64,000 bases of DNA from Azoarcus sp. (GTDB lineage: Bacteria; Pseudomonadota; Gammaproteobacteria; Burkholderiales; Rhodocyclaceae): contig DYFV01000007.1 of NCBI GenBank assembly GCA_020725025.1, positions 1 through 64,000 on the forward strand. The letters are read 5' to 3'. The notes under the pieces were generated by a model. The model made no database searches. It worked only from the letters and a program-made list of their open reading frames with translations, and was not told where the DNA came from. Of this stretch, positions 1 through 64,000 are shown in pieces (position 1 is the first letter of the stretch; every line of letters starts with the position of its first letter). The translations under genes and the position numbers were made by a program.

Positions 1-27
1 GGGGCGGAGGGGGAGCGATCTGGCGAT

Positions 28-105
28 GCCGAAAGGCAGGAGGACACCATGAACGCGATGTTTCGAAGGTCCTTGATGGCCGGTGCGGTCGCCGCACTGT
101 TCAGC
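28..105 (+). repeat. Duplicated leader and signal-peptide segment, copy 1
   Basis: This 78-base stretch covers the ribosome binding site and signal-peptide codons of the first gene. It matches 889-966 at 72 of 78 positions by direct comparison. The copy includes the non-coding AGGAGG-type ribosome binding site, so the duplication took in more than the coding sequence. Confidence 0.85.
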
Positions 106-480
106 ATGCCCGCATGGGGCGGTGGCTACGGCGGTTCAGGTGGATACGGGGCGACGAGCGGCGACGCGCCGCGCACGCAGCCCATGGAGCGGTGGCAGGC
201 CGACAAGGCGGCCCAGTCCACGCACGATGGCATGGGCGCCATGGAGCGGGACTTCCGCGAGAACCCGACCCTGGCGGGGCCGCAAGGCCGGATCCGCGAG
301 CTCGATCCGCGGCCGGGTGAGTCCCTCTACGAGTCCCCCAGCGACTTCGCGGCCTTCGAGCCGATGGAGGGCGGGATGCATGCCATGGGGCAGGATTTCC
401 GGCAGAACCCGACCCTGACGGGGCCGCAAGGCCGGATCCGCCCGCTCGATCCGCGACCGGACGAGTCGATCTACCGATAA
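49..480 (+). CDS. Small secreted protein with two copies of a 27-residue motif
   Basis: 143 residues. An N-terminal signal peptide (hydrophobic stretch about 9-20, cleavage probably near PAWG at 21-24) is followed by a Gly/Tyr-rich segment, so the product is probably periplasmic or exported. Residues 68-94 and 116-142 are two copies of the pattern DFRxNPTLxGPQGRIR-x-LDPRP-x-ES-x-Y. The same motif occurs once at the end of the paralogue at 910-1536, but this protein lacks that protein's PRC-barrel-like middle part. The start is preceded by a strong AGGAGG ribosome binding site. I do not recognise a characterised family, and no function can be assigned. A terminator follows, so it is probably monocistronic. 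Confidence 0.75.
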   Translation: MNAMFRRSLMAGAVAALFSMPAWGGGYGGSGGYGATSGDAPRTQPMERWQADKAAQSTHDGMGAMERDFRENPTLAGPQGRIRELDPRPGESLYESPSDFAAFEPMEGGMHAMGQDFRQNPTLTGPQGRIRPLDPRPDESIYR

Positions 481-505
481 CCATCGTTAGCCTGACCCGT
501 GGGCG

Positions 506-528
506 GCGGGGCTCCGGCCCCGCTTTTT
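506..528 (+). terminator. Rho-independent terminator after the first small secreted gene
   Basis: A perfect 7-base-pair GC stem (506-512 with 517-523) with a TCCG loop is followed directly by five T residues (524-528), 26 bases after the stop codon at 480. This is a canonical intrinsic terminator. Confidence 0.85.
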
Positions 529-888
529 CGCGCCGAGCGCCCGTCGAGTCCCGCGTGCGGCGCGGTACAAAGGACGGCCGATCGCTGCTGCTTCCCCAGC
601 CCGCGCAGCGTTTCGGGCGGCTGCGAGCAGCACCTCCGTTCATGCGACGCGTTTTTCCATAGGTCTGAAAATCTTGCGCGGCCGGCAAAAGGCGATCGTG
701 TCTCCCGGGGTCGTCTCCTTTCCCGCCCCGTGTTCGCAAGAGCCTGAAGCACACTCGCCTGGCGCCGCCGTTAAGGGTGGTAGGGCGTTCGCCCTGGCAG
801 CGGTCTTCCGGGTCCGTATCTTGCACGCCCTCCCTGTACGACCCTCGGCGCAATCCGGAGAGGAGCGTTCGGGGAACGAGCAGGCAAG
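529..888. other. Intergenic stretch without a supported gene
   Basis: The space between the terminator and the duplicated leader at 889 holds no open frame with convincing protein-like composition. It must carry the promoter of the gene at 910, but I cannot name a clear -35/-10 pair. The short overlapping frames on both strands look like chance frames in high-GC DNA. Confidence 0.5.
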
Positions 889-966
889 GCCGAAAGGCAG
901 GAGGACACGATGAACACCATGTTTCGAAAGTCCCTGATGGCAGGTGCGGTCGCCGCACTGTTCAGC
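889..966 (+). repeat. Duplicated leader and signal-peptide segment, copy 2
   Basis: This is the second copy of the segment at 28-105, with six substitutions over 78 bases. It contains the AGGAGG ribosome binding site and the signal-peptide codons of the PRC-barrel-like gene. Confidence 0.85.
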
Positions 967-1536
967 GTTCCGGCTTGGGCCGCCGGCTATGGCGGGCAGG
1001 AAGGGACGAGCGCCGACGCGCCGCGCACGCGGCCGCTCACCCAGTCGCCCGGTACTGCTGCGCAAAGCGGCACCGAGCAGCAACTGTACTCCATGACCCC
1101 GCAGCAACTGGAGAACAAGCAGGTCTATGGCGCGACCGGCGAGCAGATCGGCGAAGTCACGTCCGTTGTGCGCGGTCAGGACCAGCAGATCCATCTGGTC
1201 GTCTCCTCGGGCGGCATGATGGGTGTCGGTGGTGAGGAGGTCGCTGTCTCGCTGGACGAGTTCCAGTGGCAGGACGGCAAGCTGCACCTGAACACCACTC
1301 AGGAGGAGCTTCAGGCGCGCACGCCTTACATGGCCGACCGCTACGTCGAGTTGCAGCCGGCGGATCAGCCGATCAGCGATTTTGCGGCGTTCGAGCCGAT
1401 GCAGGAGGGCATGGACCCGTCTCGCGGCACCCAGCAGCAGGACTTCCGTCAGAACCCTATCCTGCAGGGGCCGGAAGGCCGGATTCGGCCGATCGACCCG
1501 CGGCCGGGCGATTCGATCTACGAGCAGCAACAGTGA
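910..1536 (+). CDS. Secreted PRC-barrel-like protein with C-terminal repeat motif
   Basis: 208 residues. A signal peptide (1-23, cleavage near AWA-A) is followed by a PRC-barrel-like domain at about 65-140: the segment around ENKQVYGATGEQIGEV is typical of these small beta-barrels, and a second half follows around VAVSLDEFQW. The C terminus (178-205) carries the same DFRxNPxLxGPxGRIR-x-x-DPRP motif that occurs twice in the gene at 49-480. The two genes therefore share leader, signal peptide and tail, but differ in the middle. PRC-barrel proteins in proteobacteria are often periplasmic stress or envelope proteins; the role here is unknown. Confidence 0.8.
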   Translation: MNTMFRKSLMAGAVAALFSVPAWAAGYGGQEGTSADAPRTRPLTQSPGTAAQSGTEQQLYSMTPQQLENKQVYGATGEQIGEVTSVVRGQDQQIHLVVSSGGMMGVGGEEVAVSLDEFQWQDGKLHLNTTQEELQARTPYMADRYVELQPADQPISDFAAFEPMQEGMDPSRGTQQQDFRQNPILQGPEGRIRPIDPRPGDSIYEQQQ

Positions 1537-1550
1537 GGAATGGAGCCGGA

Positions 1551-1578
1551 CGGGGCGGGGTCGCATGGCGCCGCCCCG
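1551..1578. terminator. Hairpin between convergent genes
   Basis: A perfect 8-base-pair inverted repeat (1551-1558 with 1571-1578) lies between the convergent stops at 1536 and 1585. There is no T tract on either strand, so it may be a weak bidirectional terminator or only a hairpin. Confidence 0.4.
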
Positions 1579-1584
1579 GACGGC

Positions 1585-2994
1585 TCAGGCAAGCACCACC
1601 ACCCGGCCGCCCGTCTTTTCCAGCAGATGGGCGGCGAGGGCCTGGCGGGCGCCGTGGTCGCCGTGCACCAGCCGTATCTCCCGAGGCAGGTGGCGCATCC
1701 GGGTGACGAAGCGAGCGAGGTCGTCGCGGTCGGCGTGGGCGGAGTAGCCCGGGAGGGTGAGGATGCCGGCACGGACCGTGACTCGCTCGCCGTCGAGCTC
1801 CACCCACCCGCCCCGGGGGCCGTACTCCTGTATGGCGCGTCCCGGGGTGCCGACGGCCTGGTAGCCGACGAAGAGCACGTTGTGCCGTGCATCGCCCAGC
1901 ATGGCCTTGAGGTAGTTCACCACGCGACCGCCGGCGCACATTCCGCTCGCCGCGATCACCACGGCCGGGTCGCCCGTGCGGGCGAGACGGTGTACGTTCG
2001 CGAGATGCGCCGTGTGCTCCTCGATGGTGACGAGCTGCGGGAAGGCGAGCGGCGAGCGGCCGGCCCGGACCCGGGTGATCGCCTCCGCGTCCCAGTACGG
2101 GGCGAGCGCCTGGTATTCGCGGGTGAAGCGGGTGGCGAGCGGCGAATCCAGGTAGATCGGCAGCCGCGCCCATCGCTCGCCTTGAGCCCTGTCGACGCGC
2201 CGCCGCCGGTGAATGATGTTCTCCAGCTCGTAGAGCAGCTCCTGGGTGCGGCCGATGCTGAAGGCGGGGACGATTACCGTGCCGCCGTCCGTGAGGGCGC
2301 GTTCGAGGGCCTGCTCCAGGCGCTTCCAGCGATCGCGCCGCGACTCGTGCACCCTGTCGCCGTAGGTGCTTTCGAGCACCAGGACGTCGGCCGACCAGGG
2401 CGGACGGGGCGCCGGCAGGAGCGGCGCGTGGGGCGCGCCTAGATCCCCCGAGAACACGACCCGCGTGCGCTCGCCCGTGGCGCGATGCAGGATTTCGCAC
2501 TCGACGTAGGCCGAGCCGAGGATGTGGCCGGCGCGCTGCAGGCGGATGCGGCAGCCGACCTCCGGTGTGGCGACGACCTGCTGCCATTTCGCATACGCAA
2601 GGGGCTGCAGCCGGGATTCGACCAGTTGCAGGTAGCGCTCGACGAGCTGGGCGTCGCGTGTGACGCCAAGCGAAAAAGCGTCCGCGAGGGCGATCGGCAG
2701 CAGCCGTGCGGACGGCTCGCTGCACAGGATCGGGCCTTTGAAGCCGGCCGCGAGCAACCAGGGGATGCGCCCCACGTGATCGACGTGGACGTGCGTGACG
2801 ACGAGTGCGCGCACCGCGTCCACCGGAAAGTCGATGTCGAGCCGGCGGGCCGTCGCGCCACCGTCCGGGGAGGACTCGGTGCCCTGGAAGAGCCCGCAGT
2901 CGACGAGCAGGCTCTGGCCGTCGCCGATCACCAGCTCGTGGCAGGAGCCCGTGACGCCGTCGCGCCCCCCGTGATGGCGGATTTCGATATGCAT
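1585..2994 (-). CDS. Beta-CASP metallo-beta-lactamase fold hydrolase (RNA exonuclease type)
   Basis: 469 residues. The N-terminal metallo-beta-lactamase domain has the zinc motif THVHVDHVGR (His68, His70, Asp72, His73). A beta-CASP insert covers roughly 190-370. A C-terminal RMMBL-type segment includes GYSAHADRDDL and LVHGDHGARQ. This order matches the YSH1/CPSF-like proteins of bacteria, which act on RNA as endo- or 5'-exonucleases. Length and motifs are complete, so an active enzyme is likely; the physiological substrate is not visible. It is followed convergently by the PRC-barrel gene and preceded, same strand, by the LolA-like gene after 54 bases. These may or may not form a transcription unit. 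Confidence 0.9.
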   Translation of the reverse strand: MHIEIRHHGGRDGVTGSCHELVIGDGQSLLVDCGLFQGTESSPDGGATARRLDIDFPVDAVRALVVTHVHVDHVGRIPWLLAAGFKGPILCSEPSARLLPIALADAFSLGVTRDAQLVERYLQLVESRLQPLAYAKWQQVVATPEVGCRIRLQRAGHILGSAYVECEILHRATGERTRVVFSGDLGAPHAPLLPAPRPPWSADVLVLESTYGDRVHESRRDRWKRLEQALERALTDGGTVIVPAFSIGRTQELLYELENIIHRRRRVDRAQGERWARLPIYLDSPLATRFTREYQALAPYWDAEAITRVRAGRSPLAFPQLVTIEEHTAHLANVHRLARTGDPAVVIAASGMCAGGRVVNYLKAMLGDARHNVLFVGYQAVGTPGRAIQEYGPRGGWVELDGERVTVRAGILTLPGYSAHADRDDLARFVTRMRHLPREIRLVHGDHGARQALAAHLLEKTGGRVVVLA

Positions 2995-3048
2995 GACGCC
3001 ATGCTAATCCCGACGGCATTGCCGGGCAAGCGCGGGGCCGGGTGGGGA

Positions 3049-3840
3049 TCAGTTCAGGCGGCGCAGGTACTCGCGCGAGAATATCCGCTCGGGCAGGTCG
3101 CGCAGGGTCATGGTCTCGTACTCGAGGACCGAGCTCTCACCCTGCTTCAGCGCGTCCTCCAGGACCAGCCGGGTGGGGCGCAGGCGCCCGGCGAGCTCGC
3201 GGAAGGCCTCGTAGCGACAGGTCTTGAGGAGCCGCCCGGACAAGGCGTAGAACTCGGCCTTGAGCGGACGCCCATCCTTCTCGGCGACCCAGTACTTGAC
3301 CCGCGCGTAGGTGACGCCGCGGTCCACCGCCTTGAGGTCCATCACCTGGGCGGCGGTTCCGTCGACGCTGTCGGTGCCCGCCAGGGTGGGCTCGTAGTCT
3401 CCGGCGAAGTTGGCGCGCGCCAGGTCTCCGTTGGCCACCTGTCCGGTGAGCCGCTGGGCGAGCGACAGGCGTACCGGCTGTGACACCGAGGGCATGAAGA
3501 TCCACAGGTCGCGTCCACGCATGAGCAGCGCCTGGCCTCGCTCCGAGGCTGGCTCCATTGTCATGACTATGGTATTTTCGTTGCCGCGCGAAAGGACGCG
3601 GTACTTTCGCTTCTCGCCTGCTTCGCCGTTGCTGAAGTTGGTGACGGTGATGTCCGTCTGGAAGCTCTCGCGCGGGAAGCGGATGGCGTCGGCGCGCGCG
3701 ACGAGCCTGCGGGCCGTTTCGTCGCCGGCTTCGGTTGCGGCCTCGCCGGCATCCTCCGCGGCGTGAATCCAGGCAGGTGCCAGTCCTCCGAGAGCGAGCA
3801 TGTACAGGAAACGGCGGCGGGCGCGAGCGGGCTGGCTCAT
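3049..3840 (-). CDS. LolA-like outer membrane lipoprotein-sorting protein
   Basis: 263 residues. An arginine-rich start and hydrophobic stretch (about 9-27) form a signal peptide, possibly Tat-like because of the clustered arginines. The rest resembles the large LolA-like family annotated as outer membrane lipoprotein-sorting protein: the central segment RGRDLWIFMPSVSQPVRL and the late tyrosine-rich KYWVAEKDGRP are typical. The usual neighbours of this family are an ABC ATPase, an FtsX-like permease and a DUF1302 outer-membrane protein. The ATPase and the DUF1302-like gene lie next door, but on the opposite strand from 3884. The likely role is periplasmic handling of a hydrophobic or lipidated cargo; this is inference. 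Confidence 0.8.
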   Translation of the reverse strand: MSQPARARRRFLYMLALGGLAPAWIHAAEDAGEAATEAGDETARRLVARADAIRFPRESFQTDITVTNFSNGEAGEKRKYRVLSRGNENTIVMTMEPASERGQALLMRGRDLWIFMPSVSQPVRLSLAQRLTGQVANGDLARANFAGDYEPTLAGTDSVDGTAAQVMDLKAVDRGVTYARVKYWVAEKDGRPLKAEFYALSGRLLKTCRYEAFRELAGRLRPTRLVLEDALKQGESSVLEYETMTLRDLPERIFSREYLRRLN

Positions 3841-3883
3841 TGCTTGCTATCCTTATGGCAGTCTCATTTGATCCGGGTGCGGC

Positions 3884-4648
3884 ATGGCGATCGTACAGGT
3901 GGAGCGTGTGACCAAGCGCTACCGGCTCGGCGAGCAGGAGGTCCACGCGCTCCACAGCGTCTCGCTGTCGATCGAGCCGGGCGTGTTCCTGGCCATCGCC
4001 GGCCCCTCCGGCAGCGGCAAGACCACGCTGCTCAACATAATAGGCTGTATTGACACCCCTACCAGCGGCCGGGTTCTGATCGACGGGCAGGACGTCTCCG
4101 GTCGCACGCCCGATCAGCTCGCCGACCTGCGCGCGCGCACCATCGGCTTCATCTTCCAGACCTTCAATCTCCTGCCGGTGCTCTCGGCCGAAGAGAACGT
4201 CGAATATCCGCTGCTGCAACTGCACGAGCTCTCCCGCACCGAGCGCCGTGAGCGTGTGAGGCATTACCTGGCGGTCGTCGGCTTGTCGGACTACGCTGCC
4301 CATCGGCCCAATCAGCTTTCGGGCGGTCAGCGACAGCGGGTGGCGATCGCACGCGCCCTGGCTACCCATTCCCGGGTAGTGCTTGCGGACGAGCCTACCG
4401 CTAACCTCGATCGCCGCACCGGGGAGAGCATTCTCAAGCTCATGCGGCATATCAATCGGGAGTCGGGGACCACTTTCGTTTTCTCGACCCACGACAAGCG
4501 CGTGATGAACATGGCCGACCGGCTCGTGAGCATCGAGGACGGGCGTATCGCCGGACTCGGGATGAAATCGGAGGGACGGCTGGTGTTCGTGCCGGACCGG
4601 CGCAAGGCCGATCGACGCAGGGTGGAACAAGGGAGGAGCGGGACATGA
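3884..4648 (+). CDS. ABC transporter ATP-binding protein (LolD/MacB type)
   Basis: 254 residues. Walker A GPSGSGKTT lies near residues 43-51, Q-loop IFQTFNLLP near 91-99, signature LSGGQRQRVAIARAL near 144-158, Walker B VVLADEPTANLD just after, and H-loop FSTHD. Arrangement and spacing match LolD/MacB-type ATPases that power FtsX-like permeases in moving lipoproteins or other envelope cargo. No permease gene follows: its ATGA stop overlaps the start of a DUF1302-like outer-membrane protein. The permease must be elsewhere or has been lost. The divergent LolA-like gene starts only 43 bases upstream, so promoters must overlap. Confidence 0.92.
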   Translation: MAIVQVERVTKRYRLGEQEVHALHSVSLSIEPGVFLAIAGPSGSGKTTLLNIIGCIDTPTSGRVLIDGQDVSGRTPDQLADLRARTIGFIFQTFNLLPVLSAEENVEYPLLQLHELSRTERRERVRHYLAVVGLSDYAAHRPNQLSGGQRQRVAIARALATHSRVVLADEPTANLDRRTGESILKLMRHINRESGTTFVFSTHDKRVMNMADRLVSIEDGRIAGLGMKSEGRLVFVPDRRKADRRRVEQGRSGT

Positions 4649-5961
4649 CCGGGACGGGGCGGGTGCTGTGTGTGCTTGCCGCGTGCATGGTGAGTGGCGT
4701 TGCCGTGGCGGCGGAGGAGGTCGACGACCTGTTCGACCTCGACAGCCCGCTGGTCGCGGAAGAGCCGGCCGGAACCGGCCTGCGCTGGGGCGGCTATGGC
4801 GAGCTCGCCGCCGCCTACACGTGGCCCGAGCCGGCCCACTGGTCCAAGCTGCGGGCGCGATTCGAGCTCGCTACGAGCGGCAGTCTCGGGGAGGGGATGC
4901 GTTTCAAGCTCTCCGGACGGGTGGACGGCGACGCCGCCTACGATCTCGAGAGCGGTCACTATCCTGCCCCGGTGCGCCGCGATCAGCGCCACGACGCGAT
5001 GCTTCGCGAAGCCTACCTCGACCTGTCGGCGAACGACTGGGAGTTCCGGCTCGGTCGCCAACACATCGTTTGGGGCGAAGTGGTGGGCCTCTTCCTCGCC
5101 GACGTCGTGTCTGCGCGCGACCTGCGCGAGTTCCTGCTGCCGGAGTTCGAGGCGATGCGGATTCCGCAGTGGGCGGCGCGCGCCGAGTACCACGGCGGCG
5201 AGACCTACTTCGAGCTGCTGTGGATTCCGGTGCCCGGCTACGACAAGGTCGGCCGTCCGGGGGCCGACTTCTACCCCTTCCCGATTCCTCCCGGAACCCC
5301 GGTGCACGAGGACAGGCCCGATCCGCGCCTCGACGACGGGAACTGGGGGCTGCGTGTGGCGCGGCTGGTTGCCGGCTGGGATCTCTCGGCGTTCTACTAC
5401 GCGAGCCGGGACGTGTCGCCGACGCCGTACCGCACCTCGCCGCTGCCCACCTTCGAGCTGCGCCATGACCGCATCCACCAGGTGGGCGCGACCATGTCCA
5501 AGGACCTGGGCCGGTTCGTGCTGAAGGGAGAGGCGGTTCACACCCGCGGCCGCCGTTTCCTGAGCGAGGACCCGACGGCGCCTTTCGGTCTCAAGGAGTC
5601 GGATTCGCTCGAGTACGTGGTCGGAGTGGATGTCCCGGTGGAGGACGTGTGGCGGATCAATCTCCAGCACTATGCGCGGCTGCTCCACGATCACGATTCG
5701 GCGGTCGTCCCCGATCGCTACGAATACGGCCTCACCTTGCTGGTGAACCGCAAGTTCGGCAGCCGGTTCGAGGCCGAGGTCCTCATGGTGTCGGGACTGA
5801 ACCGCCCGGACTACATGCTGCGCCCGAAACTCGTGTGGCACATCACGCAGGAATGGCGCGGCCAGTTCGGCGCGGACATCTTCGGTGGCAGCGAGCGCGG
5901 CCTGTTCGGGCGCTTCGATGATCGGGATCGCGTGTATGTCGAGCTGCGTCGCTGGTTCTGA
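4645..5961 (+). CDS. DUF1302-like outer-membrane beta-barrel protein
   Basis: 438 residues. A signal peptide (about 1-23, ending near VAVAAEE) is followed by alternating amphipathic strands and a C-terminal strand ending in an aromatic residue (VELRRWF), as in outer-membrane barrels. The repeated pattern of a self-described barrel (GYGELAAAY, FELATSGSL, EFRLGRQHIVWGE, LVVNRKFGS-like segments) resembles DUF1302 and alginate-export-type porins. It begins on the stop codon of the ABC ATPase (ATGA, 4645-4648) behind a GGGAGGAG ribosome binding site, so it is translationally coupled. It probably provides the outer-membrane part of the pathway served by the ATPase and LolA-like protein. The exact family is a best guess. 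Confidence 0.78.
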   Translation: MTGTGRVLCVLAACMVSGVAVAAEEVDDLFDLDSPLVAEEPAGTGLRWGGYGELAAAYTWPEPAHWSKLRARFELATSGSLGEGMRFKLSGRVDGDAAYDLESGHYPAPVRRDQRHDAMLREAYLDLSANDWEFRLGRQHIVWGEVVGLFLADVVSARDLREFLLPEFEAMRIPQWAARAEYHGGETYFELLWIPVPGYDKVGRPGADFYPFPIPPGTPVHEDRPDPRLDDGNWGLRVARLVAGWDLSAFYYASRDVSPTPYRTSPLPTFELRHDRIHQVGATMSKDLGRFVLKGEAVHTRGRRFLSEDPTAPFGLKESDSLEYVVGVDVPVEDVWRINLQHYARLLHDHDSAVVPDRYEYGLTLLVNRKFGSRFEAEVLMVSGLNRPDYMLRPKLVWHITQEWRGQFGADIFGGSERGLFGRFDDRDRVYVELRRWF

Positions 5962-5968
5962 AAACGGC

Positions 5969-6736
5969 TCACGCCGCCTGGCGCATGGTGCGCATCCGTC
6001 GCACCAGGTTCTGCTGCTCGGCCGGCGAGAAGAACAGGCGGTAAAGGCTGCGGTCGTCCGGGCTCCGGTTGCCTCCGAGCCTCGAGATCTGCCGCTCGAC
6101 GTGCTCGAGCGGCAGCTGCAGCAACACCGCCGGCGCGCCGACGCGCGGGCAGATGCGCTCGGGACCGACTATCCTGCAATCGAGCATGCGCCGGTAGAAG
6201 CGGGCGTGCCGGGGATGGACCTCGACAAAGAGGTCGGTCATGTCGTGGATGAAGCGCGCCACCATGAAGGCGAGGTGAAAAACCGTGCTCATCACCTCCG
6301 GAGTGTTGAAGGACGGGTCCATCGCAAGGCGCGTGAGTTCGCACACCCGCCCGCCTTCTTCCCGCGCGGCGTCGATCTGCTCCCGGTAGAGCGCATCCGC
6401 GAGCAGCCCGTCGCCGGAGTCGATGCCGATGGTCACCGTCCCGAAAACGTGGTCGCCACGGCACGCCACGAGCGTTGTCTGTCCGGGGCGGTCGTCCTGC
6501 ATGACCGGTTGATGGGCGTGGAGGCCTCTCCAGGCATACATGCGTTCTACCAGAAGACTGACCTTGCTACGCGCCTGTTCTATGCCGTGCGCAAATCTGA
6601 CATGATAGCCGTCCCGCGTGACCACGAAATCCGGATCGAGCGTGAGGTTATTGTCATGAACCGTGCGGGACGATGTTCCGGAGGCGCGCGTCTTTTCGTT
6701 CGGGGCGCAATTCGTGTAACAGTCTGCGGTGATCAT
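5969..6736 (-). CDS. PEP-CTERM/exosortase system-associated acyltransferase (FeeM-like)
   Basis: 255 residues from the ATG at 6736. I chose this start because GGAAG lies 8 bases upstream; the frame stays open to 6964, but the extra 76 residues are low-complexity and overlap the divergent control region. The protein fits the GNAT-fold FeeM-like acyltransferases found beside exosortase loci. The typical stretch GRVCELTRLAMDP and the histidine-containing LFVEVHPRHARFYRRM are present. Family members are related to N-acyl amino acid synthases and acyl-homoserine-lactone synthases, using acyl-ACP or acyl-CoA. The substrate here is unknown. It is convergent with the DUF1302 gene (7 bases apart) and divergent from the EPS operon. 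Confidence 0.82.
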   Translation of the reverse strand: MITADCYTNCAPNEKTRASGTSSRTVHDNNLTLDPDFVVTRDGYHVRFAHGIEQARSKVSLLVERMYAWRGLHAHQPVMQDDRPGQTTLVACRGDHVFGTVTIGIDSGDGLLADALYREQIDAAREEGGRVCELTRLAMDPSFNTPEVMSTVFHLAFMVARFIHDMTDLFVEVHPRHARFYRRMLDCRIVGPERICPRVGAPAVLLQLPLEHVERQISRLGGNRSPDDRSLYRLFFSPAEQQNLVRRMRTMRQAA

Positions 6737-6808
6737 TCCGTCTTCCAGCCTTATGAATTGAAAGGAAAAACCGTCCGAAAGAATGCGCACGGAGAATCCG
6801 GAATACCT

Positions 6809-6832
6809 CATTGCGGGTTGCGAAATGCAATG
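6809..6832. promoter_or_regulatory. Inverted repeat in the AT-rich divergent control region
   Basis: CATTGC at 6809-6814 and GCAATG at 6827-6832 form a perfect 6+6 inverted repeat with a 12-base spacer. It lies between the divergent acyltransferase and Wza-like genes. The size suits a dimeric repressor or activator site, but no regulator is identified. Confidence 0.3.
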
Positions 6833-6864
6833 TACCGACGCGAAACATGTCAGGCTGTAACGGG

Positions 6865-6894
6865 TTGTGTAATTTTTGGCCGAACACTTATGAT
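6865..6894 (+). promoter_or_regulatory. Candidate sigma70 promoter of the EPS operon
   Basis: TTGTGT (6865-6870) and TATGAT (6889-6894) are separated by 18 bases, about 70 bases before the first EPS gene. The -10 matches the consensus at five of six positions, the -35 only at TTG. The region is much more AT-rich than its surroundings, as expected for a promoter in this genome. I found no sigma54 GG-N10-GC element, although related XrtA systems are known to use one. Confidence 0.4.
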
Positions 6895-6962
6895 TAACTT
6901 TGATGGCATGCGATGATCCCAGGCCTGGGCACGCTTTCATCCTCACAGGGGAGTGACTGAAC

Positions 6963-7592
6963 ATGACGAATCGTGAATCGATCGTGACGAAGATCGGCCG
7001 TCGGTTGCTGGCGCTGGCGGTCGTTGTCGGGTTCCTGTCCGGCTGCGCGTCTTCCTATCCGCCCGCACCGCCGACCGCATCGGACTCCGACTACAACTAC
7101 AAGATCGGGCCGGGCGACACGCTCAACATCGTGGTGTGGCGCAACCCGGAGCTGTCGATGTCGGTGCCGGTGCGCCCGGACGGCAAGATCAGCACGCCGC
7201 TGGTCGAGGACCTGCCGGTGCTGGGCAAGGATGCGTCGTCGCTCGCCCGAGACATCGAGGAGGCCCTCAGCAAGTTCATTCGCGAGCCGGTCGTCACCGT
7301 GATCGTCACCAACTTCGTCGGGCCGTACAGCGAGCAGATCCGCGTCGTGGGCGAGGCCGCGACGCCGCAGATCCTCCCCTACGTCCAGAAGATGACGGTG
7401 CTCGACGTCATGATCTCGGTGGGCGGCATGACCGAGTTCGCCGACGGCAACCGCGCCACCATCCTGCGCACCAGCGAGGGCAACAAGCAGTACAACGTCC
7501 GTCTCAAGGACCTGATCAAGCGCGGCGATGTGTCGGCCAACGTCGAGATGCGCCCCGGCGACGTGCTGATCATCCCGCAAAGCTGGTTCTGA
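6963..7592 (+). CDS. XrtA-system polysaccharide export lipoprotein (Wza-like)
   Basis: 209 residues. The signal peptide ends in the lipobox LSGC with Cys28 as lipidation site. A polysaccharide-export domain (about 43-118, with YKIGPGDTLNIVVWRNPEL and VPVRPDGKIS) is followed by one SLBB-type beta-grasp domain (about 124-200). It is shorter than E. coli Wza and matches the single-SLBB exporters of exosortase A loci. It should form the outer-membrane or periplasmic ring through which the polymer leaves the cell, together with the Wzz protein encoded next. It is the first gene of a long plus-strand operon. Confidence 0.93.
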   Translation: MTNRESIVTKIGRRLLALAVVVGFLSGCASSYPPAPPTASDSDYNYKIGPGDTLNIVVWRNPELSMSVPVRPDGKISTPLVEDLPVLGKDASSLARDIEEALSKFIREPVVTVIVTNFVGPYSEQIRVVGEAATPQILPYVQKMTVLDVMISVGGMTEFADGNRATILRTSEGNKQYNVRLKDLIKRGDVSANVEMRPGDVLIIPQSWF

Positions 7593-7668
7593 TCTTCCCC
7601 AAACAATCCGCGTCCGAGCCCGGCGCTGGCAGCGCGCCGTGGCCCGGCATCGTCAACCGGGGGGCTTC

Positions 7669-9213
7669 ATGGAAGAACTTCTGACCCAGCTTTTGAGTTA
7701 TCTGCGCGGGATGTGGCGCTTCCGGTGGTGGGGGCTCGCGGTGGCGTGGGTCGTCGGCATCGTCGGCGCGATCGTCATCTACAGCATGCCCGATCGCTAC
7801 GAGTCGTCCGCGCGGGTGTTCGTCGATACCCAGTCGGTGTTGCGCCCGCTGATGTCGGGTCTCGCGGTGCAGCCGAACATCGACCAGCAGATCACCATTC
7901 TCAGCCGCACCCTGATCAGCCGCCCCAACATCGAGAAGCTGATCACCATGGCCGACCTGGACCTCACCGTGAAGGACCCGGCCGAGCGCGAGGCGCTCAT
8001 CTCGAAGCTCGCTAGCGGCCTGAAGATCCGCGGGACCGGCCGCGACAACCTTTTCACCCTCGCCTACGAGGACACCTCGCCCGAGCGGGCGCAACGCATC
8101 GTGCAGTCGCTGGTGTCGCTCTTCGTCGAGTCGGGTCTGGTGGGCAAGCGCCAGGACTCGGACGCGGCACGCCGCTTCATCGAAGAGCAGATCGCGGCCT
8201 ACGAGCAGAAGCTCAGCGAGGCCGAGAACCGCCTCAAGGAGTTCCGCCTGCGCAACATGTCCCTGCTTGGCGACGGCGGGAGCGATTACGTGTCGCAGAT
8301 CGCGGAGCTCTCCGCGCGCCTTTCCCAGGCCGAGCTCGAACTGCGCGAAGCCGAGAACTCGCGCGACTCGCTGCAGCGTCAGCTCGCCGGCGAGGATCCG
8401 GTGCTGCTGCCCCAGCAGCCCAACCCCTCGTCGGTGGCCATCCCCGAGATCGACGGACGCATCGATGCGGTGCGCAAGTCGCTCGACGGGCTGCTTCAGC
8501 GCTATACCGAGGAGCACCCCGACGTCATCGGCGCACGGCGCGTCCTGGCGCAGCTCGAGGAGGAGAAGGCGCGGGCGATCGAGGCGATGCGAGAAGCCGG
8601 CCCGGGGCAGTTCGGCGCGCTCAACGCCAACCCCGTCTTCCAGCAGATGAAGATCGCGCTCGCCGATTCGCAGGCCCGCGTTGCCTCCCTGCGCGCCCGG
8701 GTCGACGAGCTCAACTCGCGGCTGGCCGAGCTGCGGGCCACCGCGGCACTGCGTCCGCGCCTCGAGGCCGAACAGGCTCAGCTCAACCGGGACTACGACA
8801 TTCACAAGCGCAACTACGAGGCGCTGGTGGCGCGCCGCGAGTCGGCCGCCATGTCCGTCGAGATGAGCGCCCAGTCCGGAATCGCCGATTTCCGGGTGAT
8901 CGATCCGCCGAGTCTGCCGACTGCGCCGTCCGCGCCCAACCGCATCCTGCTGATGCCGCTGGCCGCGGCCGCCGCAGTGCTGGCCGGCCTGGCGGTGACC
9001 TTCCTGCTCGCGCAGCTGCGGCCGGCTTTCGTCGAGCTGAAGACGCTGCGTGAGGTGACGGGCCTCCCGGTGCTCGGGACGGTGTCGCTGCTGCCCGATC
9101 CGGCGCTCGCCCGTGCCCGTTTGCGCGGCCTCATCGCCTTCGGCGGCGGGGTCGCGAGCTTCGCAGTCGCGATGGTGGCGATGACCCTCGCGCTCCAGAT
9201 ACTTCAGAGCTAG
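7669..9213 (+). CDS. XrtA-system polysaccharide chain-length determinant (Wzz-like)
   Basis: 514 residues from ATG 7669 (GGGG just upstream; the frame is open for ten more codons to 7639). A first membrane segment lies at about 18-40. A Wzz domain and a long periplasmic coiled coil (about 150-390, rich in Glu/Arg/Leu, e.g. EQKLSEAENRLKEF) follow, then a second membrane segment at about 425-447 and a third at the end. This layout matches the exosortase-associated Wzz family (about 500 residues). It sets polymer length and bridges the inner membrane to the Wza-like protein. The cognate kinase is encoded separately, directly downstream. Confidence 0.92.
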   Translation: MEELLTQLLSYLRGMWRFRWWGLAVAWVVGIVGAIVIYSMPDRYESSARVFVDTQSVLRPLMSGLAVQPNIDQQITILSRTLISRPNIEKLITMADLDLTVKDPAEREALISKLASGLKIRGTGRDNLFTLAYEDTSPERAQRIVQSLVSLFVESGLVGKRQDSDAARRFIEEQIAAYEQKLSEAENRLKEFRLRNMSLLGDGGSDYVSQIAELSARLSQAELELREAENSRDSLQRQLAGEDPVLLPQQPNPSSVAIPEIDGRIDAVRKSLDGLLQRYTEEHPDVIGARRVLAQLEEEKARAIEAMREAGPGQFGALNANPVFQQMKIALADSQARVASLRARVDELNSRLAELRATAALRPRLEAEQAQLNRDYDIHKRNYEALVARRESAAMSVEMSAQSGIADFRVIDPPSLPTAPSAPNRILLMPLAAAAAVLAGLAVTFLLAQLRPAFVELKTLREVTGLPVLGTVSLLPDPALARARLRGLIAFGGGVASFAVAMVAMTLALQILQS

Positions 9214-9229
9214 CCAGGAGGGATCCGCC

Positions 9230-10186
9230 ATGAGTCTCATCGAAAAGGCCGTCGAGCGCCTGAGCAAGCTCAAACAGGCGGGAGGCGAAGAGGCCCCCGA
9301 TGCGCCCGCCGGCGAAGCCGCTGTCGTCGAGTCTGGTGCGTCCGCGACCGCCCAGCGCACGGTGCCCCCGCAGGCGCCGCGTAGCCCGTCGCAGCGGCGG
9401 GTGTGGGGCGCGTCGAGCGCGCGCAGCGTGGAGCTCGATCTGGCCCGCCTGACCGAGGTGGGCATGGTCACTCCCGAGCAGCCGCGCTCCGTCATCGCCG
9501 AGGAATACCGCGTGATCAAGCGCCCGCTCCTGCGCAATGCCCAGGGACGCAGCGCCGGCGCCATCGACAACGCCAACCTCATCATGGTCACGAGCTCGCT
9601 GCCGGGCGAGGGGAAGTCCTTCACCTCCATCAATCTGGCCATGAGCATCGCCATGGAGCTCGACCATACGGTCTTGCTGGTCGATGCCGATTTCGCGCGG
9701 CCCTCCATCCTGCCCGCGCTCGGCCTGCCGCCTCAGAAGGGCCTGATGGACGTGCTGGTGGGCGAGGTCTCCGACCTCTCCGAGGTGCTGCTGCGGACCA
9801 ACGTGGAGAAGCTCAGCATCCTGCCCGCCGGCATGCCGCATCAGCGCGCCACCGAGCTGATCGCCTCCGAGGCGATGAACCGGATGCTGGAGGAAATGGC
9901 CACCCGCTATTCGGAACGCATCATCATCTTCGACTCCCCGCCGCTGCTCGCGACCACCGAGGCGCGCGTGCTCGCCACGCACATGGGGCAGGTGGTCGTG
10001 GTTGTGGAATCGGGTCGCACCACGCACGGGACGGTCAAGCAGGCGCTCGCCACCATCGAGTCCTGCCCGGTCAAGCTGCTGGTGCTCAACAAGGCGACCG
10101 AGGGCGGACGCGGGAATCTATATGGATATGGATACGGCTACGGTTATGGGTATGGCACGGATTCGCGAACCGAAACGGCCGCCTGA
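9230..10186 (+). CDS. XrtA-system tyrosine autokinase with Tyr-Gly tail
   Basis: 318 residues, BY-kinase of the MinD/CpsD type. Walker A SSLPGEGKS (122-130), Walker A' LLVDADF (149-155) and Walker B IIIFDSPP (231-238) are intact. The C-terminal tail is six Tyr-Gly pairs (Tyr298 to Tyr308, every second residue), the expected autophosphorylation cluster in an unusually regular form. Such kinases assemble into rings, phosphorylate the tail in trans and control polymerisation through the Wzz partner, which is the preceding gene. The downstream barrel gene starts inside the last codons of this one. Confidence 0.94.
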   Translation: MSLIEKAVERLSKLKQAGGEEAPDAPAGEAAVVESGASATAQRTVPPQAPRSPSQRRVWGASSARSVELDLARLTEVGMVTPEQPRSVIAEEYRVIKRPLLRNAQGRSAGAIDNANLIMVTSSLPGEGKSFTSINLAMSIAMELDHTVLLVDADFARPSILPALGLPPQKGLMDVLVGEVSDLSEVLLRTNVEKLSILPAGMPHQRATELIASEAMNRMLEEMATRYSERIIIFDSPPLLATTEARVLATHMGQVVVVVESGRTTHGTVKQALATIESCPVKLLVLNKATEGGRGNLYGYGYGYGYGYGTDSRTETAA

Positions 10187-11810
10187 GGGCGTGCGGAGGA
10201 GGGCGGCGTCGCTTGCCTGGCTGGCTGCGGCCGTGATGGCCGCCGGCTCGGCGAACGCCCAGACGCTCACGGGGTCCGCCGCGGCGGGTGCGACGACGGG
10301 CGCCGGATCGGCCGGTGCGCCGGGCGCCGGAACGACGCCGGGCGCGGCGACGGCCGCTGCCGAGAGCCCACGCTCCCTGCTCCTGGAGCCCGCGGTCTCG
10401 GCCCGTCTCACCTTCACGGACAACGTTGGTGCGCGGGCGGACAACGAGCGCAGCGACTGGATTCTCGAAGTGGCGCCATCGATCGCCGTCTCGCGCGAGG
10501 CCGGCCGGTTCACCGGCGACCTGAGGGCGCAGCTGCGCAACGTCGCCTATGCGAACGAAACCGATCGCAGCACCAGCTATCTCGCGCTGCAGGGGCGCGG
10601 CGAGTTCGAGGCGATCGAGCAGTTCCTGTTCGTCGATGTGGACGCCGCGATCAGCCGCAATAACCGTTCGGATCTCTTCGGGCGCGCTCCGGGAGACTTT
10701 CTCGACGTGGGGCGTGGCAACGAGACGCGGCTGTTCTCGATCGGGCCGCGCGCCGAGTTCGAGTTCGCCGGCACCGGGCGCGGCACTGCAAGCTACCTCA
10801 GCCGCTGGCTAGACGGCAGCGGGGGCTTGGACGGCCGGCGGGTCGGCGAGTGGCGCGTGCTGCTTTCGGATCCGGCCGCCACCGGCCGATTCGGCTGGAG
10901 CCTGGACTACTTTCGCAGCGACACCCGCTTCAACGACAACGCCGACACCGAGGTTTACCAGCAGACGGCGCGCGCGACGCTTTTCGCGACCGTCTCGCCT
11001 CAGTTCCGCCTGCGCGGCATCGTGGGGCGCGAGTCGACCGACTATACGGACCGCGACGGCGAAAGCGGCACCATCAAGGGCGGCGGCTTCGACTGGAACC
11101 CGACCGAGCGCACCACCATCTCGGCGACCGGCGAGGACCGCGTCTTCGGGCGCGGCTACAACTTCTCCTTCCATCATCGGCGGCCGCTGTCCACCTGGGA
11201 CCTGTCCTACTCGCGCGACATCTCGTCCAGCCTGGACACCCTGGGCAGCGTCTTCGACGATCCGACATTCAGCGGGCTCTACGACGCCTACGAGCCGATC
11301 ATCCCCGATCCGTTCCAGCGCGAGCGCTTCGTGCGCGAGCTCTTGGGGCTCACGGACCCCGGGCTGAACGAGGGCTTCGTGACCAAGGCCTACTTTCTCG
11401 ACCGACGCCTGCGGGCGGGCGTCTCCCTCGTCGGGGCGCGCAACGTCCTTTCCCTGTCGTTGCTGCGCTCCGACCGGGAGCGACTCGACACCTTCACCCG
11501 TGCCAGCCTGGGGCCGGAGGACGATTTCGCGATCTTCGACCGTGTCCGCACCGACTCGGCGACCCTCGCGCTCAACCATCGCATTTCGGGGCTGACCGGG
11601 CTCAACGCCAGCTTCACGCGCTCGCGGAGCAAGGGCTCCGGCACGGGCACCCCGCGCGGTGAAACGCGGCGCAGCATCCTGTCGCTCGCGCTCAACACCA
11701 GCCTCAGCCCGCGCACCACGGGTGGGTTGAGCTACCGTCACCAGCGCGCGGATGGGGTCACCGACTTCATCGAGAACGTCCTCTCCGCGAGCCTTGCCAT
11801 CCGCTTCTGA
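10152..11810 (+). CDS. XrtA-associated outer-membrane beta-barrel protein
   Basis: 552 residues from ATG 10152, which overlaps the kinase gene by 35 bases. A GTG at 10191 is an alternative that keeps the whole signal peptide (AAVMAAGSANA, cleavage before Q). An Ala/Gly/Thr-rich linker follows, then about 450 residues of alternating strands ending in LSASLAIRF, an outer-membrane barrel signature. It matches the barrel family always placed between kinase and ATPase in exosortase A loci. It is probably the outer-membrane channel or secretin-like partner in polymer export; this role is inferred from position and topology. Confidence 0.88.
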   Translation: MARIREPKRPPEGVRRRAASLAWLAAAVMAAGSANAQTLTGSAAAGATTGAGSAGAPGAGTTPGAATAAAESPRSLLLEPAVSARLTFTDNVGARADNERSDWILEVAPSIAVSREAGRFTGDLRAQLRNVAYANETDRSTSYLALQGRGEFEAIEQFLFVDVDAAISRNNRSDLFGRAPGDFLDVGRGNETRLFSIGPRAEFEFAGTGRGTASYLSRWLDGSGGLDGRRVGEWRVLLSDPAATGRFGWSLDYFRSDTRFNDNADTEVYQQTARATLFATVSPQFRLRGIVGRESTDYTDRDGESGTIKGGGFDWNPTERTTISATGEDRVFGRGYNFSFHHRRPLSTWDLSYSRDISSSLDTLGSVFDDPTFSGLYDAYEPIIPDPFQRERFVRELLGLTDPGLNEGFVTKAYFLDRRLRAGVSLVGARNVLSLSLLRSDRERLDTFTRASLGPEDDFAIFDRVRTDSATLALNHRISGLTGLNASFTRSRSKGSGTGTPRGETRRSILSLALNTSLSPRTTGGLSYRHQRADGVTDFIENVLSASLAIRF

Positions 11811-11821
11811 GCGGTCGTTCA

Positions 11822-12931
11822 ATGTACGAGTCCTATTTCAAGCTCAGCGGCAAGCCGTTCCAGCTCAACCCGGACCCGCAGTTCTTCTACGGCAGCCGGG
11901 GCCATCGCCGGGCCATGGCCTATCTGGAGTACGGCCTGCACCAGAACGAAGGCTTCATCATCATCACCGGCGAGATCGGGGCCGGCAAGACCACGCTCGT
12001 CAGGAGCCTTCTCGATCACCTCGACCCGGAGAAGGTGGTTCCGGCCACCGTGGTGAGCACCCAGGTCGATGCGGAGGACGTCCTGCGCGTGGTGGCTGCG
12101 GCCTTCGGATTGCCGGTACGCAATCAGAACAAGGCCGGGCTGCTGCTCGCGCTCGAGACCTTCCTGGTCTCGACCGCCGCGGACGGGAAGCGGGCGCTGC
12201 TTATCGTCGACGAGGCGCAGAACCTCACCGCCCAGGCGGTGGAGGAATTGCGCATGCTGTCCAACTTCCAGCTGGAAGACCACGCCCTCCTGCAGAGCTT
12301 CCTCATCGGCCAGCCGGAGTTCCGCGACATCATGCAGGGGGCGCAGATGCAGCAGTTGCGCCAGCGCGTCATCGCCTCCTACCACCTCGGTCCGCTCGAC
12401 GCGGAGGAGACCCGCGCCTACATCGAGCACCGGCTGAAACTCGTCGGCTGGCGCAGCGATCCGAGCTTCTCCGACGAGGCCTTCCACCTCATCTACATGC
12501 ACAGCGGCGGCATTCCGCGGCGTATCAACACGCTGTGCGACCGGCTGATGCTCGCGGCCTTTCTCGCCGAGCGGCACAGCATCACCGAGTCCGACGTGGA
12601 GGAGGTGGTGGCCGAACTCACCGAGGAGTTCGCCGCACCCGCGAGCGCCCGCCCGAGCCAGCCCAAGGGGCGGGCCAACGGCGCCGCCAGTGGGCCGCCC
12701 GGCGCCGGCCTGGCGCTCGATCTTCCCGCCATCGATCCGTCGCGCCTGCAGGTGTCGGGAAAGCTCGCGGACCAGGTGGCCGACATGGCCGCGAAGTTCG
12801 ACGTGCAGCGCATCGAGGCGCGCATCGCGGGACTGGAGCAGTCGATGGCGGCCACCCTGGAGGTGCTCCATCACCTGCTGCAGGCCGTGCGGCGCGATCC
12901 GGAGGGAGAGGACAAGACCGATGACGCTTGA
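11822..12931 (+). CDS. XrtA/PEP-CTERM system-associated ATPase (ExeA-like AAA)
   Basis: 369 residues. The opening MYESYFKLSGKPFQLNPDP is typical of the GspA/ExeA-like AAA family. Walker A is GEIGAGKTT (50-58), Walker B ALLIVDEAQNL (125-135), and the sensor region GGIPRRINTLCDRLM is intact. The last 100 residues form an Ala/Gly/Pro linker and a helical segment that may be a coiled coil. The family is confined to exosortase A loci; the role is probably assembly of export components at the membrane. The gene overlaps wecB by 11 bases. Confidence 0.93.
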   Translation: MYESYFKLSGKPFQLNPDPQFFYGSRGHRRAMAYLEYGLHQNEGFIIITGEIGAGKTTLVRSLLDHLDPEKVVPATVVSTQVDAEDVLRVVAAAFGLPVRNQNKAGLLLALETFLVSTAADGKRALLIVDEAQNLTAQAVEELRMLSNFQLEDHALLQSFLIGQPEFRDIMQGAQMQQLRQRVIASYHLGPLDAEETRAYIEHRLKLVGWRSDPSFSDEAFHLIYMHSGGIPRRINTLCDRLMLAAFLAERHSITESDVEEVVAELTEEFAAPASARPSQPKGRANGAASGPPGAGLALDLPAIDPSRLQVSGKLADQVADMAAKFDVQRIEARIAGLEQSMAATLEVLHHLLQAVRRDPEGEDKTDDA

Positions 12932-14081
12932 GCAGGACCTTCTCCCGCCCGTGCTGTGCGTAGTCGGGGCTCGCCCCAACTACATGAAGATGGCGCCCAT
13001 CATCCGCGCATTCGATGCGCGCCGGCCGGTACTGCGCTCCCTCCTGGTGCACACCGGCCAGCACTACGACGCAGCCATGAACGACCGGCTTTTCGCCGAT
13101 CTCGACCTGCCGTACCCCGACGTGAATCTCGAGGTCGGCTCCGCGAGCCATGCCGTTCAGACGGCCGAGGTGATGAAGCGCTTCGAGCCGGTGATCGATC
13201 AGTACGGCGCGCGCGCGGTGGTGGTGGTGGGTGACGTGAACTCCACGCTCGCCTGCGCGCTGGTGGCGGTCAAGCGCGGCATCCCGGTGGTGCACGTGGA
13301 GGCGGGTCTGCGCAGCGGCGACCGCAGCATGCCCGAAGAGATCAACCGCGTCCTCACCGACCAGATCTCGGATCTGCTCTACACCACCGAGCGCAGCGCG
13401 CACGAGAACCTCGCCCGGGAGGGCATCGCACCCGGGCGCGCCGTATTCGTCGGCAACGTGATGATCGACAGCCTGCTCGCGAGCCTGCCGCGGGCAGCGG
13501 CGCCTGCCGATCTCCTCACCGCGGCCGGACAGGCCCCCGAGCGCATCGCCGGAGGATACGGCGTGGTGACTCTGCATCGTCCTTCCAACGTCGACAGCCC
13601 GGCGACCCTCGCGGCCATCCTCGGGGCGCTGCGGCGCATCGGCGACAGGCTGCCGCTCGTGATCGCGCTCCATCCCCGCACGCGGAACAACCTCGAACGC
13701 TTCGGCATGCGGGAACTCCTCGATGCCCCAGGCTTCATTACCTTGCCGCCGCAGGGCTACCTGGAGATGCTCGGCCTGATGGCGAAGGCGACGATCGTGC
13801 TCACCGACTCGGGGGGCATCCAGGAGGAGACCACGGCCTTGGGCGTGCCCTGCCTCACCATCCGCGAGAACACCGAGCGACCGATCACGGTGGAGCAGGG
13901 GACCAATACCCTGGTCGGCGTCGATCCGGAGGCCATCGTCGCCGCCGCCGACGCGGTGCTGACCGGCGGCGGCAAGCGCGGCCGCGTACCGGAGTACTGG
14001 GACGGGCACGCTGCCGAGCGCATCGCGGAGCACCTCGCGGCCTGGCTGGAGGCCCGCGAACGACCAAAGGGCGCCCAATGA
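12921..14081 (+). CDS. wecB: UDP-N-acetylglucosamine 2-epimerase (non-hydrolysing)
   Basis: 386 residues from ATG 12921, behind GGAGGGAGAGG. The enzyme interconverts UDP-GlcNAc and UDP-ManNAc in the cytoplasm. Visible family motifs are GARPNYMKMAPI near the N terminus, HTGQHYD, VVVVGDVNST, the central HVEAGLRSGD, and near the C terminus LTDSGGIQEE and RENTERP, which line the UDP-sugar site. The length is normal. Its presence implies ManNAc or a derivative in the polymer. It overlaps the ATPase gene upstream and touches the deacetylase downstream. Confidence 0.96.
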   Translation: MTLEQDLLPPVLCVVGARPNYMKMAPIIRAFDARRPVLRSLLVHTGQHYDAAMNDRLFADLDLPYPDVNLEVGSASHAVQTAEVMKRFEPVIDQYGARAVVVVGDVNSTLACALVAVKRGIPVVHVEAGLRSGDRSMPEEINRVLTDQISDLLYTTERSAHENLAREGIAPGRAVFVGNVMIDSLLASLPRAAAPADLLTAAGQAPERIAGGYGVVTLHRPSNVDSPATLAAILGALRRIGDRLPLVIALHPRTRNNLERFGMRELLDAPGFITLPPQGYLEMLGLMAKATIVLTDSGGIQEETTALGVPCLTIRENTERPITVEQGTNTLVGVDPEAIVAAADAVLTGGGKRGRVPEYWDGHAAERIAEHLAAWLEARERPKGAQ

Positions 14082-14917
14082 CGGGAGTGATCGTCAATGC
14101 GCTCACGATCGACGTGGAAGACTACTTCCAGGTTTCCGCGCTCGCACCGCATTTTCCGCGCAGCGAGTGGGAAAGCGTTCCCTGCCGCGTGGAACGCAAC
14201 GTCGAGCGCATCCTGGCGCTGCTCGCGGAGCACGATGCCCGGGCCACCTTCTTCACCCTCGGCTGGCTCGCGGAGCGCTACCCGTCGCTGGTGCGCAGCA
14301 TCGCCGAAGCGGGGCATGAGATTGCGAGTCACGGCTACAGCCACGAGCGTGCCAGCGCGCAGACGCCGGAGTGCTTCCTCGCCGACATCTCGCTCGCCAA
14401 GGCCGTGCTCGAGGACGTGGCCGGAAAGCCGGTGCGCGGCTACCGGGCGCCGAGCTTTTCCATCGGTGCGTCCAACCGCTGGGCTCACGACTGCATCGCG
14501 CAGGCCGGCTACGCCTACAGCTCGAGCGTGTACCCGGTCCGCCACGACCACTACGGCATGCCGGACGCGCCGCGCTTTCCGTATCGGCTGGAAAACGGCC
14601 TGCTCGAAGTGCCGGTGACGACGGTGCGCTGGCTCGGGCGCAACTGGCCGGCCGGCGGCGGGGGCTACTTCCGCCTGCTGCCCTACGCCGTGTCCCGTTG
14701 GCAGATCGGGCGGGTGAATCGCGAGGAAAGGCGGCCGGCCATCTTCTATTTCCACCCGTGGGAGATCGATCCGGAACAGCCCCGGGTGCGCGAGGCGCGT
14801 GCGCGCACGCGCTTTCGCCATTACGTCAACCTCGATCGCACGGAAGGCCGCCTGCGCCGGTTGCTGTGCGACTTCGCGTGGGGACGCGCGGATACGGTGT
14901 TTCACGGCGCCGCCTGA
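14078..14917 (+). CDS. XrtA-system polysaccharide deacetylase
   Basis: 279 residues, NodB-fold. LTIDVEDYFQ at 9-18 gives the metal/catalytic aspartates, HEIASHGYSHER gives the metal histidines, GYRAPSFS is motif 3, and the late FYFHPWEID is motif 5 with its histidine. This is the DUF3473-containing deacetylase subtype always found in exosortase A loci. It probably removes acetyl from HexNAc residues of the growing polymer or its lipid-linked precursor. No signal peptide is visible, so action at the cytoplasmic face is likely. The start overlaps the wecB stop as ATGA. Confidence 0.92.
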   Translation: MTGVIVNALTIDVEDYFQVSALAPHFPRSEWESVPCRVERNVERILALLAEHDARATFFTLGWLAERYPSLVRSIAEAGHEIASHGYSHERASAQTPECFLADISLAKAVLEDVAGKPVRGYRAPSFSIGASNRWAHDCIAQAGYAYSSSVYPVRHDHYGMPDAPRFPYRLENGLLEVPVTTVRWLGRNWPAGGGGYFRLLPYAVSRWQIGRVNREERRPAIFYFHPWEIDPEQPRVREARARTRFRHYVNLDRTEGRLRRLLCDFAWGRADTVFHGAA

Positions 14918-14943
14918 GCGCCGACTTTACGGAGCCGAGCGAG

Positions 14944-15981
14944 ATGGACCGCCCCGTCGCGACCGTGAAGGAGCTCAGCGAAGCCGATCGCGCGCGCTGG
15001 GATGCCTTCGTGCGCGCCTGCCCCGATGCGACCTTCTTCCACCTCTCGGCGTGGCAGCGCATCATGGAAGACGTCTTCCGGCACCGGACCTTCTTCCTCT
15101 ACGCCGAGCGCGCCGGCGAGATCGTGGCGGTGCTGCCGCTCGCACAGGTGAAGAGCCGTCTCTTCGGGCACGCGCTCACCTCGCTGCCCTTCTGCGTCTA
15201 CGGCGGAATCGCGGGCGCCGCCGAGGCCGCGCCGGCGCTCGAGGCGCATGCCGAGGCGCTCGCCGTGCGGCTGGGCGTCGATCACCTGGAGTACCGCAAC
15301 CTCGTGCCGCGCCACCCGGACTGGCCGCAGCAGGACCTTTACGCCACCTTCCGCAAGGAGATCGCTCCCGAGCCGGAGGCGAACATGCTCGCCATTCCGC
15401 GCAAGCAGCGCGCCATGGTGCGCAAGGGCATCGCGAACGGCCTGGCGAGCCGCTTCGACGAAGGCGTCGATACCTTCTTCGATCTCTACTCGGACAACGT
15501 GCTGCGCCACGGCACGCCGGCGCTGCCGCTGCGCTTCTTCGAGCGCCTGCGGACGGAATTTGGCGACGACTGTGAAGTACTCACGGTCGTCGATCGTTCT
15601 GGTATGCCATTATCAAGCGTCCTGAGCTTCTATTTTCGCGACGAGGTGCTGCCCTACTACGCGGGCGACGCCCTCGCAGCCCGTGAACTCGCCGCCAACG
15701 ATTTCAAGTACTGGGAGCTGATGCGCCATGCCTGCGGGAAGGGGGTCCGGTTGTTCGATTTCGGCCGCAGCAAGGTCGGCACCGGTCCGTACGCCTTCAA
15801 GAAGAACTGGGGCTTCACGCCGCAGCCGCTCGCCTACGAGTACCGGCTCTACCGCCGCGACAGCGTGCCGCAGAACAATCCCATGAATCCTCGCTACCGT
15901 CTCTTCATCGCCCTTTGGCGACGCCTGCCCCGCTCGGTGGCCAACGCGCTCGGTCCGCACATCGTGCGCAACCTGGGATGA
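14944..15981 (+). CDS. FemAB-type XrtA-associated protein
   Basis: 345 residues from ATG 14944. Two GNAT-like halves are recognisable: the first around FFHLSAWQRIMEDVF to VLPLAQVKS, the second around LSSVLSFYFRDEVLPYYAGD, ending in LFDFGRSKVGTGPYAFKKNW, which is characteristic of the family. FemAB and FemX proteins transfer amino acids from aminoacyl-tRNA to peptidoglycan stem peptides. The exosortase-associated branch is uncharacterised, so amino-acid transfer to a polysaccharide or lipid is only a possibility. That possibility matters here because of the Mur-ligase/Pth fusions at 39091-42955. Confidence 0.9.
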   Translation: MDRPVATVKELSEADRARWDAFVRACPDATFFHLSAWQRIMEDVFRHRTFFLYAERAGEIVAVLPLAQVKSRLFGHALTSLPFCVYGGIAGAAEAAPALEAHAEALAVRLGVDHLEYRNLVPRHPDWPQQDLYATFRKEIAPEPEANMLAIPRKQRAMVRKGIANGLASRFDEGVDTFFDLYSDNVLRHGTPALPLRFFERLRTEFGDDCEVLTVVDRSGMPLSSVLSFYFRDEVLPYYAGDALAARELAANDFKYWELMRHACGKGVRLFDFGRSKVGTGPYAFKKNWGFTPQPLAYEYRLYRRDSVPQNNPMNPRYRLFIALWRRLPRSVANALGPHIVRNLG

Positions 15982-15997
15982 GGGGAGCGCCCGCAGC

Positions 15998-17548
15998 ATG
16001 AAGCGCGATGCCGATCACCTGACGCTCTCCGGCGCGCTCGCGCGCATTCCACGGTTCGGCGAGGCGGGCGCGGTCGCTGCGGGGCTCATCGGCACCTTCG
16101 CTTGGGTGCTCGGATGGTACTGGCCGACTGCGGCGGAAGTCGGTCGTATCTGGTGGCGTACGGAGACCTTCGCCCATGGGCTCCTGGTGCTGCCGCTCTT
16201 CGCCTGGCTGGTCTGGCGCAAGCGCGACGCACTTGTCGGTCTGACGCCCCGACCCGTCCCCGTTCTCGCCCTGCCGCTAGCGCTCGCGGGCTTCGCCTGG
16301 CTGCTGGGCGGGCTGGTCAGCGTGGCCGCCCTCACCCATATCGCCTTGGGGGCAATCCTGGTGATCGGCTCGGTGGCGGTGCTCGGCTGGCGCATCGCGC
16401 GGGAGCTCGCCTTTCCCCTCGGCTTCCTGCTCTTCGGGATCCCCGTCGGCGAGTTCCTGCTGCCCGTCCTGATGATCTATACCGCGGAGTTCACCGTGGG
16501 TGCGCTGCGCTTGTCGGGCGTGCCGGTCTACCAGGAGGGCCTGCACTTCGTCGTGCCCAACGGGCGCTGGTCGGTGGTCGAGGCCTGCAGCGGCATCCGC
16601 TACCTGATCGCTTCGCTCATGGTCGGCACCCTCTACGCCTATCTCCACTATCGGAGCCTGAAGCGGCGGCTGCTATTCGTCGGCGTGGCGATCGCGGTCC
16701 CGATCGTGGCCAACTGGGTGCGCGCCTACATGATCGTGATGCTCGGCTACCTCTCGGACAACCGAATCGCGGCAGGTGTCGATCACCTCATCTACGGCTG
16801 GCTCTTCTTCGGCGTGGTGATTCTCGCCATGTTCTGGATCGGGTCGCGCTGGCGCGAGGATCATCTTCCCGCGAGCGCGCGAGTGGCAGTGTCCGTCCCC
16901 TCGGGGGCACGGCGTGGCTGGCTCGGGGTGTTGCCGCTTGCCGCCGTCACCGCGCTTTTTCCCCCGATGCTCGCCCACTTGCACCAACCGGTGGAGCCGT
17001 TCGCGGTGACGCTGGCCGCCCCCGCGCCCGCGCCCGGGTGGACGATGGTGAACGAGGATCTCGCCGGCTTCAGGCCCCATTACCGCGGCCATCGCGGCGA
17101 GCTCTATCAGGTCTATCGCCGCGGCGACGGCAGGACGGTGGCTCTGTACGTCGCCTACTACGCCAAGCAGGGCCCCGGGGCCGAACTGGTGATGTGGGGC
17201 AACGACCTGGTCGAAGGCGAGGACCTGCGCTGGATCCGCGTGGGCGGTGGCAGCGAGGAACTCGCCGTCGGCGAGGTGCGCCGCGCGGTCGTGAGCGACC
17301 ATCTGCGCCGGCTCGCCATCTGGCACTGGTACTGGGCCGACGGCCGCGTGATGACCAGCGACTACCTGGCGAAGGCGCTGCTCGCGCGCGACCGGCTCAC
17401 CGGGCAGCACGACGATTCCGCCTTCGTGGCGGTGATCGCGCCCATCGAGGAGCGGCCGGAGGAGGCGCGCGCGCTGGTCGCGGATTTCGTGCGCGAGCAC
17501 ATGGGCGGCATCGGAGCGATGCTCGCCGGCGCGGAGGCGGGACGATGA
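15998..17548 (+). CDS. xrtA: Exosortase A fused to EpsI-type domain
   Basis: 516 residues. The first 285 form an eight-helix membrane protein with the exosortase triad: Cys197 in VVEACSGIRY, Arg242 in NWVRAYMIV and His263 in GVDHLIYGW. From about 310 to the end an extracytoplasmic EpsI (DUF3485) domain follows a further membrane segment. In many genomes epsI is a separate gene; in others, as here, it is fused. Exosortase A recognises and cleaves the PEP-CTERM sorting signal, usually with attachment to the surface polysaccharide. No PEP-CTERM protein is encoded in the window. The gene ends on the start of the next glycosyltransferase (ATGA). Confidence 0.95.
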   Translation: MKRDADHLTLSGALARIPRFGEAGAVAAGLIGTFAWVLGWYWPTAAEVGRIWWRTETFAHGLLVLPLFAWLVWRKRDALVGLTPRPVPVLALPLALAGFAWLLGGLVSVAALTHIALGAILVIGSVAVLGWRIARELAFPLGFLLFGIPVGEFLLPVLMIYTAEFTVGALRLSGVPVYQEGLHFVVPNGRWSVVEACSGIRYLIASLMVGTLYAYLHYRSLKRRLLFVGVAIAVPIVANWVRAYMIVMLGYLSDNRIAAGVDHLIYGWLFFGVVILAMFWIGSRWREDHLPASARVAVSVPSGARRGWLGVLPLAAVTALFPPMLAHLHQPVEPFAVTLAAPAPAPGWTMVNEDLAGFRPHYRGHRGELYQVYRRGDGRTVALYVAYYAKQGPGAELVMWGNDLVEGEDLRWIRVGGGSEELAVGEVRRAVVSDHLRRLAIWHWYWADGRVMTSDYLAKALLARDRLTGQHDDSAFVAVIAPIEERPEEARALVADFVREHMGGIGAMLAGAEAGR

Positions 17549-18717
17549 CCGACTCGCGACCGCTCGTGATGCACGTGGTCTACAGCTTCCGCGTCGGCGG
17601 GCTGGAGAACGGCGTCGCCAACCTCATCAACCGCCTGCCGGCGGCCCGCTTCCGCCATGCAGTGGTGGCGCTCACCGACTGCTCGAGCGAGTTTTGCGAA
17701 CGGGTGCGGCGCAAGGACGTGGAGTTCGTGTCGCTGCACAAACCGCCCGGGCACGCGCTGCGGCTCTATCCCACGCTGCACAGGCTGTTCCGCGAGTGGC
17801 GGCCGGCCATCGTCCACACCCGCAACCTGGCGGCGCTCGAAGCGGCGGTGCCGGCGTGGACCGCCGGCGTGCCGGTGCGCATCCACGGCGAGCACGGCTG
17901 GGACATGGCCGACCCCGACGGCACGCGGCGCCGCTTCCGCCTGATGCGCCGACTCTATCGGCCCTTCGTGACCCATTACGTGGCGCTGTCGGCGCATCTT
18001 CAGTCCTATCTCGAGAGGGGCGTCGGGGTGGCCCCGGCACGGGTGACGCGGCTCACCAACGGCGTGGACACCCAGCGCTTCCATCCCGCGGCCGACGGCT
18101 TGCGCGAGCCCCTGCCGGGTTCGCCCTTCAACGCCTCGGGCGTGCGGGTGATCGGTACCGTCGGCCGGCTGCAGGCGGTCAAGGACCAGGTGAACCTGGT
18201 GCGCGCGTTTGCGCTCCTGCGGCGTGAGACTCCGGCCGAGGCCCAGCGCCTGCGGCTCATCATCGTCGGGGATGGTCCGTTGCGGCCCGCCGTCGAGGCG
18301 GAGATCGCGCGGGCCGGGATCGGGGACCAGGTGTGGCTCGCCGGCGAGCGCAGCGACGTGCCGGCCATGCTGCGCGGCATGGACCTGTTCGTGCTGCCTT
18401 CGCGCGCCGAGGGAATCTCCAACACGGTGCTCGAGGCGATGGCGAGCGGCCTGCCGGTGGTCGCCACCGCCGTCGGCGGAAATCCCGAGCTGGTGGTGCC
18501 GGGCAGCACCGGGGCACTGGTACCGCCGGGCGACAGCCGGGCGCTCGCCGGTGCGATCGCGCCCTATGTGGTGGACGAGGCTCTGGCGCGTGCCCATGGC
18601 ATGGCCGGACGGCATATCGTGGAAAACCAGTACAGCATAGACGGGATGGTGGCGCGCTACGCGTCGCTTTACGATTCGTTGCTCAGTGCTTCGGGTCGGC
18701 CTCTGCTTGCAACCTGA
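17545..18717 (+). CDS. XrtA-associated glycosyltransferase, family 4
   Basis: 390 residues from ATG 17545 (the open frame extends far upstream only by chance). GT-B fold: the N-terminal acceptor domain has FRVGGLENGVANLI. The C-terminal donor domain has GTVGRLQAVKDQ and the EX7E-type segment EGISNTVLEAMASG. It matches the PEP-CTERM/EpsH1-associated glycosyltransferase that directly follows exosortase in these loci. It is cytoplasmic and adds a sugar to the lipid-linked repeat unit; donor and linkage cannot be read from sequence. Confidence 0.92.
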   Translation: MTDSRPLVMHVVYSFRVGGLENGVANLINRLPAARFRHAVVALTDCSSEFCERVRRKDVEFVSLHKPPGHALRLYPTLHRLFREWRPAIVHTRNLAALEAAVPAWTAGVPVRIHGEHGWDMADPDGTRRRFRLMRRLYRPFVTHYVALSAHLQSYLERGVGVAPARVTRLTNGVDTQRFHPAADGLREPLPGSPFNASGVRVIGTVGRLQAVKDQVNLVRAFALLRRETPAEAQRLRLIIVGDGPLRPAVEAEIARAGIGDQVWLAGERSDVPAMLRGMDLFVLPSRAEGISNTVLEAMASGLPVVATAVGGNPELVVPGSTGALVPPGDSRALAGAIAPYVVDEALARAHGMAGRHIVENQYSIDGMVARYASLYDSLLSASGRPLLAT

Positions 18718-18738
18718 AGAAAAGGACCAACACCCTTC

Positions 18739-20664
18739 ATGTGCGGTATCGCCGGACTGTTTCACACGCGCGACAAGCCTGAGTTCTCCCGCGACCTCGT
18801 CGAACGCATGAACGAGGTCCAGCATCATCGCGGGCCCGACGAAGGTGGGCTGCACCTCGAGCCCGGGGTGGCGCTCGCCCACCGGCGCCTGTCCATCATC
18901 GACCTGTCCACCGGCCAGCAGCCGCTCTTCAACGAGGACGGCGCGGTCGCTGTCGTGTTCAACGGCGAGATCTACAACTACCGCGAGCTCGTTCCCGAGC
19001 TCGAAGCCTGCGGGCACCGCTTCCACACGAAGAGCGACACCGAGGTCATCGTGCACGCCTGGGAAGAGTGGGGCGAGGCCTGCGTCGAGCGCTTCCGCGG
19101 CATGTTCGCCTTCGCCCTGTGGGACCGCCATCGCGACACGCTCTTCCTCGCACGCGACCGTCTCGGCGTGAAGCCGCTGTTTTACGCGCTGCTGCCCGAC
19201 GGGACGCTTGCCTTCGGCTCCGAGCTCAAGGTGCTGATGCAGCATCCGCAGCTCGACCGGCGCATCGACCCGTGCGCGGTGGAGGAGTATTTCGCGCTCG
19301 GCTACGTGGCCGAGCCGCGCACCATCTTCCTCGGCGCGAGGAAGCTGCCTCCGGCGAGCACCCTGGTGGTGCGCAGGGGCGAGCCGGTGCCCGAGCCGAG
19401 GGCGTACTGGGACGTGCGCTTCACCCTCGACAACCCGATGACGCTCGCCGACGCGAGCGCCGAGCTGGTCGAGCGGCTGCGCGAGTCGGTGCGCCTGCGC
19501 ATGATCTCCGAGGTGCCGCTGGGCGCCTTCCTCTCCGGCGGCGTGGATTCCAGCGCGGTGGTGGCCGCCATGGCGCAGGTCTCGGCCGAGCCGGTGAACA
19601 CCTGCGCCATCGCCTTCGACGACGCCGCCTTCGACGAATCGGCCTTCGCCCGCCAGGTGGCCGATCGCTACCGCACCCGCCATCGCGTGGAGACGGTGCA
19701 GTCGGACGACTTCGACCTCATCGATACCCTCGCCGCGCTCTACGACGAGCCCTATGCCGACAGCTCGGCGATCCCGACCTACCGCGTCTGCCAGCTCGCG
19801 AGGAAGCACGTGACCGTGGCGCTCTCCGGCGACGGCGGCGACGAGAGCTTCGCCGGCTACCGCCGCTACCGGCTGCATCTGATGGAGGAGAAGCTGCGCG
19901 CCAGTCTGCCTCTCGGGGTGCGCCGGCCGATGTTCGGCATGCTCGGGCGCCTCTACCCCAAGGCCGACTGGGCGCCGCGGGTGCTGCGCGCCAAGACCAC
20001 TTTCCAGGCGCTCGCCCGCGACTCGGTGCAGGCCTACTTCCACTCGGTGTCCATCCTGCGCGACGACCAGCGCCGGCACCTGTTCTCGAGCGCCTTCCGG
20101 GCGCGGCTCGGCGGCTACGGGGCGCTCGAGGTATTCCGCCGCCACGCCGCGGCGGCCGGCACCGACGACCCGCTGGCGCTCGTTCAGTACCTCGACCTCA
20201 AGACCTACCTCGTGGGCGACATCAACACCAAGGTCGACCGCGCGAGCATGGCCCATTCGCTGGAGGTGCGCGAGCCGCTCATGGACCATCCGCTGGTGGA
20301 GTGGCTCGCCTCGCTCTCCTCCGGACTCAAGGTGAAGGGGCAGGAAGGCAAGTACCTCTTCAAGAAGGCGATGGAGCCGCACCTGCCGAACGAGGTGCTG
20401 TACCGGCCCAAGATGGGCTTCGCGGTGCCGCTCGCACGCTGGTTCCGCGGGCCGTTGCGGGAGCGGGTGCGCGAGGCCATGCTCGGCGACACCCTCGCCG
20501 CCACCGGACTCTTCAACGCCGAGGCGCTGCGCCATCTGGTCGACGCCCACCAGTCCGGCGCGCGCGACTACAGCGCGCCCTTGTGGACCATGCTGATGTT
20601 CGAGGCCTTCCTGCGTACCAGCGGGGCGGGCGCCGATGCGGCCACGAACCGGGGGGCGGCATGA
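18739..20664 (+). CDS. XrtA-system amidotransferase (asparagine synthase family, Cys2 present)
   Basis: 641 residues. The mature N terminus begins MCGIAGLF, so the nucleophilic Cys2 of the class II glutaminase is intact. HHRGPDEGG, NGEIYNYREL and the synthetase P-loop FLSGGVDSSAV follow, as does LSGDGGDESFAGY in the ATP site. The family is standard in exosortase A loci. By analogy with WbpS-type enzymes that amidate uronic acids, it may convert a uronic acid carboxyl of the polymer to an amide with glutamine as nitrogen donor. True asparagine synthesis cannot be excluded. Confidence 0.93.
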   Translation: MCGIAGLFHTRDKPEFSRDLVERMNEVQHHRGPDEGGLHLEPGVALAHRRLSIIDLSTGQQPLFNEDGAVAVVFNGEIYNYRELVPELEACGHRFHTKSDTEVIVHAWEEWGEACVERFRGMFAFALWDRHRDTLFLARDRLGVKPLFYALLPDGTLAFGSELKVLMQHPQLDRRIDPCAVEEYFALGYVAEPRTIFLGARKLPPASTLVVRRGEPVPEPRAYWDVRFTLDNPMTLADASAELVERLRESVRLRMISEVPLGAFLSGGVDSSAVVAAMAQVSAEPVNTCAIAFDDAAFDESAFARQVADRYRTRHRVETVQSDDFDLIDTLAALYDEPYADSSAIPTYRVCQLARKHVTVALSGDGGDESFAGYRRYRLHLMEEKLRASLPLGVRRPMFGMLGRLYPKADWAPRVLRAKTTFQALARDSVQAYFHSVSILRDDQRRHLFSSAFRARLGGYGALEVFRRHAAAAGTDDPLALVQYLDLKTYLVGDINTKVDRASMAHSLEVREPLMDHPLVEWLASLSSGLKVKGQEGKYLFKKAMEPHLPNEVLYRPKMGFAVPLARWFRGPLRERVREAMLGDTLAATGLFNAEALRHLVDAHQSGARDYSAPLWTMLMFEAFLRTSGAGADAATNRGAA

Positions 20665-21878
20665 CGCTCTCCATCCTGCACGTACTCGACCACTCGGCGC
20701 CGCTGCACAGCGGCTACGCCTTCCGCACGCTCGCCATTCTGCGCGAGCAGCGCGCGCGGGGCTGGCACACCGTCCATCTCACCACGCCCAAGCAGGGCGC
20801 CGGTCCCGGCGGCGAGGAGGAGGTGGACGGCTGGCGCTTTCACCGTACGGCCAGCCGCCCCGGCATCGGCCTCGTCGCCCAGATGCACGCCACCGCGCGC
20901 CGGCTCGACGAGCTGGTGCGCACGCTGCGCCCCGACCTCCTGCACGCCCACTCGCCGGTGCTGAACGCCCTGCCGGCGCTGTGGGTAGGGCGGCGCCACG
21001 GCCTGCCGGTGGTCTACGAGATGCGCGCCTCCTGGGAGGACGCCGCGGTCGACCATGGCACCACCACCGAGGGGAGTCCGCGCTACCGCCTCTCTCGCGC
21101 CCTGGAGAGCTTCGCCCTCAAGCGCGCCGACGCGGTCACCACCATCTGCGAGGGGCTGCGCGGCGACATCGCGGTGCGCGGCATCCCCGAGGAGCGCATC
21201 ACCGTGATCCCCAACGCGGTGGACGTCGCGTCCTTCCGCTTCGGCGAGGAAGCGGATCCGGCGCTAGCCCGCAAGCTGGGCCTCGATGGGGCCACGGTGA
21301 TCGGCTTCGCCGGTTCCTTCTACGGCTACGAAGGCCTCGACCTGCTGGTCGATGCGCTCCCGCGGCTGCTGCCCCGCCACCCGGATCTCAAGCTGCTGCT
21401 GGTGGGGGGCGGCCCCCAGGAGGCGCGGCTCAAGGCGCAGGTGGCCGCGGCCGGGCTGGACTCGCGGGTGGTGTTCGCCGGACGCGTGCCCCACGCCGAA
21501 GTCCAGCGCTACTACGCGCTCATCGACGTGCTCGCCTATCCGCGCACCCCGATCCGGCTCACCGAGCTGGTGACGCCCCTGAAACCCCTCGAGGCCATGG
21601 CGCAGGGACGGATCTTCGTCGCCTCCGACGTGGGTGGGCATCGTGAGCTGGTACGTCACGGCGACACGGGTTTCCTGTTCCGTGCCGGCGACGTGGGGGC
21701 CCTGGCGGACACCCTCCACGAGGTGCTCGCCGGGCGCGAGGCATGGCCGGAGCTTCGAGCCCGCGCCCGCCGCTTCGTCGAGCTGGAGCGTACCTGGGCG
21801 AAGAGCGTGGCCCGCTACGACGAGGTCTATCGCCGGGCGCTCGCCCGCGACGGCCGCGTCCAGGCGGCCAAGGCCTGA
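20661..21878 (+). CDS. Exosortase A-associated glycosyltransferase, family 4
   Basis: 405 residues from ATG 20661, overlapping the amidotransferase stop (ATGA). GT-B: VLDHSAPLHSGYAFRT at the N terminus is characteristic of the exosortase-associated subfamily. In the donor domain, FAGSFYGYEGLDLLV, LLLVGGGPQEARLKAQ and LKPLEAMAQGRIFVASDVGG are visible. It probably transfers one sugar during repeat-unit assembly at the cytoplasmic face of the membrane. It sits between two amidotransferase genes, which suggests the sugars it handles or their neighbours are amidated. Confidence 0.92.
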   Translation: MTLSILHVLDHSAPLHSGYAFRTLAILREQRARGWHTVHLTTPKQGAGPGGEEEVDGWRFHRTASRPGIGLVAQMHATARRLDELVRTLRPDLLHAHSPVLNALPALWVGRRHGLPVVYEMRASWEDAAVDHGTTTEGSPRYRLSRALESFALKRADAVTTICEGLRGDIAVRGIPEERITVIPNAVDVASFRFGEEADPALARKLGLDGATVIGFAGSFYGYEGLDLLVDALPRLLPRHPDLKLLLVGGGPQEARLKAQVAAAGLDSRVVFAGRVPHAEVQRYYALIDVLAYPRTPIRLTELVTPLKPLEAMAQGRIFVASDVGGHRELVRHGDTGFLFRAGDVGALADTLHEVLAGREAWPELRARARRFVELERTWAKSVARYDEVYRRALARDGRVQAAKA

Positions 21879-21889
21879 GGGCGCGCGCC

Positions 21890-23815
21890 ATGTGCGGCAT
21901 TCACGGGATCCTGCGCTTCGACGGCCGGCCGGTCGATCCGGCCGAGCTCGATGCCATGGGGCAGGTGACCCGCCACCGCGGACCGGACGACGCCGGTGCC
22001 CACGTGGACGGCGCCTGCGGCATCGCCATGCGGCGGCTGTCCATCATCGACCTCGCCGGCGGCCATCAGCCCATCTCCAGCGCCGACGACACCCTGTGGC
22101 TGGTGTGCAACGGGGAGATCTACAACTTCCGCGAGCTGCGCGCCGAGCTCGAGGGGCGCGGCTACCGCTTCAAGACCCACTCGGATAGCGAGGTCTTGCT
22201 GCATCTCTACGACGCTCACGGCGACGAGTTCGTGCATCGCGTGAATGGCATGTTCGACTTCGCCCTATGGGACGCCCGCCGGCGCCGGCTGGTGATCGGC
22301 CGCGACCGGCTGGGTGTGAAGCCGCTCTACGTGTACCAGGACGCCAACCGGATCGCCTTCGCCACCGAGGCCAAGGCGCTGCTCGCGCTGCCCGGCGTGA
22401 CTGCCGAGCTCGACCCGGCGGCGCTGCCGGGCTACCTGCAGCTGGGCTACGTCGCCGCGCCGCAGAGCCTGTTCAAGGGTGTCCGCAAGCTGCCGCCCGC
22501 GACGCTGCTCGCGGTGGAGGACGGCGAGGTCCGCGAGTGGCGCTACTGGCGCATGCCCTCCCACGTGCGCCAGGGCGTGTCCGAGCGCGACTGGGTGGCG
22601 CGGGTGCGCAGCCAGCTCGAGGAGTCGGTGCGGATGCAGATGGTGAGCGACGTGCCGATCGGCGCCTTCCTCTCCGGCGGTGTCGACTCGAGCGCCGTCG
22701 TGGCCTTCATGGTGCGCCACGCGGAGCAGCCGGTGCGCACCTACGCCATCGGCTTCGACGGGGGCGAGGCCGAGCGGCTCTACAACGAGCTGCCCTACGC
22801 CCGTCGGGTGGCCGAGCTCTTCGGCACCGAGCACCACGAGATCGTGGTGCGGCCCGACGTGGTCGGCCTGCTGCCGCGGCTGGTGTGGCACCTGGACGAG
22901 CCGCTCGCCGATACCGCCTTCATCACCACCTGGCTGGTGTCCGAGTTCGCCCGGCGCGACGTGAAGGTGATCCTCTCCGGGGTGGGGGGGGACGAGCTCT
23001 TCGGCGGCTATCGGCGCTACCTGGGCAGCCACTACGCCGGTCGTTTCGCGCGGCTGCCCGCCTGGTCGCGCCGCCTGGCGATGCGCGCCGCGGATTTCCT
23101 GCCGAGCGACCGCCATTCCGGGGTGCTCAACGCGCTGCGGCTCGCCAAGGGCTTCCTCGCCACCGCGGAGCTTTCCCCGGACGCGCGCTACCGCAGCTAC
23201 CTCGGGGTCCTCGAGCCGGAGCTTGTCGACGAGCTGCTGCTGGCCATGCCCGCGGATGCCCACGATCCGCTCGACGCGGCCTTCGCCGCCGCCGGGCGCG
23301 GCGACGAGCTCAACCGCATGCTCGCGGTGGATGCCGAGACGCAGCTGCCCGACGACCTGCTGCTGCTCACCGACAAGATGAGCATGGCGGTATCGCTGGA
23401 GTGCCGCGTGCCCTTCCTCGACCACGTGCTCGTGGAGCTCGCCGCGGAAATCCCCGCCGAGGCCAAGCTCCCGGGGGGGCGCCTGAAGCACCTCCTCAAG
23501 GCCGCGCTCGCCGACGTGCTGCCCGCCGACATCCTGGAGCGCGGCAAGCGCGGCTTCGGTACGCCCATGGGGGCGTGGCTCAAGCGCGAGCTCGCCCCCG
23601 TGATGCGCGAACTGCTCGCGCCGGCGCAGGTGCGCGCGCGCGGCCTGTTCCGTCCCGAGGCGGTGGCGCGCCTCATCGAGGCCCATGGCGCCAACCGGGT
23701 CGACGCCACCGACGCGCTGATCGCGCTCATCAACCTCGAGGTGTGGAGCCGCATCCACCTCGACCGGCGTTCCCCCGACGACGTCGCGGCCGAGCTCAAG
23801 AGTCACGTCGCATGA
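21890..23815 (+). CDS. asnB: Asparagine synthase (glutamine-hydrolysing) type amidotransferase
   Basis: 641 residues from ATG 21890, starting MCGIHGIL with the catalytic Cys2 intact. RHRGPDDAG, NGEIYNFREL, FLSGGVDSSAV and ILSGVGGDELFGGY mark a complete glutaminase and ATP-dependent synthetase. It is a paralogue of the gene at 18739 but clearly divergent from it. Genes named asnB in polysaccharide clusters of floc-forming betaproteobacteria occupy this position. The substrate may be a uronic acid or aspartate; the sequence cannot decide. It overlaps the next glycosyltransferase by ATGA. Confidence 0.92.
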   Translation: MCGIHGILRFDGRPVDPAELDAMGQVTRHRGPDDAGAHVDGACGIAMRRLSIIDLAGGHQPISSADDTLWLVCNGEIYNFRELRAELEGRGYRFKTHSDSEVLLHLYDAHGDEFVHRVNGMFDFALWDARRRRLVIGRDRLGVKPLYVYQDANRIAFATEAKALLALPGVTAELDPAALPGYLQLGYVAAPQSLFKGVRKLPPATLLAVEDGEVREWRYWRMPSHVRQGVSERDWVARVRSQLEESVRMQMVSDVPIGAFLSGGVDSSAVVAFMVRHAEQPVRTYAIGFDGGEAERLYNELPYARRVAELFGTEHHEIVVRPDVVGLLPRLVWHLDEPLADTAFITTWLVSEFARRDVKVILSGVGGDELFGGYRRYLGSHYAGRFARLPAWSRRLAMRAADFLPSDRHSGVLNALRLAKGFLATAELSPDARYRSYLGVLEPELVDELLLAMPADAHDPLDAAFAAAGRGDELNRMLAVDAETQLPDDLLLLTDKMSMAVSLECRVPFLDHVLVELAAEIPAEAKLPGGRLKHLLKAALADVLPADILERGKRGFGTPMGAWLKRELAPVMRELLAPAQVRARGLFRPEAVARLIEAHGANRVDATDALIALINLEVWSRIHLDRRSPDDVAAELKSHVA

Positions 23816-25026
23816 ACATCCTCTATCTCTGCCACCGCTTCCCGTTTCCGCCCAAGCGCGGGGGCAAGATCCGCCCCTTCAACATGATCCGCCACCTCTC
23901 CGCCCAGGGGCATGCGGTCACCGTGTGCTCGCTGGCGCGCTCCCGCGAGGAGGCGGAGGAGGGGCGCGGGCTCGCACCCCACTGTGAGCACTTCGAGATG
24001 GGCCTGGTGAGCGATCCGGTTCAGACTTTGCGCATGGTGGCGCGCCTGCCGATTCCCACCCCGTCCTCCATGGGCTATTTCTACTCGCCGGAGCTCGCCC
24101 GCCAGGTGGGCAAGCTCCTCGCAGAGAAGAAGTGGGATCTCATCTTCGTGCACTGCTCCTCGGTCGCGCAGTACGTGGAGCACGTGAAGGGCGTACCCAA
24201 GGTGCTCGATTTCGGCGACATGGATTCGCAGAAGTGGCTGGAGTACGCCAACTACAAGCCCTTTCCCCTCTCCCTCGGCTACCGTCTGGAAGGGACCAAG
24301 ATGCTGGCCGCGGAGAAGCGGCTGGCCCGCCGCTTCGACCTGTGCACCGCCACCACCCGGGCCGAGTGGGAAACCCTCGAGAGCTACGGCACGGGGGTGG
24401 CCACCGACTGGTTCCCCAACGGGGTGGATGCCGAGTTCTTCAGCCCTGCCGATGCGCCCTACGACCCCGACACCATAAGCTTCATCGGGCGCATGGACTA
24501 TTACCCCAACCAGGAGTGCATGGCGCGCTTCTGCGACGAGACCTGGCCCTTGCTCAAGGCCCGCCGTCCCGGGATGAAGCTCCTCATCGTCGGCGCCGAT
24601 CCGTCGCCGGCGATGAAGAAGCTCGGTGAGCTGCCCGGCGTCACGGTGACGGGCTCGGTGCCCGACGTGCGGCCCTGGGTGCGCGCCTCGGCGCTGATGG
24701 TGGCGCCGCTCGCCATCGCGCGGGGTACCCAGAACAAGATCCTGGAGGCCATGGCGATGGGCGTGCCGGTGGTGACGAGCAGCGTCGCCGCAGGCGGCGT
24801 GGATGCGGAAGCCGAGGCGCACTTCCTGGTCGCCGACGGCCCGCAGGCCACCGCCGAGGCCATCCTGCGCGTCGTGGAGAACCCCGCCGAGCGGGAGCGC
24901 CTGGCCGCCGCGGGCCGTGCCCGCATGCTGAGCCACCACGCCTGGTCCCGCTCCATGCAGCGGCTCGACGGCATCATCGAGCGCTGCGTGTCATCCGTTC
25001 GCCAGCAGAAGGAAAACATTCAATGA
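23812..25026 (+). CDS. XrtA-associated sugar transferase, family 4
   Basis: 404 residues from ATG 23812. NILYLCHRFPFPPKRGGKIR at the N terminus is the hallmark of the PEP-CTERM/EpsH1 sugar transferase often called stp1. The donor-binding half has FIGRMDYYPNQE, VTGSVPDVRPWV, GTQNKILEAMAMGVPVV. It is cytoplasmic, adding a sugar to the repeat unit. It overlaps genes on both sides by four bases, so expression is tightly coupled with the dehydrogenase that follows. Confidence 0.93.
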   Translation: MNILYLCHRFPFPPKRGGKIRPFNMIRHLSAQGHAVTVCSLARSREEAEEGRGLAPHCEHFEMGLVSDPVQTLRMVARLPIPTPSSMGYFYSPELARQVGKLLAEKKWDLIFVHCSSVAQYVEHVKGVPKVLDFGDMDSQKWLEYANYKPFPLSLGYRLEGTKMLAAEKRLARRFDLCTATTRAEWETLESYGTGVATDWFPNGVDAEFFSPADAPYDPDTISFIGRMDYYPNQECMARFCDETWPLLKARRPGMKLLIVGADPSPAMKKLGELPGVTVTGSVPDVRPWVRASALMVAPLAIARGTQNKILEAMAMGVPVVTSSVAAGGVDAEAEAHFLVADGPQATAEAILRVVENPAERERLAAAGRARMLSHHAWSRSMQRLDGIIERCVSSVRQQKENIQ

Positions 25027-26339
25027 AAATCAGCATCTTCGGCCTGGGCTACGTGGGCGCCGTATCGCTCGCCTGCCTCGCGCGCGACGGCCACGAAGTC
25101 GTCGGCGTGGACATCGATACGGCCAAGCTCGACCTCATCCGCGCAGGCAAGACGCCGGTGGTGGAGGAGGGCATGGTCGATCTCATGGCGAGCGTGGCCG
25201 CGAGCGGCCGGGTGTCGGTGACCACCGACGCCGTGCGCGCCGTCCTGGACAGCGACCTCTCGCTCGTGTGCGTGGGTACGCCGTCGGCCGCCAACGGAAG
25301 CCAGGACCAGGGGGCGGTGCTGCGGCTGGCGGAGCAGGTGGGGGTGGCGCTCGCCGGGAAAGACGCGCCCCACGTGGTGGTGTTCCGCTCGACCCTGGTG
25401 CCCGGCACGGTGGAAGGCGTGCTGCGGCCCATCATCGAGCGCAGCTCCGGAAAACGCGACGGCGAGCATTTCCACCTCGCCTTCCAGCCCGAGTTCCTGC
25501 GCGAAGGCTCGTCCATCCGCGACTACGACAAGCCGCCGTTCACCGTGGTGGGGGCCAACCACCCGTTGCCGGGCGAGCGCCTGCGCGAGCTCTTCGGCCA
25601 TCTGCCGTGCAAGTTCATCGAGACCTCGGTGCGCGCCGCCGAGATGATGAAGTACTGCTGCAACAACTTCCACGCCCTCAAGATCACCTTCGCCAACGAG
25701 ACGGCGCGCCTGTGCGAGGCCCTGGGCGTCGACCCCTTCGAGGTGATGGACCTGGTGTGCCAGGACACGCAGTTGAACATCTCCCGCGCCTACCTGCGGC
25801 CGGGCTACGCCTTCGGCGGCTCCTGCCTGCCCAAGGACCTGCGCGCCACGAGCTATCTCGCCAAGACCCACGACGTGGAGCTGCCGATGCTCTCCGCGAT
25901 CATGACGTCCAACCGCCTCCACATCGAGCGCGCCATCGCCAAGGTGCTCGACGCCGGCTGCCGCCGGGTCGGCCTGATCGGCCTCTCCTTCAAGACCGGT
26001 ACCGACGATCTGCGCGAGAGCCCGCTGGTGATGCTCGCCGAGCAGTTGATCGGCAAGGGCGTGCAGCTCGCAATCTACGATCCGGATGTGCACCTTTCGC
26101 GCCTTCTGGGCGCGAACAAGCGCTTCATCGAGACGCGCCTGCCGCACTTGGGCGAGCTCCTGCGGGCCGATCTGGGGCAGGTGGTGGCCGACGCCGAGAT
26201 GCTGGTGATCGGCGCCTCGAACCTGGTGGTGCTCGAGGCGCTCGCGTCCCACGTGCGCGCCGACCAGCGCGTGCTCGACCTCGTCGGCCTGCCCGCCTCC
26301 CCGGCACTGGCCGGGCAGGTCGAGGGGCTCGCCTGGTAA
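25023..26339 (+). CDS. GDP-mannose 6-dehydrogenase-like nucleotide-sugar dehydrogenase
   Basis: 438 residues. Rossmann start MKISIFGLGYVGAVSLACLA, catalytic Lys210 in MMKYCCNN and the thiohemiacetal-forming Cys268 in FGGSCLPKD are present. Length, residue numbering and many segments (e.g. LIGLSFKTGTDDLRESPL) match AlgD of Pseudomonas closely by recall, better than UDP-glucose dehydrogenases. The reaction would be a four-electron NAD oxidation of GDP-mannose to GDP-mannuronate, giving the polymer a uronic acid. UDP-sugar specificity cannot be excluded from sequence alone. The start overlaps the preceding glycosyltransferase stop. Confidence 0.9.
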   Translation: MKISIFGLGYVGAVSLACLARDGHEVVGVDIDTAKLDLIRAGKTPVVEEGMVDLMASVAASGRVSVTTDAVRAVLDSDLSLVCVGTPSAANGSQDQGAVLRLAEQVGVALAGKDAPHVVVFRSTLVPGTVEGVLRPIIERSSGKRDGEHFHLAFQPEFLREGSSIRDYDKPPFTVVGANHPLPGERLRELFGHLPCKFIETSVRAAEMMKYCCNNFHALKITFANETARLCEALGVDPFEVMDLVCQDTQLNISRAYLRPGYAFGGSCLPKDLRATSYLAKTHDVELPMLSAIMTSNRLHIERAIAKVLDAGCRRVGLIGLSFKTGTDDLRESPLVMLAEQLIGKGVQLAIYDPDVHLSRLLGANKRFIETRLPHLGELLRADLGQVVADAEMLVIGASNLVVLEALASHVRADQRVLDLVGLPASPALAGQVEGLAW

Positions 26340-26367
26340 GGCCATGGCCGGGGAGGGGAGCTCCGCG

Positions 26368-27372
26368 ATGCGCCGCTGGCGGCTCGGATTCGCCGCCTGC
26401 CTCGTCGCCCTGGCGGCGGCGGTGCTGGCGCTCGCCCCGCATCTGACCGACTCGGCCGAGCTCGTGCGGCTCAGGAACGCGCTCCTCCTCGACGTGGCGC
26501 CCGAGACCCGCTTCGACTGGACGCCGGCGGAGCGGCCGGCGGACTTCCAGGTGGAGCGCGGACCGGTCGATCCCCGCTTCGCCGAGCGGGCGGCGGCACT
26601 GGAGCTCGGCACGCTGCCTTCGGACTGGGAGCGCGCCCTCGGCATCGCGCGCCATCTCCTGGAGAATCGCCAGGGGCGGGTGGGGCGGCCGATCCAGTCC
26701 AACCTGGAGGAGACCTATGCGCGCATCCGTGCCGAAGGCGAGGGTTACTGCGGCGACTACGCCGACGTGTTCTCGGCGCTCGCGATCGCGGCCGGTCTCG
26801 AGGTGCGCGCCTGGGCCTTCTCCTTCGACGGCTTCGGCGGGCGCGGCCACGTCTTCAACGAGGTGTGGGATCGCGGGAGCGGGCAGTGGCGCATGATCGA
26901 CGTCTTCCACAACCTCTACGCGACCGACGCGGCCGGCGATCCGCTCTCCGCCCAGGCCTTCCGCCGCGCGATGCGGGCGGATCAGGCGGCGGTGCGGCTG
27001 GTGACGATCGAGCCGGCCGCGCGCCCGGTATTCAAGTACGAATCGAAGGCCCGGGAGTTCTACCTGCGGGGGCTGGACGAGTGGTATCTGTGGTGGGGCA
27101 ACAACGTCTTCGACTACGAGCGCGCCGGGCTGGTGCAGGTGCTGGGCCCGTTATCGCGCTCGCTGGAGCAGCTGGGCGGCATCGCCCAGGGGGTGCATCC
27201 GCGCATCCGTGTGCTGCCGGACGCGGCCAACGCGGAGGAGCTGGCGGTCATGCAGCGCCTGAAGTGGCGGGTCCACGGAGCGCTCGTGACGGCGCTCGTC
27301 GCCCTGGTGGGAGCGCTGGTGTGCCTGGGGGGCTGGCTGCGGGCGCGCCGCGCAGTGGGAGGCTGGACGTGA
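26368..27372 (+). CDS. Membrane-anchored transglutaminase-like protein
   Basis: 334 residues from ATG 26368, chosen because GAGGGGAG lies seven bases upstream; ATG 26344 adds eight residues. One membrane segment lies at the N terminus (about 6-24) and one near the C terminus (about 300-320). The periplasmic part holds a transglutaminase-like fold with the triad Cys128 (GEGYCGDYADVF), His161 (GRGHVFNEVW) and Asp178 (WRMIDVF). Such bacterial proteins are usually peptidases or acyltransferases acting on amide bonds. In an EPS locus it may cleave or form an amide on the polymer or on a partner protein. The gene is coupled to the following GTG-start glycosyltransferase. Confidence 0.85.
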   Translation: MRRWRLGFAACLVALAAAVLALAPHLTDSAELVRLRNALLLDVAPETRFDWTPAERPADFQVERGPVDPRFAERAAALELGTLPSDWERALGIARHLLENRQGRVGRPIQSNLEETYARIRAEGEGYCGDYADVFSALAIAAGLEVRAWAFSFDGFGGRGHVFNEVWDRGSGQWRMIDVFHNLYATDAAGDPLSAQAFRRAMRADQAAVRLVTIEPAARPVFKYESKAREFYLRGLDEWYLWWGNNVFDYERAGLVQVLGPLSRSLEQLGGIAQGVHPRIRVLPDAANAEELAVMQRLKWRVHGALVTALVALVGALVCLGGWLRARRAVGGWT

Positions 27373-28496
27373 ACGCGCCGGCGGCGAGGATGCTGCATGC
27401 CGCCGTGCCGACGGCGGATCTGCCCCCCGTGTGCCTGGTCGGGCCTTTGCCGCCGCCCGCCGGGGGCATGGCGAACCAGTGCGAGCAGCTCGCGCGCCTG
27501 CTCGGCGCCGAGGGCGTACAGGTGGAAGTCGTGCGCACCAACGCCGATTACCGGCCGGCCTGGGTCGGACGCCTTCCCTTCGTGCGCGCGCTCGCCCGGC
27601 TGCTGCCCTACCTCGCCCGCCTGTGGACTGTGGCCGGGCGCTGCGGGGTGATCCACGTGCTCGCCAACTCCGGCTGGGCCTGGCATCTTTTCGCCGCGCC
27701 GGCGATCTGGATCGCGCGCGTGCGCGGCAGGCCGGTCATCGTGAACTACCGGGGCGGACACGCGGCGGAGTTCTTCGCCCGCGCGCCGCGCCACGTGTTC
27801 GCCACGCTGCGTGCCGCGCAGGCGGTGGTGACCCCCTCGCGCTTTCTGCAGCGGGTATTCGCGCGCCACGGGTTTTCTGCCGAGATCGTGCCCAACATCG
27901 TCGACCTGTCGCGCTTCGCCCCGGTGCCGCCGCGCGACTTCGGGAGCGCTCCGCATCTCGTCGTGACGCGCAACCTGGAGCCGATCTACGACATCCCGAC
28001 CGCGCTGCGAGCCTTCGCGCGGGTCCGCGAGACCTATCCCGGGGCGCGCCTCACGGTGGCCGGCACGGGGCCGGAGCGCGGGCGGCTGAAGCTGCTCGCC
28101 ACGCAGCTGGGCATCGCCGGCTGCGTGAGCTTTCCCGGGCGCATCGACAATGCCGACATCCCCGAGCTCTACGCCTCGGCCGACTGCATGCTGAATCCGA
28201 GCACGGTCGACAACATGCCCATCTCCATCCTGGAGGCGTTTGCCAGCGGAGTGCCGGTGGTGAGCACCGACGCGGGCGGCATTCCCGACATGGTGGAAGA
28301 CGGCGTCTCGGCGCTCCTGGTGCCGGTGGGCGACGCGGCGGCGATGGCCTCCGAGGTGTCGCGGGTGCTGGCGGATCGCAGGCTCGCCGCGGGGTTGCGC
28401 GCCGCGGGAATCGCCGCCGCCGCCGAGTACGCCTGGCCGGTGGTGCGCACGCATTGGCTCGCCACCTACCGCGCGGTCGCGGGGAGGGGGCGATGA
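27369..28496 (+). CDS. Glycosyltransferase family 4
   Basis: 375 residues from GTG 27369, which overlaps the previous stop as GTGA and has GGGAGG six bases upstream; ATG 27390 is the alternative. GT-B: acceptor-side VGPLPPPAGGMANQCEQLAR, then NYRGGHAAEF. The donor side has VVTRNLEPIYDIPTALRAF, TVAGTGPERGRL and NMPISILEAFASGVPVV. Cytoplasmic repeat-unit assembly is the expected role. Donor sugar unknown. Confidence 0.9.
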   Translation: MNAPAARMLHAAVPTADLPPVCLVGPLPPPAGGMANQCEQLARLLGAEGVQVEVVRTNADYRPAWVGRLPFVRALARLLPYLARLWTVAGRCGVIHVLANSGWAWHLFAAPAIWIARVRGRPVIVNYRGGHAAEFFARAPRHVFATLRAAQAVVTPSRFLQRVFARHGFSAEIVPNIVDLSRFAPVPPRDFGSAPHLVVTRNLEPIYDIPTALRAFARVRETYPGARLTVAGTGPERGRLKLLATQLGIAGCVSFPGRIDNADIPELYASADCMLNPSTVDNMPISILEAFASGVPVVSTDAGGIPDMVEDGVSALLVPVGDAAAMASEVSRVLADRRLAAGLRAAGIAAAAEYAWPVVRTHWLATYRAVAGRGR

Positions 28497-29875
28497 GCCT
28501 GTACACGAAACTCTGCACCGGACTGATCTTTCCGCTCCACGAGCGCTTCAAGGGGCATTCGACGGTGGCGCTGCACGAGCGCCTGGAGGCGAGCCAGTGG
28601 TGGCCCGCCGCCCGCCTCGAGGCATTCCGGGTGGAGCGCCTGCGCGGTTTCCTGGCCCACGTCGGCCGGACCGTGCCCTACTACCGGGACTGCTTCCGCG
28701 CCCTCGAATTCGACCCGGCGCGGGTGGATTCGCTCGCGTCGCTCGGACGGCTCCCGCTCCTGTCCAAGGCGGAACTGCGCGCCTACGGCGAGGCCTTCAA
28801 GGCCGAGGGCCACGGACCGCTCACCCGCTACAACACCGGCGGCTCGTCCGGCGAGCCGCTCATCTTCTACATGGGGCGCGAGCGCAAGAGCCACGACGTG
28901 GCGGCCAAGTGGCGCGCCACGCGCTGGTGGGGCGTGGATATCGGCGACCCCGAGCTGGTGGTGTGGGGCAGCCCCATCGAGCTGGGCGCCCAGGACCGCA
29001 TCCGCCGGCTGCGCGATGGGCTGCTCAGAAGTCACCTGTTGCCGGCGTTCGAGATGTCGCCGGCCAACCTGGATCGCTTCGTCGCCACCATCCGGCGGGT
29101 GCGCCCGGCGATGCTTTTCGGTTACCCCTCGAGCCTCGCGCTGATCGCGCAGCATGCCCGGCGCAAGGGCGTCGCGCTCGACGATCTCGGCATCCGCGTG
29201 GCCTTCGTGACCTCCGAGCGGCTGTACGATACCCAGCGCGAGATCATCTCCACCACCTTCGGCTGCCCGGTCGCCAACGGCTACGGCGCGCGCGACGCGG
29301 GCTTCATCGCCCACGAGTGCCCGGCCGGGAGCCTCCACATCAGCGCCGAGGACATCGTCGTCGAGACCGTACGCCGCGACGGCTCGCCCACCGCGCCGGG
29401 CGAGGCGGGCGAGATCGTGGTCACCCACATGGCCACCGGCGATTTCCCCTTCGTGCGCTACCGCACCGGCGATGTGGGCGTGCTGGGCGACAACGCCTGC
29501 ACCTGCGGCCGCACGCTGCCGGTGCTCGCCGAGGTACAGGGGCGCAGCACCGACTTCGTGGTGGCGCGCGACGGCACCGTCATGCACGGGCTCGCGCTCA
29601 TCTACACCATACGCGACCTGCCGGGCGTGGAGGCCTTCCGCATCGTCCAGCAGTCCCTCGACCGCACCGAGGTCGAGCTCGTCGCCGTGCCGCCCTTCGG
29701 CCCCGAGCACGAGTCGCGCATCGTGCGCGACTTCAAGGCGCGCCTGGGCGAGTCCGTCGAGGTCGCAGTGCGTCGCGTCCCCTACATCGCGCCGGAGAAG
29801 TCCGGCAAGTTCCGGTATGTCGTGAGCCGGGTGGACCCGCAGCATCAGGAGAGCATGGCCCATGCCCATTCGTGA
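28493..29875 (+). CDS. CapK / phenylacetate-CoA ligase-like adenylating enzyme
   Basis: 460 residues from ATG 28493 (ATGA overlap). The AMP-binding P-loop NTGGSSGEP at 114-122, GYGARDAGFIAHEC and RYRTGDVG are the main motifs of the PaaK/CapK group. Four cysteines around NACTCGRTLPV resemble the metal site of some CapK proteins. Capsule-cluster members of the family adenylate a carboxylate for later amide or ester formation, but few are characterised. With the FemAB, ATP-grasp and Mur-ligase genes nearby, carboxylate activation on the polymer or on an acyl donor is plausible. No acyl-carrier domain is attached. Confidence 0.85.
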   Translation: MSLYTKLCTGLIFPLHERFKGHSTVALHERLEASQWWPAARLEAFRVERLRGFLAHVGRTVPYYRDCFRALEFDPARVDSLASLGRLPLLSKAELRAYGEAFKAEGHGPLTRYNTGGSSGEPLIFYMGRERKSHDVAAKWRATRWWGVDIGDPELVVWGSPIELGAQDRIRRLRDGLLRSHLLPAFEMSPANLDRFVATIRRVRPAMLFGYPSSLALIAQHARRKGVALDDLGIRVAFVTSERLYDTQREIISTTFGCPVANGYGARDAGFIAHECPAGSLHISAEDIVVETVRRDGSPTAPGEAGEIVVTHMATGDFPFVRYRTGDVGVLGDNACTCGRTLPVLAEVQGRSTDFVVARDGTVMHGLALIYTIRDLPGVEAFRIVQQSLDRTEVELVAVPPFGPEHESRIVRDFKARLGESVEVAVRRVPYIAPEKSGKFRYVVSRVDPQHQESMAHAHS

Positions 29876-31202
29876 CGTCCTCGTCACCGCCATCGTCGTG
29901 GGCGTACTGCCCTTCGTGTTGCGTCACGCCTGGATGGGGGTGATGCTGTGGACCTGGCTCAGCGTCATGAACCCGCACCGGCTGTCCTGGGGCTTCGCCT
30001 ACAGCGCGCCTTTCGCGGCGATTGCCGCCGGCACGACGCTGATCGCGCTCTTCACCACCCGCGACCCGGTGCGCCTGCCGAGCTCCGGCACGGTGAAGGT
30101 ACTGATCGCGTTCATCGTGTGGATGTGCATCACCACCGCCTTCGCCGTGTTTCCGGGCAGCTCGTTCGAGCAGCTGGAGAAGGTGATCAAGATCCAGCTG
30201 ATGACGCTGGTGGCCCTCGCAGTGCTGCACGAGAAGAAGCATATCCAGGTCTTCGTGTGGGTGAACGCGCTCTCGCTCGCCTTCTTCGGGATCAAGGGGG
30301 GGCTGTACACGATCCGCACCGGCGGTGGCGGCATGGTGTGGGGGCCCGGCGGCTTCATCCAGGGCAACAACGAGGTCGGTCTGGCGATCCTGATGACCAT
30401 CCCGCTGCTGTATTACCTGCGGCTCACCACCGAGCACGTGTGGGTGCGCCGAGGGCTGGTGGTCGCGATGCTGCTCTCCGCGGTCGCGGTGCTCGGCACC
30501 CAGTCTCGCGGCGCCTTCCTCGCCATCGCGGTCATGTCCTTCGTGTTGTGGCTGCGCTCGCCGAAGAAGCTGCTGTTCGGAACCGGGGCGGTGGTCGCGG
30601 CCATCGCCATGATCTCCTTCATGCCGTGGTCGCTCGAGGAGCGCATCCGTTCGATCACCGAGTACGAGGAGGACTCCTCCGCGGTGGGGCGGCTCAACGC
30701 CTGGGAGACCGCGTTCAACGTCGCCAATGACCGCTTCACCGGCGCCGGCTTCGACATGTACAACACCACGACCTGGGCGATGTACGCGCCCATCCCGGCC
30801 GAACGGCGGGCCTCCGATCCGTCCATCATCCGCGCCGCGCACAGCATCTACTTCCAGGTGCTGGGCGAGCACGGCTGGGTCGGGCTCATCCTCTTCGTCA
30901 CGATCTGGCTGCTCACCTGGCGCGAGGCCTCGCGCCTGCGAAGACGTACGCGCGGCGATCCTCGGTTCGAGTGGGTTTTCCACCTGGCGGGGATGTGCCA
31001 GGTGTCGCTGGTGGGCTTCGCCGTGGGCGGCGCCTTCCTGAGCCTCGCCTATTTCGACTTCCCCTACAACCTCCTGATCATGATGGTGGTGACCCAGCGA
31101 TGGCTGAACCTGCAGTTGGACAAGCGGGCAGCGCCCGCCGAGGCGGATACGGCGGGCGCGACGCCGCCCGGCAGCCCGCAGCTCGCGGGAGGCTTGAAGT
31201 GA
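29862..31202 (+). CDS. Exosortase A-associated O-glycosylation ligase / Wzy-like polymerase
   Basis: 446 residues with about ten hydrophobic segments and the long periplasmic loop typical of the WaaL/Wzy superfamily. The opening LRHAWMGVMLWTWLSVMNPH and the segment PGGFIQGNNEVGLAILMTIP are characteristic of the exosortase A-associated branch. The loop after NAWETAFNVANDRF contains HSIYFQVLGEHGWVGL. The protein should either polymerise repeat units or ligate glycan to an acceptor at the periplasmic face. It overlaps the CapK-like gene by 14 bases. Confidence 0.92.
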   Translation: MPIRDVLVTAIVVGVLPFVLRHAWMGVMLWTWLSVMNPHRLSWGFAYSAPFAAIAAGTTLIALFTTRDPVRLPSSGTVKVLIAFIVWMCITTAFAVFPGSSFEQLEKVIKIQLMTLVALAVLHEKKHIQVFVWVNALSLAFFGIKGGLYTIRTGGGGMVWGPGGFIQGNNEVGLAILMTIPLLYYLRLTTEHVWVRRGLVVAMLLSAVAVLGTQSRGAFLAIAVMSFVLWLRSPKKLLFGTGAVVAAIAMISFMPWSLEERIRSITEYEEDSSAVGRLNAWETAFNVANDRFTGAGFDMYNTTTWAMYAPIPAERRASDPSIIRAAHSIYFQVLGEHGWVGLILFVTIWLLTWREASRLRRRTRGDPRFEWVFHLAGMCQVSLVGFAVGGAFLSLAYFDFPYNLLIMMVVTQRWLNLQLDKRAAPAEADTAGATPPGSPQLAGGLK

Positions 31203-31239
31203 CCCGGGGCGACGCGACCATGCCTTTAGGAGCGGCCGC

Positions 31240-32205
31240 ATGATCCTGTTGCGCACTGTCGGCCGCCTGGTTTCCCCGCCCGGGCCGCGCGGGAAGCTGT
31301 CGGTGCTCATCTTTCACCGGGTGCGGGCGAAGTACGATCCGTTGGCGCCGCGGGCGCTGGTGGCCGAGCAGTTCGACCGGATCCTGGGATGGGTGGCGGG
31401 CGCCTTCAACGTGCTGTCGCCCGACGAGGCGGTGTCCCGGCTGGCGAACGGCACGCTTCCGGCACGGGCGCTCGCCATCACCTTCGACGACGGCTACGCC
31501 GACAATGCCGAGGTCGCGCTGCCCATCCTCCAGCGTCACGGGCTGACCGCCGGTTTTTTCATCGCCACCGACTTTCTCGACGGTGGGGTGATGTGGAACG
31601 ACGCCATCGGTCTGGCCTTGCGCCACTGCCCGGACGACGAGCTCGATCTGACCGCCCTCGGGCTGGGCACGCATCGGCTCTCCAACCCCCAGGCCAGGCG
31701 TGAAGCCACCGTCCGCATCCTGAGCGAGGTGAAGTACCGTCCCCCGGCCGAGCGCAACGAGCTAGTGGCCGCCATCGGCGATGCGGCCCGCGCCGAGCCG
31801 CAGGCCGGGCTGATGATGCGCTCGGATCAGGTGCGCGCCCTGCGCGCGGCCGGCATGGTCATCGGCGGCCACACCTGCTCGCATCCCATTCTCGCCTCGC
31901 TGTCGCGTACCGAGGCGGAGCGCGAGATCGTCGACGGCAAGGCGCGGCTCGAGGAGATCCTCGGCGAACGGATCCGGCTTTTCGCCTACCCGAACGGGAA
32001 GACGGGGACGGACTACACCGCCGAGCACGCCGAGCTGGTGCGCCGGGCGGGCTTCGAAGCGGCTTTTTCCACCGATTGGGGCGTGGCCGGTCCGGATACC
32101 GATCGCTTCCGGCTGCCGCGCTTCACGCCGTGGGACAACGGCCGTCATGCCTTCATGTTCCGCCTCCTGCGCAACATGGTCGGACGGGAGGCCGCGACCG
32201 CATGA
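31240..32205 (+). CDS. Polysaccharide deacetylase family protein
   Basis: 321 residues behind an AGGAG ribosome binding site. NodB-fold: ITFDDGYADN with Asp83/Asp84, then GGHTCSHPILA with the metal-binding histidines, and FAYPNGKTGTDYT near the C terminus. No signal peptide is obvious. It is distinct from the exosortase-linked deacetylase at 14078 and is paired with a second deacetylase immediately downstream (ATGA overlap). Three deacetylases in one locus suggest several N- or O-acetyl positions are trimmed. Confidence 0.9.
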   Translation: MILLRTVGRLVSPPGPRGKLSVLIFHRVRAKYDPLAPRALVAEQFDRILGWVAGAFNVLSPDEAVSRLANGTLPARALAITFDDGYADNAEVALPILQRHGLTAGFFIATDFLDGGVMWNDAIGLALRHCPDDELDLTALGLGTHRLSNPQARREATVRILSEVKYRPPAERNELVAAIGDAARAEPQAGLMMRSDQVRALRAAGMVIGGHTCSHPILASLSRTEAEREIVDGKARLEEILGERIRLFAYPNGKTGTDYTAEHAELVRRAGFEAAFSTDWGVAGPDTDRFRLPRFTPWDNGRHAFMFRLLRNMVGREAATA

Positions 32206-33296
32206 CTGCTGCAGCCGGAACGCTCGTCGCCCCGCCGCCTTCGCGGCGCGAACGGCTGCTGGGGCTCGCCCGTGCGCTCGGGCTCTTCCGGCTGTGCCGC
32301 CGGCTCACCCGGCGCAAGCTGCGCATCCTGTGCTACCACGGGATCTGGCTGGGCGGCGCGCCGCACTACGGCGACTGCCTCTTCATGAGCGCGGAGCGCT
32401 TTGTGCAGCGTGCCGAGCTGCTCGCACGCCTGGGCTATCCCGTCCTGCCCCTGGACGAGGCCGTCACCCGGCTCGCCGCCGGCACGCTCCCCGACTGCGC
32501 GCTGGTGATCACCATCGATGACGGCTGGTACGGCACCTATGCGCGCATGCTGCCCGCCTTGAAGCGTCACGGATTGCCGGCTACGGTTTATGTGACGAGC
32601 TACTACCTGCTCGCGCGCCGGCCGGTGCTGAACGTGCTGGTGGGTTACATGGTGGCGTCGTCGCCCCGGCTGCCGGTTGCCGGTGCGTTGAGGGACGCGG
32701 TGCCGGGGCTCGCGCCGTTCGAAGTGGAGGAAGCGTCGATGCGGGCACGCCTGCCCGAGGCGCTTTCCGCCCATCTCGACGCGTTGCCGTCGCTCGATGC
32801 GCGCTGGGAGACGCTCGAACGCATCGCCGCGGTATTCGGGTTCGATCTGGCGGCGGTGCTCGCCGACCGCCGCTTCGACCTCATGAACGCCGACGAGCTG
32901 CTGCAGGCGCGCCGCGACGGTTTCGACATACAACTTCATACACATTCACACCGCATGCACGGATTCGATCGGAGTAGGCTTTGCGAGGAGGTGCGCCGCA
33001 ACCGCGATGCGCTCTCCGGGGCGCTGGGCGAGACGGCCGACAGCTTGCGGCATTTCTGCTATCCGAGTGGCGTGTGGGATGCCCGCGTGTTCGACACCTT
33101 GCGCAGCTTGGGCATCCGCAGCGCCACCACCACCGATTTCGGTCTCAATGGGCAGGACGCCGAGCCGCTCGCGCTGCGTCGCATCCTTGATTGCGAGTCG
33201 ATGTCGGAACTCGAACTGGAGGCGAAGTTATGCGGATTCTGGAGCATCCTGGGCGGAGTACGAGAGGCGCTGAGGGGCTTGGCCGGGCGGCGCTGA
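32202..33296 (+). CDS. Polysaccharide deacetylase family protein, second copy
   Basis: 364 residues from ATG 32202. NodB motifs ITIDDGWYGT (Asp106/Asp107) and QLHTHSHRMHG supply catalytic aspartate and metal histidines; HFCYPSGVWD is the later motif. The segment between these motifs is longer than in the preceding gene, so the two are not simple duplicates. Its last 67 bases overlap the start of the lyase-like gene, an unusually long overlap in this operon. Confidence 0.88.
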   Translation: MTAAAGTLVAPPPSRRERLLGLARALGLFRLCRRLTRRKLRILCYHGIWLGGAPHYGDCLFMSAERFVQRAELLARLGYPVLPLDEAVTRLAAGTLPDCALVITIDDGWYGTYARMLPALKRHGLPATVYVTSYYLLARRPVLNVLVGYMVASSPRLPVAGALRDAVPGLAPFEVEEASMRARLPEALSAHLDALPSLDARWETLERIAAVFGFDLAAVLADRRFDLMNADELLQARRDGFDIQLHTHSHRMHGFDRSRLCEEVRRNRDALSGALGETADSLRHFCYPSGVWDARVFDTLRSLGIRSATTTDFGLNGQDAEPLALRRILDCESMSELELEAKLCGFWSILGGVREALRGLAGRR

Positions 33297-34774
33297 ACGC
33301 CACGCTCGGGCTCGTCGCCGTCGGTGCGTTGGCGGCCCTGCCGGCGGCACCCGCCCGCGGCGAGCCGATGCAGCTCTCCGACGGGCCGGGCGGGGCGACC
33401 TGCCGGCATTACTCGGTGGCCGGCAAGCTCGCGTGGCAGCGCAAGCTGGGCGACTGGGCGGACGCATCGGGCGAGCTCTGGGGAGAGCGCCCCTACGCCA
33501 GCGTGCAGGTGCGGCCCGTGCGCGGCGGGCAGGAAGTCTCCCTGGACGTCACCAGGCTGGCGCGCCAGTGGGTCGCGGGCGAGCATCCCAACACCGGCAT
33601 CTTCCTGCGCGCCATCGACGGGAACGGCAGCGTGCTGTTCCACAGCCGCGAGAGCACCGACGCCGGTGTGCAGAAACCGGTGCTCGAGCTGAAGTGGTCG
33701 GATGGTGGCCGCGACCGGCTCGACCCGGTGACCGACACCTTCCTCGACTGCTCGACGCACCGCAGCTCCGGCTCGTCCAAGGTGGTGCGCGTGGGGCGCG
33801 ACCAGACCACGCTGCTGGTGTTCAAGCTGCCGGATGCGCGCGGGCGCAAGCTGGAGTCCGCCCAGCTGCGGCTCCACTCCTTCAAGCAGTACGCCAAGGG
33901 CCTCACCGTCGGCGTGTTCCGTCCCACACCCGCCTGGGCGCTGGCCAACAAGGAGGCGCAGCAGGGGATCGCGGCGCGCTACAAGGGCGACCGGGACATC
34001 GCGAGCGATCCGGCCGTCATCGCGGCGGTGAGCTTCGAGGACGACGACTGGCGGCAGGAATGGAGGCGGCTCACGAACACCGGGTCCTACGAGGTGGTGA
34101 GCGAGGATTCCGAGAACGGCTTCGTCCCGTTCGCCGGCAAGGCGCTCAAGACCACGCTCAAGAAGGGCGAGAACACGGCGCTCAACCTGCGCTACCTCTT
34201 CGAGAGGCAGACCGGCAGCGAGCCCGAGGAGGTCTACTTCCGCTACTACCTGCGTTTCGGCGATGACTGGAGTCCCGACCTCGACGGCGGCAAGCTGCCC
34301 GGCATCGCGGGCACCTACGGCAAGGGCGGATGGGGGATGCGCCGCTCCGACGGGACCAACGGCTGGTCGGTGCGCGGCCTGTTCTCGCCCATGACGATTT
34401 CCCCCTTCGGCGGCAAGGCCACACCGATCGGGTCCTATGTCTATCATGCCGACATGAAGGGGTACTCGGGCAACCACTGGGGTTGGAACCTGGGCCCCTC
34501 GGGGCTCCTGCGCAACAACAAGTGGTACGCGGTCGAGCAGTACGTGCGGCTCAATACCCCCGGCCAGCGCGACGGCAGCTTCCGCGCCTGGATCGACGGG
34601 CAACTCGTCTACGAGCGCAACGGCCTCGGTTTCCGCGACATCGAGTCGATCCGCATCCAGAGCATCTGGCTCAACGTCTATCACGGCGGCACCCGGCCTT
34701 CGCCCCGCGACATGAGCCTCTACATCGACAACATCGTGGTGGCGAGCCGCTATATCGGGCCGGTGGCGCCGTGA
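33230..34774 (+). CDS. Secreted protein with DNRLRE-like and polysaccharide lyase-like domains
   Basis: 514 residues from ATG 33230 (GGAGG nine bases upstream). A signal peptide ends near PAAPARG. Residues about 45-225 resemble DNRLRE/CBM96-type modules (two halves, each with a VSLDVTRLARQWV- or LLVFKLPDARG-like strand pattern). Residues about 230-514 resemble a beta-jelly-roll of polysaccharide lyase families such as PL14, with RYYLRFGDDWSPDLDGGKLPG and YHADMKGYSGNHWGWN. Lyases within synthesis operons usually trim or clear misdirected polymer in the periplasm; a uronic-acid polymer is a suitable substrate. The specific lyase family needs an HMM search. Confidence 0.75.
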   Translation: MRILEHPGRSTRGAEGLGRAALNATLGLVAVGALAALPAAPARGEPMQLSDGPGGATCRHYSVAGKLAWQRKLGDWADASGELWGERPYASVQVRPVRGGQEVSLDVTRLARQWVAGEHPNTGIFLRAIDGNGSVLFHSRESTDAGVQKPVLELKWSDGGRDRLDPVTDTFLDCSTHRSSGSSKVVRVGRDQTTLLVFKLPDARGRKLESAQLRLHSFKQYAKGLTVGVFRPTPAWALANKEAQQGIAARYKGDRDIASDPAVIAAVSFEDDDWRQEWRRLTNTGSYEVVSEDSENGFVPFAGKALKTTLKKGENTALNLRYLFERQTGSEPEEVYFRYYLRFGDDWSPDLDGGKLPGIAGTYGKGGWGMRRSDGTNGWSVRGLFSPMTISPFGGKATPIGSYVYHADMKGYSGNHWGWNLGPSGLLRNNKWYAVEQYVRLNTPGQRDGSFRAWIDGQLVYERNGLGFRDIESIRIQSIWLNVYHGGTRPSPRDMSLYIDNIVVASRYIGPVAP

Positions 34775-35994
34775 GAGCGAGCCTGAGTGCGCTCTTCGCG
34801 GCGCTCGCCTTCGTCCTTTGCGCCACATCGCCCGCCCGTGCGGGCGAGGAGGCGGTGCGCCGGCTCGACGCGCTCGCCGAAGGGCAGGCGATATTGCTCG
34901 GGCGCGCCCGGGTGGAGGGCGAGTTCAACGACATCGCCCGCCGCTTCGATCTGCACCGCACCGGTCCGCGCAGCCGCGACTACTCGGTCCGAATGGTCTG
35001 GGTGCCCGACCGCGGCACCGCTCTGTTCACCGGCGCCAACCACAACACGCCGCATCGCCTGAACGACGTGTGGGAGTTCGACCTCGCCGCGATGGCCTGG
35101 CGCCTGCTGTACGCGCCGGACAACCCGCGCAGCTACCTGGGCCTGGGAGAGGATCCGAGCGACGTGCGCTTTCGCGACGGAATCCTCGTGACCGAGCGCG
35201 GCGGCCCGGCGGTGATCGGGCACACCTGGTCCGGGCTCACCTGGGATCCGGTGCACCGGCGCCTGCTCTTCATGAATCCTTGGCCGACCAAGCAGGACGA
35301 GGCGGTGCGCGAGCTCGGCGGCGATCCGGCCGAGCGCTACAAGGGGCCGCCGCTGTGGGCCTTCGATCCGGCGGCGCGCAAGTGGGCCTTCGTGCGCACC
35401 GAGCGCCCCTGGCCGCGGGTGCCGCCCGGCGCCCTGCTCGAGTACGTGCCCGAGCTCGGGGGCGCCATCTGGCACATGAACAACTGGCAGATGCGCCAGA
35501 CCTGGCTCTATCGGCCCGAGGACGGAAGCTGGTCCGACCTCAAGGCCAATGCCGGGAGCGGCGACTTCGCCGCACAGGCTCCCTCCCGCGAGCTGGTCGG
35601 CTACTACGACCCGAAGCGGCGCCTCGTGGTGGCGCAGTGGAAGCGCAACACCTATCACTTCGACGTCCGCAGCAAGCGCTGGACGCGGGTCGCCGCCGCC
35701 GATGCGGAGTCGGACGAGGCTCCGGTGGGGCACGACGCGCGCAGCATCTTCCTCCACGATCCGGCGAGCGGGCATGGATTGCTGGTCGACTTCCGGGGGA
35801 AGGCGGTATGGGCCTACGACCCGGATGCGCGGAAGTGGACCCGGCTTGCGCCGCGTGGCGATCCCATGCCGACCGGTGCCCGGATGCTCGCCTACGTCGA
35901 TCCCGTGCACAACGCGCTCGTCGTCATCGACGACACCACCGTGTGGGCCTATCGCCACCGGGCCGCGCGCCCAGGCCGGACGGCCGGACAGTGA
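34771..35994 (+). CDS. Exported Kelch / galactose-oxidase-like beta-propeller protein
   Basis: 407 residues from GTG 34771, overlapping the lyase stop as GTGA. A signal peptide (about 1-24, ending SPARAG) is followed by five or more blades with the recurrent WxxDP, LWAFDPAARKW, TWLYRPEDGSW, TYHFDVRSKRW and VWAYDPDARKW pattern of Kelch repeats. No catalytic copper ligands can be assigned. It probably binds polysaccharide or protein in the periplasm or outside. Co-translation with the lyase-like gene suggests a joint function. Confidence 0.8.
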   Translation: MRASLSALFAALAFVLCATSPARAGEEAVRRLDALAEGQAILLGRARVEGEFNDIARRFDLHRTGPRSRDYSVRMVWVPDRGTALFTGANHNTPHRLNDVWEFDLAAMAWRLLYAPDNPRSYLGLGEDPSDVRFRDGILVTERGGPAVIGHTWSGLTWDPVHRRLLFMNPWPTKQDEAVRELGGDPAERYKGPPLWAFDPAARKWAFVRTERPWPRVPPGALLEYVPELGGAIWHMNNWQMRQTWLYRPEDGSWSDLKANAGSGDFAAQAPSRELVGYYDPKRRLVVAQWKRNTYHFDVRSKRWTRVAAADAESDEAPVGHDARSIFLHDPASGHGLLVDFRGKAVWAYDPDARKWTRLAPRGDPMPTGARMLAYVDPVHNALVVIDDTTVWAYRHRAARPGRTAGQ

Positions 35995-36010
35995 CCCGGG
36001 CGAGGGCAGC

Positions 36011-37096
36011 ATGCCGGGCCTGAGGGAGTGGCGCGACTACCGGCGCACGGCCGCCGAAGTGGCGAGCCTGGCGGGCGCCAGCCCCCACGCGGCGCTGCTG
36101 CGCATGCTCGCGACGCGGGCCTTGTACGGCCTGTCGGCGGGCGAATATGCGCTGTTCGGCCTGCACCGCACCCCCTTCGGCCGCCTGCGCGACTATCGCA
36201 CCAAGAAGCAGACCACCGCTTGCATCGCGCGGGTGAACCCCGATCACTGCCGGCCCCTGGTGGAGGACAAGCTGCTCTTCCATCGCGAATGCGCCGCGGC
36301 CGGGCTGCCCACGCCGCCGCTGCTCGCGATCCTGTCCTCGCGCGCGCCCCGCGATGCCGGGGGATTCGAGCTGCTGACCGACCTCGACGCCGTCCTGGCC
36401 TACTTCCGCAGCCGCGGCGAGGTGCGTCTCATCCTGAAGCCGCGCAACGACGCGCTGGGCACCGGCGTGCGCTTCCTCGCGCTGAAAGGCGGCGACGCTT
36501 TCGATCTCGCCGGCCGTCCGATCGACGTTCCGGCCTTCGCCGAATCGCTGCATGGCGACATGCAGCGTGACGACTATCTGGTGCAGGCCTTCGTGCCGCC
36601 GCATCCACTGGTGGCGCAGCTCGGCTCCGGCCGGGCGCTCGCCACGATACGCATCGTGACCCTCGCCCAGCCCGACGGCTGCACGCTGCCCTACGCGCTG
36701 CTGCGCATTCCGGCAGGGGACAATGTCTGCGACAACTTCTCCGGCGGCACGCGGGGCAACCTGATCGCGCCGGTGGACATCGCCACCGGACGCCTCGGGC
36801 CTGCCTGGGGGCGGCGCAACCCGGCGCTGGCGCACGCGCTGGAACGCTTCGAGCGCAATCCGGACACGGGGAACCCCATCGCGGGCGAGTACGTGCCCGA
36901 CTGGGGCGAGATCGCCGGGCTGGCACGGCGGGCGTCGGCCGCGTTCCCCGACCTGCCCCTGCTCGGATGGGACATCGCTCCTTCTGCCGACGGCGTGGTG
37001 ATCATCGAATCCAATTCCAATCCCGACATCATCGGCGCGCAGATCTGCTGTGGGCAGGGCGCGCGCACCCTTTTGGAACCGCTGTGGCGCGCCTGA
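36011..37096 (+). CDS. Sugar-transfer associated ATP-grasp protein
   Basis: 361 residues from ATG 36011. ATP-grasp motifs: the lysine segment LILKPRNDALGTGVRFL, and the metal-binding ESNSNPDIIGAQ close to the C terminus. The family, defined as sugar-transfer associated ATP-grasp, occurs in polysaccharide loci. ATP-grasp enzymes join a carboxylate to an amine or thiol through an acyl phosphate. A paralogue lies at 44365-45585 on the other strand. It overlaps the following acetyltransferase-like gene by 13 bases. It is the first of the cluster of ligase-type genes discussed under findings. Confidence 0.85.
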   Translation: MPGLREWRDYRRTAAEVASLAGASPHAALLRMLATRALYGLSAGEYALFGLHRTPFGRLRDYRTKKQTTACIARVNPDHCRPLVEDKLLFHRECAAAGLPTPPLLAILSSRAPRDAGGFELLTDLDAVLAYFRSRGEVRLILKPRNDALGTGVRFLALKGGDAFDLAGRPIDVPAFAESLHGDMQRDDYLVQAFVPPHPLVAQLGSGRALATIRIVTLAQPDGCTLPYALLRIPAGDNVCDNFSGGTRGNLIAPVDIATGRLGPAWGRRNPALAHALERFERNPDTGNPIAGEYVPDWGEIAGLARRASAAFPDLPLLGWDIAPSADGVVIIESNSNPDIIGAQICCGQGARTLLEPLWRA

Positions 37097-37728
37097 TCAA
37101 GGACCACTGGCGGCGCGCCCGCCGCAAACTCGCCAACCTCGCCCTGCTGCGCTGGGCCTGGAGCACCCGCTATCTCCTCATCCTGCGCATCGATGCGGAG
37201 ACCGTGCCGCCTGCCGACGGCGACGACGGGCTCGCCTGCAACGATCTCGATCACCTCGCACGCTTTTCGCAGACCGAGCGCTGGTTGTCCCGGGAGGCCT
37301 TCATGGACGAAGCGCGCTGCCGCATCGCGGAGGGGATGCGGGTCTACACCGCGCTGCGGGACGGTGTGCTGGTGCACTACGGGTGGCTGGTGCCCCGCCA
37401 GGACGAGGCGCGCTTTCCCTACGTCGGCCAGACCTACCGATTCCCGCCGGGAAGCGCGGTGCTCTTCAATGCCTATACCCACCCGGCCGCCCGAGGTACC
37501 GGGCTGCACGAGCGTTCCATGCGCCGGCGCGTTTCCGACGCCGCGGCGCTCCCGGGCACCCGCCACGTCTACACCGCCATGGAGTCGCACAATGCCGTGT
37601 CGCGGGCGGTGGCCGAGCGGGTAGGGTTCCGCTGTGTGGACGTGCTCTTCGAACGCGAGCGCTTCGGTCGCCGTTCGTCGGGACGGATGACGCCGGAGGC
37701 GTTCCTCCGGCGGGAGCGCGGCCGGTGA
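37084..37728 (+). CDS. GNAT-like acyltransferase
   Basis: 214 residues from GTG 37084, with GGAA just upstream. Open frame continues further 5' but there it runs inside the ATP-grasp gene. The central part shows a GNAT-like pattern: VLFNAYTHPAARGTGLHERS is the acyl-CoA loop region, followed by VYTAMESHNAVSRAVAERVG and a strand with FRCVDVLF. The first 50 residues are basic and may be membrane-associated. Likely role: acylation of an amine formed by one of the deacetylases or ligases. Substrate not visible. Confidence 0.75.
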   Translation: MARLIKDHWRRARRKLANLALLRWAWSTRYLLILRIDAETVPPADGDDGLACNDLDHLARFSQTERWLSREAFMDEARCRIAEGMRVYTALRDGVLVHYGWLVPRQDEARFPYVGQTYRFPPGSAVLFNAYTHPAARGTGLHERSMRRRVSDAAALPGTRHVYTAMESHNAVSRAVAERVGFRCVDVLFERERFGRRSSGRMTPEAFLRRERGR

Positions 37729-37739
37729 AGGGGGCGGCG

Positions 37740-38945
37740 ATGACGCCCGAGCGGCGGGCGCAACTGCCGGTGCTGGTGCCCGACGTCGAAGCGATCGGGA
37801 TGATCGCTGTGATCCGCTCGCTCGGACGGGCGGGCTACCCGGTGCATGCATGCTCCGCCCGGCCCGATGCGCTGGGCCTCGCGTCGCGCTTTGCGACGCG
37901 CGCCGCCGTGTGCCCGAGCTACGACGACCCCGGTTTCCTCGACTGGCTGGCGCGCTACGTGGCCGACCACGACATCCGTTGCATCGTCCCGAGCGAGGGA
38001 TTCCTGCTCGCGGTGCGGCCGGTCTTCGGGCGGTACGCGTCCCTTCTGCCGGTGCCTCCGGACGTGGAGCGCGTGTACGGCTGTCTCAGCAAGGCGACCG
38101 TCATCGAACGTCTGCTGGCGAGTCCGCAGAGCGCCGCGCATCTGCCGCCGACCCTGCTGTTGCGCGAGGGCGACCCCGAGCCCTCGGTCGAGGCGCTCGC
38201 GGCGCTCGGCCTGCCGCTGTTCGTGAAGGGAGACGGCGCGGACGACCGCGAGGGCAGCGACAACATGGTAGCCCGCGAGACGAGCGTGGACGCTGCGCTC
38301 GCGCGCATCCGCGAGCTGCGACGGCGCTACGCACGGGTGCTGGTGCAGGGTTTCGTCCCCGGTCAGGGCACGGGTGCCTATTTCCTGGTGCACCGCGGGG
38401 AAATCGTCCAGGAGTTCATGAACCGCTGCCTGCACGAGGTGCCCCACACCGGCGGCTATTGCTCGCTCCGCGAGAGCTGGTGGCATGGGGCGATGATGGA
38501 AGACGCCCGTGCCAAGCTCCGGCAGCTCGGCTGGGATGGAGTGGCGATGCTCGAGTACCGCTGGGATCCGGTCTCGGACCGGTTCTGGTTCATCGAGCTC
38601 AACGCCCGCTTCTGGGCCGCGCTCCATCTCGCACTGTACGCCGGGGTGGATTATCCGGCGATGCTGCTCGACGCCCGGCATGGCGGCGTTCCCGAGACGA
38701 AGACCCGCTTCCCGCTCGGCCTGCAGTGCCGTTATACGATCCCCTTCGAGGTCGGCTACGTGCTCTCGCGCTGGCGCGATCCCGACCTGGGCGCCGGCAC
38801 CAAGCTCCGCAGCGTAGCCGGCTGGTTCGCGCGATTCCTGCATCCGGCGATTCGCTCCGACCTGTACTTTCCGGGCGATCGGCGGCTTTACTTCATGCAG
38901 TGGCGCAGCTTCCTGGGAGCGCTCGTGCGCAAGCGGCGGGTCTGA
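37740..38945 (+). CDS. ATP-grasp carboxylate-amine ligase-like protein
   Basis: 401 residues from ATG 37740 (AAGGGGG upstream; GTG 37725 would overlap the previous stop as GTGA). The N-terminal part is a Rossmann-like preATP-grasp domain (VEAIGMIAVIRSLGRAGYPV). FVKGDGADDREGSDNMV contains the ATP-binding lysine, and FIELNARFWAALHLALYAGVDYP holds the metal-binding Glu and Asn. It is similar in outline to enzymes that ligate amino acids in polysaccharide or antibiotic pathways. It is unlike the PF14397-type proteins at 36011 and 44365. A hairpin and gap follow before the fusion genes. Confidence 0.83.
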   Translation: MTPERRAQLPVLVPDVEAIGMIAVIRSLGRAGYPVHACSARPDALGLASRFATRAAVCPSYDDPGFLDWLARYVADHDIRCIVPSEGFLLAVRPVFGRYASLLPVPPDVERVYGCLSKATVIERLLASPQSAAHLPPTLLLREGDPEPSVEALAALGLPLFVKGDGADDREGSDNMVARETSVDAALARIRELRRRYARVLVQGFVPGQGTGAYFLVHRGEIVQEFMNRCLHEVPHTGGYCSLRESWWHGAMMEDARAKLRQLGWDGVAMLEYRWDPVSDRFWFIELNARFWAALHLALYAGVDYPAMLLDARHGGVPETKTRFPLGLQCRYTIPFEVGYVLSRWRDPDLGAGTKLRSVAGWFARFLHPAIRSDLYFPGDRRLYFMQWRSFLGALVRKRRV

Positions 38946-38953
38946 CTCACCGG

Positions 38954-38976
38954 GCATACTCTGGATCGAGTATTGC
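38954..38976. other. Hairpin in the gap before the Mur-ligase/Pth genes
   Basis: GCATACTC (38954-38961) pairs with GAGTATTGC (38968-38976) with one bulged base and a six-base loop. It lies just after the ATP-grasp stop at 38945, has no T tract, and precedes the start at 39091 by about 115 bases. It could be an operator, an attenuator or a weak terminator. A poor promoter-like pair (TTGCGG 38973-38978, TATGCT 38998-39003, spacer 19) overlaps it. Confidence 0.35.
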
Positions 38977-39090
38977 GGCATTGTGGTGCCCCTGCGCTAT
39001 GCTTACCGAAGCGCCGGTAGGGGGCGGGCGCGGCGTATGCCGGACTTGTCGCCGCGCGTTTTCGCAGGCAGCGAATCCCAGGGGGGGGCG

Positions 39091-41040
39091 ATGTCCGAAG
39101 CATTCGACTGCAGGAAGCCGGCTTGGACGGCTTACGCCCGGCGCCTGCTCGCGAAGGTGGACGGCTGGCGCCGGGGGGCGGCGTGGCATGCCGAATACTG
39201 GCGCTTTCTGCTGCCCGCCTTCGTTCATCGGCAGCGCTTGGGCTCGGTCGCGTTCGTCGGGATCACCGGCAGTGCCGGCAAGACCGCGACCAAGGACCTG
39301 AGCGCGGCCGTACTCGGCGCGGTCGGCCCTTGCCGCAGCACCGACCGCTCCACGAACGAGCACGTCGGGGTGGCGGAGACGGTCCTCGCCACCCGGCCGC
39401 GGGACCGATTCAGCGTGGTGGAGCTCTCGGCCGGCGGTCCGGGAAAGCTCGACCGACCGTTGCGTCTGGTGCGTCCGCGTATCGCGGTCCTTACTCTGGT
39501 GGCGCGCGACCACTACACGGCTTTCAAGAGCGTCGACGCCATCGCCGAGGAGAAGGGCAAGGTCGTCAGTGCCCTGCCGGCCGATGGCGTTGCGGTGCTG
39601 AACATCGACGATCCCCGCGTGCGGGCGATCGGCGAAGCCTGCGGACGGCGCGTGATCTGGATCGGAACGGGCGAGGGAGCCACCCTGCGGCTCGTCGAGG
39701 CGCGCTCGCGCTATCCCGAGCCGCTCGTGCTCACAATCGAGCATGGGGGCGAGCGGCATCAGGTCAGGACCGGTCTGCACGGCACCCACCTGGCGCTGCC
39801 CGTGCTCGCTGCGCTCGGCGTCGGAGTCGCGGCGGGCGTGCCGCTAGCGACCGCCATCACGGCGTTGGCCGATGCGGTCATCACGCCGGGACGGATGCAG
39901 GTGCTGCCGGCTCCGGACGGGGTGGTCTTCCTGCGTGACGACTGGAAAGCACCGCTGTGGTCCTTCGATGCACCCCTCGAGTTCCTGCGTCAGGCGAACG
40001 CGCAGCGCAAGGTCCTCATCATCGGGACCCTGTCGGACTATTCCCTGTCCGCCTCCAAGCTCTACCCGAAGATCGCGCGTCAGGCCCTGGAGATCGGAGA
40101 GCTCGTCGTGTTCGTCGGGCCCCACGCGCTGCGTGCGCTCAAGGCCCGGCGCCATCCGGACGACCGGGCACTGCTCGCTTTCCCCGACATCGGCGACGCC
40201 GCGGCACAGCTGCGCGAGCTTCTGCGCCCCGGCGACCTGGTGCTGGTGAAGGGCTCGCACAAGGCCGATCATCTCACCCGCATCATCCTTGACCGGTTCG
40301 AGCCCGTCAGTTGCTGGGACAGCACCTGCAGGCGCAGCATGTTCTGCGAGACCTGCTCGAGCCTGCGTGCCGGGGACGGCGCGCCCGCTGCGGCGGGCAT
40401 GATCCGGCCCGAGCCACCGGTCCCGTCGCCTTCCCGGACCGGGCTGGCGGTGGTGGTCGGCCTCGGCAATCCGGGGGATGGGTACCGTGCGACTCCGCAC
40501 AATGTGGGCCAGCGGGCGGTGGAGATCCTGGCCGAGTCGGCCGGCGCCGCGTGGGAGCCTGCGCCCGAAGGCCTGGTCGCGGCGGCGAAACTGGATGGCA
40601 AGGAGGTGATGCTGCTCCAGCCCGGGGTGGCGATGAACCGCAGCGGTTCGGCGGTGCAGGCCTTCCTCGCCCGTATGGGGTGCGAGGCGCACCGCTGCAT
40701 CCTGGTGCACGACGACGTGGACCTGGTGCTCGGCGACGTGCGCGTGAAGCGTGAGGGCGGCGACGGGGGGCACAAGGGGGTGCGTTCCGTCCTCGCCGGC
40801 CTCGACACGGGCGGACTGGTCCGAATCCGCATCGGCGTGCGCCGCCACGGCGATTTGCGCCGCGCCCGCGCCCTGGTGCTCGAACGCTTCCAGCCCGACG
40901 AGGAGACGATGCTGGCCCCGGCGCTGGCTCGCGCCGCCTCGCTCGCGCGCGAGAGCGTGCGCGCGGTGGTCGGCGACACGCCCGTGCCCGAAATCTACCG
41001 CCCATCGGGGATTGGAGAAGCGACCACTGCCGGCTCATGA
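39091..41040 (+). CDS. Mur ligase-like / peptidyl-tRNA hydrolase-like fusion protein, copy 1
   Basis: 649 residues from ATG 39091 behind a long G-rich ribosome binding site; the frame is open to 38983. Residues about 50-405 are MurF-like: P-loop GITGSAGKT (57-65), VVELSAGGPGKLDRP, ARDHYTAFKS, AEEKGKVV with the expected carbamylated-lysine region, LVKGSHKADH near 386-395. The MurF substrate domain is missing. C408-C413-C419-C422 forms CX4CX5CX2C, a putative zinc site. Residues 452-640 are Pth-like with catalytic Asn460, His470, Asp541 and tRNA-contact Lys553, but Asn114 of E. coli Pth is replaced by Lys562. No characterised protein with this architecture is known to me. An amide ligase coupled to an aminoacyl or peptidyl ester hydrolase or transferase is possible. 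Confidence 0.85.
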   Translation: MSEAFDCRKPAWTAYARRLLAKVDGWRRGAAWHAEYWRFLLPAFVHRQRLGSVAFVGITGSAGKTATKDLSAAVLGAVGPCRSTDRSTNEHVGVAETVLATRPRDRFSVVELSAGGPGKLDRPLRLVRPRIAVLTLVARDHYTAFKSVDAIAEEKGKVVSALPADGVAVLNIDDPRVRAIGEACGRRVIWIGTGEGATLRLVEARSRYPEPLVLTIEHGGERHQVRTGLHGTHLALPVLAALGVGVAAGVPLATAITALADAVITPGRMQVLPAPDGVVFLRDDWKAPLWSFDAPLEFLRQANAQRKVLIIGTLSDYSLSASKLYPKIARQALEIGELVVFVGPHALRALKARRHPDDRALLAFPDIGDAAAQLRELLRPGDLVLVKGSHKADHLTRIILDRFEPVSCWDSTCRRSMFCETCSSLRAGDGAPAAAGMIRPEPPVPSPSRTGLAVVVGLGNPGDGYRATPHNVGQRAVEILAESAGAAWEPAPEGLVAAAKLDGKEVMLLQPGVAMNRSGSAVQAFLARMGCEAHRCILVHDDVDLVLGDVRVKREGGDGGHKGVRSVLAGLDTGGLVRIRIGVRRHGDLRRARALVLERFQPDEETMLAPALARAASLARESVRAVVGDTPVPEIYRPSGIGEATTAGS

Positions 41041-41077
41041 TCGCTGACTCGGGGGCTGTCGCGGGGAGGCGGTGACT

Positions 41078-42955
41078 ATGCTGCGGGTCGGGCCGGAGCG
41101 AATCAGGACGATGTGGCGCGACGTGCGCTGGCAGTCGAACTACGTGCAGCTCTACATGCGCGCATTGCTGCACCGGCTGTGCCTGCCGCGGGTCACCTTC
41201 GTCGGCATCACCGGCAGCGCCGGCAAGACGACCGCGAAGGACCTCACCGCGCTGGTGCTCGAGGCGGCTGGGCCGTGCCAGCGTACGCTGCGCTCGAACA
41301 ACCGGCCCACGGGTGTGGCCGAAACCATCCTCGCCACCACGCGTCGCCATCGGTACTGCGTGGCGGAGGTGTCGGCCTCGCGACCCGGTTTTCTCGATCG
41401 GCCGGTACGCCTGCTGCGGCCGGACATCGCGGTGCTCACCATGGTCGCCCGCGACCACTACAGCGCTTTCCGCAGTGTCGAGGCGATCGCCGCGGAAAAG
41501 GGGAAACTCGTGGCCGCGGTGCCTCGGCACGGGGCGGCGGTGCTCAACATCGACGACCCGCTGGTGCGCGCGATCGGGGAGCGCTGCGCATGCCGGGTGA
41601 TCTGGATCGGCCAGGGGGAGGAGGCCACGCTGCGCCTGCGCTCGGTACGCTCGGCCTACCCCGAGCCGCTCACCCTGGAGGTGGAGTACGGCGGCGAGGT
41701 CTTCGAGGTCTACACCGGACTCCATGGCAAGCATCTCGCGCTGCCGGTCCTGGCGGCGCTCGGTGTCGGGATCGCGGCCGGGGTACCCCTCGATGCGGCG
41801 GTGGCGGCGCTCGCTGCGGCTCGGCCGGCGGAAGGGCGCATGGAGATCGTCCGCAGCTCGGACGGGGTCACCTTCCTTCGCGACGACTGGAAGGCGCCGC
41901 ACTGGTCGCTCGGCCTGCCCCTCGCCTTCCTCGGCGAGGCGCGTGCGGCGCGCAAGGTCGCGGTCATCGGTACGATCGCCGACTCCCCCAGCTCGCCCGC
42001 GCGGCGCTACGCGCGCGCGGCACGGGAGGCCCTGCAGGTGGCCGACGTGGTGGTGTTCGTCGGGCCGGACGCACTGCACGCCTTGCGTGCGGGGGATCTC
42101 ACCGAGTCGCAGTCGCTCAACGCCTTCACCGACCTGCGCGCCGCAGCCCATTTCCTGCGCACCGAGCTGCGTGCCGGCGATCTCGTGCTGCTCAAGGGCA
42201 GCAACAGGGCCGATCATCTGGGACGGCTCGTTCTCGATCGGGAGGGGTTGGTGCAGTGCTGGCGCGATCGCTGCGGCATGCTCACCTTCTGCGGGCATTG
42301 TCCGCAGTTGTCCATCCCCGGCGGGCCGTCGCAGGTCGACGCGTCGGGCTCGGCGTCGGGCACGGTCACGGTCCTGGAGGACGCGCCGCCGGTCCTGGTC
42401 GGGCTCGGCAACCCGGGCGAGCGTCACCGCGGTACGCCGCACAATGCCGGCCGCCGGCTCCTGGAAGAGCTGGCGCAGGCGTCCCACTCGGAATGGCAGG
42501 CGCAATCGGAAGGGTTGGTGACCCGCGTCATCATCGAGCAGACGCCGGTGACCCTCTTCCTTCCCGGCGTCCCGATGAACCAGAGCGGAACGGCACTGCG
42601 CGCCTTCCTGCAGCGTACCGGCGCCGACCTGCGGCGCTGCCTGCTGGTGCACGACGACATCGATATCCCGCTGGGCGACGTGCGCCTCAAGCGCAACGGC
42701 GGCGATGCCGGCCACCGCGGGGTGCGCTCGGTGATCGGGGCACTCGGGACCGACGCGGTGACCCGCGTGCGAATCGGTGTCCGCCCGCCCGGCGACGAGC
42801 GCAGCGGACGCGCGCTCGTCCTGGCACGCCTGTCGGCAGAGCAGGAGGCGCTGCTGGTGCGCAGCATCGAGCGCGGCATGGCGCTGCTGCGCACCGAGGT
42901 GAGGGGCCTCGCGGGACGCCCGGCTGCGGCCGCCGCTGCCTCCATGGGCGAGTGA
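41078..42955 (+). CDS. Mur ligase-like / peptidyl-tRNA hydrolase-like fusion protein, copy 2
   Basis: 625 residues from ATG 41078 (GGAGG eight bases upstream; GTG 41072 is too close to it). Same architecture as copy 1: P-loop GITGSAGKT (43-51), VAEVSASRPGFLDRP, ARDHYSAFRS, LKGSNRADH, then CX4CX5CX2C at 394, 399, 405 and 408. The Pth-like part has Asn445, His455, Asn501, Asp526 and Lys538, with Arg547 at the position of E. coli Asn114. The two copies share domain order and key residues but differ widely elsewhere, so the duplication is old and the copies may have different substrates. The MurL-like gene follows after 16 bases. Confidence 0.85.
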   Translation: MLRVGPERIRTMWRDVRWQSNYVQLYMRALLHRLCLPRVTFVGITGSAGKTTAKDLTALVLEAAGPCQRTLRSNNRPTGVAETILATTRRHRYCVAEVSASRPGFLDRPVRLLRPDIAVLTMVARDHYSAFRSVEAIAAEKGKLVAAVPRHGAAVLNIDDPLVRAIGERCACRVIWIGQGEEATLRLRSVRSAYPEPLTLEVEYGGEVFEVYTGLHGKHLALPVLAALGVGIAAGVPLDAAVAALAAARPAEGRMEIVRSSDGVTFLRDDWKAPHWSLGLPLAFLGEARAARKVAVIGTIADSPSSPARRYARAAREALQVADVVVFVGPDALHALRAGDLTESQSLNAFTDLRAAAHFLRTELRAGDLVLLKGSNRADHLGRLVLDREGLVQCWRDRCGMLTFCGHCPQLSIPGGPSQVDASGSASGTVTVLEDAPPVLVGLGNPGERHRGTPHNAGRRLLEELAQASHSEWQAQSEGLVTRVIIEQTPVTLFLPGVPMNQSGTALRAFLQRTGADLRRCLLVHDDIDIPLGDVRLKRNGGDAGHRGVRSVIGALGTDAVTRVRIGVRPPGDERSGRALVLARLSAEQEALLVRSIERGMALLRTEVRGLAGRPAAAAAASMGE

Positions 42956-42971
42956 GCGGAGCGCCGCGTCG

Positions 42972-44390
42972 ATGGCCTCCGTCTCCTACGGCACCAAGCG
43001 CTTCGTCCGGTCGGTACGCAACCTCTTCTCGGACCCTCCGCCGCGCCGTCGCACACTCGTCCTGGCTGCAGCCCGGCCGGACGGGGAGGGAGTCGAGTTC
43101 GCCTACACGGCGCGCGGCCGGCGCTATCGCATCCACATGGTTCTGCCGGCTCCGCTCGCGGCAGGTCTTCCCGCCCTGCCCGAGGGCGCGCGGGCCCAGG
43201 TGCTCACCGCCATCGGCCTGGCGTTTGCGCCCTTTCTGTTCAAGCTGAGCGACTTTGCCACCGTGCGGGTCGGGACGGCGCCGCTGGACGAACGCGCACG
43301 CGCCTTCTTCGGAGAGTTCCTGCGCGGCGGGCTGGGCGAATTCCGCTACCTCCAGGGCCTGGATCCGTCCCGGCCGATCCGCGTGGAGGCCAACGGTGAG
43401 CGCCCCCCGGCGCCGATGATGCTCGCTGCGCGCGAAGAGCTGCTGATGCTCAACGGCGGCGGCAAGGACACCATCGTGGCCGCGGAGCTCCTGAAGGCCG
43501 GCGGCCAGCCTTTCACCTGGCTCACCATCCGGCCGAACGCCACGCGCCGGCGGGTGGTGGCGCTATCGGGCAACCCGGACGCGATCGAGGTCGGCTACGA
43601 GGTGGACGAGGAGATCGACCGGCACCGCGCCTACCCCTGGGGCCACGTGCCGCACACCTCGATCGTGCTTGCCATCGGCGTGCTGGTGGCGATGCTCACC
43701 GGCAGGCGCTACGTGGCGGCCGGCAACGAGCGCTCGGCGAACTTCGGCAACGTCCGCCACCGGGGCTTCGAGGTGAACCACCAATACACCAAGTCGTTCG
43801 CGTTCGAGCGCGGCTTCGCCGACTTCGTGTCCCGCTGCGTGAGCCCCGACATCCGGGTGTTCAGCATCCTGCGGCCCTTCCACGACCTGCAGCTCGCGCG
43901 TCTCTTTGCCGGACACTCCACCTATCTGCCGCACTTCATCAGCTGCAACAACGGCATCCGGGCGGGGACGTGGTGCAAGGCCTGCCCGAAGTGCGCGTTC
44001 ACCGCGCTGGCGCTCTATCCCTTCCTGACGTCGGAGCAGGTTGCGCTGGTGTTCGGCGAGGACATCCTGCAGCGGCCCGTCATCCGCCGGCACATCCTGG
44101 ATCTGGTGAGGGGCGCAGTGCGGCCGTGGGAGTGCGTCGGCACCCGCGAAGAGTGCGCGCTGGCGCTCTCCCTGCTGCTCGCGCGAAACCCCGGCCTTCG
44201 GTTTTCCGGCGAGCCCGGCCGCGCCGCCCTGGAGGAGGCCGTGGCCGGGGTCGACGCGGCGCGGCTCGAGGCCTCCATCCTCGCCGCGACGCACCCCGAG
44301 CACGCCATTCCCGCCCCGCTGGTGACCCGGCTCAACGCCAGTCTCGGCGCGCTCGGCGCGCCGCTCATCGCACCGGCGCCTGCTGCGTGA
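42972..44390 (+). CDS. MurL-like ATP-dependent epimerase homologue
   Basis: 472 residues. The C-terminal two thirds match, by recalled motifs, MurL, the enzyme that epimerises the terminal L-Glu of UDP-MurNAc-L-Ala-L-Glu in Xanthomonas. Seen here are LMLNGGGKDT (158-167, ATP pyrophosphatase-type loop), GHVPHTSIV, AAGNERSANFGN (249-260), VNHQYTKSFAFE (268-279), SCNN and WCKACPKCAF (335-343). The Cys-rich segment suggests a metal site. With two MurF-like ligases directly upstream, it may epimerise an amino acid that they have attached. This is unlikely to be the peptidoglycan enzyme, because the locus is polysaccharide-related. The last 26 bases overlap the convergent ATP-grasp gene. Confidence 0.8.
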   Translation: MASVSYGTKRFVRSVRNLFSDPPPRRRTLVLAAARPDGEGVEFAYTARGRRYRIHMVLPAPLAAGLPALPEGARAQVLTAIGLAFAPFLFKLSDFATVRVGTAPLDERARAFFGEFLRGGLGEFRYLQGLDPSRPIRVEANGERPPAPMMLAAREELLMLNGGGKDTIVAAELLKAGGQPFTWLTIRPNATRRRVVALSGNPDAIEVGYEVDEEIDRHRAYPWGHVPHTSIVLAIGVLVAMLTGRRYVAAGNERSANFGNVRHRGFEVNHQYTKSFAFERGFADFVSRCVSPDIRVFSILRPFHDLQLARLFAGHSTYLPHFISCNNGIRAGTWCKACPKCAFTALALYPFLTSEQVALVFGEDILQRPVIRRHILDLVRGAVRPWECVGTREECALALSLLLARNPGLRFSGEPGRAALEEAVAGVDAARLEASILAATHPEHAIPAPLVTRLNASLGALGAPLIAPAPAA

Positions 44391-45585
44391 CCGGGGATGG
44401 GGCGCCGAAGCCGCTGCTGTTCCCGCCCACCCTCAGGCCGGAGCGGGCGATGCCGTCGTGGGGGGCGAGTGCCCGGCCCAGCGGTCCCGCGAGCAATCCG
44501 CGGTCGTGGGCGAGTTGCAGCGTTCGCAAGCGCGGATGGGTATTGGCCTCCATCACCAGCGGGCCTTCATCGGTCACCGCGACGTCCCAGCCGATGCAGC
44601 GCAGATAGGGCATCTTCGCCGCCGCGTTGCGCGCCAGGGTGGCGATCTCGGGCCACCAGGGCAGGACGCGACCGGTGATCGCGACTCCGGTGGCAGGATG
44701 GGTCCGCTGGTGCCGCGGCAGGTCACGTTCCAGGTAGGCGGCCAGTCCGAGCATCCCGCTTTCCGGGTCGATCGGCACCACCACGCCGCCGCCGGTGAAG
44801 TTGTCGGTGGGAAGCCGCCCGAAGCCCAACCGCAGCACCGCCGCGACGACGACCACGGCGGTGTCCTCGGCCAGTGTCAGGATGCGCACCGTGGGGCACA
44901 CGGCGGGGACGATCTCGGCCATCTCGGGATGCGGACGCAGCAGGCGCTGGATGACGAAGCGCGCCGTGGGGCCGGCCGCCTCGATGTGCCTTACCACCGC
45001 CTCGAGCGCGATCGCCTCGCCGCCGGGCAGGCGGCGCCAGCTCGGTGTCTCGGTGACCCGCTCGCCCAGCGCGAGCGCACCTTCGCCTTCCGCGCCATCG
45101 GCCGGCTTGAGGAAGAGGTTGGCGCGTCCCGGCACGCTCAGGAAGCGGCGCAGGTCGACGCTGCTCGTCAGGCGCTGCCCCAGGCTGGGTGCGTTTCCCG
45201 GCGCGACGGTGGCGACGATCTCGGGCACGGGGATTTCCAGGGATCGGGCGAGGGTGTGGAACAGCACCTTGTCGCGCGCGAGGATGTCGTAGACCGGGGG
45301 GTTGAGCGGCCGGAAGTAGCGCGTCTTCTCGAACCAGCCGAGAAAGGCGCGCTTCTCGGCTGTTCCGAGCGAGCTCCGGTACAGGCCGTGGTGGTAGTAG
45401 TCCTCGGCAGTGACGGCGCTCGTCACGAGCAGCCGCGCCTGCTCGGCGATGCGCCGTGTGCGAGGCGGGAAGGCCGGGCCGGCGAAACGGCCGTGCCATT
45501 CCAGGTCGCGCAGCATCTGGCGCGCGAACCCCGCGCAGCGCCGGGCGAGGCGGGGCAGCAGGCGGACGTCGGACAGGATGGGCAT
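44365..45585 (-). CDS. Sugar-transfer associated ATP-grasp protein, second paralogue
   Basis: 406 residues. NLFLKPADGAEGEGALAL holds the ATP-binding lysine, RFVIQRLLRPHPEM the hinge region, DNFTGGGVVVPID the ATP-site loop, and LVMEANTHPRLRTLQ the metal-binding Glu and Asn. Overall order matches the protein at 36011 (NTDNFSGG-type loop, GWDIA/GWDVA before the last motif), but sequences are only moderately similar. It ends the long minus-strand group and is convergent with the MurL-like gene. Likely a carboxylate-amine or carboxylate-hydroxyl ligase acting in polymer modification. Confidence 0.83.
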   Translation of the reverse strand: MPILSDVRLLPRLARRCAGFARQMLRDLEWHGRFAGPAFPPRTRRIAEQARLLVTSAVTAEDYYHHGLYRSSLGTAEKRAFLGWFEKTRYFRPLNPPVYDILARDKVLFHTLARSLEIPVPEIVATVAPGNAPSLGQRLTSSVDLRRFLSVPGRANLFLKPADGAEGEGALALGERVTETPSWRRLPGGEAIALEAVVRHIEAAGPTARFVIQRLLRPHPEMAEIVPAVCPTVRILTLAEDTAVVVVAAVLRLGFGRLPTDNFTGGGVVVPIDPESGMLGLAAYLERDLPRHQRTHPATGVAITGRVLPWWPEIATLARNAAAKMPYLRCIGWDVAVTDEGPLVMEANTHPRLRTLQLAHDRGLLAGPLGRALAPHDGIARSGLRVGGNSSGFGAPSPVTQQAPVR

Positions 45586-45718
45586 GCTCGTGCTCCGCTG
45601 CGTCGCATGGGGGCGGATCCCGGGCCGTCCCGTAGGGCCGACCGGTTTCCGGCCAAGATCATGCGACGGCGGCCCCGCCGCCCGCCATCCCGGGATGCGG
45701 GTAATCGCGCTGCCGGTT

Positions 45719-47530
45719 TCAGGCGACGGCTGCGCTCGTGGGGTGATGTGCCGCCAGCCAGTGCTCGAGCATCATCACGATCCACACCATCTCTCCGTAG
45801 TAGCCGGGATGGGCCGGCAGCAGCTCGGTGACGAGGCGCCGGAGGAAGTCTTCGCGCACGATGCCGCGTGCCCCGAAGGACTCGAGCGCCCGGGTGGACA
45901 TCCTGCTCAGGCCCTCATGGCTGACGGCCCACACGCCGAACGGCAGGCCGAAGCCGTGCTTCTTCTTGGCGATGATCTCGGGCGGCAGGAAGTCCTTGAG
46001 CGCCTGCTTGAAGAACCAGCGCAGGGTGAGGCCCTTCAGCTTCCACTCGGGCGGCAGGCGCAGCGAGAAGTTCACCAGCGCGTCCGAGAGCAGCGGGAAG
46101 GCGACTTCCACCTCCGCGAGCCGTGTCGCGCCGACCACCTTGGGCAGGTCGTTGTCGGCCAGGGTGTACTTCCAGTCGAAGGCCAGCATGCGGTTGATGA
46201 GGCTTCCCGCCTGCACCGACTGCCAGGTCTCGCGCTGCATCTGCGACGGGTGGCCGGCATCGACGGCGGCAAGGAAATCGGGCTCGAACACCTTGTCCAG
46301 GCCGAGACGCAGCAGCAGGTTGTACATCTCCGTGCGCTCGGGCAGGGGCACCCTGGCCTGCTCCACGTAGCTCGCGCCCTTGCGCAGCAGCGGCAGGCGG
46401 GACAATGCGGGCAGGGCGAGGGCGGGCTCGATCACCCGGCGCGCGAGGCCCTGGGGCACCGCGTCGTACCAGCTGAACACCCTTTGCTTCGCATAGCGCG
46501 AATTACCGCCGAAGAGCTCGTCGCCCCCGTCACCGGCGAGGAGGCGCTCGACGCCGTCCTCCCGGGCGCGGCGGGCGCAGATCCAGGCCGGGACCGCAGA
46601 GGAGTTGCCGAAGGGCTGATCGAAGTGCGTGGCCACGAGCGGGATGCCCTCGAGCAGGTCCTCCGGGGTCACGTAGTACTCGTGGTGCTCCGTACCGAAG
46701 TGCCGCGCCGCGATGCGCGCGTAAGCCATCTCGTCGTAGCCGCTGGCGTCGAAGCCGATCGAGTAGGTGCGGGCCGGCCTGCCCAGGACCTTGCACAGCA
46801 TCCCCGAGACGGTGGAGCTGTCGGTGCCTCCGGACAGAAAGGCGCCCACGTCCCGGCCGGCGGCGTCCTCGGCCACCGAGCGCTCCACGATGTCCAGAAA
46901 TTCGCGGCGCAACGCCTGGAAGTCGCCACCCGCCGGCTCTTCGAACGCCGGTTGCCAATACGGCTCGCTGCGGGCGCGCCCGCCCTCGAAGCGTAGCGCA
47001 TGCGCCGCCGGCAGCCGCGCGATGCCCGCGAAGAGCGTCTCCGGGGCCGGGATCTGGTGGAAGAAGAGGTAATCGAAGAGCGCCTGCGGATTGATCGTGC
47101 GCCCGGCGATCGGCACGCAATCGGCCCGGTCGGAGAAGGCGAAGAGGCCTTCCGCGGCCGCGTGGCAAAGCGGCAGGACGCCGAAGCGGTCGACCGCCAT
47201 CCAGCAGCGCCGCGCGCGGGTGTCGATCACCACCACCGAGAAGCGGCCGGATGCGCTTCGGGCCGCGCCGGCGCCGGTCTCGACCCAGGCGCGCAGCCAG
47301 GCCGAGGCCGCGCCCTGCTCGCGGGCGAGGCGGTCGAGGGCCGGATCGTTGAAGCGGGGGGTGCCCAGCGCCGCGCACAGGAGATCCGTCTCGTGCATGA
47401 CCGAGACCCCCGTGCCGACCGCAAGCACGCCGCCCGTGAATCCGATCGGGGTGAGCCGCGCGTCGAGCTGCGGCGGCTCGGCTGGCGGCTGCCCGTCGGT
47501 GGTGAAATAGCCTTGAATTGCTGGAAGCAC
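45719..47530 (-). CDS. Asparagine synthase-like protein lacking the glutaminase cysteine
   Basis: 603 residues from GTG 47530, which has AAGGAGG five bases upstream. The frame is open to 47740, but the extra part overlaps the flippase gene and is arginine-rich. The N terminus reads (M)LPAIQGYF where active members have MCGI, so Cys2 is missing and no other cysteine is near. The synthetase P-loop FLSGGTDSSTV (233-239 core) and LAGDGGDELFGGN are intact. The enzyme should still adenylate a carboxylate, but must use free ammonia or another amine, as in beta-lactam synthetase or lasso-peptide cyclases. It lies in the same transcript as the Wzx-like gene. Confidence 0.85.
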   Translation of the reverse strand: MLPAIQGYFTTDGQPPAEPPQLDARLTPIGFTGGVLAVGTGVSVMHETDLLCAALGTPRFNDPALDRLAREQGAASAWLRAWVETGAGAARSASGRFSVVVIDTRARRCWMAVDRFGVLPLCHAAAEGLFAFSDRADCVPIAGRTINPQALFDYLFFHQIPAPETLFAGIARLPAAHALRFEGGRARSEPYWQPAFEEPAGGDFQALRREFLDIVERSVAEDAAGRDVGAFLSGGTDSSTVSGMLCKVLGRPARTYSIGFDASGYDEMAYARIAARHFGTEHHEYYVTPEDLLEGIPLVATHFDQPFGNSSAVPAWICARRAREDGVERLLAGDGGDELFGGNSRYAKQRVFSWYDAVPQGLARRVIEPALALPALSRLPLLRKGASYVEQARVPLPERTEMYNLLLRLGLDKVFEPDFLAAVDAGHPSQMQRETWQSVQAGSLINRMLAFDWKYTLADNDLPKVVGATRLAEVEVAFPLLSDALVNFSLRLPPEWKLKGLTLRWFFKQALKDFLPPEIIAKKKHGFGLPFGVWAVSHEGLSRMSTRALESFGARGIVREDFLRRLVTELLPAHPGYYGEMVWIVMMLEHWLAAHHPTSAAVA

Positions 47531-47549
47531 GTCGACCTCCTTCTCTCTG

Positions 47550-49046
47550 TCAGGGTCCGCGGCGGTCGCCGCCGCGCCGCCGCGCCTCGGCGAGCTTGCC
47601 GAGCAGATAGGATTCGGCCCCCGCCGGGCGACCGGCGAGCTGCCATAGGAGCAGGATCGCAAGACCGTATGCGACAGCGCCCACCACGATCTTGACGGCG
47701 AGCAAGGCCACCGGCGGGAGCGCGGCAACCGCGGCCGCATGCACGCAAGCGCTCATCGCGACGACGGCGATGACCGGGCGTACCACCGAGGTCAGCACTT
47801 CGCGCAGGGTGAGGTCCTGCATCTGATGCAGGAGCAGACCGACGAAGATCGCGAAGCCCACGGCGGTGAGCGCGAGCCGCAGCCAGGCGATGCCGTAGGC
47901 CCCCGCCTCGGGGAAAACCGCGAAAACGCTCACGGCGAAAAGGCCCACCATCACCCAGGACATCGCTGCCAGCACGCGCACCTTGCCGAGGGTCATCAGC
48001 ACGTAGGAGCCGCTGGTGGTGATGGCGCGCAGGAAGCCGAAGAAGGCGAAGATCTGGATGAAGGGCGTGACGCCCACCCATTTCTCCCCCAGCAGGACCC
48101 GCACGAGCTCCGGCGCGACCAGCATCAGCCCGATCGCCGCCGGCATGGCCACCAGGGTCTGAACGCCCTGGGCCAGCAGGAAGAGCCGTTTGAGCTCGGC
48201 GAGGTTGTCCTTGGCGCGGGCGAAGGTGGGGAAGAGTACCCGGTTGAGCGGAGCGAGGAGCTCGGTGGTGGGCATGTTGGAGATCTCGCCCGCCAGGGTG
48301 TATTCGCCCAGCACCGCGGCGTTCTCGCGTCCACCTACCACGAACTGGTGCAGCCTTCCCTGAAGATAGGTGCCGATGCTCTCCACCAGCACCCATTGGG
48401 AGATGGCGAAGATCTCGCCGAACTTCTCGAGGGTCAGCCGCGGCCGCATCGGATGCATGCGGTAGCTCAGGAGCACGCCGAAGGCACGTCCCACGAGCGC
48501 GCCGATCACCATGGCCCAGTAGGACTGGAGCAGCCACGCCGCAGTCACCGTGGCGATGAAGCCGGCCATGCGTTTTGCGAACAGGAAGCGGAAGTCCTGG
48601 CCGAATCGCATCTCTTTCTGGAAGGCGATGACGCCGACGTTCTCGAACCCCTGCAGCAGGAAGGAAAGCGCCATCACCTGTATGACGAGGGTGACTCGGG
48701 GCTCGTTGAAGTACTGCGCCGCCAGGGGGGCTGCCAGGACCACCAAGGCGGCGGCGAAGCCGGACTGCATGAGCCGGATGGTCCAGGCGGTGTCGTAGTG
48801 CGCCTGGGTCGCGTGCGGATTGCGGATCAGGGCGATGTGCACGCCCAGATCGAGCAGCACGTCGGCGAGCGCGATCACCAGCGAGCCCATGGCGACGATG
48901 CCGAAGTCGGCCGGCACCAGCAGGCGCGCCAGGATCAGCGTGCTGACGAAGCCGATCAGCCGGTCGGTCCAGCGCATCGTCACGGTCAGGAAGGCGCTGC
49001 GGACGACGCTGGTCTGCTGACGGCTCAATTCGCTCGAGGGGGTCAC
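47550..49046 (-). CDS. MOP-family lipopolysaccharide flippase (Wzx-like)
   Basis: 498 residues with about 12-14 hydrophobic helices. The start SVVRSAFLTVTMRWTDRLIG, and the segments ARLLVPADFGIVAMGSLV and RFGQDFRFLFAKR are typical of the polysaccharide transporter branch of the MOP superfamily. It would flip lipid-linked repeat units to the periplasm for the polymerase at 29862. It lies in a minus-strand group between the asparagine-synthase-like gene (20 bases downstream) and the XrtA decarboxylase (44 bases upstream). Confidence 0.92.
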   Translation of the reverse strand: MTPSSELSRQQTSVVRSAFLTVTMRWTDRLIGFVSTLILARLLVPADFGIVAMGSLVIALADVLLDLGVHIALIRNPHATQAHYDTAWTIRLMQSGFAAALVVLAAPLAAQYFNEPRVTLVIQVMALSFLLQGFENVGVIAFQKEMRFGQDFRFLFAKRMAGFIATVTAAWLLQSYWAMVIGALVGRAFGVLLSYRMHPMRPRLTLEKFGEIFAISQWVLVESIGTYLQGRLHQFVVGGRENAAVLGEYTLAGEISNMPTTELLAPLNRVLFPTFARAKDNLAELKRLFLLAQGVQTLVAMPAAIGLMLVAPELVRVLLGEKWVGVTPFIQIFAFFGFLRAITTSGSYVLMTLGKVRVLAAMSWVMVGLFAVSVFAVFPEAGAYGIAWLRLALTAVGFAIFVGLLLHQMQDLTLREVLTSVVRPVIAVVAMSACVHAAAVAALPPVALLAVKIVVGAVAYGLAILLLWQLAGRPAGAESYLLGKLAEARRRGGDRRGP

Positions 49047-49089
49047 AGTGCCATGGGGAGGGGGCGGGACGAAACGGAGGTCGGCCGGT

Positions 49090-50334
49090 TCACACCAGCA
49101 CTTCGGTCACCGGCGGATGGCCGAGAAAGGCCTGCGGGCTTGCACTCGCACCGTAAGCGCCGGACTGGAACACGACCACCAGGTCGCCCGGCCCGGCGGG
49201 GGCGAGGGTCATCCGGTCGGCCAGCAGGTCGAGCGGGGTGCACAGCGGCCCTACCGCGGAAGCCGATTCGCGCGCTGCATCGTCCATGCGATTGCCGATC
49301 GCGACCGGGTAATTCTTGCGGAGCACCTGCCCGAAGTTGCCCGATGCAGCCAGGTGCTGGTGCAGGCCGCCGTCGGTGACGAGGAAGGGGTGGCCGCGGG
49401 AGAGCTTGCGGTCCAGCACGCGGCACACGTAGATCCCCGCCTCGCCCACCAGGTAGCGGCCGAGTTCGATGACCAGCTCGGCCTCAGGAAGGCGCGCGGC
49501 GGCCTCGGCCTGCAGCGCCGCGAGGTTGTCGCCGATCGGCCCGAGGTCGAGGCGCTCCTCGCCCGGGAAGTAGGGGATGCCGAAGCCGCCGCCGAGATTG
49601 AGGAAGCGCACCGGGGCAGGGGCCGACTCGGCCAGCCTCAGGGCGAGCTCGAAGCTCTTCCTCTGCGCCTCCACGATCGCTTCGGCGCGCAGGTTCTGCG
49701 AGCCGGCGAAGAGGTGGAAGCCCTCGAAGGCCAGCCCGGCGCGGCCGATCCCGGCCAGCAGTTCGGGGACCTCCTCGGCGTCCACGCCGAACTGCTTGGG
49801 GCCGCCGCCCATCTTCATGCCCGAGCTCTTCAGCTCGAAGTCCGGATTGACGCGCACCGCCACCCGGGCGGGCACGCCGAGCGCGTCCGAGGCCTGGGCG
49901 AGCAGCGGCAGTTCGCGCGCCGACTCGACGTTCACCAGGATGCCGGCCGCTACCGCCTGGGTGAGCTCCGCCGCCTGCTTGCCCGGGCCGGCGAAGCTCA
50001 CATGATGCGGGTCGGCGCCGGCGTCCAGCGCGATCTTGAGCTCGCCGGCGGAGGCCACGTCGATGCCGTCCACCAGGCGGGCCATGTGGGCCACCAGCGC
50101 CGGCATCGGGTTCGCCTTCATGGCGTAGTGGAGCATGATGCCGGACGGCAGCGCCCGGCGCAGCGCGTCCACGCGGGCTTCGAGCAGCCGCCGGTCGTAG
50201 GCATAGAAGGGGGTGCGGCCCACCCGGGCAGCGAGCCGCGTGAGCGGGATGCCGCCCACCAGCAGCTCGCCGCCGGCGACCGGGAACTGATCCATGGCGG
50301 CGTGGCGGGGCGGCTGTTTCGCTTCGGTCGTCAT
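49090..50334 (-). CDS. Exosortase A-associated PLP-dependent decarboxylase
   Basis: 414 residues from ATG 50334, overlapping the acyl-CoA ligase stop (ATGA). Alanine-racemase-fold group IV decarboxylase: PLP lysine Lys73 in LHYAMKANPMPAL, FEGFHLFAGSQN, LNLGGGFGIPY for the phosphate, ELGRYLVGEAG, and a late CTPLD that supplies the interface cysteine and acidic residue. The gene pair with the acyl-CoA ligase is standard for exosortase A loci. The substrate may be a diamino acid or an acyl-bound amino acid; it is not lysA in context. Confidence 0.93.
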   Translation of the reverse strand: MTTEAKQPPRHAAMDQFPVAGGELLVGGIPLTRLAARVGRTPFYAYDRRLLEARVDALRRALPSGIMLHYAMKANPMPALVAHMARLVDGIDVASAGELKIALDAGADPHHVSFAGPGKQAAELTQAVAAGILVNVESARELPLLAQASDALGVPARVAVRVNPDFELKSSGMKMGGGPKQFGVDAEEVPELLAGIGRAGLAFEGFHLFAGSQNLRAEAIVEAQRKSFELALRLAESAPAPVRFLNLGGGFGIPYFPGEERLDLGPIGDNLAALQAEAAARLPEAELVIELGRYLVGEAGIYVCRVLDRKLSRGHPFLVTDGGLHQHLAASGNFGQVLRKNYPVAIGNRMDDAARESASAVGPLCTPLDLLADRMTLAPAGPGDLVVVFQSGAYGASASPQAFLGHPPVTEVLV

Positions 50335-51932
50335 TGCTTGTGTTCGATCCTTTCCAGATACTCGGCGGAAAGCCGCCGGCGGTCGATCTTGCCGTTGGGG
50401 TTGCGCGGGAGGGGGCCCGGGAGGCCCTCGATCATCGCCGGCACCATGTAGGCCGGCATGTGGCGGCGACATTCCGCGAGCAGCGCCGCGGTGTCGAGCG
50501 CGCCGCCCTCCGGGGCGGTGGCGACCACGCAGATCGCCTGCCCGAGGGTGTCGTGGGGCACGCCGAACGCGGCGCATTCGCCCACCAGGCGCGTCGCATA
50601 GATGATCTCCTCGACCTCGGTGGGGCTCACCCGGTAGCCCGAGGTCTTCATCATCTCGTCGCGCCGGCCGATGAAGTAGAGGAAGCCTTCCTCGTCCATG
50701 CGCACCGTGTCGCCGGAGAACACCGCGATCTCGGGCAGCACCAGGCCGGCCTCGCGCCCGGGCGCGTGGGCAGGCAGCGGGCGGAAGCGCTCGGCGGTGC
50801 GCTCGGCGTCGTTCCAGTATCCCTGTGCCACCAGTGCGCCGCGCTGCACCAGCTCGCCCGGCTCGTTCGGTGCGCACGGGCTGCCATCCTCGCGCAGCAC
50901 CAGCACCTCCGAGTTCGGGATGGCCTTGCCGATGGAGTCGGGACGGCGGTCCACCTCCTCGGGCGGCAGGTAGGTCGCGCGGAAGGCCTCGGTGAGGCCG
51001 TACATCAGGTAGGGGCGGGTGCGCGGCAGCTGCGCGCGCAGGCGGGTGAGCGTCTCGAGCGGCATGCGTCCGCCGGTGTTGGCGATGTAGCGCAGGTGCT
51101 CGGTGACCTGCTCGGGCCAGGGCAGCTGCGAGAGCTGGATCCACAGCGGCGGCACCGCGGTGAGGCCGGTCACGCGCTCGCGCACCATGGCGTTCAGCAC
51201 GTCGCGTGGCAGCAGGTAGTTCAGCAGCACGACCCGCGCGCCGACATGGAAGGCCGTCGTGAGCTGCGAGAAGCCCGCATCGAAGGACAGCGGCAGGGCC
51301 GCCAGCAGCGTGTCCTCGGCCCGGTTCTCCAGATAGCTCGCCACGCTCTTGGCGCCGATCACCATGTTCCGGTGCGACAGCACCACGCCCTTCGGACGGC
51401 CGGTGCTCCCGGAGGTGTACAGGATGGCGGCGAGATCGGTGTCGATGATGCGCAAGGGCGCTCCGCCCCCTTCGAGGACTGCGTCCCAGGCGTGCACCGA
51501 AGCACCGGACAGGCTCGGCAGCTCGGAGGAAGCGCCGGTGACGATCACGTGGCGCAGGTCGTGGCAGCCGGCGAGGGTCTCGCTCAGTGACGCGAGGCGC
51601 TCGGCCGAGGTGACGAGCACCCGCACGTTGCAGTCCTGCAGGATGTAGCCCACCTGCTCGGCCTTCAGGATCGGATTGACAGGGACGAAGGCGCCGCCCG
51701 CGGCGCTGGTGCCGAAGGCGGCGGTGACGAACTCGAAACGCTTGTCGAGGTAGAGCGCCACCCGCTCGCTGCGGGCGAGTCCCAGGCGCGCGAGTCCGCT
51801 TCCGAAGCGGGTGACGGAGGCTGCGAGCGTGGCGTAAGACAGGGTGTCGGCGCCGAAGGTGAGCGCAGGGGCTTCCGGCCTGCGCTCTGCCGAGGCGAGG
51901 ATGAGCTGGTGCAGCAGGTAGGTGTCGTTCAT
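50331..51932 (-). CDS. Exosortase A-associated acyl-CoA ligase (AMP-forming)
   Basis: 533 residues. ANL superfamily: P-loop AAILYTSGSTGRPKGV (about 167-182), YGLTEAFRATYL, FSGDTVRMDEEGFLYFIGR, and the C-terminal PRNPNGKIDRRRL with the catalytic lysine. The exosortase-associated branch is thought to load an acyl or aminoacyl group on the small acyl carrier protein encoded at 54190. It is directly coupled to the decarboxylase. The promoter must lie in 51933-52107, where I see no clear consensus. Confidence 0.93.
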   Translation of the reverse strand: MNDTYLLHQLILASAERRPEAPALTFGADTLSYATLAASVTRFGSGLARLGLARSERVALYLDKRFEFVTAAFGTSAAGGAFVPVNPILKAEQVGYILQDCNVRVLVTSAERLASLSETLAGCHDLRHVIVTGASSELPSLSGASVHAWDAVLEGGGAPLRIIDTDLAAILYTSGSTGRPKGVVLSHRNMVIGAKSVASYLENRAEDTLLAALPLSFDAGFSQLTTAFHVGARVVLLNYLLPRDVLNAMVRERVTGLTAVPPLWIQLSQLPWPEQVTEHLRYIANTGGRMPLETLTRLRAQLPRTRPYLMYGLTEAFRATYLPPEEVDRRPDSIGKAIPNSEVLVLREDGSPCAPNEPGELVQRGALVAQGYWNDAERTAERFRPLPAHAPGREAGLVLPEIAVFSGDTVRMDEEGFLYFIGRRDEMMKTSGYRVSPTEVEEIIYATRLVGECAAFGVPHDTLGQAICVVATAPEGGALDTAALLAECRRHMPAYMVPAMIEGLPGPLPRNPNGKIDRRRLSAEYLERIEHKQ

Positions 51933-52107
51933 GGGCCGGATTTCTCTTTTCGGATGCCGGGCATCATGACGAGAGTCTAGCCCAGGGGCGGTGGCGGTTT
52001 CGAGAAAAAATCGTGACCGGCCGAAAACATAAGGGGGGCCGGGTATCCGGTGCCGCCGGCTTTCGGGGCGCCGGCAGCGTCCGCCGGGGGTGTTCGAGGC
52101 CGCACGC

Positions 52108-52800
52108 CTATTCCGGCGGCGCGAGCCGCAGTACCGGCCGCGAGCGCGGCGACAGACTCAGGTGGAACCAGGGCGGCGCCCCGATGAAGGCGATCTGCAC
52201 GGGGCCGACGCGCAGGAAGGTGGCGGTGTGCAGCGTGCGCAGGCCGAGGCGCGCATGGGAGGCGAGCGACTCCGGATTGAAGGCCGATATGCGCGACAGG
52301 CTCCAGCGCACGCCCTCGCCCGCGAGGTGTGTGTTGGCTGCGCCCCAAAGCCGAGCGAACGTGCGCCCGAGGCGGAAATCGGGTGCGACGAAGACGTCGA
52401 AATCCCACGCGGTGAGTTCGGGACGCGTCATTTCGTAGCGGCAGCGCACCTCGTCCTCGTCGTAGGCGTCGCGTGCGAGCCACAGAAAACCCGCGAAGCG
52501 CTCGCCCGACTGGGCGGCGAAGCAGGTCGCGTTGCAGCGGAAGCGCCGCTCGATGATCCGGGGCGGACGGGGAAACTGCGCGACGAGCGGATCGTCCGGT
52601 GCGACGATGCGAATGGGATTGCGCGCCGATGGCGGGCAGGCCGGCTTCGGATCGACGGGTATCGGCTGGGCGACCAGAACGTATCGGACGAGTCGCGCAC
52701 GTCCGCGGCTGACGCGTTCCAGCGTGCGCGCGAAGACGTAGAGCAGGCCGTTTCCCCACCCCAGACGCGACGTGCTCGCCCGGACCTTGCCGATCGGCAT
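52108..52800 (-). CDS. GNAT-like acyltransferase of the XrtA locus
   Basis: 230 residues from ATG 52800, four bases after the glycosyltransferase stop. The central stretch (FRCNATCFAAQSGERFAGFLWLARD, here longer than 20 residues overall) has the GNAT beta-sheet pattern, and VAPDFRLGRTFARLWGAANTHL resembles the acyl-CoA loop. FNPESLASHARLGLR gives the conserved late helix. Substrate unknown. Position suggests N-acylation of an aminosugar in the polymer. Annotation to a specific GNAT subfamily is not possible by eye. Confidence 0.75.
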   Translation of the reverse strand: MPIGKVRASTSRLGWGNGLLYVFARTLERVSRGRARLVRYVLVAQPIPVDPKPACPPSARNPIRIVAPDDPLVAQFPRPPRIIERRFRCNATCFAAQSGERFAGFLWLARDAYDEDEVRCRYEMTRPELTAWDFDVFVAPDFRLGRTFARLWGAANTHLAGEGVRWSLSRISAFNPESLASHARLGLRTLHTATFLRVGPVQIAFIGAPPWFHLSLSPRSRPVLRLAPPE

Positions 52801-52804
52801 TTTC

Positions 52805-54037
52805 TCAGGCGCCCTCGCTTGCCGTCCGGTCGAGCAGGGTCGCCAGTTCCCGCGTGCGACCGCGCCGCGACGCACCGAGGATCGCCGCTTCGTCCGGCAG
52901 GGTGCCGTGCCCGGGTTCGCGGACGAAGCGCGCCAACAGGGCCGCGATGGCCGGTGCATCGTCGAGGGGCGCGATGGCGTCCATGCCCGCGGCGCGCACC
53001 GTGCGGGCGGTGTCGCCGACCGGATCGGTGAGCGCCAGGATGGGCCGGCGGGCGCGCAGGTACTCGTAGAGCTTGGCCGGAATCTGGGCATTGCAGTTGG
53101 CCGCCTGCAGGACGAGCAATGCATCGGCGCGCATCATCTCGGCGAGCGCCTCGCGGTAGCCGATCGAGGGCAGGATTTCGATCACATCCTCGACATTGTT
53201 GCGGCTTGCAAGGGATTCGATGAGATCGCCGTGGACGGGCGCGCGAAAGCGCAGGCGCAGCCGATCGTAGCTCGCCCTGTCGTTCCGCTTGAGCTCGCCG
53301 AGCGCAGCGAAGAGCATCGTCGGGTCGCGCTCGCTCGGATAGACTATCCCGCTGTGCAGCAGGGTGAGGCGCCCGGGGTTGAGGGGCTCGCCGCCGCAGG
53401 CGCCCTGGAAGGTCTCCTCGTCGTAGCCGTTCTCGAGCAGGCTGATGCGCTCGGCACGCCGCGGATAACGTCGGCGGTACTCGTCGACCGCGCCCGGCGT
53501 GGTGAAGGTGCAGGCGTGGGCACGGGCTACGCTCGTGCGCTCGATGCGATCGAAGCTGCGCCAGAGGGCCGGATCCGGCGGGTAACCGTCCTGCGCCATC
53601 GGGTCGCGGAAGTCGGCGATCCAGGGCAGACCGGAGAAACGTTGCAGGCTGGCGCCGATGCAGTGCGCGGTGGCGAGCGGGTAAGTCGACCACAGCGCCT
53701 GCGGCCGGTAGCGGCGGACCAACGCCATGCCCGCAGGCACTGCAGTGAGCCACCACGACACCCAGCGGTCCGGCCGTGCGAGGAAGCCGGGATAGCGGCG
53801 GGCAATGGCGAGGTCGCGGGCGGTGTCCCAGGCGCGCGTGCGGTGTACCACCGTCCCGGGCGGAATGTCGCGCATCTGGTCGTCGGTGGTGGCCATATAG
53901 GCGCGCGGATCGACGGTGAGGACGATCGGCTCCCAGCCGAATTCGGGCAGGTAGCGCACGAAGCGCAGGGTGCGCTGCATGCCGCTGCTGCCCTTCACGG
54001 GCGGAAAATGGAAGGCGATCATCAGCACGCGCTTCAT
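52805..54037 (-). CDS. Glycosyltransferase family 4-like protein
   Basis: 410 residues. The N terminus MIAFHFPPVKGSSGMQRTL is typical of GT4 proteins in polysaccharide clusters. SLLENGYDEETF and LTLLHSGIVYPSERDP start the donor domain, and AQIPAKLYEYLRARRPILAL contains the conserved glutamate region. Cytoplasmic transfer of one sugar to the repeat unit is likely. It is transcribed divergently from the acyl carrier protein gene, with 152 bases between starts. Confidence 0.87.
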   Translation of the reverse strand: MKRVLMIAFHFPPVKGSSGMQRTLRFVRYLPEFGWEPIVLTVDPRAYMATTDDQMRDIPPGTVVHRTRAWDTARDLAIARRYPGFLARPDRWVSWWLTAVPAGMALVRRYRPQALWSTYPLATAHCIGASLQRFSGLPWIADFRDPMAQDGYPPDPALWRSFDRIERTSVARAHACTFTTPGAVDEYRRRYPRRAERISLLENGYDEETFQGACGGEPLNPGRLTLLHSGIVYPSERDPTMLFAALGELKRNDRASYDRLRLRFRAPVHGDLIESLASRNNVEDVIEILPSIGYREALAEMMRADALLVLQAANCNAQIPAKLYEYLRARRPILALTDPVGDTARTVRAAGMDAIAPLDDAPAIAALLARFVREPGHGTLPDEAAILGASRRGRTRELATLLDRTASEGA

Positions 54038-54123
54038 TGCAGGATCGCTCTTGGAATGGGATTTCGCGGGCGTGTCATGCGCGGGTACTAGCTTTACGGC
54101 ATCGCGCGGGGCAAACGGGTGCC

Positions 54124-54129
54124 TATAAT
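54124..54129 (+). promoter_or_regulatory. Perfect -10 hexamer before the acyl carrier protein gene
   Basis: TATAAT at 54124-54129, an exact consensus -10 in a very GC-rich setting, lies 60 bases before the ATG at 54190. No good -35 occurs at 16-18 bases upstream. It probably serves the acyl carrier protein / hydrolase / TPR group. Confidence 0.5.
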
Positions 54130-54189
54130 AGCAGGCCCCGCCGCACTTGCCGCGGGCGGTCTCCGCACCACCTTTCGTTTGTCGGGAGT

Positions 54190-54444
54190 ATGCATTTGGA
54201 TATCAAAAAGGAAGTGCTCGCTGTTCTGGACGAGGTGTTGAGCCTCAACGGCCGTGCGGCGACTTTCGATCTTGACACCCCCCTGCTGGGGGCAGTGCCG
54301 GAGCTCGACTCGATGGCCGTGGTCGGGGTCATCAACATGATCGAGGAGCGTTTCGGGGTGGTGGTCGAGGACGACGAGATCGACGGATCGACCTTCGAAA
54401 CCGTGGGAACGGTAGTCGCCTTCGTCGAAGCGAAGCTGCGCTGA
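54190..54444 (+). CDS. Exosortase A-associated acyl carrier protein
   Basis: 84 residues from ATG 54190. GGGAG is only one base from this ATG, while TTG 54196 has it seven bases upstream, so the true start may be the TTG (two residues fewer). Ser41 in PELDSMAV is the phosphopantetheine attachment site. Four-helix ACP pattern, with FGVVVEDDEIDGSTFETVG in helix 3 and its loop. It should carry the acyl or aminoacyl group activated by the ligase at 50331. It stands at the head of a plus-strand group with two hydrolases. Confidence 0.92.
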   Translation: MHLDIKKEVLAVLDEVLSLNGRAATFDLDTPLLGAVPELDSMAVVGVINMIEERFGVVVEDDEIDGSTFETVGTVVAFVEAKLR

Positions 54445-54450
54445 TCGGTC

Positions 54451-55278
54451 ATGAACCCGCGCCGCTCGGCCTTCATGCTGCAGGCGGACGGGAGGGGGCA
54501 ACGCTTCTGCCTGCTCACAGAGCCGCAGGGGCCGGCGCGCGGCGCCCTGCTGTATGTGCATCCGTTCGCCGAGGAGATGAACAAGTCGCGGCGCATGGCG
54601 GCGCTCGCTGCCGAAGCGCTCGCGCGGGAGGGCTGGCGCGTGCTGCAGGTCGACCTCCTGGGCTGCGGCGACAGCGGCGGCGATTTCGGCGATGCGAGCT
54701 GGGAAGGCTGGCTCGCCGACATCGACCTCGCCTGGCAGTGGTTGCACTCGGAAACGCCGGGCAAGGTCTGTCTGTGGAGCCTGCGCGCGGGGAGCCTCCT
54801 CGTGGCCGACTGGATCCGCACGCGTGCGAGCGCGCCGCCGCTCCTGATGTGGCAGCCGGTGACCGACGGACGCCAGCACCTGACCCAGTTCCTGCGTCTC
54901 AAGGGCGTCAGTCAGATGCTGGAGGAGTCCGACGCGAAGGCCGCCATGGCGGCGGTGCGTGCGGCGCTGGAGTCGGGGCAGCCGGTCGAGGTGGCCGGCT
55001 ACCTGCTTGCCCCGTCGTTGGTGAGGGGGCTGCAGGCGGCCAGGCTCGATCTGCCGGACGGCTACGGCGCACGCGTGGCCGCCCTGGAGGTGACGCCGGC
55101 CGAGCGCTGCGAGCCGTCGCCGGCGCTCGTCCGCGCCGTCGAGCGCTGGCAGGCGCACGGCTGCACCGTGAGCGCCGCGGCCTGCGCCGGTCCGTCGTTC
55201 TGGCAGACCGTGGAGATCGAAACCTGCCCGGCGCTGATCGCGGCCTCGGTGACCGCCGTGGAGGAACTGACGGCATGA
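54451..55278 (+). CDS. Hydrolase 2, exosortase A system-associated
   Basis: 275 residues. Alpha/beta-hydrolase fold: LYVHPFAEEMNKSRRM is the family hallmark around the oxyanion region, followed by VLQVDLLGCGDSGGDF. The nucleophile elbow reads LWSLRAG with Ser110, so the classical first Gly of GxSxG is replaced. Probably a thioesterase or acyltransferase partner of the acyl carrier protein that starts seven bases upstream of it. A 21-codon frame overlaps its stop. Confidence 0.9.
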   Translation: MNPRRSAFMLQADGRGQRFCLLTEPQGPARGALLYVHPFAEEMNKSRRMAALAAEALAREGWRVLQVDLLGCGDSGGDFGDASWEGWLADIDLAWQWLHSETPGKVCLWSLRAGSLLVADWIRTRASAPPLLMWQPVTDGRQHLTQFLRLKGVSQMLEESDAKAAMAAVRAALESGQPVEVAGYLLAPSLVRGLQAARLDLPDGYGARVAALEVTPAERCEPSPALVRAVERWQAHGCTVSAAACAGPSFWQTVEIETCPALIAASVTAVEELTA

Positions 55279-55340
55279 GCACCTCGTTCGCGGCTTCCGC
55301 CGCTCCTACACGGCGTCGCCGTCCGGAGGCCGGCAGGTGA
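55275..55340 (+). CDS. Possible 21-codon coupling ORF between the two hydrolases
   Basis: ATG 55275 overlaps the previous stop as ATGA, and the TGA at 55338-55340 overlaps the GTG start of hydrolase 1 as GTGA. The peptide would be basic at its end (RRRRP). It may serve translational coupling across the 58-base gap rather than make a functional product. GC-rich sequence makes chance likely too. Confidence 0.25.
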   Translation: MSTSFAASAAPTRRRRPEAGR

Positions 55341-56260
55341 ACTGGCGCGAGGAGGCGATCGTTTTCGAGTGCGCGGGCGAAACGCTCGTGGGCGTGCTGG
55401 CGCTGCCCGAGGCGTCCGCGCGGGTGGGCGTGCTGGTAGTGGTGGGCGGGCCGCAGTATCGTGCGGGCAGCCACCGCCAGTTCGTGGTGCTGTCGCGCCA
55501 TCTCGCCGCGAGTGGCGTTCCCGTGATGCGCTTCGATTACCGCGGCATGGGAGATTCGACCGGCGCGGCGCGCGATTTCCGTGCCGTCGACGAGGATATC
55601 GAGGCCGCGGTCTCGGCCTTCGCGAACCAGGTTCCGGGGCTCGAGCAGGTCGTGTTGTGGGGCCTGTGCGACGGTGCGAGCGCCGCCTGCTTTCATGCTC
55701 CGAAGAATCCGCGCGTGGCGGGCCTGGTGCTGGTCAACCCCTGGGTTCGCACGGAGGCGGGGCAGGCGGAGACCTATCTCAAGCACTACTATTCGAAAAG
55801 GCTGACCGACCTGCGCTTCTGGAAGAAGCTCGTGCGCGGCAACGTAGACATCATGGGCTCGCTGCGGTCCCTGGTCGCCACGGCGGCGAAGGCAGGTGGC
55901 GGTCGCGCCCGTCAGGCCGGGCGCGCGTTGCCTGTGCGCGACCTGCCCGACCGGATGGCGCACGACCTGGACCGCAGCGGCGTACCCTTCGCCGTCGTGT
56001 TGAGCGGGCGCGACTATGTGGCGCGCGAGTTCGAGCAGGTGGCGCGCGAGCGGCCGGCCTGGCGCCGACTGTTGAACGGCACGCGTGCGCACACGGTCGG
56101 TTTCACGACGGCCGATCACACGTTCTCGAGCGGGGAGCGACGCGACGCCCTGTCGCGCGCGACGTGGGACTGGCTTGTCCGCACCGGTCTTGCGCCGGTG
56201 TCGGAGGACGGACTTCAACGATGGAGGCCTTCGCATGAATCTGTGGATCAGGCCGGGTAG
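55337..56260 (+). CDS. Hydrolase 1, exosortase A system-associated
   Basis: 307 residues from GTG 55337 with GGAGG seven bases upstream. Alpha/beta hydrolase: VVGGPQYRAGSHRQFV is the family signature, FDYRGMGDSTG follows. The nucleophile elbow reads WGLCDGAS, placing Cys111 where serine is usual. DHTFSSGERR near the C terminus offers the catalytic histidine. Cysteine at this position suggests acyl-transfer or dienelactone-hydrolase-like chemistry. Function in the exosortase system is unknown. Confidence 0.9.
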   Translation: MNWREEAIVFECAGETLVGVLALPEASARVGVLVVVGGPQYRAGSHRQFVVLSRHLAASGVPVMRFDYRGMGDSTGAARDFRAVDEDIEAAVSAFANQVPGLEQVVLWGLCDGASAACFHAPKNPRVAGLVLVNPWVRTEAGQAETYLKHYYSKRLTDLRFWKKLVRGNVDIMGSLRSLVATAAKAGGGRARQAGRALPVRDLPDRMAHDLDRSGVPFAVVLSGRDYVAREFEQVARERPAWRRLLNGTRAHTVGFTTADHTFSSGERRDALSRATWDWLVRTGLAPVSEDGLQRWRPSHESVDQAG

Positions 56261-56942
56261 GCTGCTTTGCGCCGTGGCGGGCGCGCTCATGCTGTCGGGC
56301 GCCGCACTCGCGCAGGAGGTGGGTCCGGTGGTGTGCGGCAGCCTGGAAAATGCCTACGGCCCTTACGATTACCGCACCGACAAGCACAAGCTGAAGATCG
56401 TCGAGGACTATCACTTCACCTCCGACGTGGAGACCCTGCGCAGGGGAGCATCGACACAGGCGATCGGTGGGGACCTTTCCTATACGCTGCGCGCGTTTCC
56501 CAACCACCACCGGGCGCTGCATGCCATGGCCCGGCTCGCGCTGCGAGAGAAGACCGCACGCCCGCGCGCTTCCCGCTACACGGTCGATTGCTGGTTCGAG
56601 CGCGCGATGCGGTTTCGCCCGGACGACGGAATGGTGCGGCTGACCTATGGCATCTACCTCGCGCAGGTCGGCAAGCGCGACAATGCGCTGGAGATGCTCG
56701 AGTCGGCGGAAAAACTCGGCCAGTCGGGCGCCAATTTCCACTACAACATGGGTCTCGTCTACGCCGAACTGGGGCGCTACGACGAGGCGCTGACTCACGC
56801 CCATCGCGCCTATGCCCTGGGCTTCAACCTGCCGGGACTGCGGGACAAGCTGAAGCGGGCCGGCAAGTGGCGCGACCCCGCATCGGCGGACGCCACGCTC
56901 GCGCCCGCGTCCGGGGCGGAGGCGGCCGGCGGCGCGAACTGA
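56235..56942 (+). CDS. Exported TPR protein
   Basis: 235 residues from ATG 56235 (GGAGG eight bases upstream; overlaps hydrolase 1 by 26 bases). Signal peptide about 1-26, ending ALAQ. Then a Cys-containing segment (VGPVVCGSLENAYGPYDY) and two to three tetratricopeptide repeats (e.g. GMVRLTYGIYLAQVGKRDNAL, NMGLVYAELGRYDEALTHAH). Periplasmic scaffold for the polymer machinery is plausible. Convergent with argB. Confidence 0.82.
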   Translation: MNLWIRPGRLLCAVAGALMLSGAALAQEVGPVVCGSLENAYGPYDYRTDKHKLKIVEDYHFTSDVETLRRGASTQAIGGDLSYTLRAFPNHHRALHAMARLALREKTARPRASRYTVDCWFERAMRFRPDDGMVRLTYGIYLAQVGKRDNALEMLESAEKLGQSGANFHYNMGLVYAELGRYDEALTHAHRAYALGFNLPGLRDKLKRAGKWRDPASADATLAPASGAEAAGGAN

Positions 56943-56945
56943 AAC

Positions 56946-56973
56946 CGGCGCCGGCCGCGGCGGGCCGGCGCCG
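56946..56973. terminator. Strong hairpin between convergent genes
   Basis: An 11-base-pair perfect GC stem (56946-56956 with 56963-56973) and six-base loop lie between the TPR gene and argB. The minus-strand side is followed by GGTTTC, the plus side has no T tract. Probably a bidirectional terminator. Confidence 0.5.
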
Positions 56974-56978
56974 ACGGC

Positions 56979-59110
<2,132 letters not shown>

Positions 59111-59175
59111 GGATGGGGCTCGACCGTGACGACCATGCCGCCGATTGTCGAACGCCGCGCCGCGGTGCCGCAAGG

Positions 59176-59206
59176 AAAACGGGCGGGGGACCGGCCCGCC
59201 GCCCGT
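59176..59206 (-). terminator. Terminator of the small heat-shock gene
   Basis: Read on the minus strand, an 8-base-pair perfect stem (59199-59206 with 59179-59186) is followed by TTTTCC (T4 at 59176-59179). It lies 25 bases after the stop of the Hsp20 gene. Confidence 0.65.
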
Positions 59207-59230
59207 GCGTCGCGGTAGGGACCGCTATCC

Positions 59231-59650
59231 TCAGTCGATCGTCAGCCGCCGCGCCTGCGCCGCCGCCTTCTTGGCCAGCGTGAGCTCGAGCACGCCGTTC
59301 TCGAAGCGGGCGCTGGAGCGCCCCTCGTCGATCTCCTGGCCAAGCTGGAAGCTGCGCGAAACCTTGCCGAAATAGCGCTCGGTGCGGAGTACGCGCTCGC
59401 CTTCCTTTACGTCCTTCTCCTGCTTGCGCTCGGCGCTGATCGAAACGACCGGGCCGTCGATGTGCACGTGGATGTCTTCCTTCCTGATGCCGGGAAGCTC
59501 CGCATGTACCTGGTAGCCGGCGTCGTCTTCCTTGACGTCCACCCGCATCTGGGGCGCCTCGGTCGCCGTGCCGGCGCCGATGTCGACCGGCCGGACGAAA
59601 AAGCCGCGAAACAGATCATCGAAGGGGTCGCGGCGAGTCAGGTTGCTCAT
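59231..59650 (-). CDS. Hsp20/alpha-crystallin small heat-shock protein
   Basis: 139 residues. Alpha-crystallin domain about 35-125: ELPGIRKEDIHVHIDG and RYFGKVSRSFQLGQEID are diagnostic, with the C-terminal GVLELTLAKK preceding a short tail. ATP-independent holdase in the cytoplasm. AGGAG lies before the start, and a sigma32-like promoter lies 44-71 bases upstream, so heat or envelope stress induction is expected. Confidence 0.95.
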   Translation of the reverse strand: MSNLTRRDPFDDLFRGFFVRPVDIGAGTATEAPQMRVDVKEDDAGYQVHAELPGIRKEDIHVHIDGPVVSISAERKQEKDVKEGERVLRTERYFGKVSRSFQLGQEIDEGRSSARFENGVLELTLAKKAAAQARRLTID

Positions 59651-59693
59651 GATCGTCTCCTCTTTCGAGCGGGATATGTCGCTTCCACTTCGA

Positions 59694-59721
59694 ATATAGG
59701 GCCGCCGATCGCCGAATCAAG
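59694..59721 (-). promoter_or_regulatory. Sigma32-like promoter of the hsp20 gene
   Basis: On the minus strand CTTGATT (59721-59715) and CCCTATAT (59701-59694) are separated by 13 bases. This is close to the heat-shock consensus CTTGAAA / CCCCATnT. It ends 43 bases before the start codon. Confidence 0.7.
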
Positions 59722-59782
59722 TGCCGCCGGGGCGCGCCGGCGGTCGTAGCATGAGCGGCAGTTCGAGGAGCCCGACCGGCAG

Positions 59783-60007
59783 ATGGACACCGATCTTTCA
59801 GACGTGGCGCCGGCGGACGGCGAGCGCTGTCCGCTGTGCGGAGGAGGTTTCACCTGCGGCATGCAGGCGGGACCGGCCGAATGCTGGTGCGCGCAGCGTC
59901 CGCCGCTCGCTCGCGGGCCGGGTGCGGCGACCGGCTGCTACTGCCCGGCCTGTCTCACCCGGCTCGCGCAAGGGGACACGCCGGCGGAGATCGTCGGACG
60001 CGGCTAG
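59783..60007 (+). CDS. Cysteine-rich CWC family protein
   Basis: 74 residues with eight cysteines at 16, 19, 25, 34, 36, 52, 54 and 57. RCPLCGGGFTCGM, ECWC and CYCPACL are the CWC family signature. Probably a small zinc protein; no function is known. It lies alone on the plus strand, convergent with nudB 10 bases away. Confidence 0.85.
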   Translation: MDTDLSDVAPADGERCPLCGGGFTCGMQAGPAECWCAQRPPLARGPGAATGCYCPACLTRLAQGDTPAEIVGRG

Positions 60008-60017
60008 CCGCCCGTGT

Positions 60018-60479
60018 TCACTCGCACGAGCGTCCGCCCCGGGGCAGGCGTTCGATCGCCTCGCGGTTGGTCCAGGAGAAGGCCCGGGCGGCGGCGGCGG
60101 CCTGGGGCAGCCAGACGTAGTCGGAGTGCTCGTCGGGGGCGAGGCGCACCGGACAGGGCGCCGGCAGGCACAGGCTGAAGACGTGCTCGGTGTTGTGGGT
60201 GGTACCGGGTGCGTAGCGGCTGCGCCACTCGGGACGGATCTCGAAGCGGTTGGTACGGCCCCAGTCGACGAGCCGCCCGGAATCGACCGTGAGGCCGGTT
60301 TCCTCGGCGAGCTCGCGCAGGGCCGCCTCGGCGGGCGTCTCGCCGGGCTCCAGGCTGCCGGTGACCGATTGCCAGAACCCGGGGGGCGACACGCGCTCGA
60401 GGAGGAGCACCCCGAGGGTGGGTGTGTGGACCACGACCAGCACCGACTCCGGTTGTTTGAAGGGTGCGGAGTCGCTCAT
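60018..60479 (-). CDS. nudB: Dihydroneopterin triphosphate diphosphatase
   Basis: 153 residues from ATG 60479, overlapping the barstar stop (ATGA). Nudix box at 41-63: GSLEPGETPAEAALRELAEE plus TGL, complete. Length and the opening KQPESVLVVVHTP match NudB, which removes pyrophosphate from dihydroneopterin triphosphate in folate synthesis. nudB near aspS is a conserved arrangement in proteobacteria; here four other genes lie between or beside them. Confidence 0.92.
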   Translation of the reverse strand: MSDSAPFKQPESVLVVVHTPTLGVLLLERVSPPGFWQSVTGSLEPGETPAEAALRELAEETGLTVDSGRLVDWGRTNRFEIRPEWRSRYAPGTTHNTEHVFSLCLPAPCPVRLAPDEHSDYVWLPQAAAAARAFSWTNREAIERLPRGGRSCE

Positions 60480-60916
60480 GGCCTGGCGCGTGCCGACGCA
60501 TCCGCGGCGGGAGATACGAAGACCCACATGGGCACCGACTCGTCGGCCCACTCGCGGGACGCGTCCTCGAAGACGTCGAGTGCGGTGGCGAGCGTGTCGC
60601 CGGACTCGCCGCGCAGCGCGTCGGCGTGCTCGAGGATGACGACGTATCCGCGGGCCGGTTCCCAGCTCAAATCGGTGAGGCAGTCCGACAGCGCGTCCCA
60701 ATTGTGGCCGAACCAGTCCGGAAAGCGCATCGCGGCGGCGATGCGCTGGAGCAGCGCCGCCTTGTCACCACAGCCCTGCAGCTCGATGCGGAACACTGCG
60801 AAATCGAGCGCGTGCGCAGCCTTTGCCACTTCGGCCGCCCCGGCGGCAGGAAGCGCGTGCACGCCCGCGCGGGCGGAATCCTGCAACAGGCGTAGGAGCT
60901 CTGCGTCGTTCGTCAT
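60476..60916 (-). CDS. Barstar family ribonuclease inhibitor
   Basis: 146 residues. The barstar fold is shown by FAVFRIELQGCGDKAALLQR, MRFPDWFGHNWDALSDCLTD and EPARGYVVILEHADAL. The Trp-Asp-Ala-Leu-x-Asp segment is the part that plugs barnase active sites. It starts on the stop codon of a barnase-like gene, so it forms a coupled enzyme/inhibitor pair. Cytoplasmic protection against the RNase is the expected role. Confidence 0.92.
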   Translation of the reverse strand: MTNDAELLRLLQDSARAGVHALPAAGAAEVAKAAHALDFAVFRIELQGCGDKAALLQRIAAAMRFPDWFGHNWDALSDCLTDLSWEPARGYVVILEHADALRGESGDTLATALDVFEDASREWADESVPMWVFVSPAADASARARP

Positions 60917-61263
60917 GGGGTCACGCGCCGGAAGCTGCGGTAGTGGTCTTCAGTGTAGTAGATCACTTCGGGCGGATCGCCACCCGTCACCAGGCGCCGC
61001 GCGCCGCGGTTGCGGGCGCCGGGGGTGGGTACCGTGTATTCGCGGTAGTAACCGCGGGGCTTGTCGGGCAGCAGCCGCTCGCGGTTATGGAAAATGCTGC
61101 CGTCCTTTCGGTAGGGAAATGGTCCGCCGGCCTCGATGAGGCGCAAGGTCGCGATCGCCTCGGGTGGCAGTCCGTCGGTCCCTGACTGCGTGTCGCGGCT
61201 GCAGCCCGGCAGGGCGGCGGCGAGCGCCAGGAACAGCGCCAGGCGGAGGGCGAGCGCACGCAT
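60913..61263 (-). CDS. Barnase / RNase Sa-like guanyl-specific ribonuclease, predicted lipoprotein
   Basis: 116 residues. Signal peptide with lipobox LPGC, Cys21. The RNase N1/T1 domain occupies about 45-115 with catalytic Glu75 (GYYREYTVPTPG), Arg89/Arg90 (RGARRLVTGG) and His107 (YYTEDHYRSF). It should cleave RNA 3' to G. The lipobox would tether it to the cell envelope rather than release it. Partner barstar follows by ATGA. Confidence 0.92.
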   Translation of the reverse strand: MRALALRLALFLALAAALPGCSRDTQSGTDGLPPEAIATLRLIEAGGPFPYRKDGSIFHNRERLLPDKPRGYYREYTVPTPGARNRGARRLVTGGDPPEVIYYTEDHYRSFRRVTP

Positions 61264-61290
61264 CGGGTGGCGGCTGCCGGAGTGCCTGCG

Positions 61291-62934
61291 TCAGGCGCCC
61301 GGCTGGCGTCCGCCGGTGGTGCTGCGCCCGGCGTACTTGCGGCTGAGCTGCTGCATGAAGCCGGTGAGCGCATCCAGGCGCGGGTTGGTGGGGTCGAGGC
61401 GGCGGGTGCGTTCGATGAGCAGGCGCGCCTGCTGCATGAAGCGCTCGTTCCATCCCTCGTTCTCGATGTGGCGCAGCAGCGCCAGGGCGGCGTTGAAGAG
61501 CACGTGGGGGTTGCCGGGCATCTTGTGCACGGCATTGATCATTTCCTGGACGGCGCCGCTGTAGTCGCCGGCCTGGGCCTTTTCCGCGCCGGCCGCGATC
61601 AGCGACTTGACCTCGGTATGCACGCGCCGCTCGAGCTCGTCGGAGAGCTCCTCCCGGCCCCGTTCGCGCAGCATCGCACGGGTGCTGGCGACGGTGCGCT
61701 CGTCCGCGGAGTTGCGCAGGATGTCCATCACGAGCTCGCTGCCCTCCGTCTCGAGCTCGTTGTCGAGACAGGCCTTGGCGAGTTCCTGACGCATCGCGAT
61801 GGACAGGCTGGAGGTGTCGGCGCCACCCTGGACGGCGGCGAGGAGCGCCGCCTGGGCGAGCTCCCGGTTGCCCGTCCGGGTATGGTAGAGCGCGCGCGAG
61901 AGCGAGGTGCACAGCGGTGTGCCGGCGAGTCCGTCCATCGAGCGCTCGAGGTCGCGGATCGTGCTTTCGGCTTCACTGACCCGTCCCTGGCCGAGCTGTG
62001 CCTTGACGAGCCGCACGTGGTCTTCCGGATCCCGGAAGTCGGAATACTTGCCCTTGCGGACGACCTCCGCAAGGGTTCGCTCGGCCGCCTGATGGTCGCC
62101 GACGGCGAGCGAGACGTCTCCGTAGCGCCGCAGCCGTCCGATACGGTGCGGCGAAAGGCTCACGGCGCTGGCGAGCACCTCGCGCGCCTGTTCCAGCCGG
62201 CCCATCTCCTCGTGAGTGCGTGCAAGCCAGTCGTAGGCATCGAGGAAGCGCGGGTTCTCGGCCACCAGGCCGCTGAGGATTTCGTCCGCCTCGTGGTACT
62301 GCTTGCGCGCGACGAGCGTCTTCGCCAGCCCCAGCCGCGCCCATGGCACCACCCGTGCTTTCAGGATCTCGCGGTAGAGGGACTCCGCCTCGTCGGTATG
62401 CCCGAGTGCGAGGTGCAACTCGGCACGCAACCGGAGGAAGTCGATCCGGTAACGGGGGTGTTCGTTTTCGCCCTGCACACATGCCTCGAGGGCTTCGGCC
62501 CTGTCGCCGGCCTCGATGAGGCGGTAAGCGGGCAGGAAGGCCTCGCGCTTGGCGAGGGCGCGCTGCAGGCGCGCGTGCAGAGTGTCTGGGGTGAGCGGCT
62601 TGAGGATGTAGTCATTGGGCGCGAGCTCGGCCGCGCTCATCACCCGCTCGTAGTTACGCTCGCCGGTGATCATGATGAAGAGCGTGGCGAGCGGGATGAT
62701 CTCCTTGGTGCGCAGATCTTCGAGCAGATGCTGACCGTCCTGTCCCTCGCCCAGGTTGTACTCGCACAGGATGACGTCGAAGCGCTGCTCGCGCAGCTTG
62801 CGGATCGCCATCCCCGCCGTAGGCGCGAACTGCACGCTGGATACGCCGTAGCTGTCGAGCATCGAGCGCAGCTGTCCGCGCATGCTCTGATTGGCTTCAA
62901 TGACCAGTACGCTGAGTCGTTCGAGATCGGTCAT
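61291..62934 (-). CDS. Response regulator-like protein with TPR repeats and degenerate REC domain
   Basis: 547 residues. Residues 1-125 are a REC domain, but the phosphoacceptor position is Glu58 (ILCEYNL, aspartate in relatives) and the acidic pair near the first strand reads Glu13-Ala14. Thr90 and Lys112 of the active site remain. Residues about 130-540 are many tetratricopeptide repeats (e.g. LHLALGHTDEAESLYREI, LAKTLVARKQYHEADEIL). It may act constitutively as a scaffold, the Glu imitating the phosphorylated form. No output DNA-binding domain. Confidence 0.88.
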   Translation of the reverse strand: MTDLERLSVLVIEANQSMRGQLRSMLDSYGVSSVQFAPTAGMAIRKLREQRFDVILCEYNLGEGQDGQHLLEDLRTKEIIPLATLFIMITGERNYERVMSAAELAPNDYILKPLTPDTLHARLQRALAKREAFLPAYRLIEAGDRAEALEACVQGENEHPRYRIDFLRLRAELHLALGHTDEAESLYREILKARVVPWARLGLAKTLVARKQYHEADEILSGLVAENPRFLDAYDWLARTHEEMGRLEQAREVLASAVSLSPHRIGRLRRYGDVSLAVGDHQAAERTLAEVVRKGKYSDFRDPEDHVRLVKAQLGQGRVSEAESTIRDLERSMDGLAGTPLCTSLSRALYHTRTGNRELAQAALLAAVQGGADTSSLSIAMRQELAKACLDNELETEGSELVMDILRNSADERTVASTRAMLRERGREELSDELERRVHTEVKSLIAAGAEKAQAGDYSGAVQEMINAVHKMPGNPHVLFNAALALLRHIENEGWNERFMQQARLLIERTRRLDPTNPRLDALTGFMQQLSRKYAGRSTTGGRQPGA

Positions 62935-63057
62935 GCGGATGCGGCGGTGAAAGGGCGGGCAAGGGCGCGCGATGCATCAGCTTACGGCATTTCCGCCAGT
63001 GTGCTGAAGGGGGCGATGACAATGTCCGCGACGTACGGCCCGGATCGGGCGGCAACC

Positions 63058-63088
63058 GGCGGGGGCGCGGCAATGCCGTGCCCCCGCC
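63058..63088 (-). terminator. Long hairpin after aspS
   Basis: A 9-base-pair GC stem (63058-63066 with 63080-63088) with an inner short stem lies 15 bases downstream of the aspS stop. No T tract follows, so termination efficiency is uncertain. Confidence 0.4.
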
Positions 63089-63102
63089 CGGCCGGGCGTC
63101 GA

Positions 63103-64000
63103 TCAGCCCTTGGCGACTTCCACCTGGGTTTCCACCTTCTGGCGCAGGCGGACATGCAGCTCGCGCAGCTGCTTCTCGTCGACCTCGCTCGGCGCGTCGG
63201 TGAGCAGGCACTGCGCCCGCTGCGTCTTGGGGAAGGCGATGACGTCGCGGATCGACTCCGCACCGGTCATCAGCGTGACGATGCGGTCCAGGCCGAAGGC
63301 AAGGCCGCCATGCGGGGGGGCGCCGTACTTGAGCGCGTCGAGCAGGAAGCCGAACTTCGCCTGGGCCTCCTCCTCGCCGATGTTGAGCGCACGGAACACC
63401 TTGCTCTGCATGTCGGCGCGATGGATACGCACCGAGCCGCCGCCGATCTCCCAGCCGTTCAGTGCCAGGTCGTAGGCCTTGGCGAGGCAGGCCCCGGGAT
63501 CGGTCTCGAGAAGGTCCACATGCTCGTCCTTGGGCGAGGTGAAGGGGTGGTGGCAGGCGACCCAGCGCTTGTCTTCCTCGTCGTACTCGAACATCGGGAA
63601 GTCGACCACCCACACCGGGGTCCATTCGGCGCCGCTCACGTAGCCCTTTTCGTGGCCCAGCTTCACCCGCAGGGCGCCCAGCGCATCATTGACGACCTTG
63701 GTCTTGTCGGCACCGAAGAAGATGAGGTCGCCCGACTGCGCGCCGGTGCGCTCGAGGATGGCGGTGAGCGCCTGCTCGTGCAGGTTCTTGACGATGGGCG
63801 ACTGCAGGCCTTCCTCGTTGGGCTTGGCGACGTCGTTGACCTTGATGTAGGCCAGGCCCTTGGCACCGTAGATGCCGACGAACCTGGTGTACTCGTCGAT
63901 CTCGCCCCGGGTGAGGCTGGCGCCGCCGGGCACCCGCAGGGCCGCGACGCGTCCGCCGCTGTTTGCGGGGCCCGAGAACACCTTGAAGGCGACGTCGCGG
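63103..64000 (-). CDS. aspS: Aspartate--tRNA ligase, C-terminal part (5' end outside window)
   Basis: 299 residues visible, entering the window at 64000 in frame and without a start codon inside. Class II synthetase: RYDLAL-type motif as [19 protein letters not shown], and motif 3 as [15 protein letters not shown], near the C terminus. Insertion domain of the bacterial type precedes. It charges tRNA-Asp (and tRNA-Asn in species lacking AsnRS). The internal GTG near 63981 is not the start. Confidence 0.96.

Follow-up and report, generated by a model that had tools for sequence, protein, structure and literature searches.

Here, we found that two adjacent genes in the window, a stretch of 64,000 nucleotides from Azoarcus sp., each encode an intact fusion of a MurF-like ligase to a whole peptidyl-tRNA hydrolase (Pth) domain, and that such proteins form a family of 12 fusions in 11 genomes. 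As the best explanation, we tentatively propose that the two proteins, A and B, are ATP-dependent amide ligases that decorate an exopolysaccharide (EPS) and carry an active Pth half. Their surroundings, described earlier from the letters alone as an EPS locus, are an exosortase A (XrtA) exopolysaccharide locus with XrtA, an O-ligase, a nucleotide-sugar dehydrogenase, FemAB and ATP-grasps (Table 1).

Table 1. Features of the fusion genes and their neighbours, in positions of the window.
Feature	Position	Strand	Remarks
FemAB-family XrtA-associated protein	14917..15981	+	TIGR03019 516 bits, cut-off 260
Nucleotide-sugar dehydrogenase	25023..26339	+	TIGR03026 357 bits, cut-off 189.8
Sugar-transfer-associated ATP-grasp protein	35996..37096	+	PF14397
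GNAT-fold protein	37093..37728	+	PF13302/PF00583
ATP-grasp-like protein	37728..38945	+	Weak family matches only
Fusion protein A	39091..41040	+	649 aa; Mur ligase middle and C domains, Cys4 motif, Pth domain
A, Mur_ligase_M (residues 58-244)	39262..39822	+	Pfam 93.6 bits, cut-off 24
A, Mur_ligase_C (residues 267-390)	39889..40260	+	Pfam 41.8 bits, cut-off 28.4
A, CX4CX5CX2C motif (C408, C413, C419, C422)	40312..40356	+	Invariant in family alignments
A, Pth domain (residues 454-623)	40450..40959	+	Pept_tRNA_hydro 139.3 bits, cut-off 27
Fusion protein B	41078..42955	+	625 aa; architecture as in protein A
B, Mur_ligase_M (residues 44-230)	41207..41767	+	Pfam 102.8 bits, cut-off 24
B, Mur_ligase_C (residues 253-375)	41834..42202	+	Pfam 43.4 bits, cut-off 28.4
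B, CX4CX5CX2C motif (C394, C399, C405, C408)	42257..42301	+	
B, Pth domain (residues 440-605)	42395..42892	+	Pept_tRNA_hydro 130.5 bits, cut-off 27
MurL-type protein	42972..44390	+	NF041275 E 1.6e-57, 195 bits
Second sugar-transfer-associated ATP-grasp	44365..45585	-	TIGR02291 (alpha-L-glutamate ligase-like) match below cut-off
Asparagine-synthase-type amidotransferase	45719..47542	-	PF00733 E 2.3e-74

Both frames are uninterrupted (A, 39091-41037 with the stop up to 41040; B, 41078-42952 with the stop up to 42955) and lie on one strand, 37 bases apart; the recurrence of the same architecture in other genomes excludes the joining of separate genes by a sequencing error. The preliminary description had read each protein as a MurF-like ligase that lacks the UDP-MurNAc domain and is fused to a complete Pth domain. 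Indeed, profile searches of both halves placed all three Pfam domains above cut-off in A and B, no Mur N-terminal (UDP-MurNAc) domain was matched in either (Pfam, E 0.01), and both contain the P-loop GITGSAGKT, preceded by 57 residues in A and 43 in B. The Pth domain of B superimposes on the solved structure 7y52 with a TM of 0.86 by target length (Foldseek). In the model of protein B, the linker 389-434 has a pLDDT below 50, so that the model gives no placement of the two active sites, which we count against our proposal.

The likeness to MurF comprises the middle and C-terminal ligase domains, the catalytic residues and the best structural match of the protein B model (4qf5, 1.7e-26), whereas the fusions lack the UDP-MurNAc domain, add the Cys4 motif and Pth, score 177.8 and 182.7 bits, below the TIGR01143 cut-off of 288.6, and stand apart from MurF (100/99) in a ligase tree that, like the Pth tree below, was built from hand-picked rows. 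K50 (P-loop), E97, H127, K141 and D159 (numbered as in protein B) do not vary across 20/20 family rows and are also shared by 12/12 other Mur ligases, which were taken as the first frames with the motif and include six on a long branch that may not be MurF. Two positions common to these other ligases (N in 12/12, Y in 11/12) are altered in the family; the amine or acyl substrate may thus be unusual, a point against the proposal. A and B are 62% identical over the ligase part and 51% over the Pth part, and A pairs in the ligase tree with the G007 homologue (100/99) rather than with B. The pair, considered earlier divergent enough for two substrates or partners, is therefore not a recent tandem copy, which makes two roles plausible.

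Is the pairing confined to this locus? The genome survey returned the window pair, one fusion in each of two same-genus genomes (G007, G008), six in Marinobacter and one each in G422 and G386. Pth is C-terminal in 11 of them and comes first in the G386 fusion; a search of 369 genomes at 1e-45, some of them shared with the earlier survey, found no further reversed fusion. The occurrence of the pairing in both domain orders speaks for our proposal. A separate second origin of the reversed fusion is favoured by the topology (97/93), not significantly (p-AU 0.128 for the ligase half, 0.102 for the Pth half), and we do not accept it as proved. All nine fusion genomes searched (the window's own, G007, G008, G386, G422 and the four Marinobacter other than L025 and L027) contain a separate standalone pth, which likewise supports the proposal and rules out for these nine that a housekeeping Pth was fused by chance. 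The family extends to ligases without Pth, namely the Marinobacter homologue L029, which counts against the proposal, and relatives in another class (L122). This wider family, the Cys4 motif, the reversed order, the Asn114 change in the Pth half and the MurL-type and VanY-like neighbours go beyond the preliminary description. Defence-system profiles did not match A, B or the G386 protein, a viral fold library search gave nothing useful, and 0/11 plasmid records at 1e-20 reached a query coverage of 80%. Our literature search, with few subscription journals in its scope, returned no paper joining a Mur ligase to a peptidyl-tRNA hydrolase domain and none linking Mur ligase, peptidyl-tRNA hydrolase and exopolysaccharide.

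The MurL-type gene starts 16 bases after the protein B gene, and its product is 31-33% identical to five MurL-family proteins from other genomes and retains GGGKD, NHQ, CN..WC..CPKC and ECVG, with a score short of the NF041275 equivalog cut-off of 700 bits. The genome also encodes a glutamate racemase that scores above its cut-off, which makes a service of the MurL-type protein to peptidoglycan unlikely. The gene is found in the window's locus only, which weighs against the proposal. Kinship with a QueC-like PP-loop protein near the Marinobacter fusions was rejected: the resemblance is one of motifs, and two profile comparisons were null. The ATP-grasp-like protein upstream of A occurs in 3/17 same-genus genomes, exactly those with the fusion. 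In the G007 island, the frame of a VanY-like D,D-carboxypeptidase (PF02557, 1.9e-28) overlaps the end of the fusion, and in the G008 island the fusion is followed by an ATP-grasp gene and one for another Mur ligase. Together, the flanking ATP-grasp genes, the MurL-type neighbour and the peptidase and second ligase of the sister islands point to amino-acid or peptide decoration of the exosortase-A exopolysaccharide.

Beyond the established domains, catalytic residue retention, conservation and locus, we infer the substrates, the order of steps, the cell compartment and any use of tRNA. The fusions are probably amide ligases, and EPS or its precursor is a reasonably likely target. They would act in the cytoplasm, where the Mur half would phosphorylate a carboxylate of the EPS precursor, e.g. 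of a uronic acid or the terminal one of a growing peptide, and then link the activated carboxylate to an amino-acid amine, with A and B forming two different bonds; the nucleotide-sugar dehydrogenase is a possible source of the uronic acid carboxylate. The MurL-type protein would then convert the terminal L-residue into its D form, on the pattern of the MurD2/MurL route in Xanthomonas. The Pth half, whose hydrolytic activity we consider likely from its residues, would act in the same reaction on an N-acylated aminoacyl ester. In the most economical version, the amine donor would be an aminoacyl-tRNA and ligation would yield an N-acyl-aminoacyl-tRNA, the substrate class cleaved by Pth, whose hydrolysis would free product and tRNA; that a tRNA ester is the substrate of the Pth half we regard as unlikely. 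In its fullest form, the carboxylate of the amino acid itself would be protected by the tRNA ester until the Pth half frees the N-acyl-amino acid, and the ligase, together with the MurL-type and VanY-like neighbours, would build a peptidoglycan-like stem on the EPS, a full scheme that we judge quite unlikely.

The evidence on the Pth half bears on what it does. N10, H20 and D93, catalytic in Pth according to PMC4929431 and PMC8071115, are kept with N68 in 12/12 fusions, the reversed one included. As in Pth1, the domain is whole (TIGR00447 134.6 and 125.1 bits, equivalog cut-off 100), but it is fused and differs at two sites, N114 of the substrate cleft being K, R or T in 12/12 and R19 being P in 11/11 C-terminal fusions. 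R133 and K105, which we take to be tRNA-contact residues, are kept in 11/11 C-terminal fusions; the reversed one has not retained K105. The Pth half is also the faster-diverging one (its mean identity is 0.52 and that of the ligase half 0.67, computed over the 45 pairings among 10 fusions); this and the changes at 114, 19 and 105 count against the proposal. In the Pth tree, which took in 26/27 supplied standalone loci (L036 was dropped by a motif filter), the 11 C-terminal domains form one side of a branch (100/98).

A non-catalytic module holding tRNA or a partner protein would fit both substitutions and the faster divergence, and CRS2, a chloroplast Pth-like protein that has lost catalysis, is among the solved-structure matches. 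Such a scaffold is nevertheless unlikely in our estimate, as N10, H20, N68 and D93 are retained throughout and position 114 is K or R also in 16/22 Pth-only loci, a share biased by their having been fetched for resemblance to protein B (7/22 were supplied to the Pth tree). Five of these loci (L031, L034, L038, L045, L052), several of them in MAGs, lie in genomes that showed no other Pth when checked. The N114 change may, from these sequences, not define the fusion family, and we do not accept a dead Pth from it alone, since standalone Pths elsewhere carry it. A doubtful alternative is that free amino acids serve the Mur half as substrates, as they do known Mur ligases, while the Pth half edits or trims misjoined residues. 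The Mur-family enzymes described in the available part of PMC11915815 use amino acids, peptides or their polymers, and the retained Pth catalytic residues and the Pth-less L029 would agree with it, but R133 and K105 would be needless for tRNA-free editing. Moreover, Pth1 cleaves esters on tRNA and is not known to be an amidase.

Improbable to our mind is that the ligases make a poly-amino-acid or modify a non-polysaccharide target, their placement in EPS loci being loose. It would account for the G422 fusion, whose annotated neighbours include RuBisCO, RF-1-domain and HDOD proteins and no recognised EPS gene, for the metabolic neighbours of the L122 relatives (e.g. G6PD, glutamine synthetase) and for a CapA-like protein in 5/7 Marinobacter loci. 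The G422 context counts against EPS decoration, as does the G386 fusion, which adjoins thiC with LPS-core-type genes some kilobases off. Against a non-polysaccharide target, XrtA-type loci surround the fusions of the window, G007 and G008, and glycosyltransferase genes occur in 6/6 Marinobacter fusion loci.

Among known systems, Xanthomonas MurD2/MurL (PMC8788868) similarly has a Mur ligase gene adjoining one for a MurL-family ATP-dependent epimerase; here the ligase resembles MurF and carries Pth, its MurL-type neighbour reaches 195 bits of the 700 required, and a glutamate racemase is present. CapB, cyanophycin synthetase, MurT and FPGS also place the Mur core outside the four muramyl ligases, CapB being reported as closer to FPGS than to these, but the available part of PMC11915815 names no Pth domain for them.

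The preliminary description had also supposed that the joined halves could couple amino acids to a carboxylate and use or release an aminoacyl ester; its domain anatomy was right, and its proposed chemistry is plausible. To our knowledge, the enzymology of amino-acid amide linkage to bacterial polysaccharides is poorly understood, and the fusion family offers defined genes with testable chemistry. Because the two domains are paired in both orders, whether their chemistries are functionally linked can be tested directly. The presence of the pairing in other bacteria, once in the opposite order, suggests a possible route for attaching amino acids to polysaccharide; if the tRNA version were true, envelope synthesis would draw on aminoacyl-tRNA in a new way, and a single polypeptide would carry out both ligation and release.

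Both reading frames were found where the preliminary description had placed two adjacent fusions of a MurF-like ligase with a peptidyl-tRNA hydrolase (Pth) domain, and its assignment of the two halves was borne out by profile search in proteins A and B. The ligase parts match MurF-type NCBIfam models at 177.8 (A) and 182.7 bits (B), below the murF cut-off of 288.6, and the Pth parts score 134.6 and 125.1 bits, above the pth cut-off of 100. Searches of solved structures likewise returned MurF chains for the ligase half and Pth chains for the Pth half. With an AlphaFold2 model of B (mean pLDDT 78.9, pTM 0.60, 9-row alignment), Foldseek matched MurF 4qf5 at 1.7e-26 and Pth 7y52 at a TM score of 0.86 by target length. 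Residues 389-434 of B, which comprise the Cys4 motif and the linker, have a pLDDT below 50, so the model does not fix the placement of the domains.

Features of the fusion proteins and their settings (L, fetched loci; other coordinates, window)
Feature	Location	Strand	Description
Protein A	39091-41040		Mur_ligase_M, Mur_ligase_C and Pept_tRNA_hydro, all over Pfam cut-off
Protein B	41078-42955		Mur_ligase_M, Mur_ligase_C and Pept_tRNA_hydro, all over Pfam cut-off
Reversed fusion, G386	L067:9156-11066		Pth, then Mur ligase and Cys4; adjoins thiC
QueC-like PP-loop protein	L028:9076-9810, L024:5364-6098, L026:13186-13917, L030:13130-13843, L025:14429-15175		CxxCxxC-type site; with CapA-like protein
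VanY-like D,D-carboxypeptidase frame, G007	L054:9759-10412		Overlaps fusion gene end
Mutator-family transposase gene, G007	L054:10874-12196	reverse	Splits ATP-grasp gene after VanY-like frame

The catalytic residues of the ligase half (K50, E97, H127, K141 and D159 in B) are identical in 20/20 family rows and in 12/12 other Mur ligases, and R254 is kept in 19/20 and 12/12, respectively. Two positions (B numbering) are changed in the family: 223, which is N in 12/12 other Mur ligases, and 271, which is Y in 11 of the 12 and in a single family row. After the ligase domain comes the CX4CX5CX2C (Cys4) motif, from which we infer a metal site. Its four cysteines are invariant in a 13-row alignment, to be read with the fact that some family rows were recruited by a profile already containing the motif; the pattern also occurs in three further proteins from a phylum-wide scan.

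Does the Pth half still act as a hydrolase? K105 and R133, which we take to be tRNA-contact residues, are retained in all 11 C-terminal fusions (Pth after ligase), and the reversed fusion of genome G386 has R133, not K105. All 12 proteins keep N10, H20, N68 and D93, and of these N10, H20 and D93 are named as catalytic in PMC4929431 and PMC8071115. Twenty standalone Pths from the own, related and Marinobacter genomes, aligned with that of E. coli, have 43 invariant columns; 25 of these stay unchanged in all 11 C-terminal fusions, each of which carries P at R19. N114 is replaced by K, R or T in 12/12 fusions. This change does not show inactivity, because K or R also stands at position 114 in 16 of 22 Pth-only loci (N in 6), loci retrieved for their resemblance to protein B, and in the five K/R genomes checked no other Pth was found. 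Many of these loci (L031-L052) are recorded as Patescibacteria. For the Pth half, we favour an active hydrolase.

The genome survey for the same fusion yielded 12 fusion proteins in 11 genomes. Full-length relatives occur in 3/17 same-genus genomes, the own genome included. A genome scan returned 29 loci, the 22 Pth-only matches and seven from Marinobacter; Pth is present in six of the latter, and the L029 protein stops just past the Cys4 motif, a standalone Pth being the only one found in its genome. Among 369 genomes of the class, five matched at 1e-60: the own genome, G422 (fusion), G386 (reversed fusion), and G180 and G409 (ligase and Cys4 without Pth). Among the matches listed from the phylum scan (398 genomes), G512, G516, G532 and G579 encode ligase and Cys4, but with 443-451 residues their frames leave no room for Pth (three of these proteins were fetched), and most others stop ahead of the Cys4 positions, like canonical MurF. 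A Gemmobacter plasmid holds the Pth-less form amid glycosyltransferase genes. In another class of the same phylum, three Pth-less ligase-Cys4 genes (L122:9354-10658, L123:9212-10516, L125:2883-4193) share one setting amid metabolic genes.

A 34-row ligase tree sets the ligase-Cys4 family apart from other Mur ligases (100/99) and unites the C-terminal fusions with L029 in one clade (100/100). L029 is nested within the Marinobacter fusions and thus probably lost its Pth. Protein A pairs with its homologue in the same-genus genome G007 (100/99), which makes A and B old relatives. The reversed protein clusters with Pth-less G180 and G409 (97/93), and forcing its ligase half together with the other fusions is 12.9 log units worse (p-AU 0.128). 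In the Pth tree, a branch (100/98) separates the 11 fused domains from all others, the reversed domain among them with a long branch of its own; the test on this half gives p-AU 0.102. Two separate fusion events give the better tree, which is not proof. The reversed protein is a single unbroken, contig-internal frame seen in one genome (85% complete, 620 contigs), where a second ligase-Cys4 copy (L124:33-593) is cut by a contig end.

The proposed exopolysaccharide (EPS) setting holds for the window, across which exosortase A (XrtA) EPS genes were identified: chain-length factor, tyrosine kinase, FemAB-type protein, XrtA and glycosyltransferases, together with amidotransferase, nucleotide-sugar dehydrogenase, O-ligase, decarboxylase and AMP-forming ligase. 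Within this locus, a DNRLRE-domain protein and then a kelch-like protein (33191-35994) are encoded, both also in the same-genus genome G008. Additional Mur ligases, lacking the UDP-MurNAc domain, Cys4 and Pth, are encoded within or close to EPS loci that carry the fusions (L053:17275-18537, L026:1422-2588). Glycosyltransferase genes accompany 6/6 Marinobacter fusion loci, with an exosortase gene in L027. PaaK-like adenylating enzyme genes occur in 7/7 Marinobacter loci, and QueC-like PP-loop (fold assigned from a predicted model, mean pLDDT 73) and CapA-like genes in 5/7 each. The reading as EPS decoration is weakened by G422, with no EPS gene among the annotated neighbours of its fusion (EamA, diacylglycerol kinase, RF-1 domain, HI0933-like, HDOD, RuBisCO and site-specific recombinase; two matchless), and by G386, whose fusion stands beside ThiC and efflux protein genes, with KDO-transferase-type and PfkB/cytidylyltransferase genes some kilobases away.

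The fusion island is variable and is flanked by an ATP-grasp-like gene, which occurs in exactly those 3/17 same-genus genomes that have the fusion, and by a reverse-strand ATP-grasp gene. A second copy of the ATP-grasp-like protein, 49% identical, is encoded at another site of the own genome (G000:C98:40947-42095, L138). The window island contains A, B and a MurL-type gene; that of G008 a fusion, an ATP-grasp and a second Mur ligase; in that of G007, a different ATP-grasp gene and one for an IS5-type transposase precede the fusion, and the VanY-like frame and a split ATP-grasp gene come after it. Xanthomonas MurL inverts the terminal L-Glu placed by MurD2, using ATP and forming AMP, according to PMC8788868. 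The window homologue keeps the motifs of the MurL family at 31-33% identity, but scores far below the MurL equivalog cut-off; given this score and a glutamate racemase encoded in the genome, it likely acts outside peptidoglycan.

In the literature searched, which excludes most subscription journals, no paper joined a Mur ligase with a Pth domain, with or without exopolysaccharide; linked Mur ligase, capsular polysaccharide and uronic acid; treated Pth, aminoacyl-tRNA and ligase in a biosynthetic gene cluster; or connected ATP-grasp with exosortase. The available part of PMC11915815 lists 12 Mur-domain families without naming Pth among them. PMC4784049, on Thauera MZ1T flocs, lacks the word 'peptidyl' and has 'ligase' only for T4 DNA ligase.

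How could both halves act together? Pth1 cleaves N-blocked, not free, aminoacyl-tRNA. The Mur half would join a carboxylate to the amine of an aminoacyl-tRNA, and the resulting N-blocked aminoacyl-tRNA, Pth1's kind of substrate, would be cleaved by the Pth half. We regard aminoacyl-tRNA as an amine donor as an unlikely proposal. The sister islands differ in content, yet share a peptide-stem chemistry of ligases, epimerase and D,D-peptidase. On this ground and on the MurL comparison, the island is in our reading a cassette for putting amino acids or short peptides on an EPS building block.
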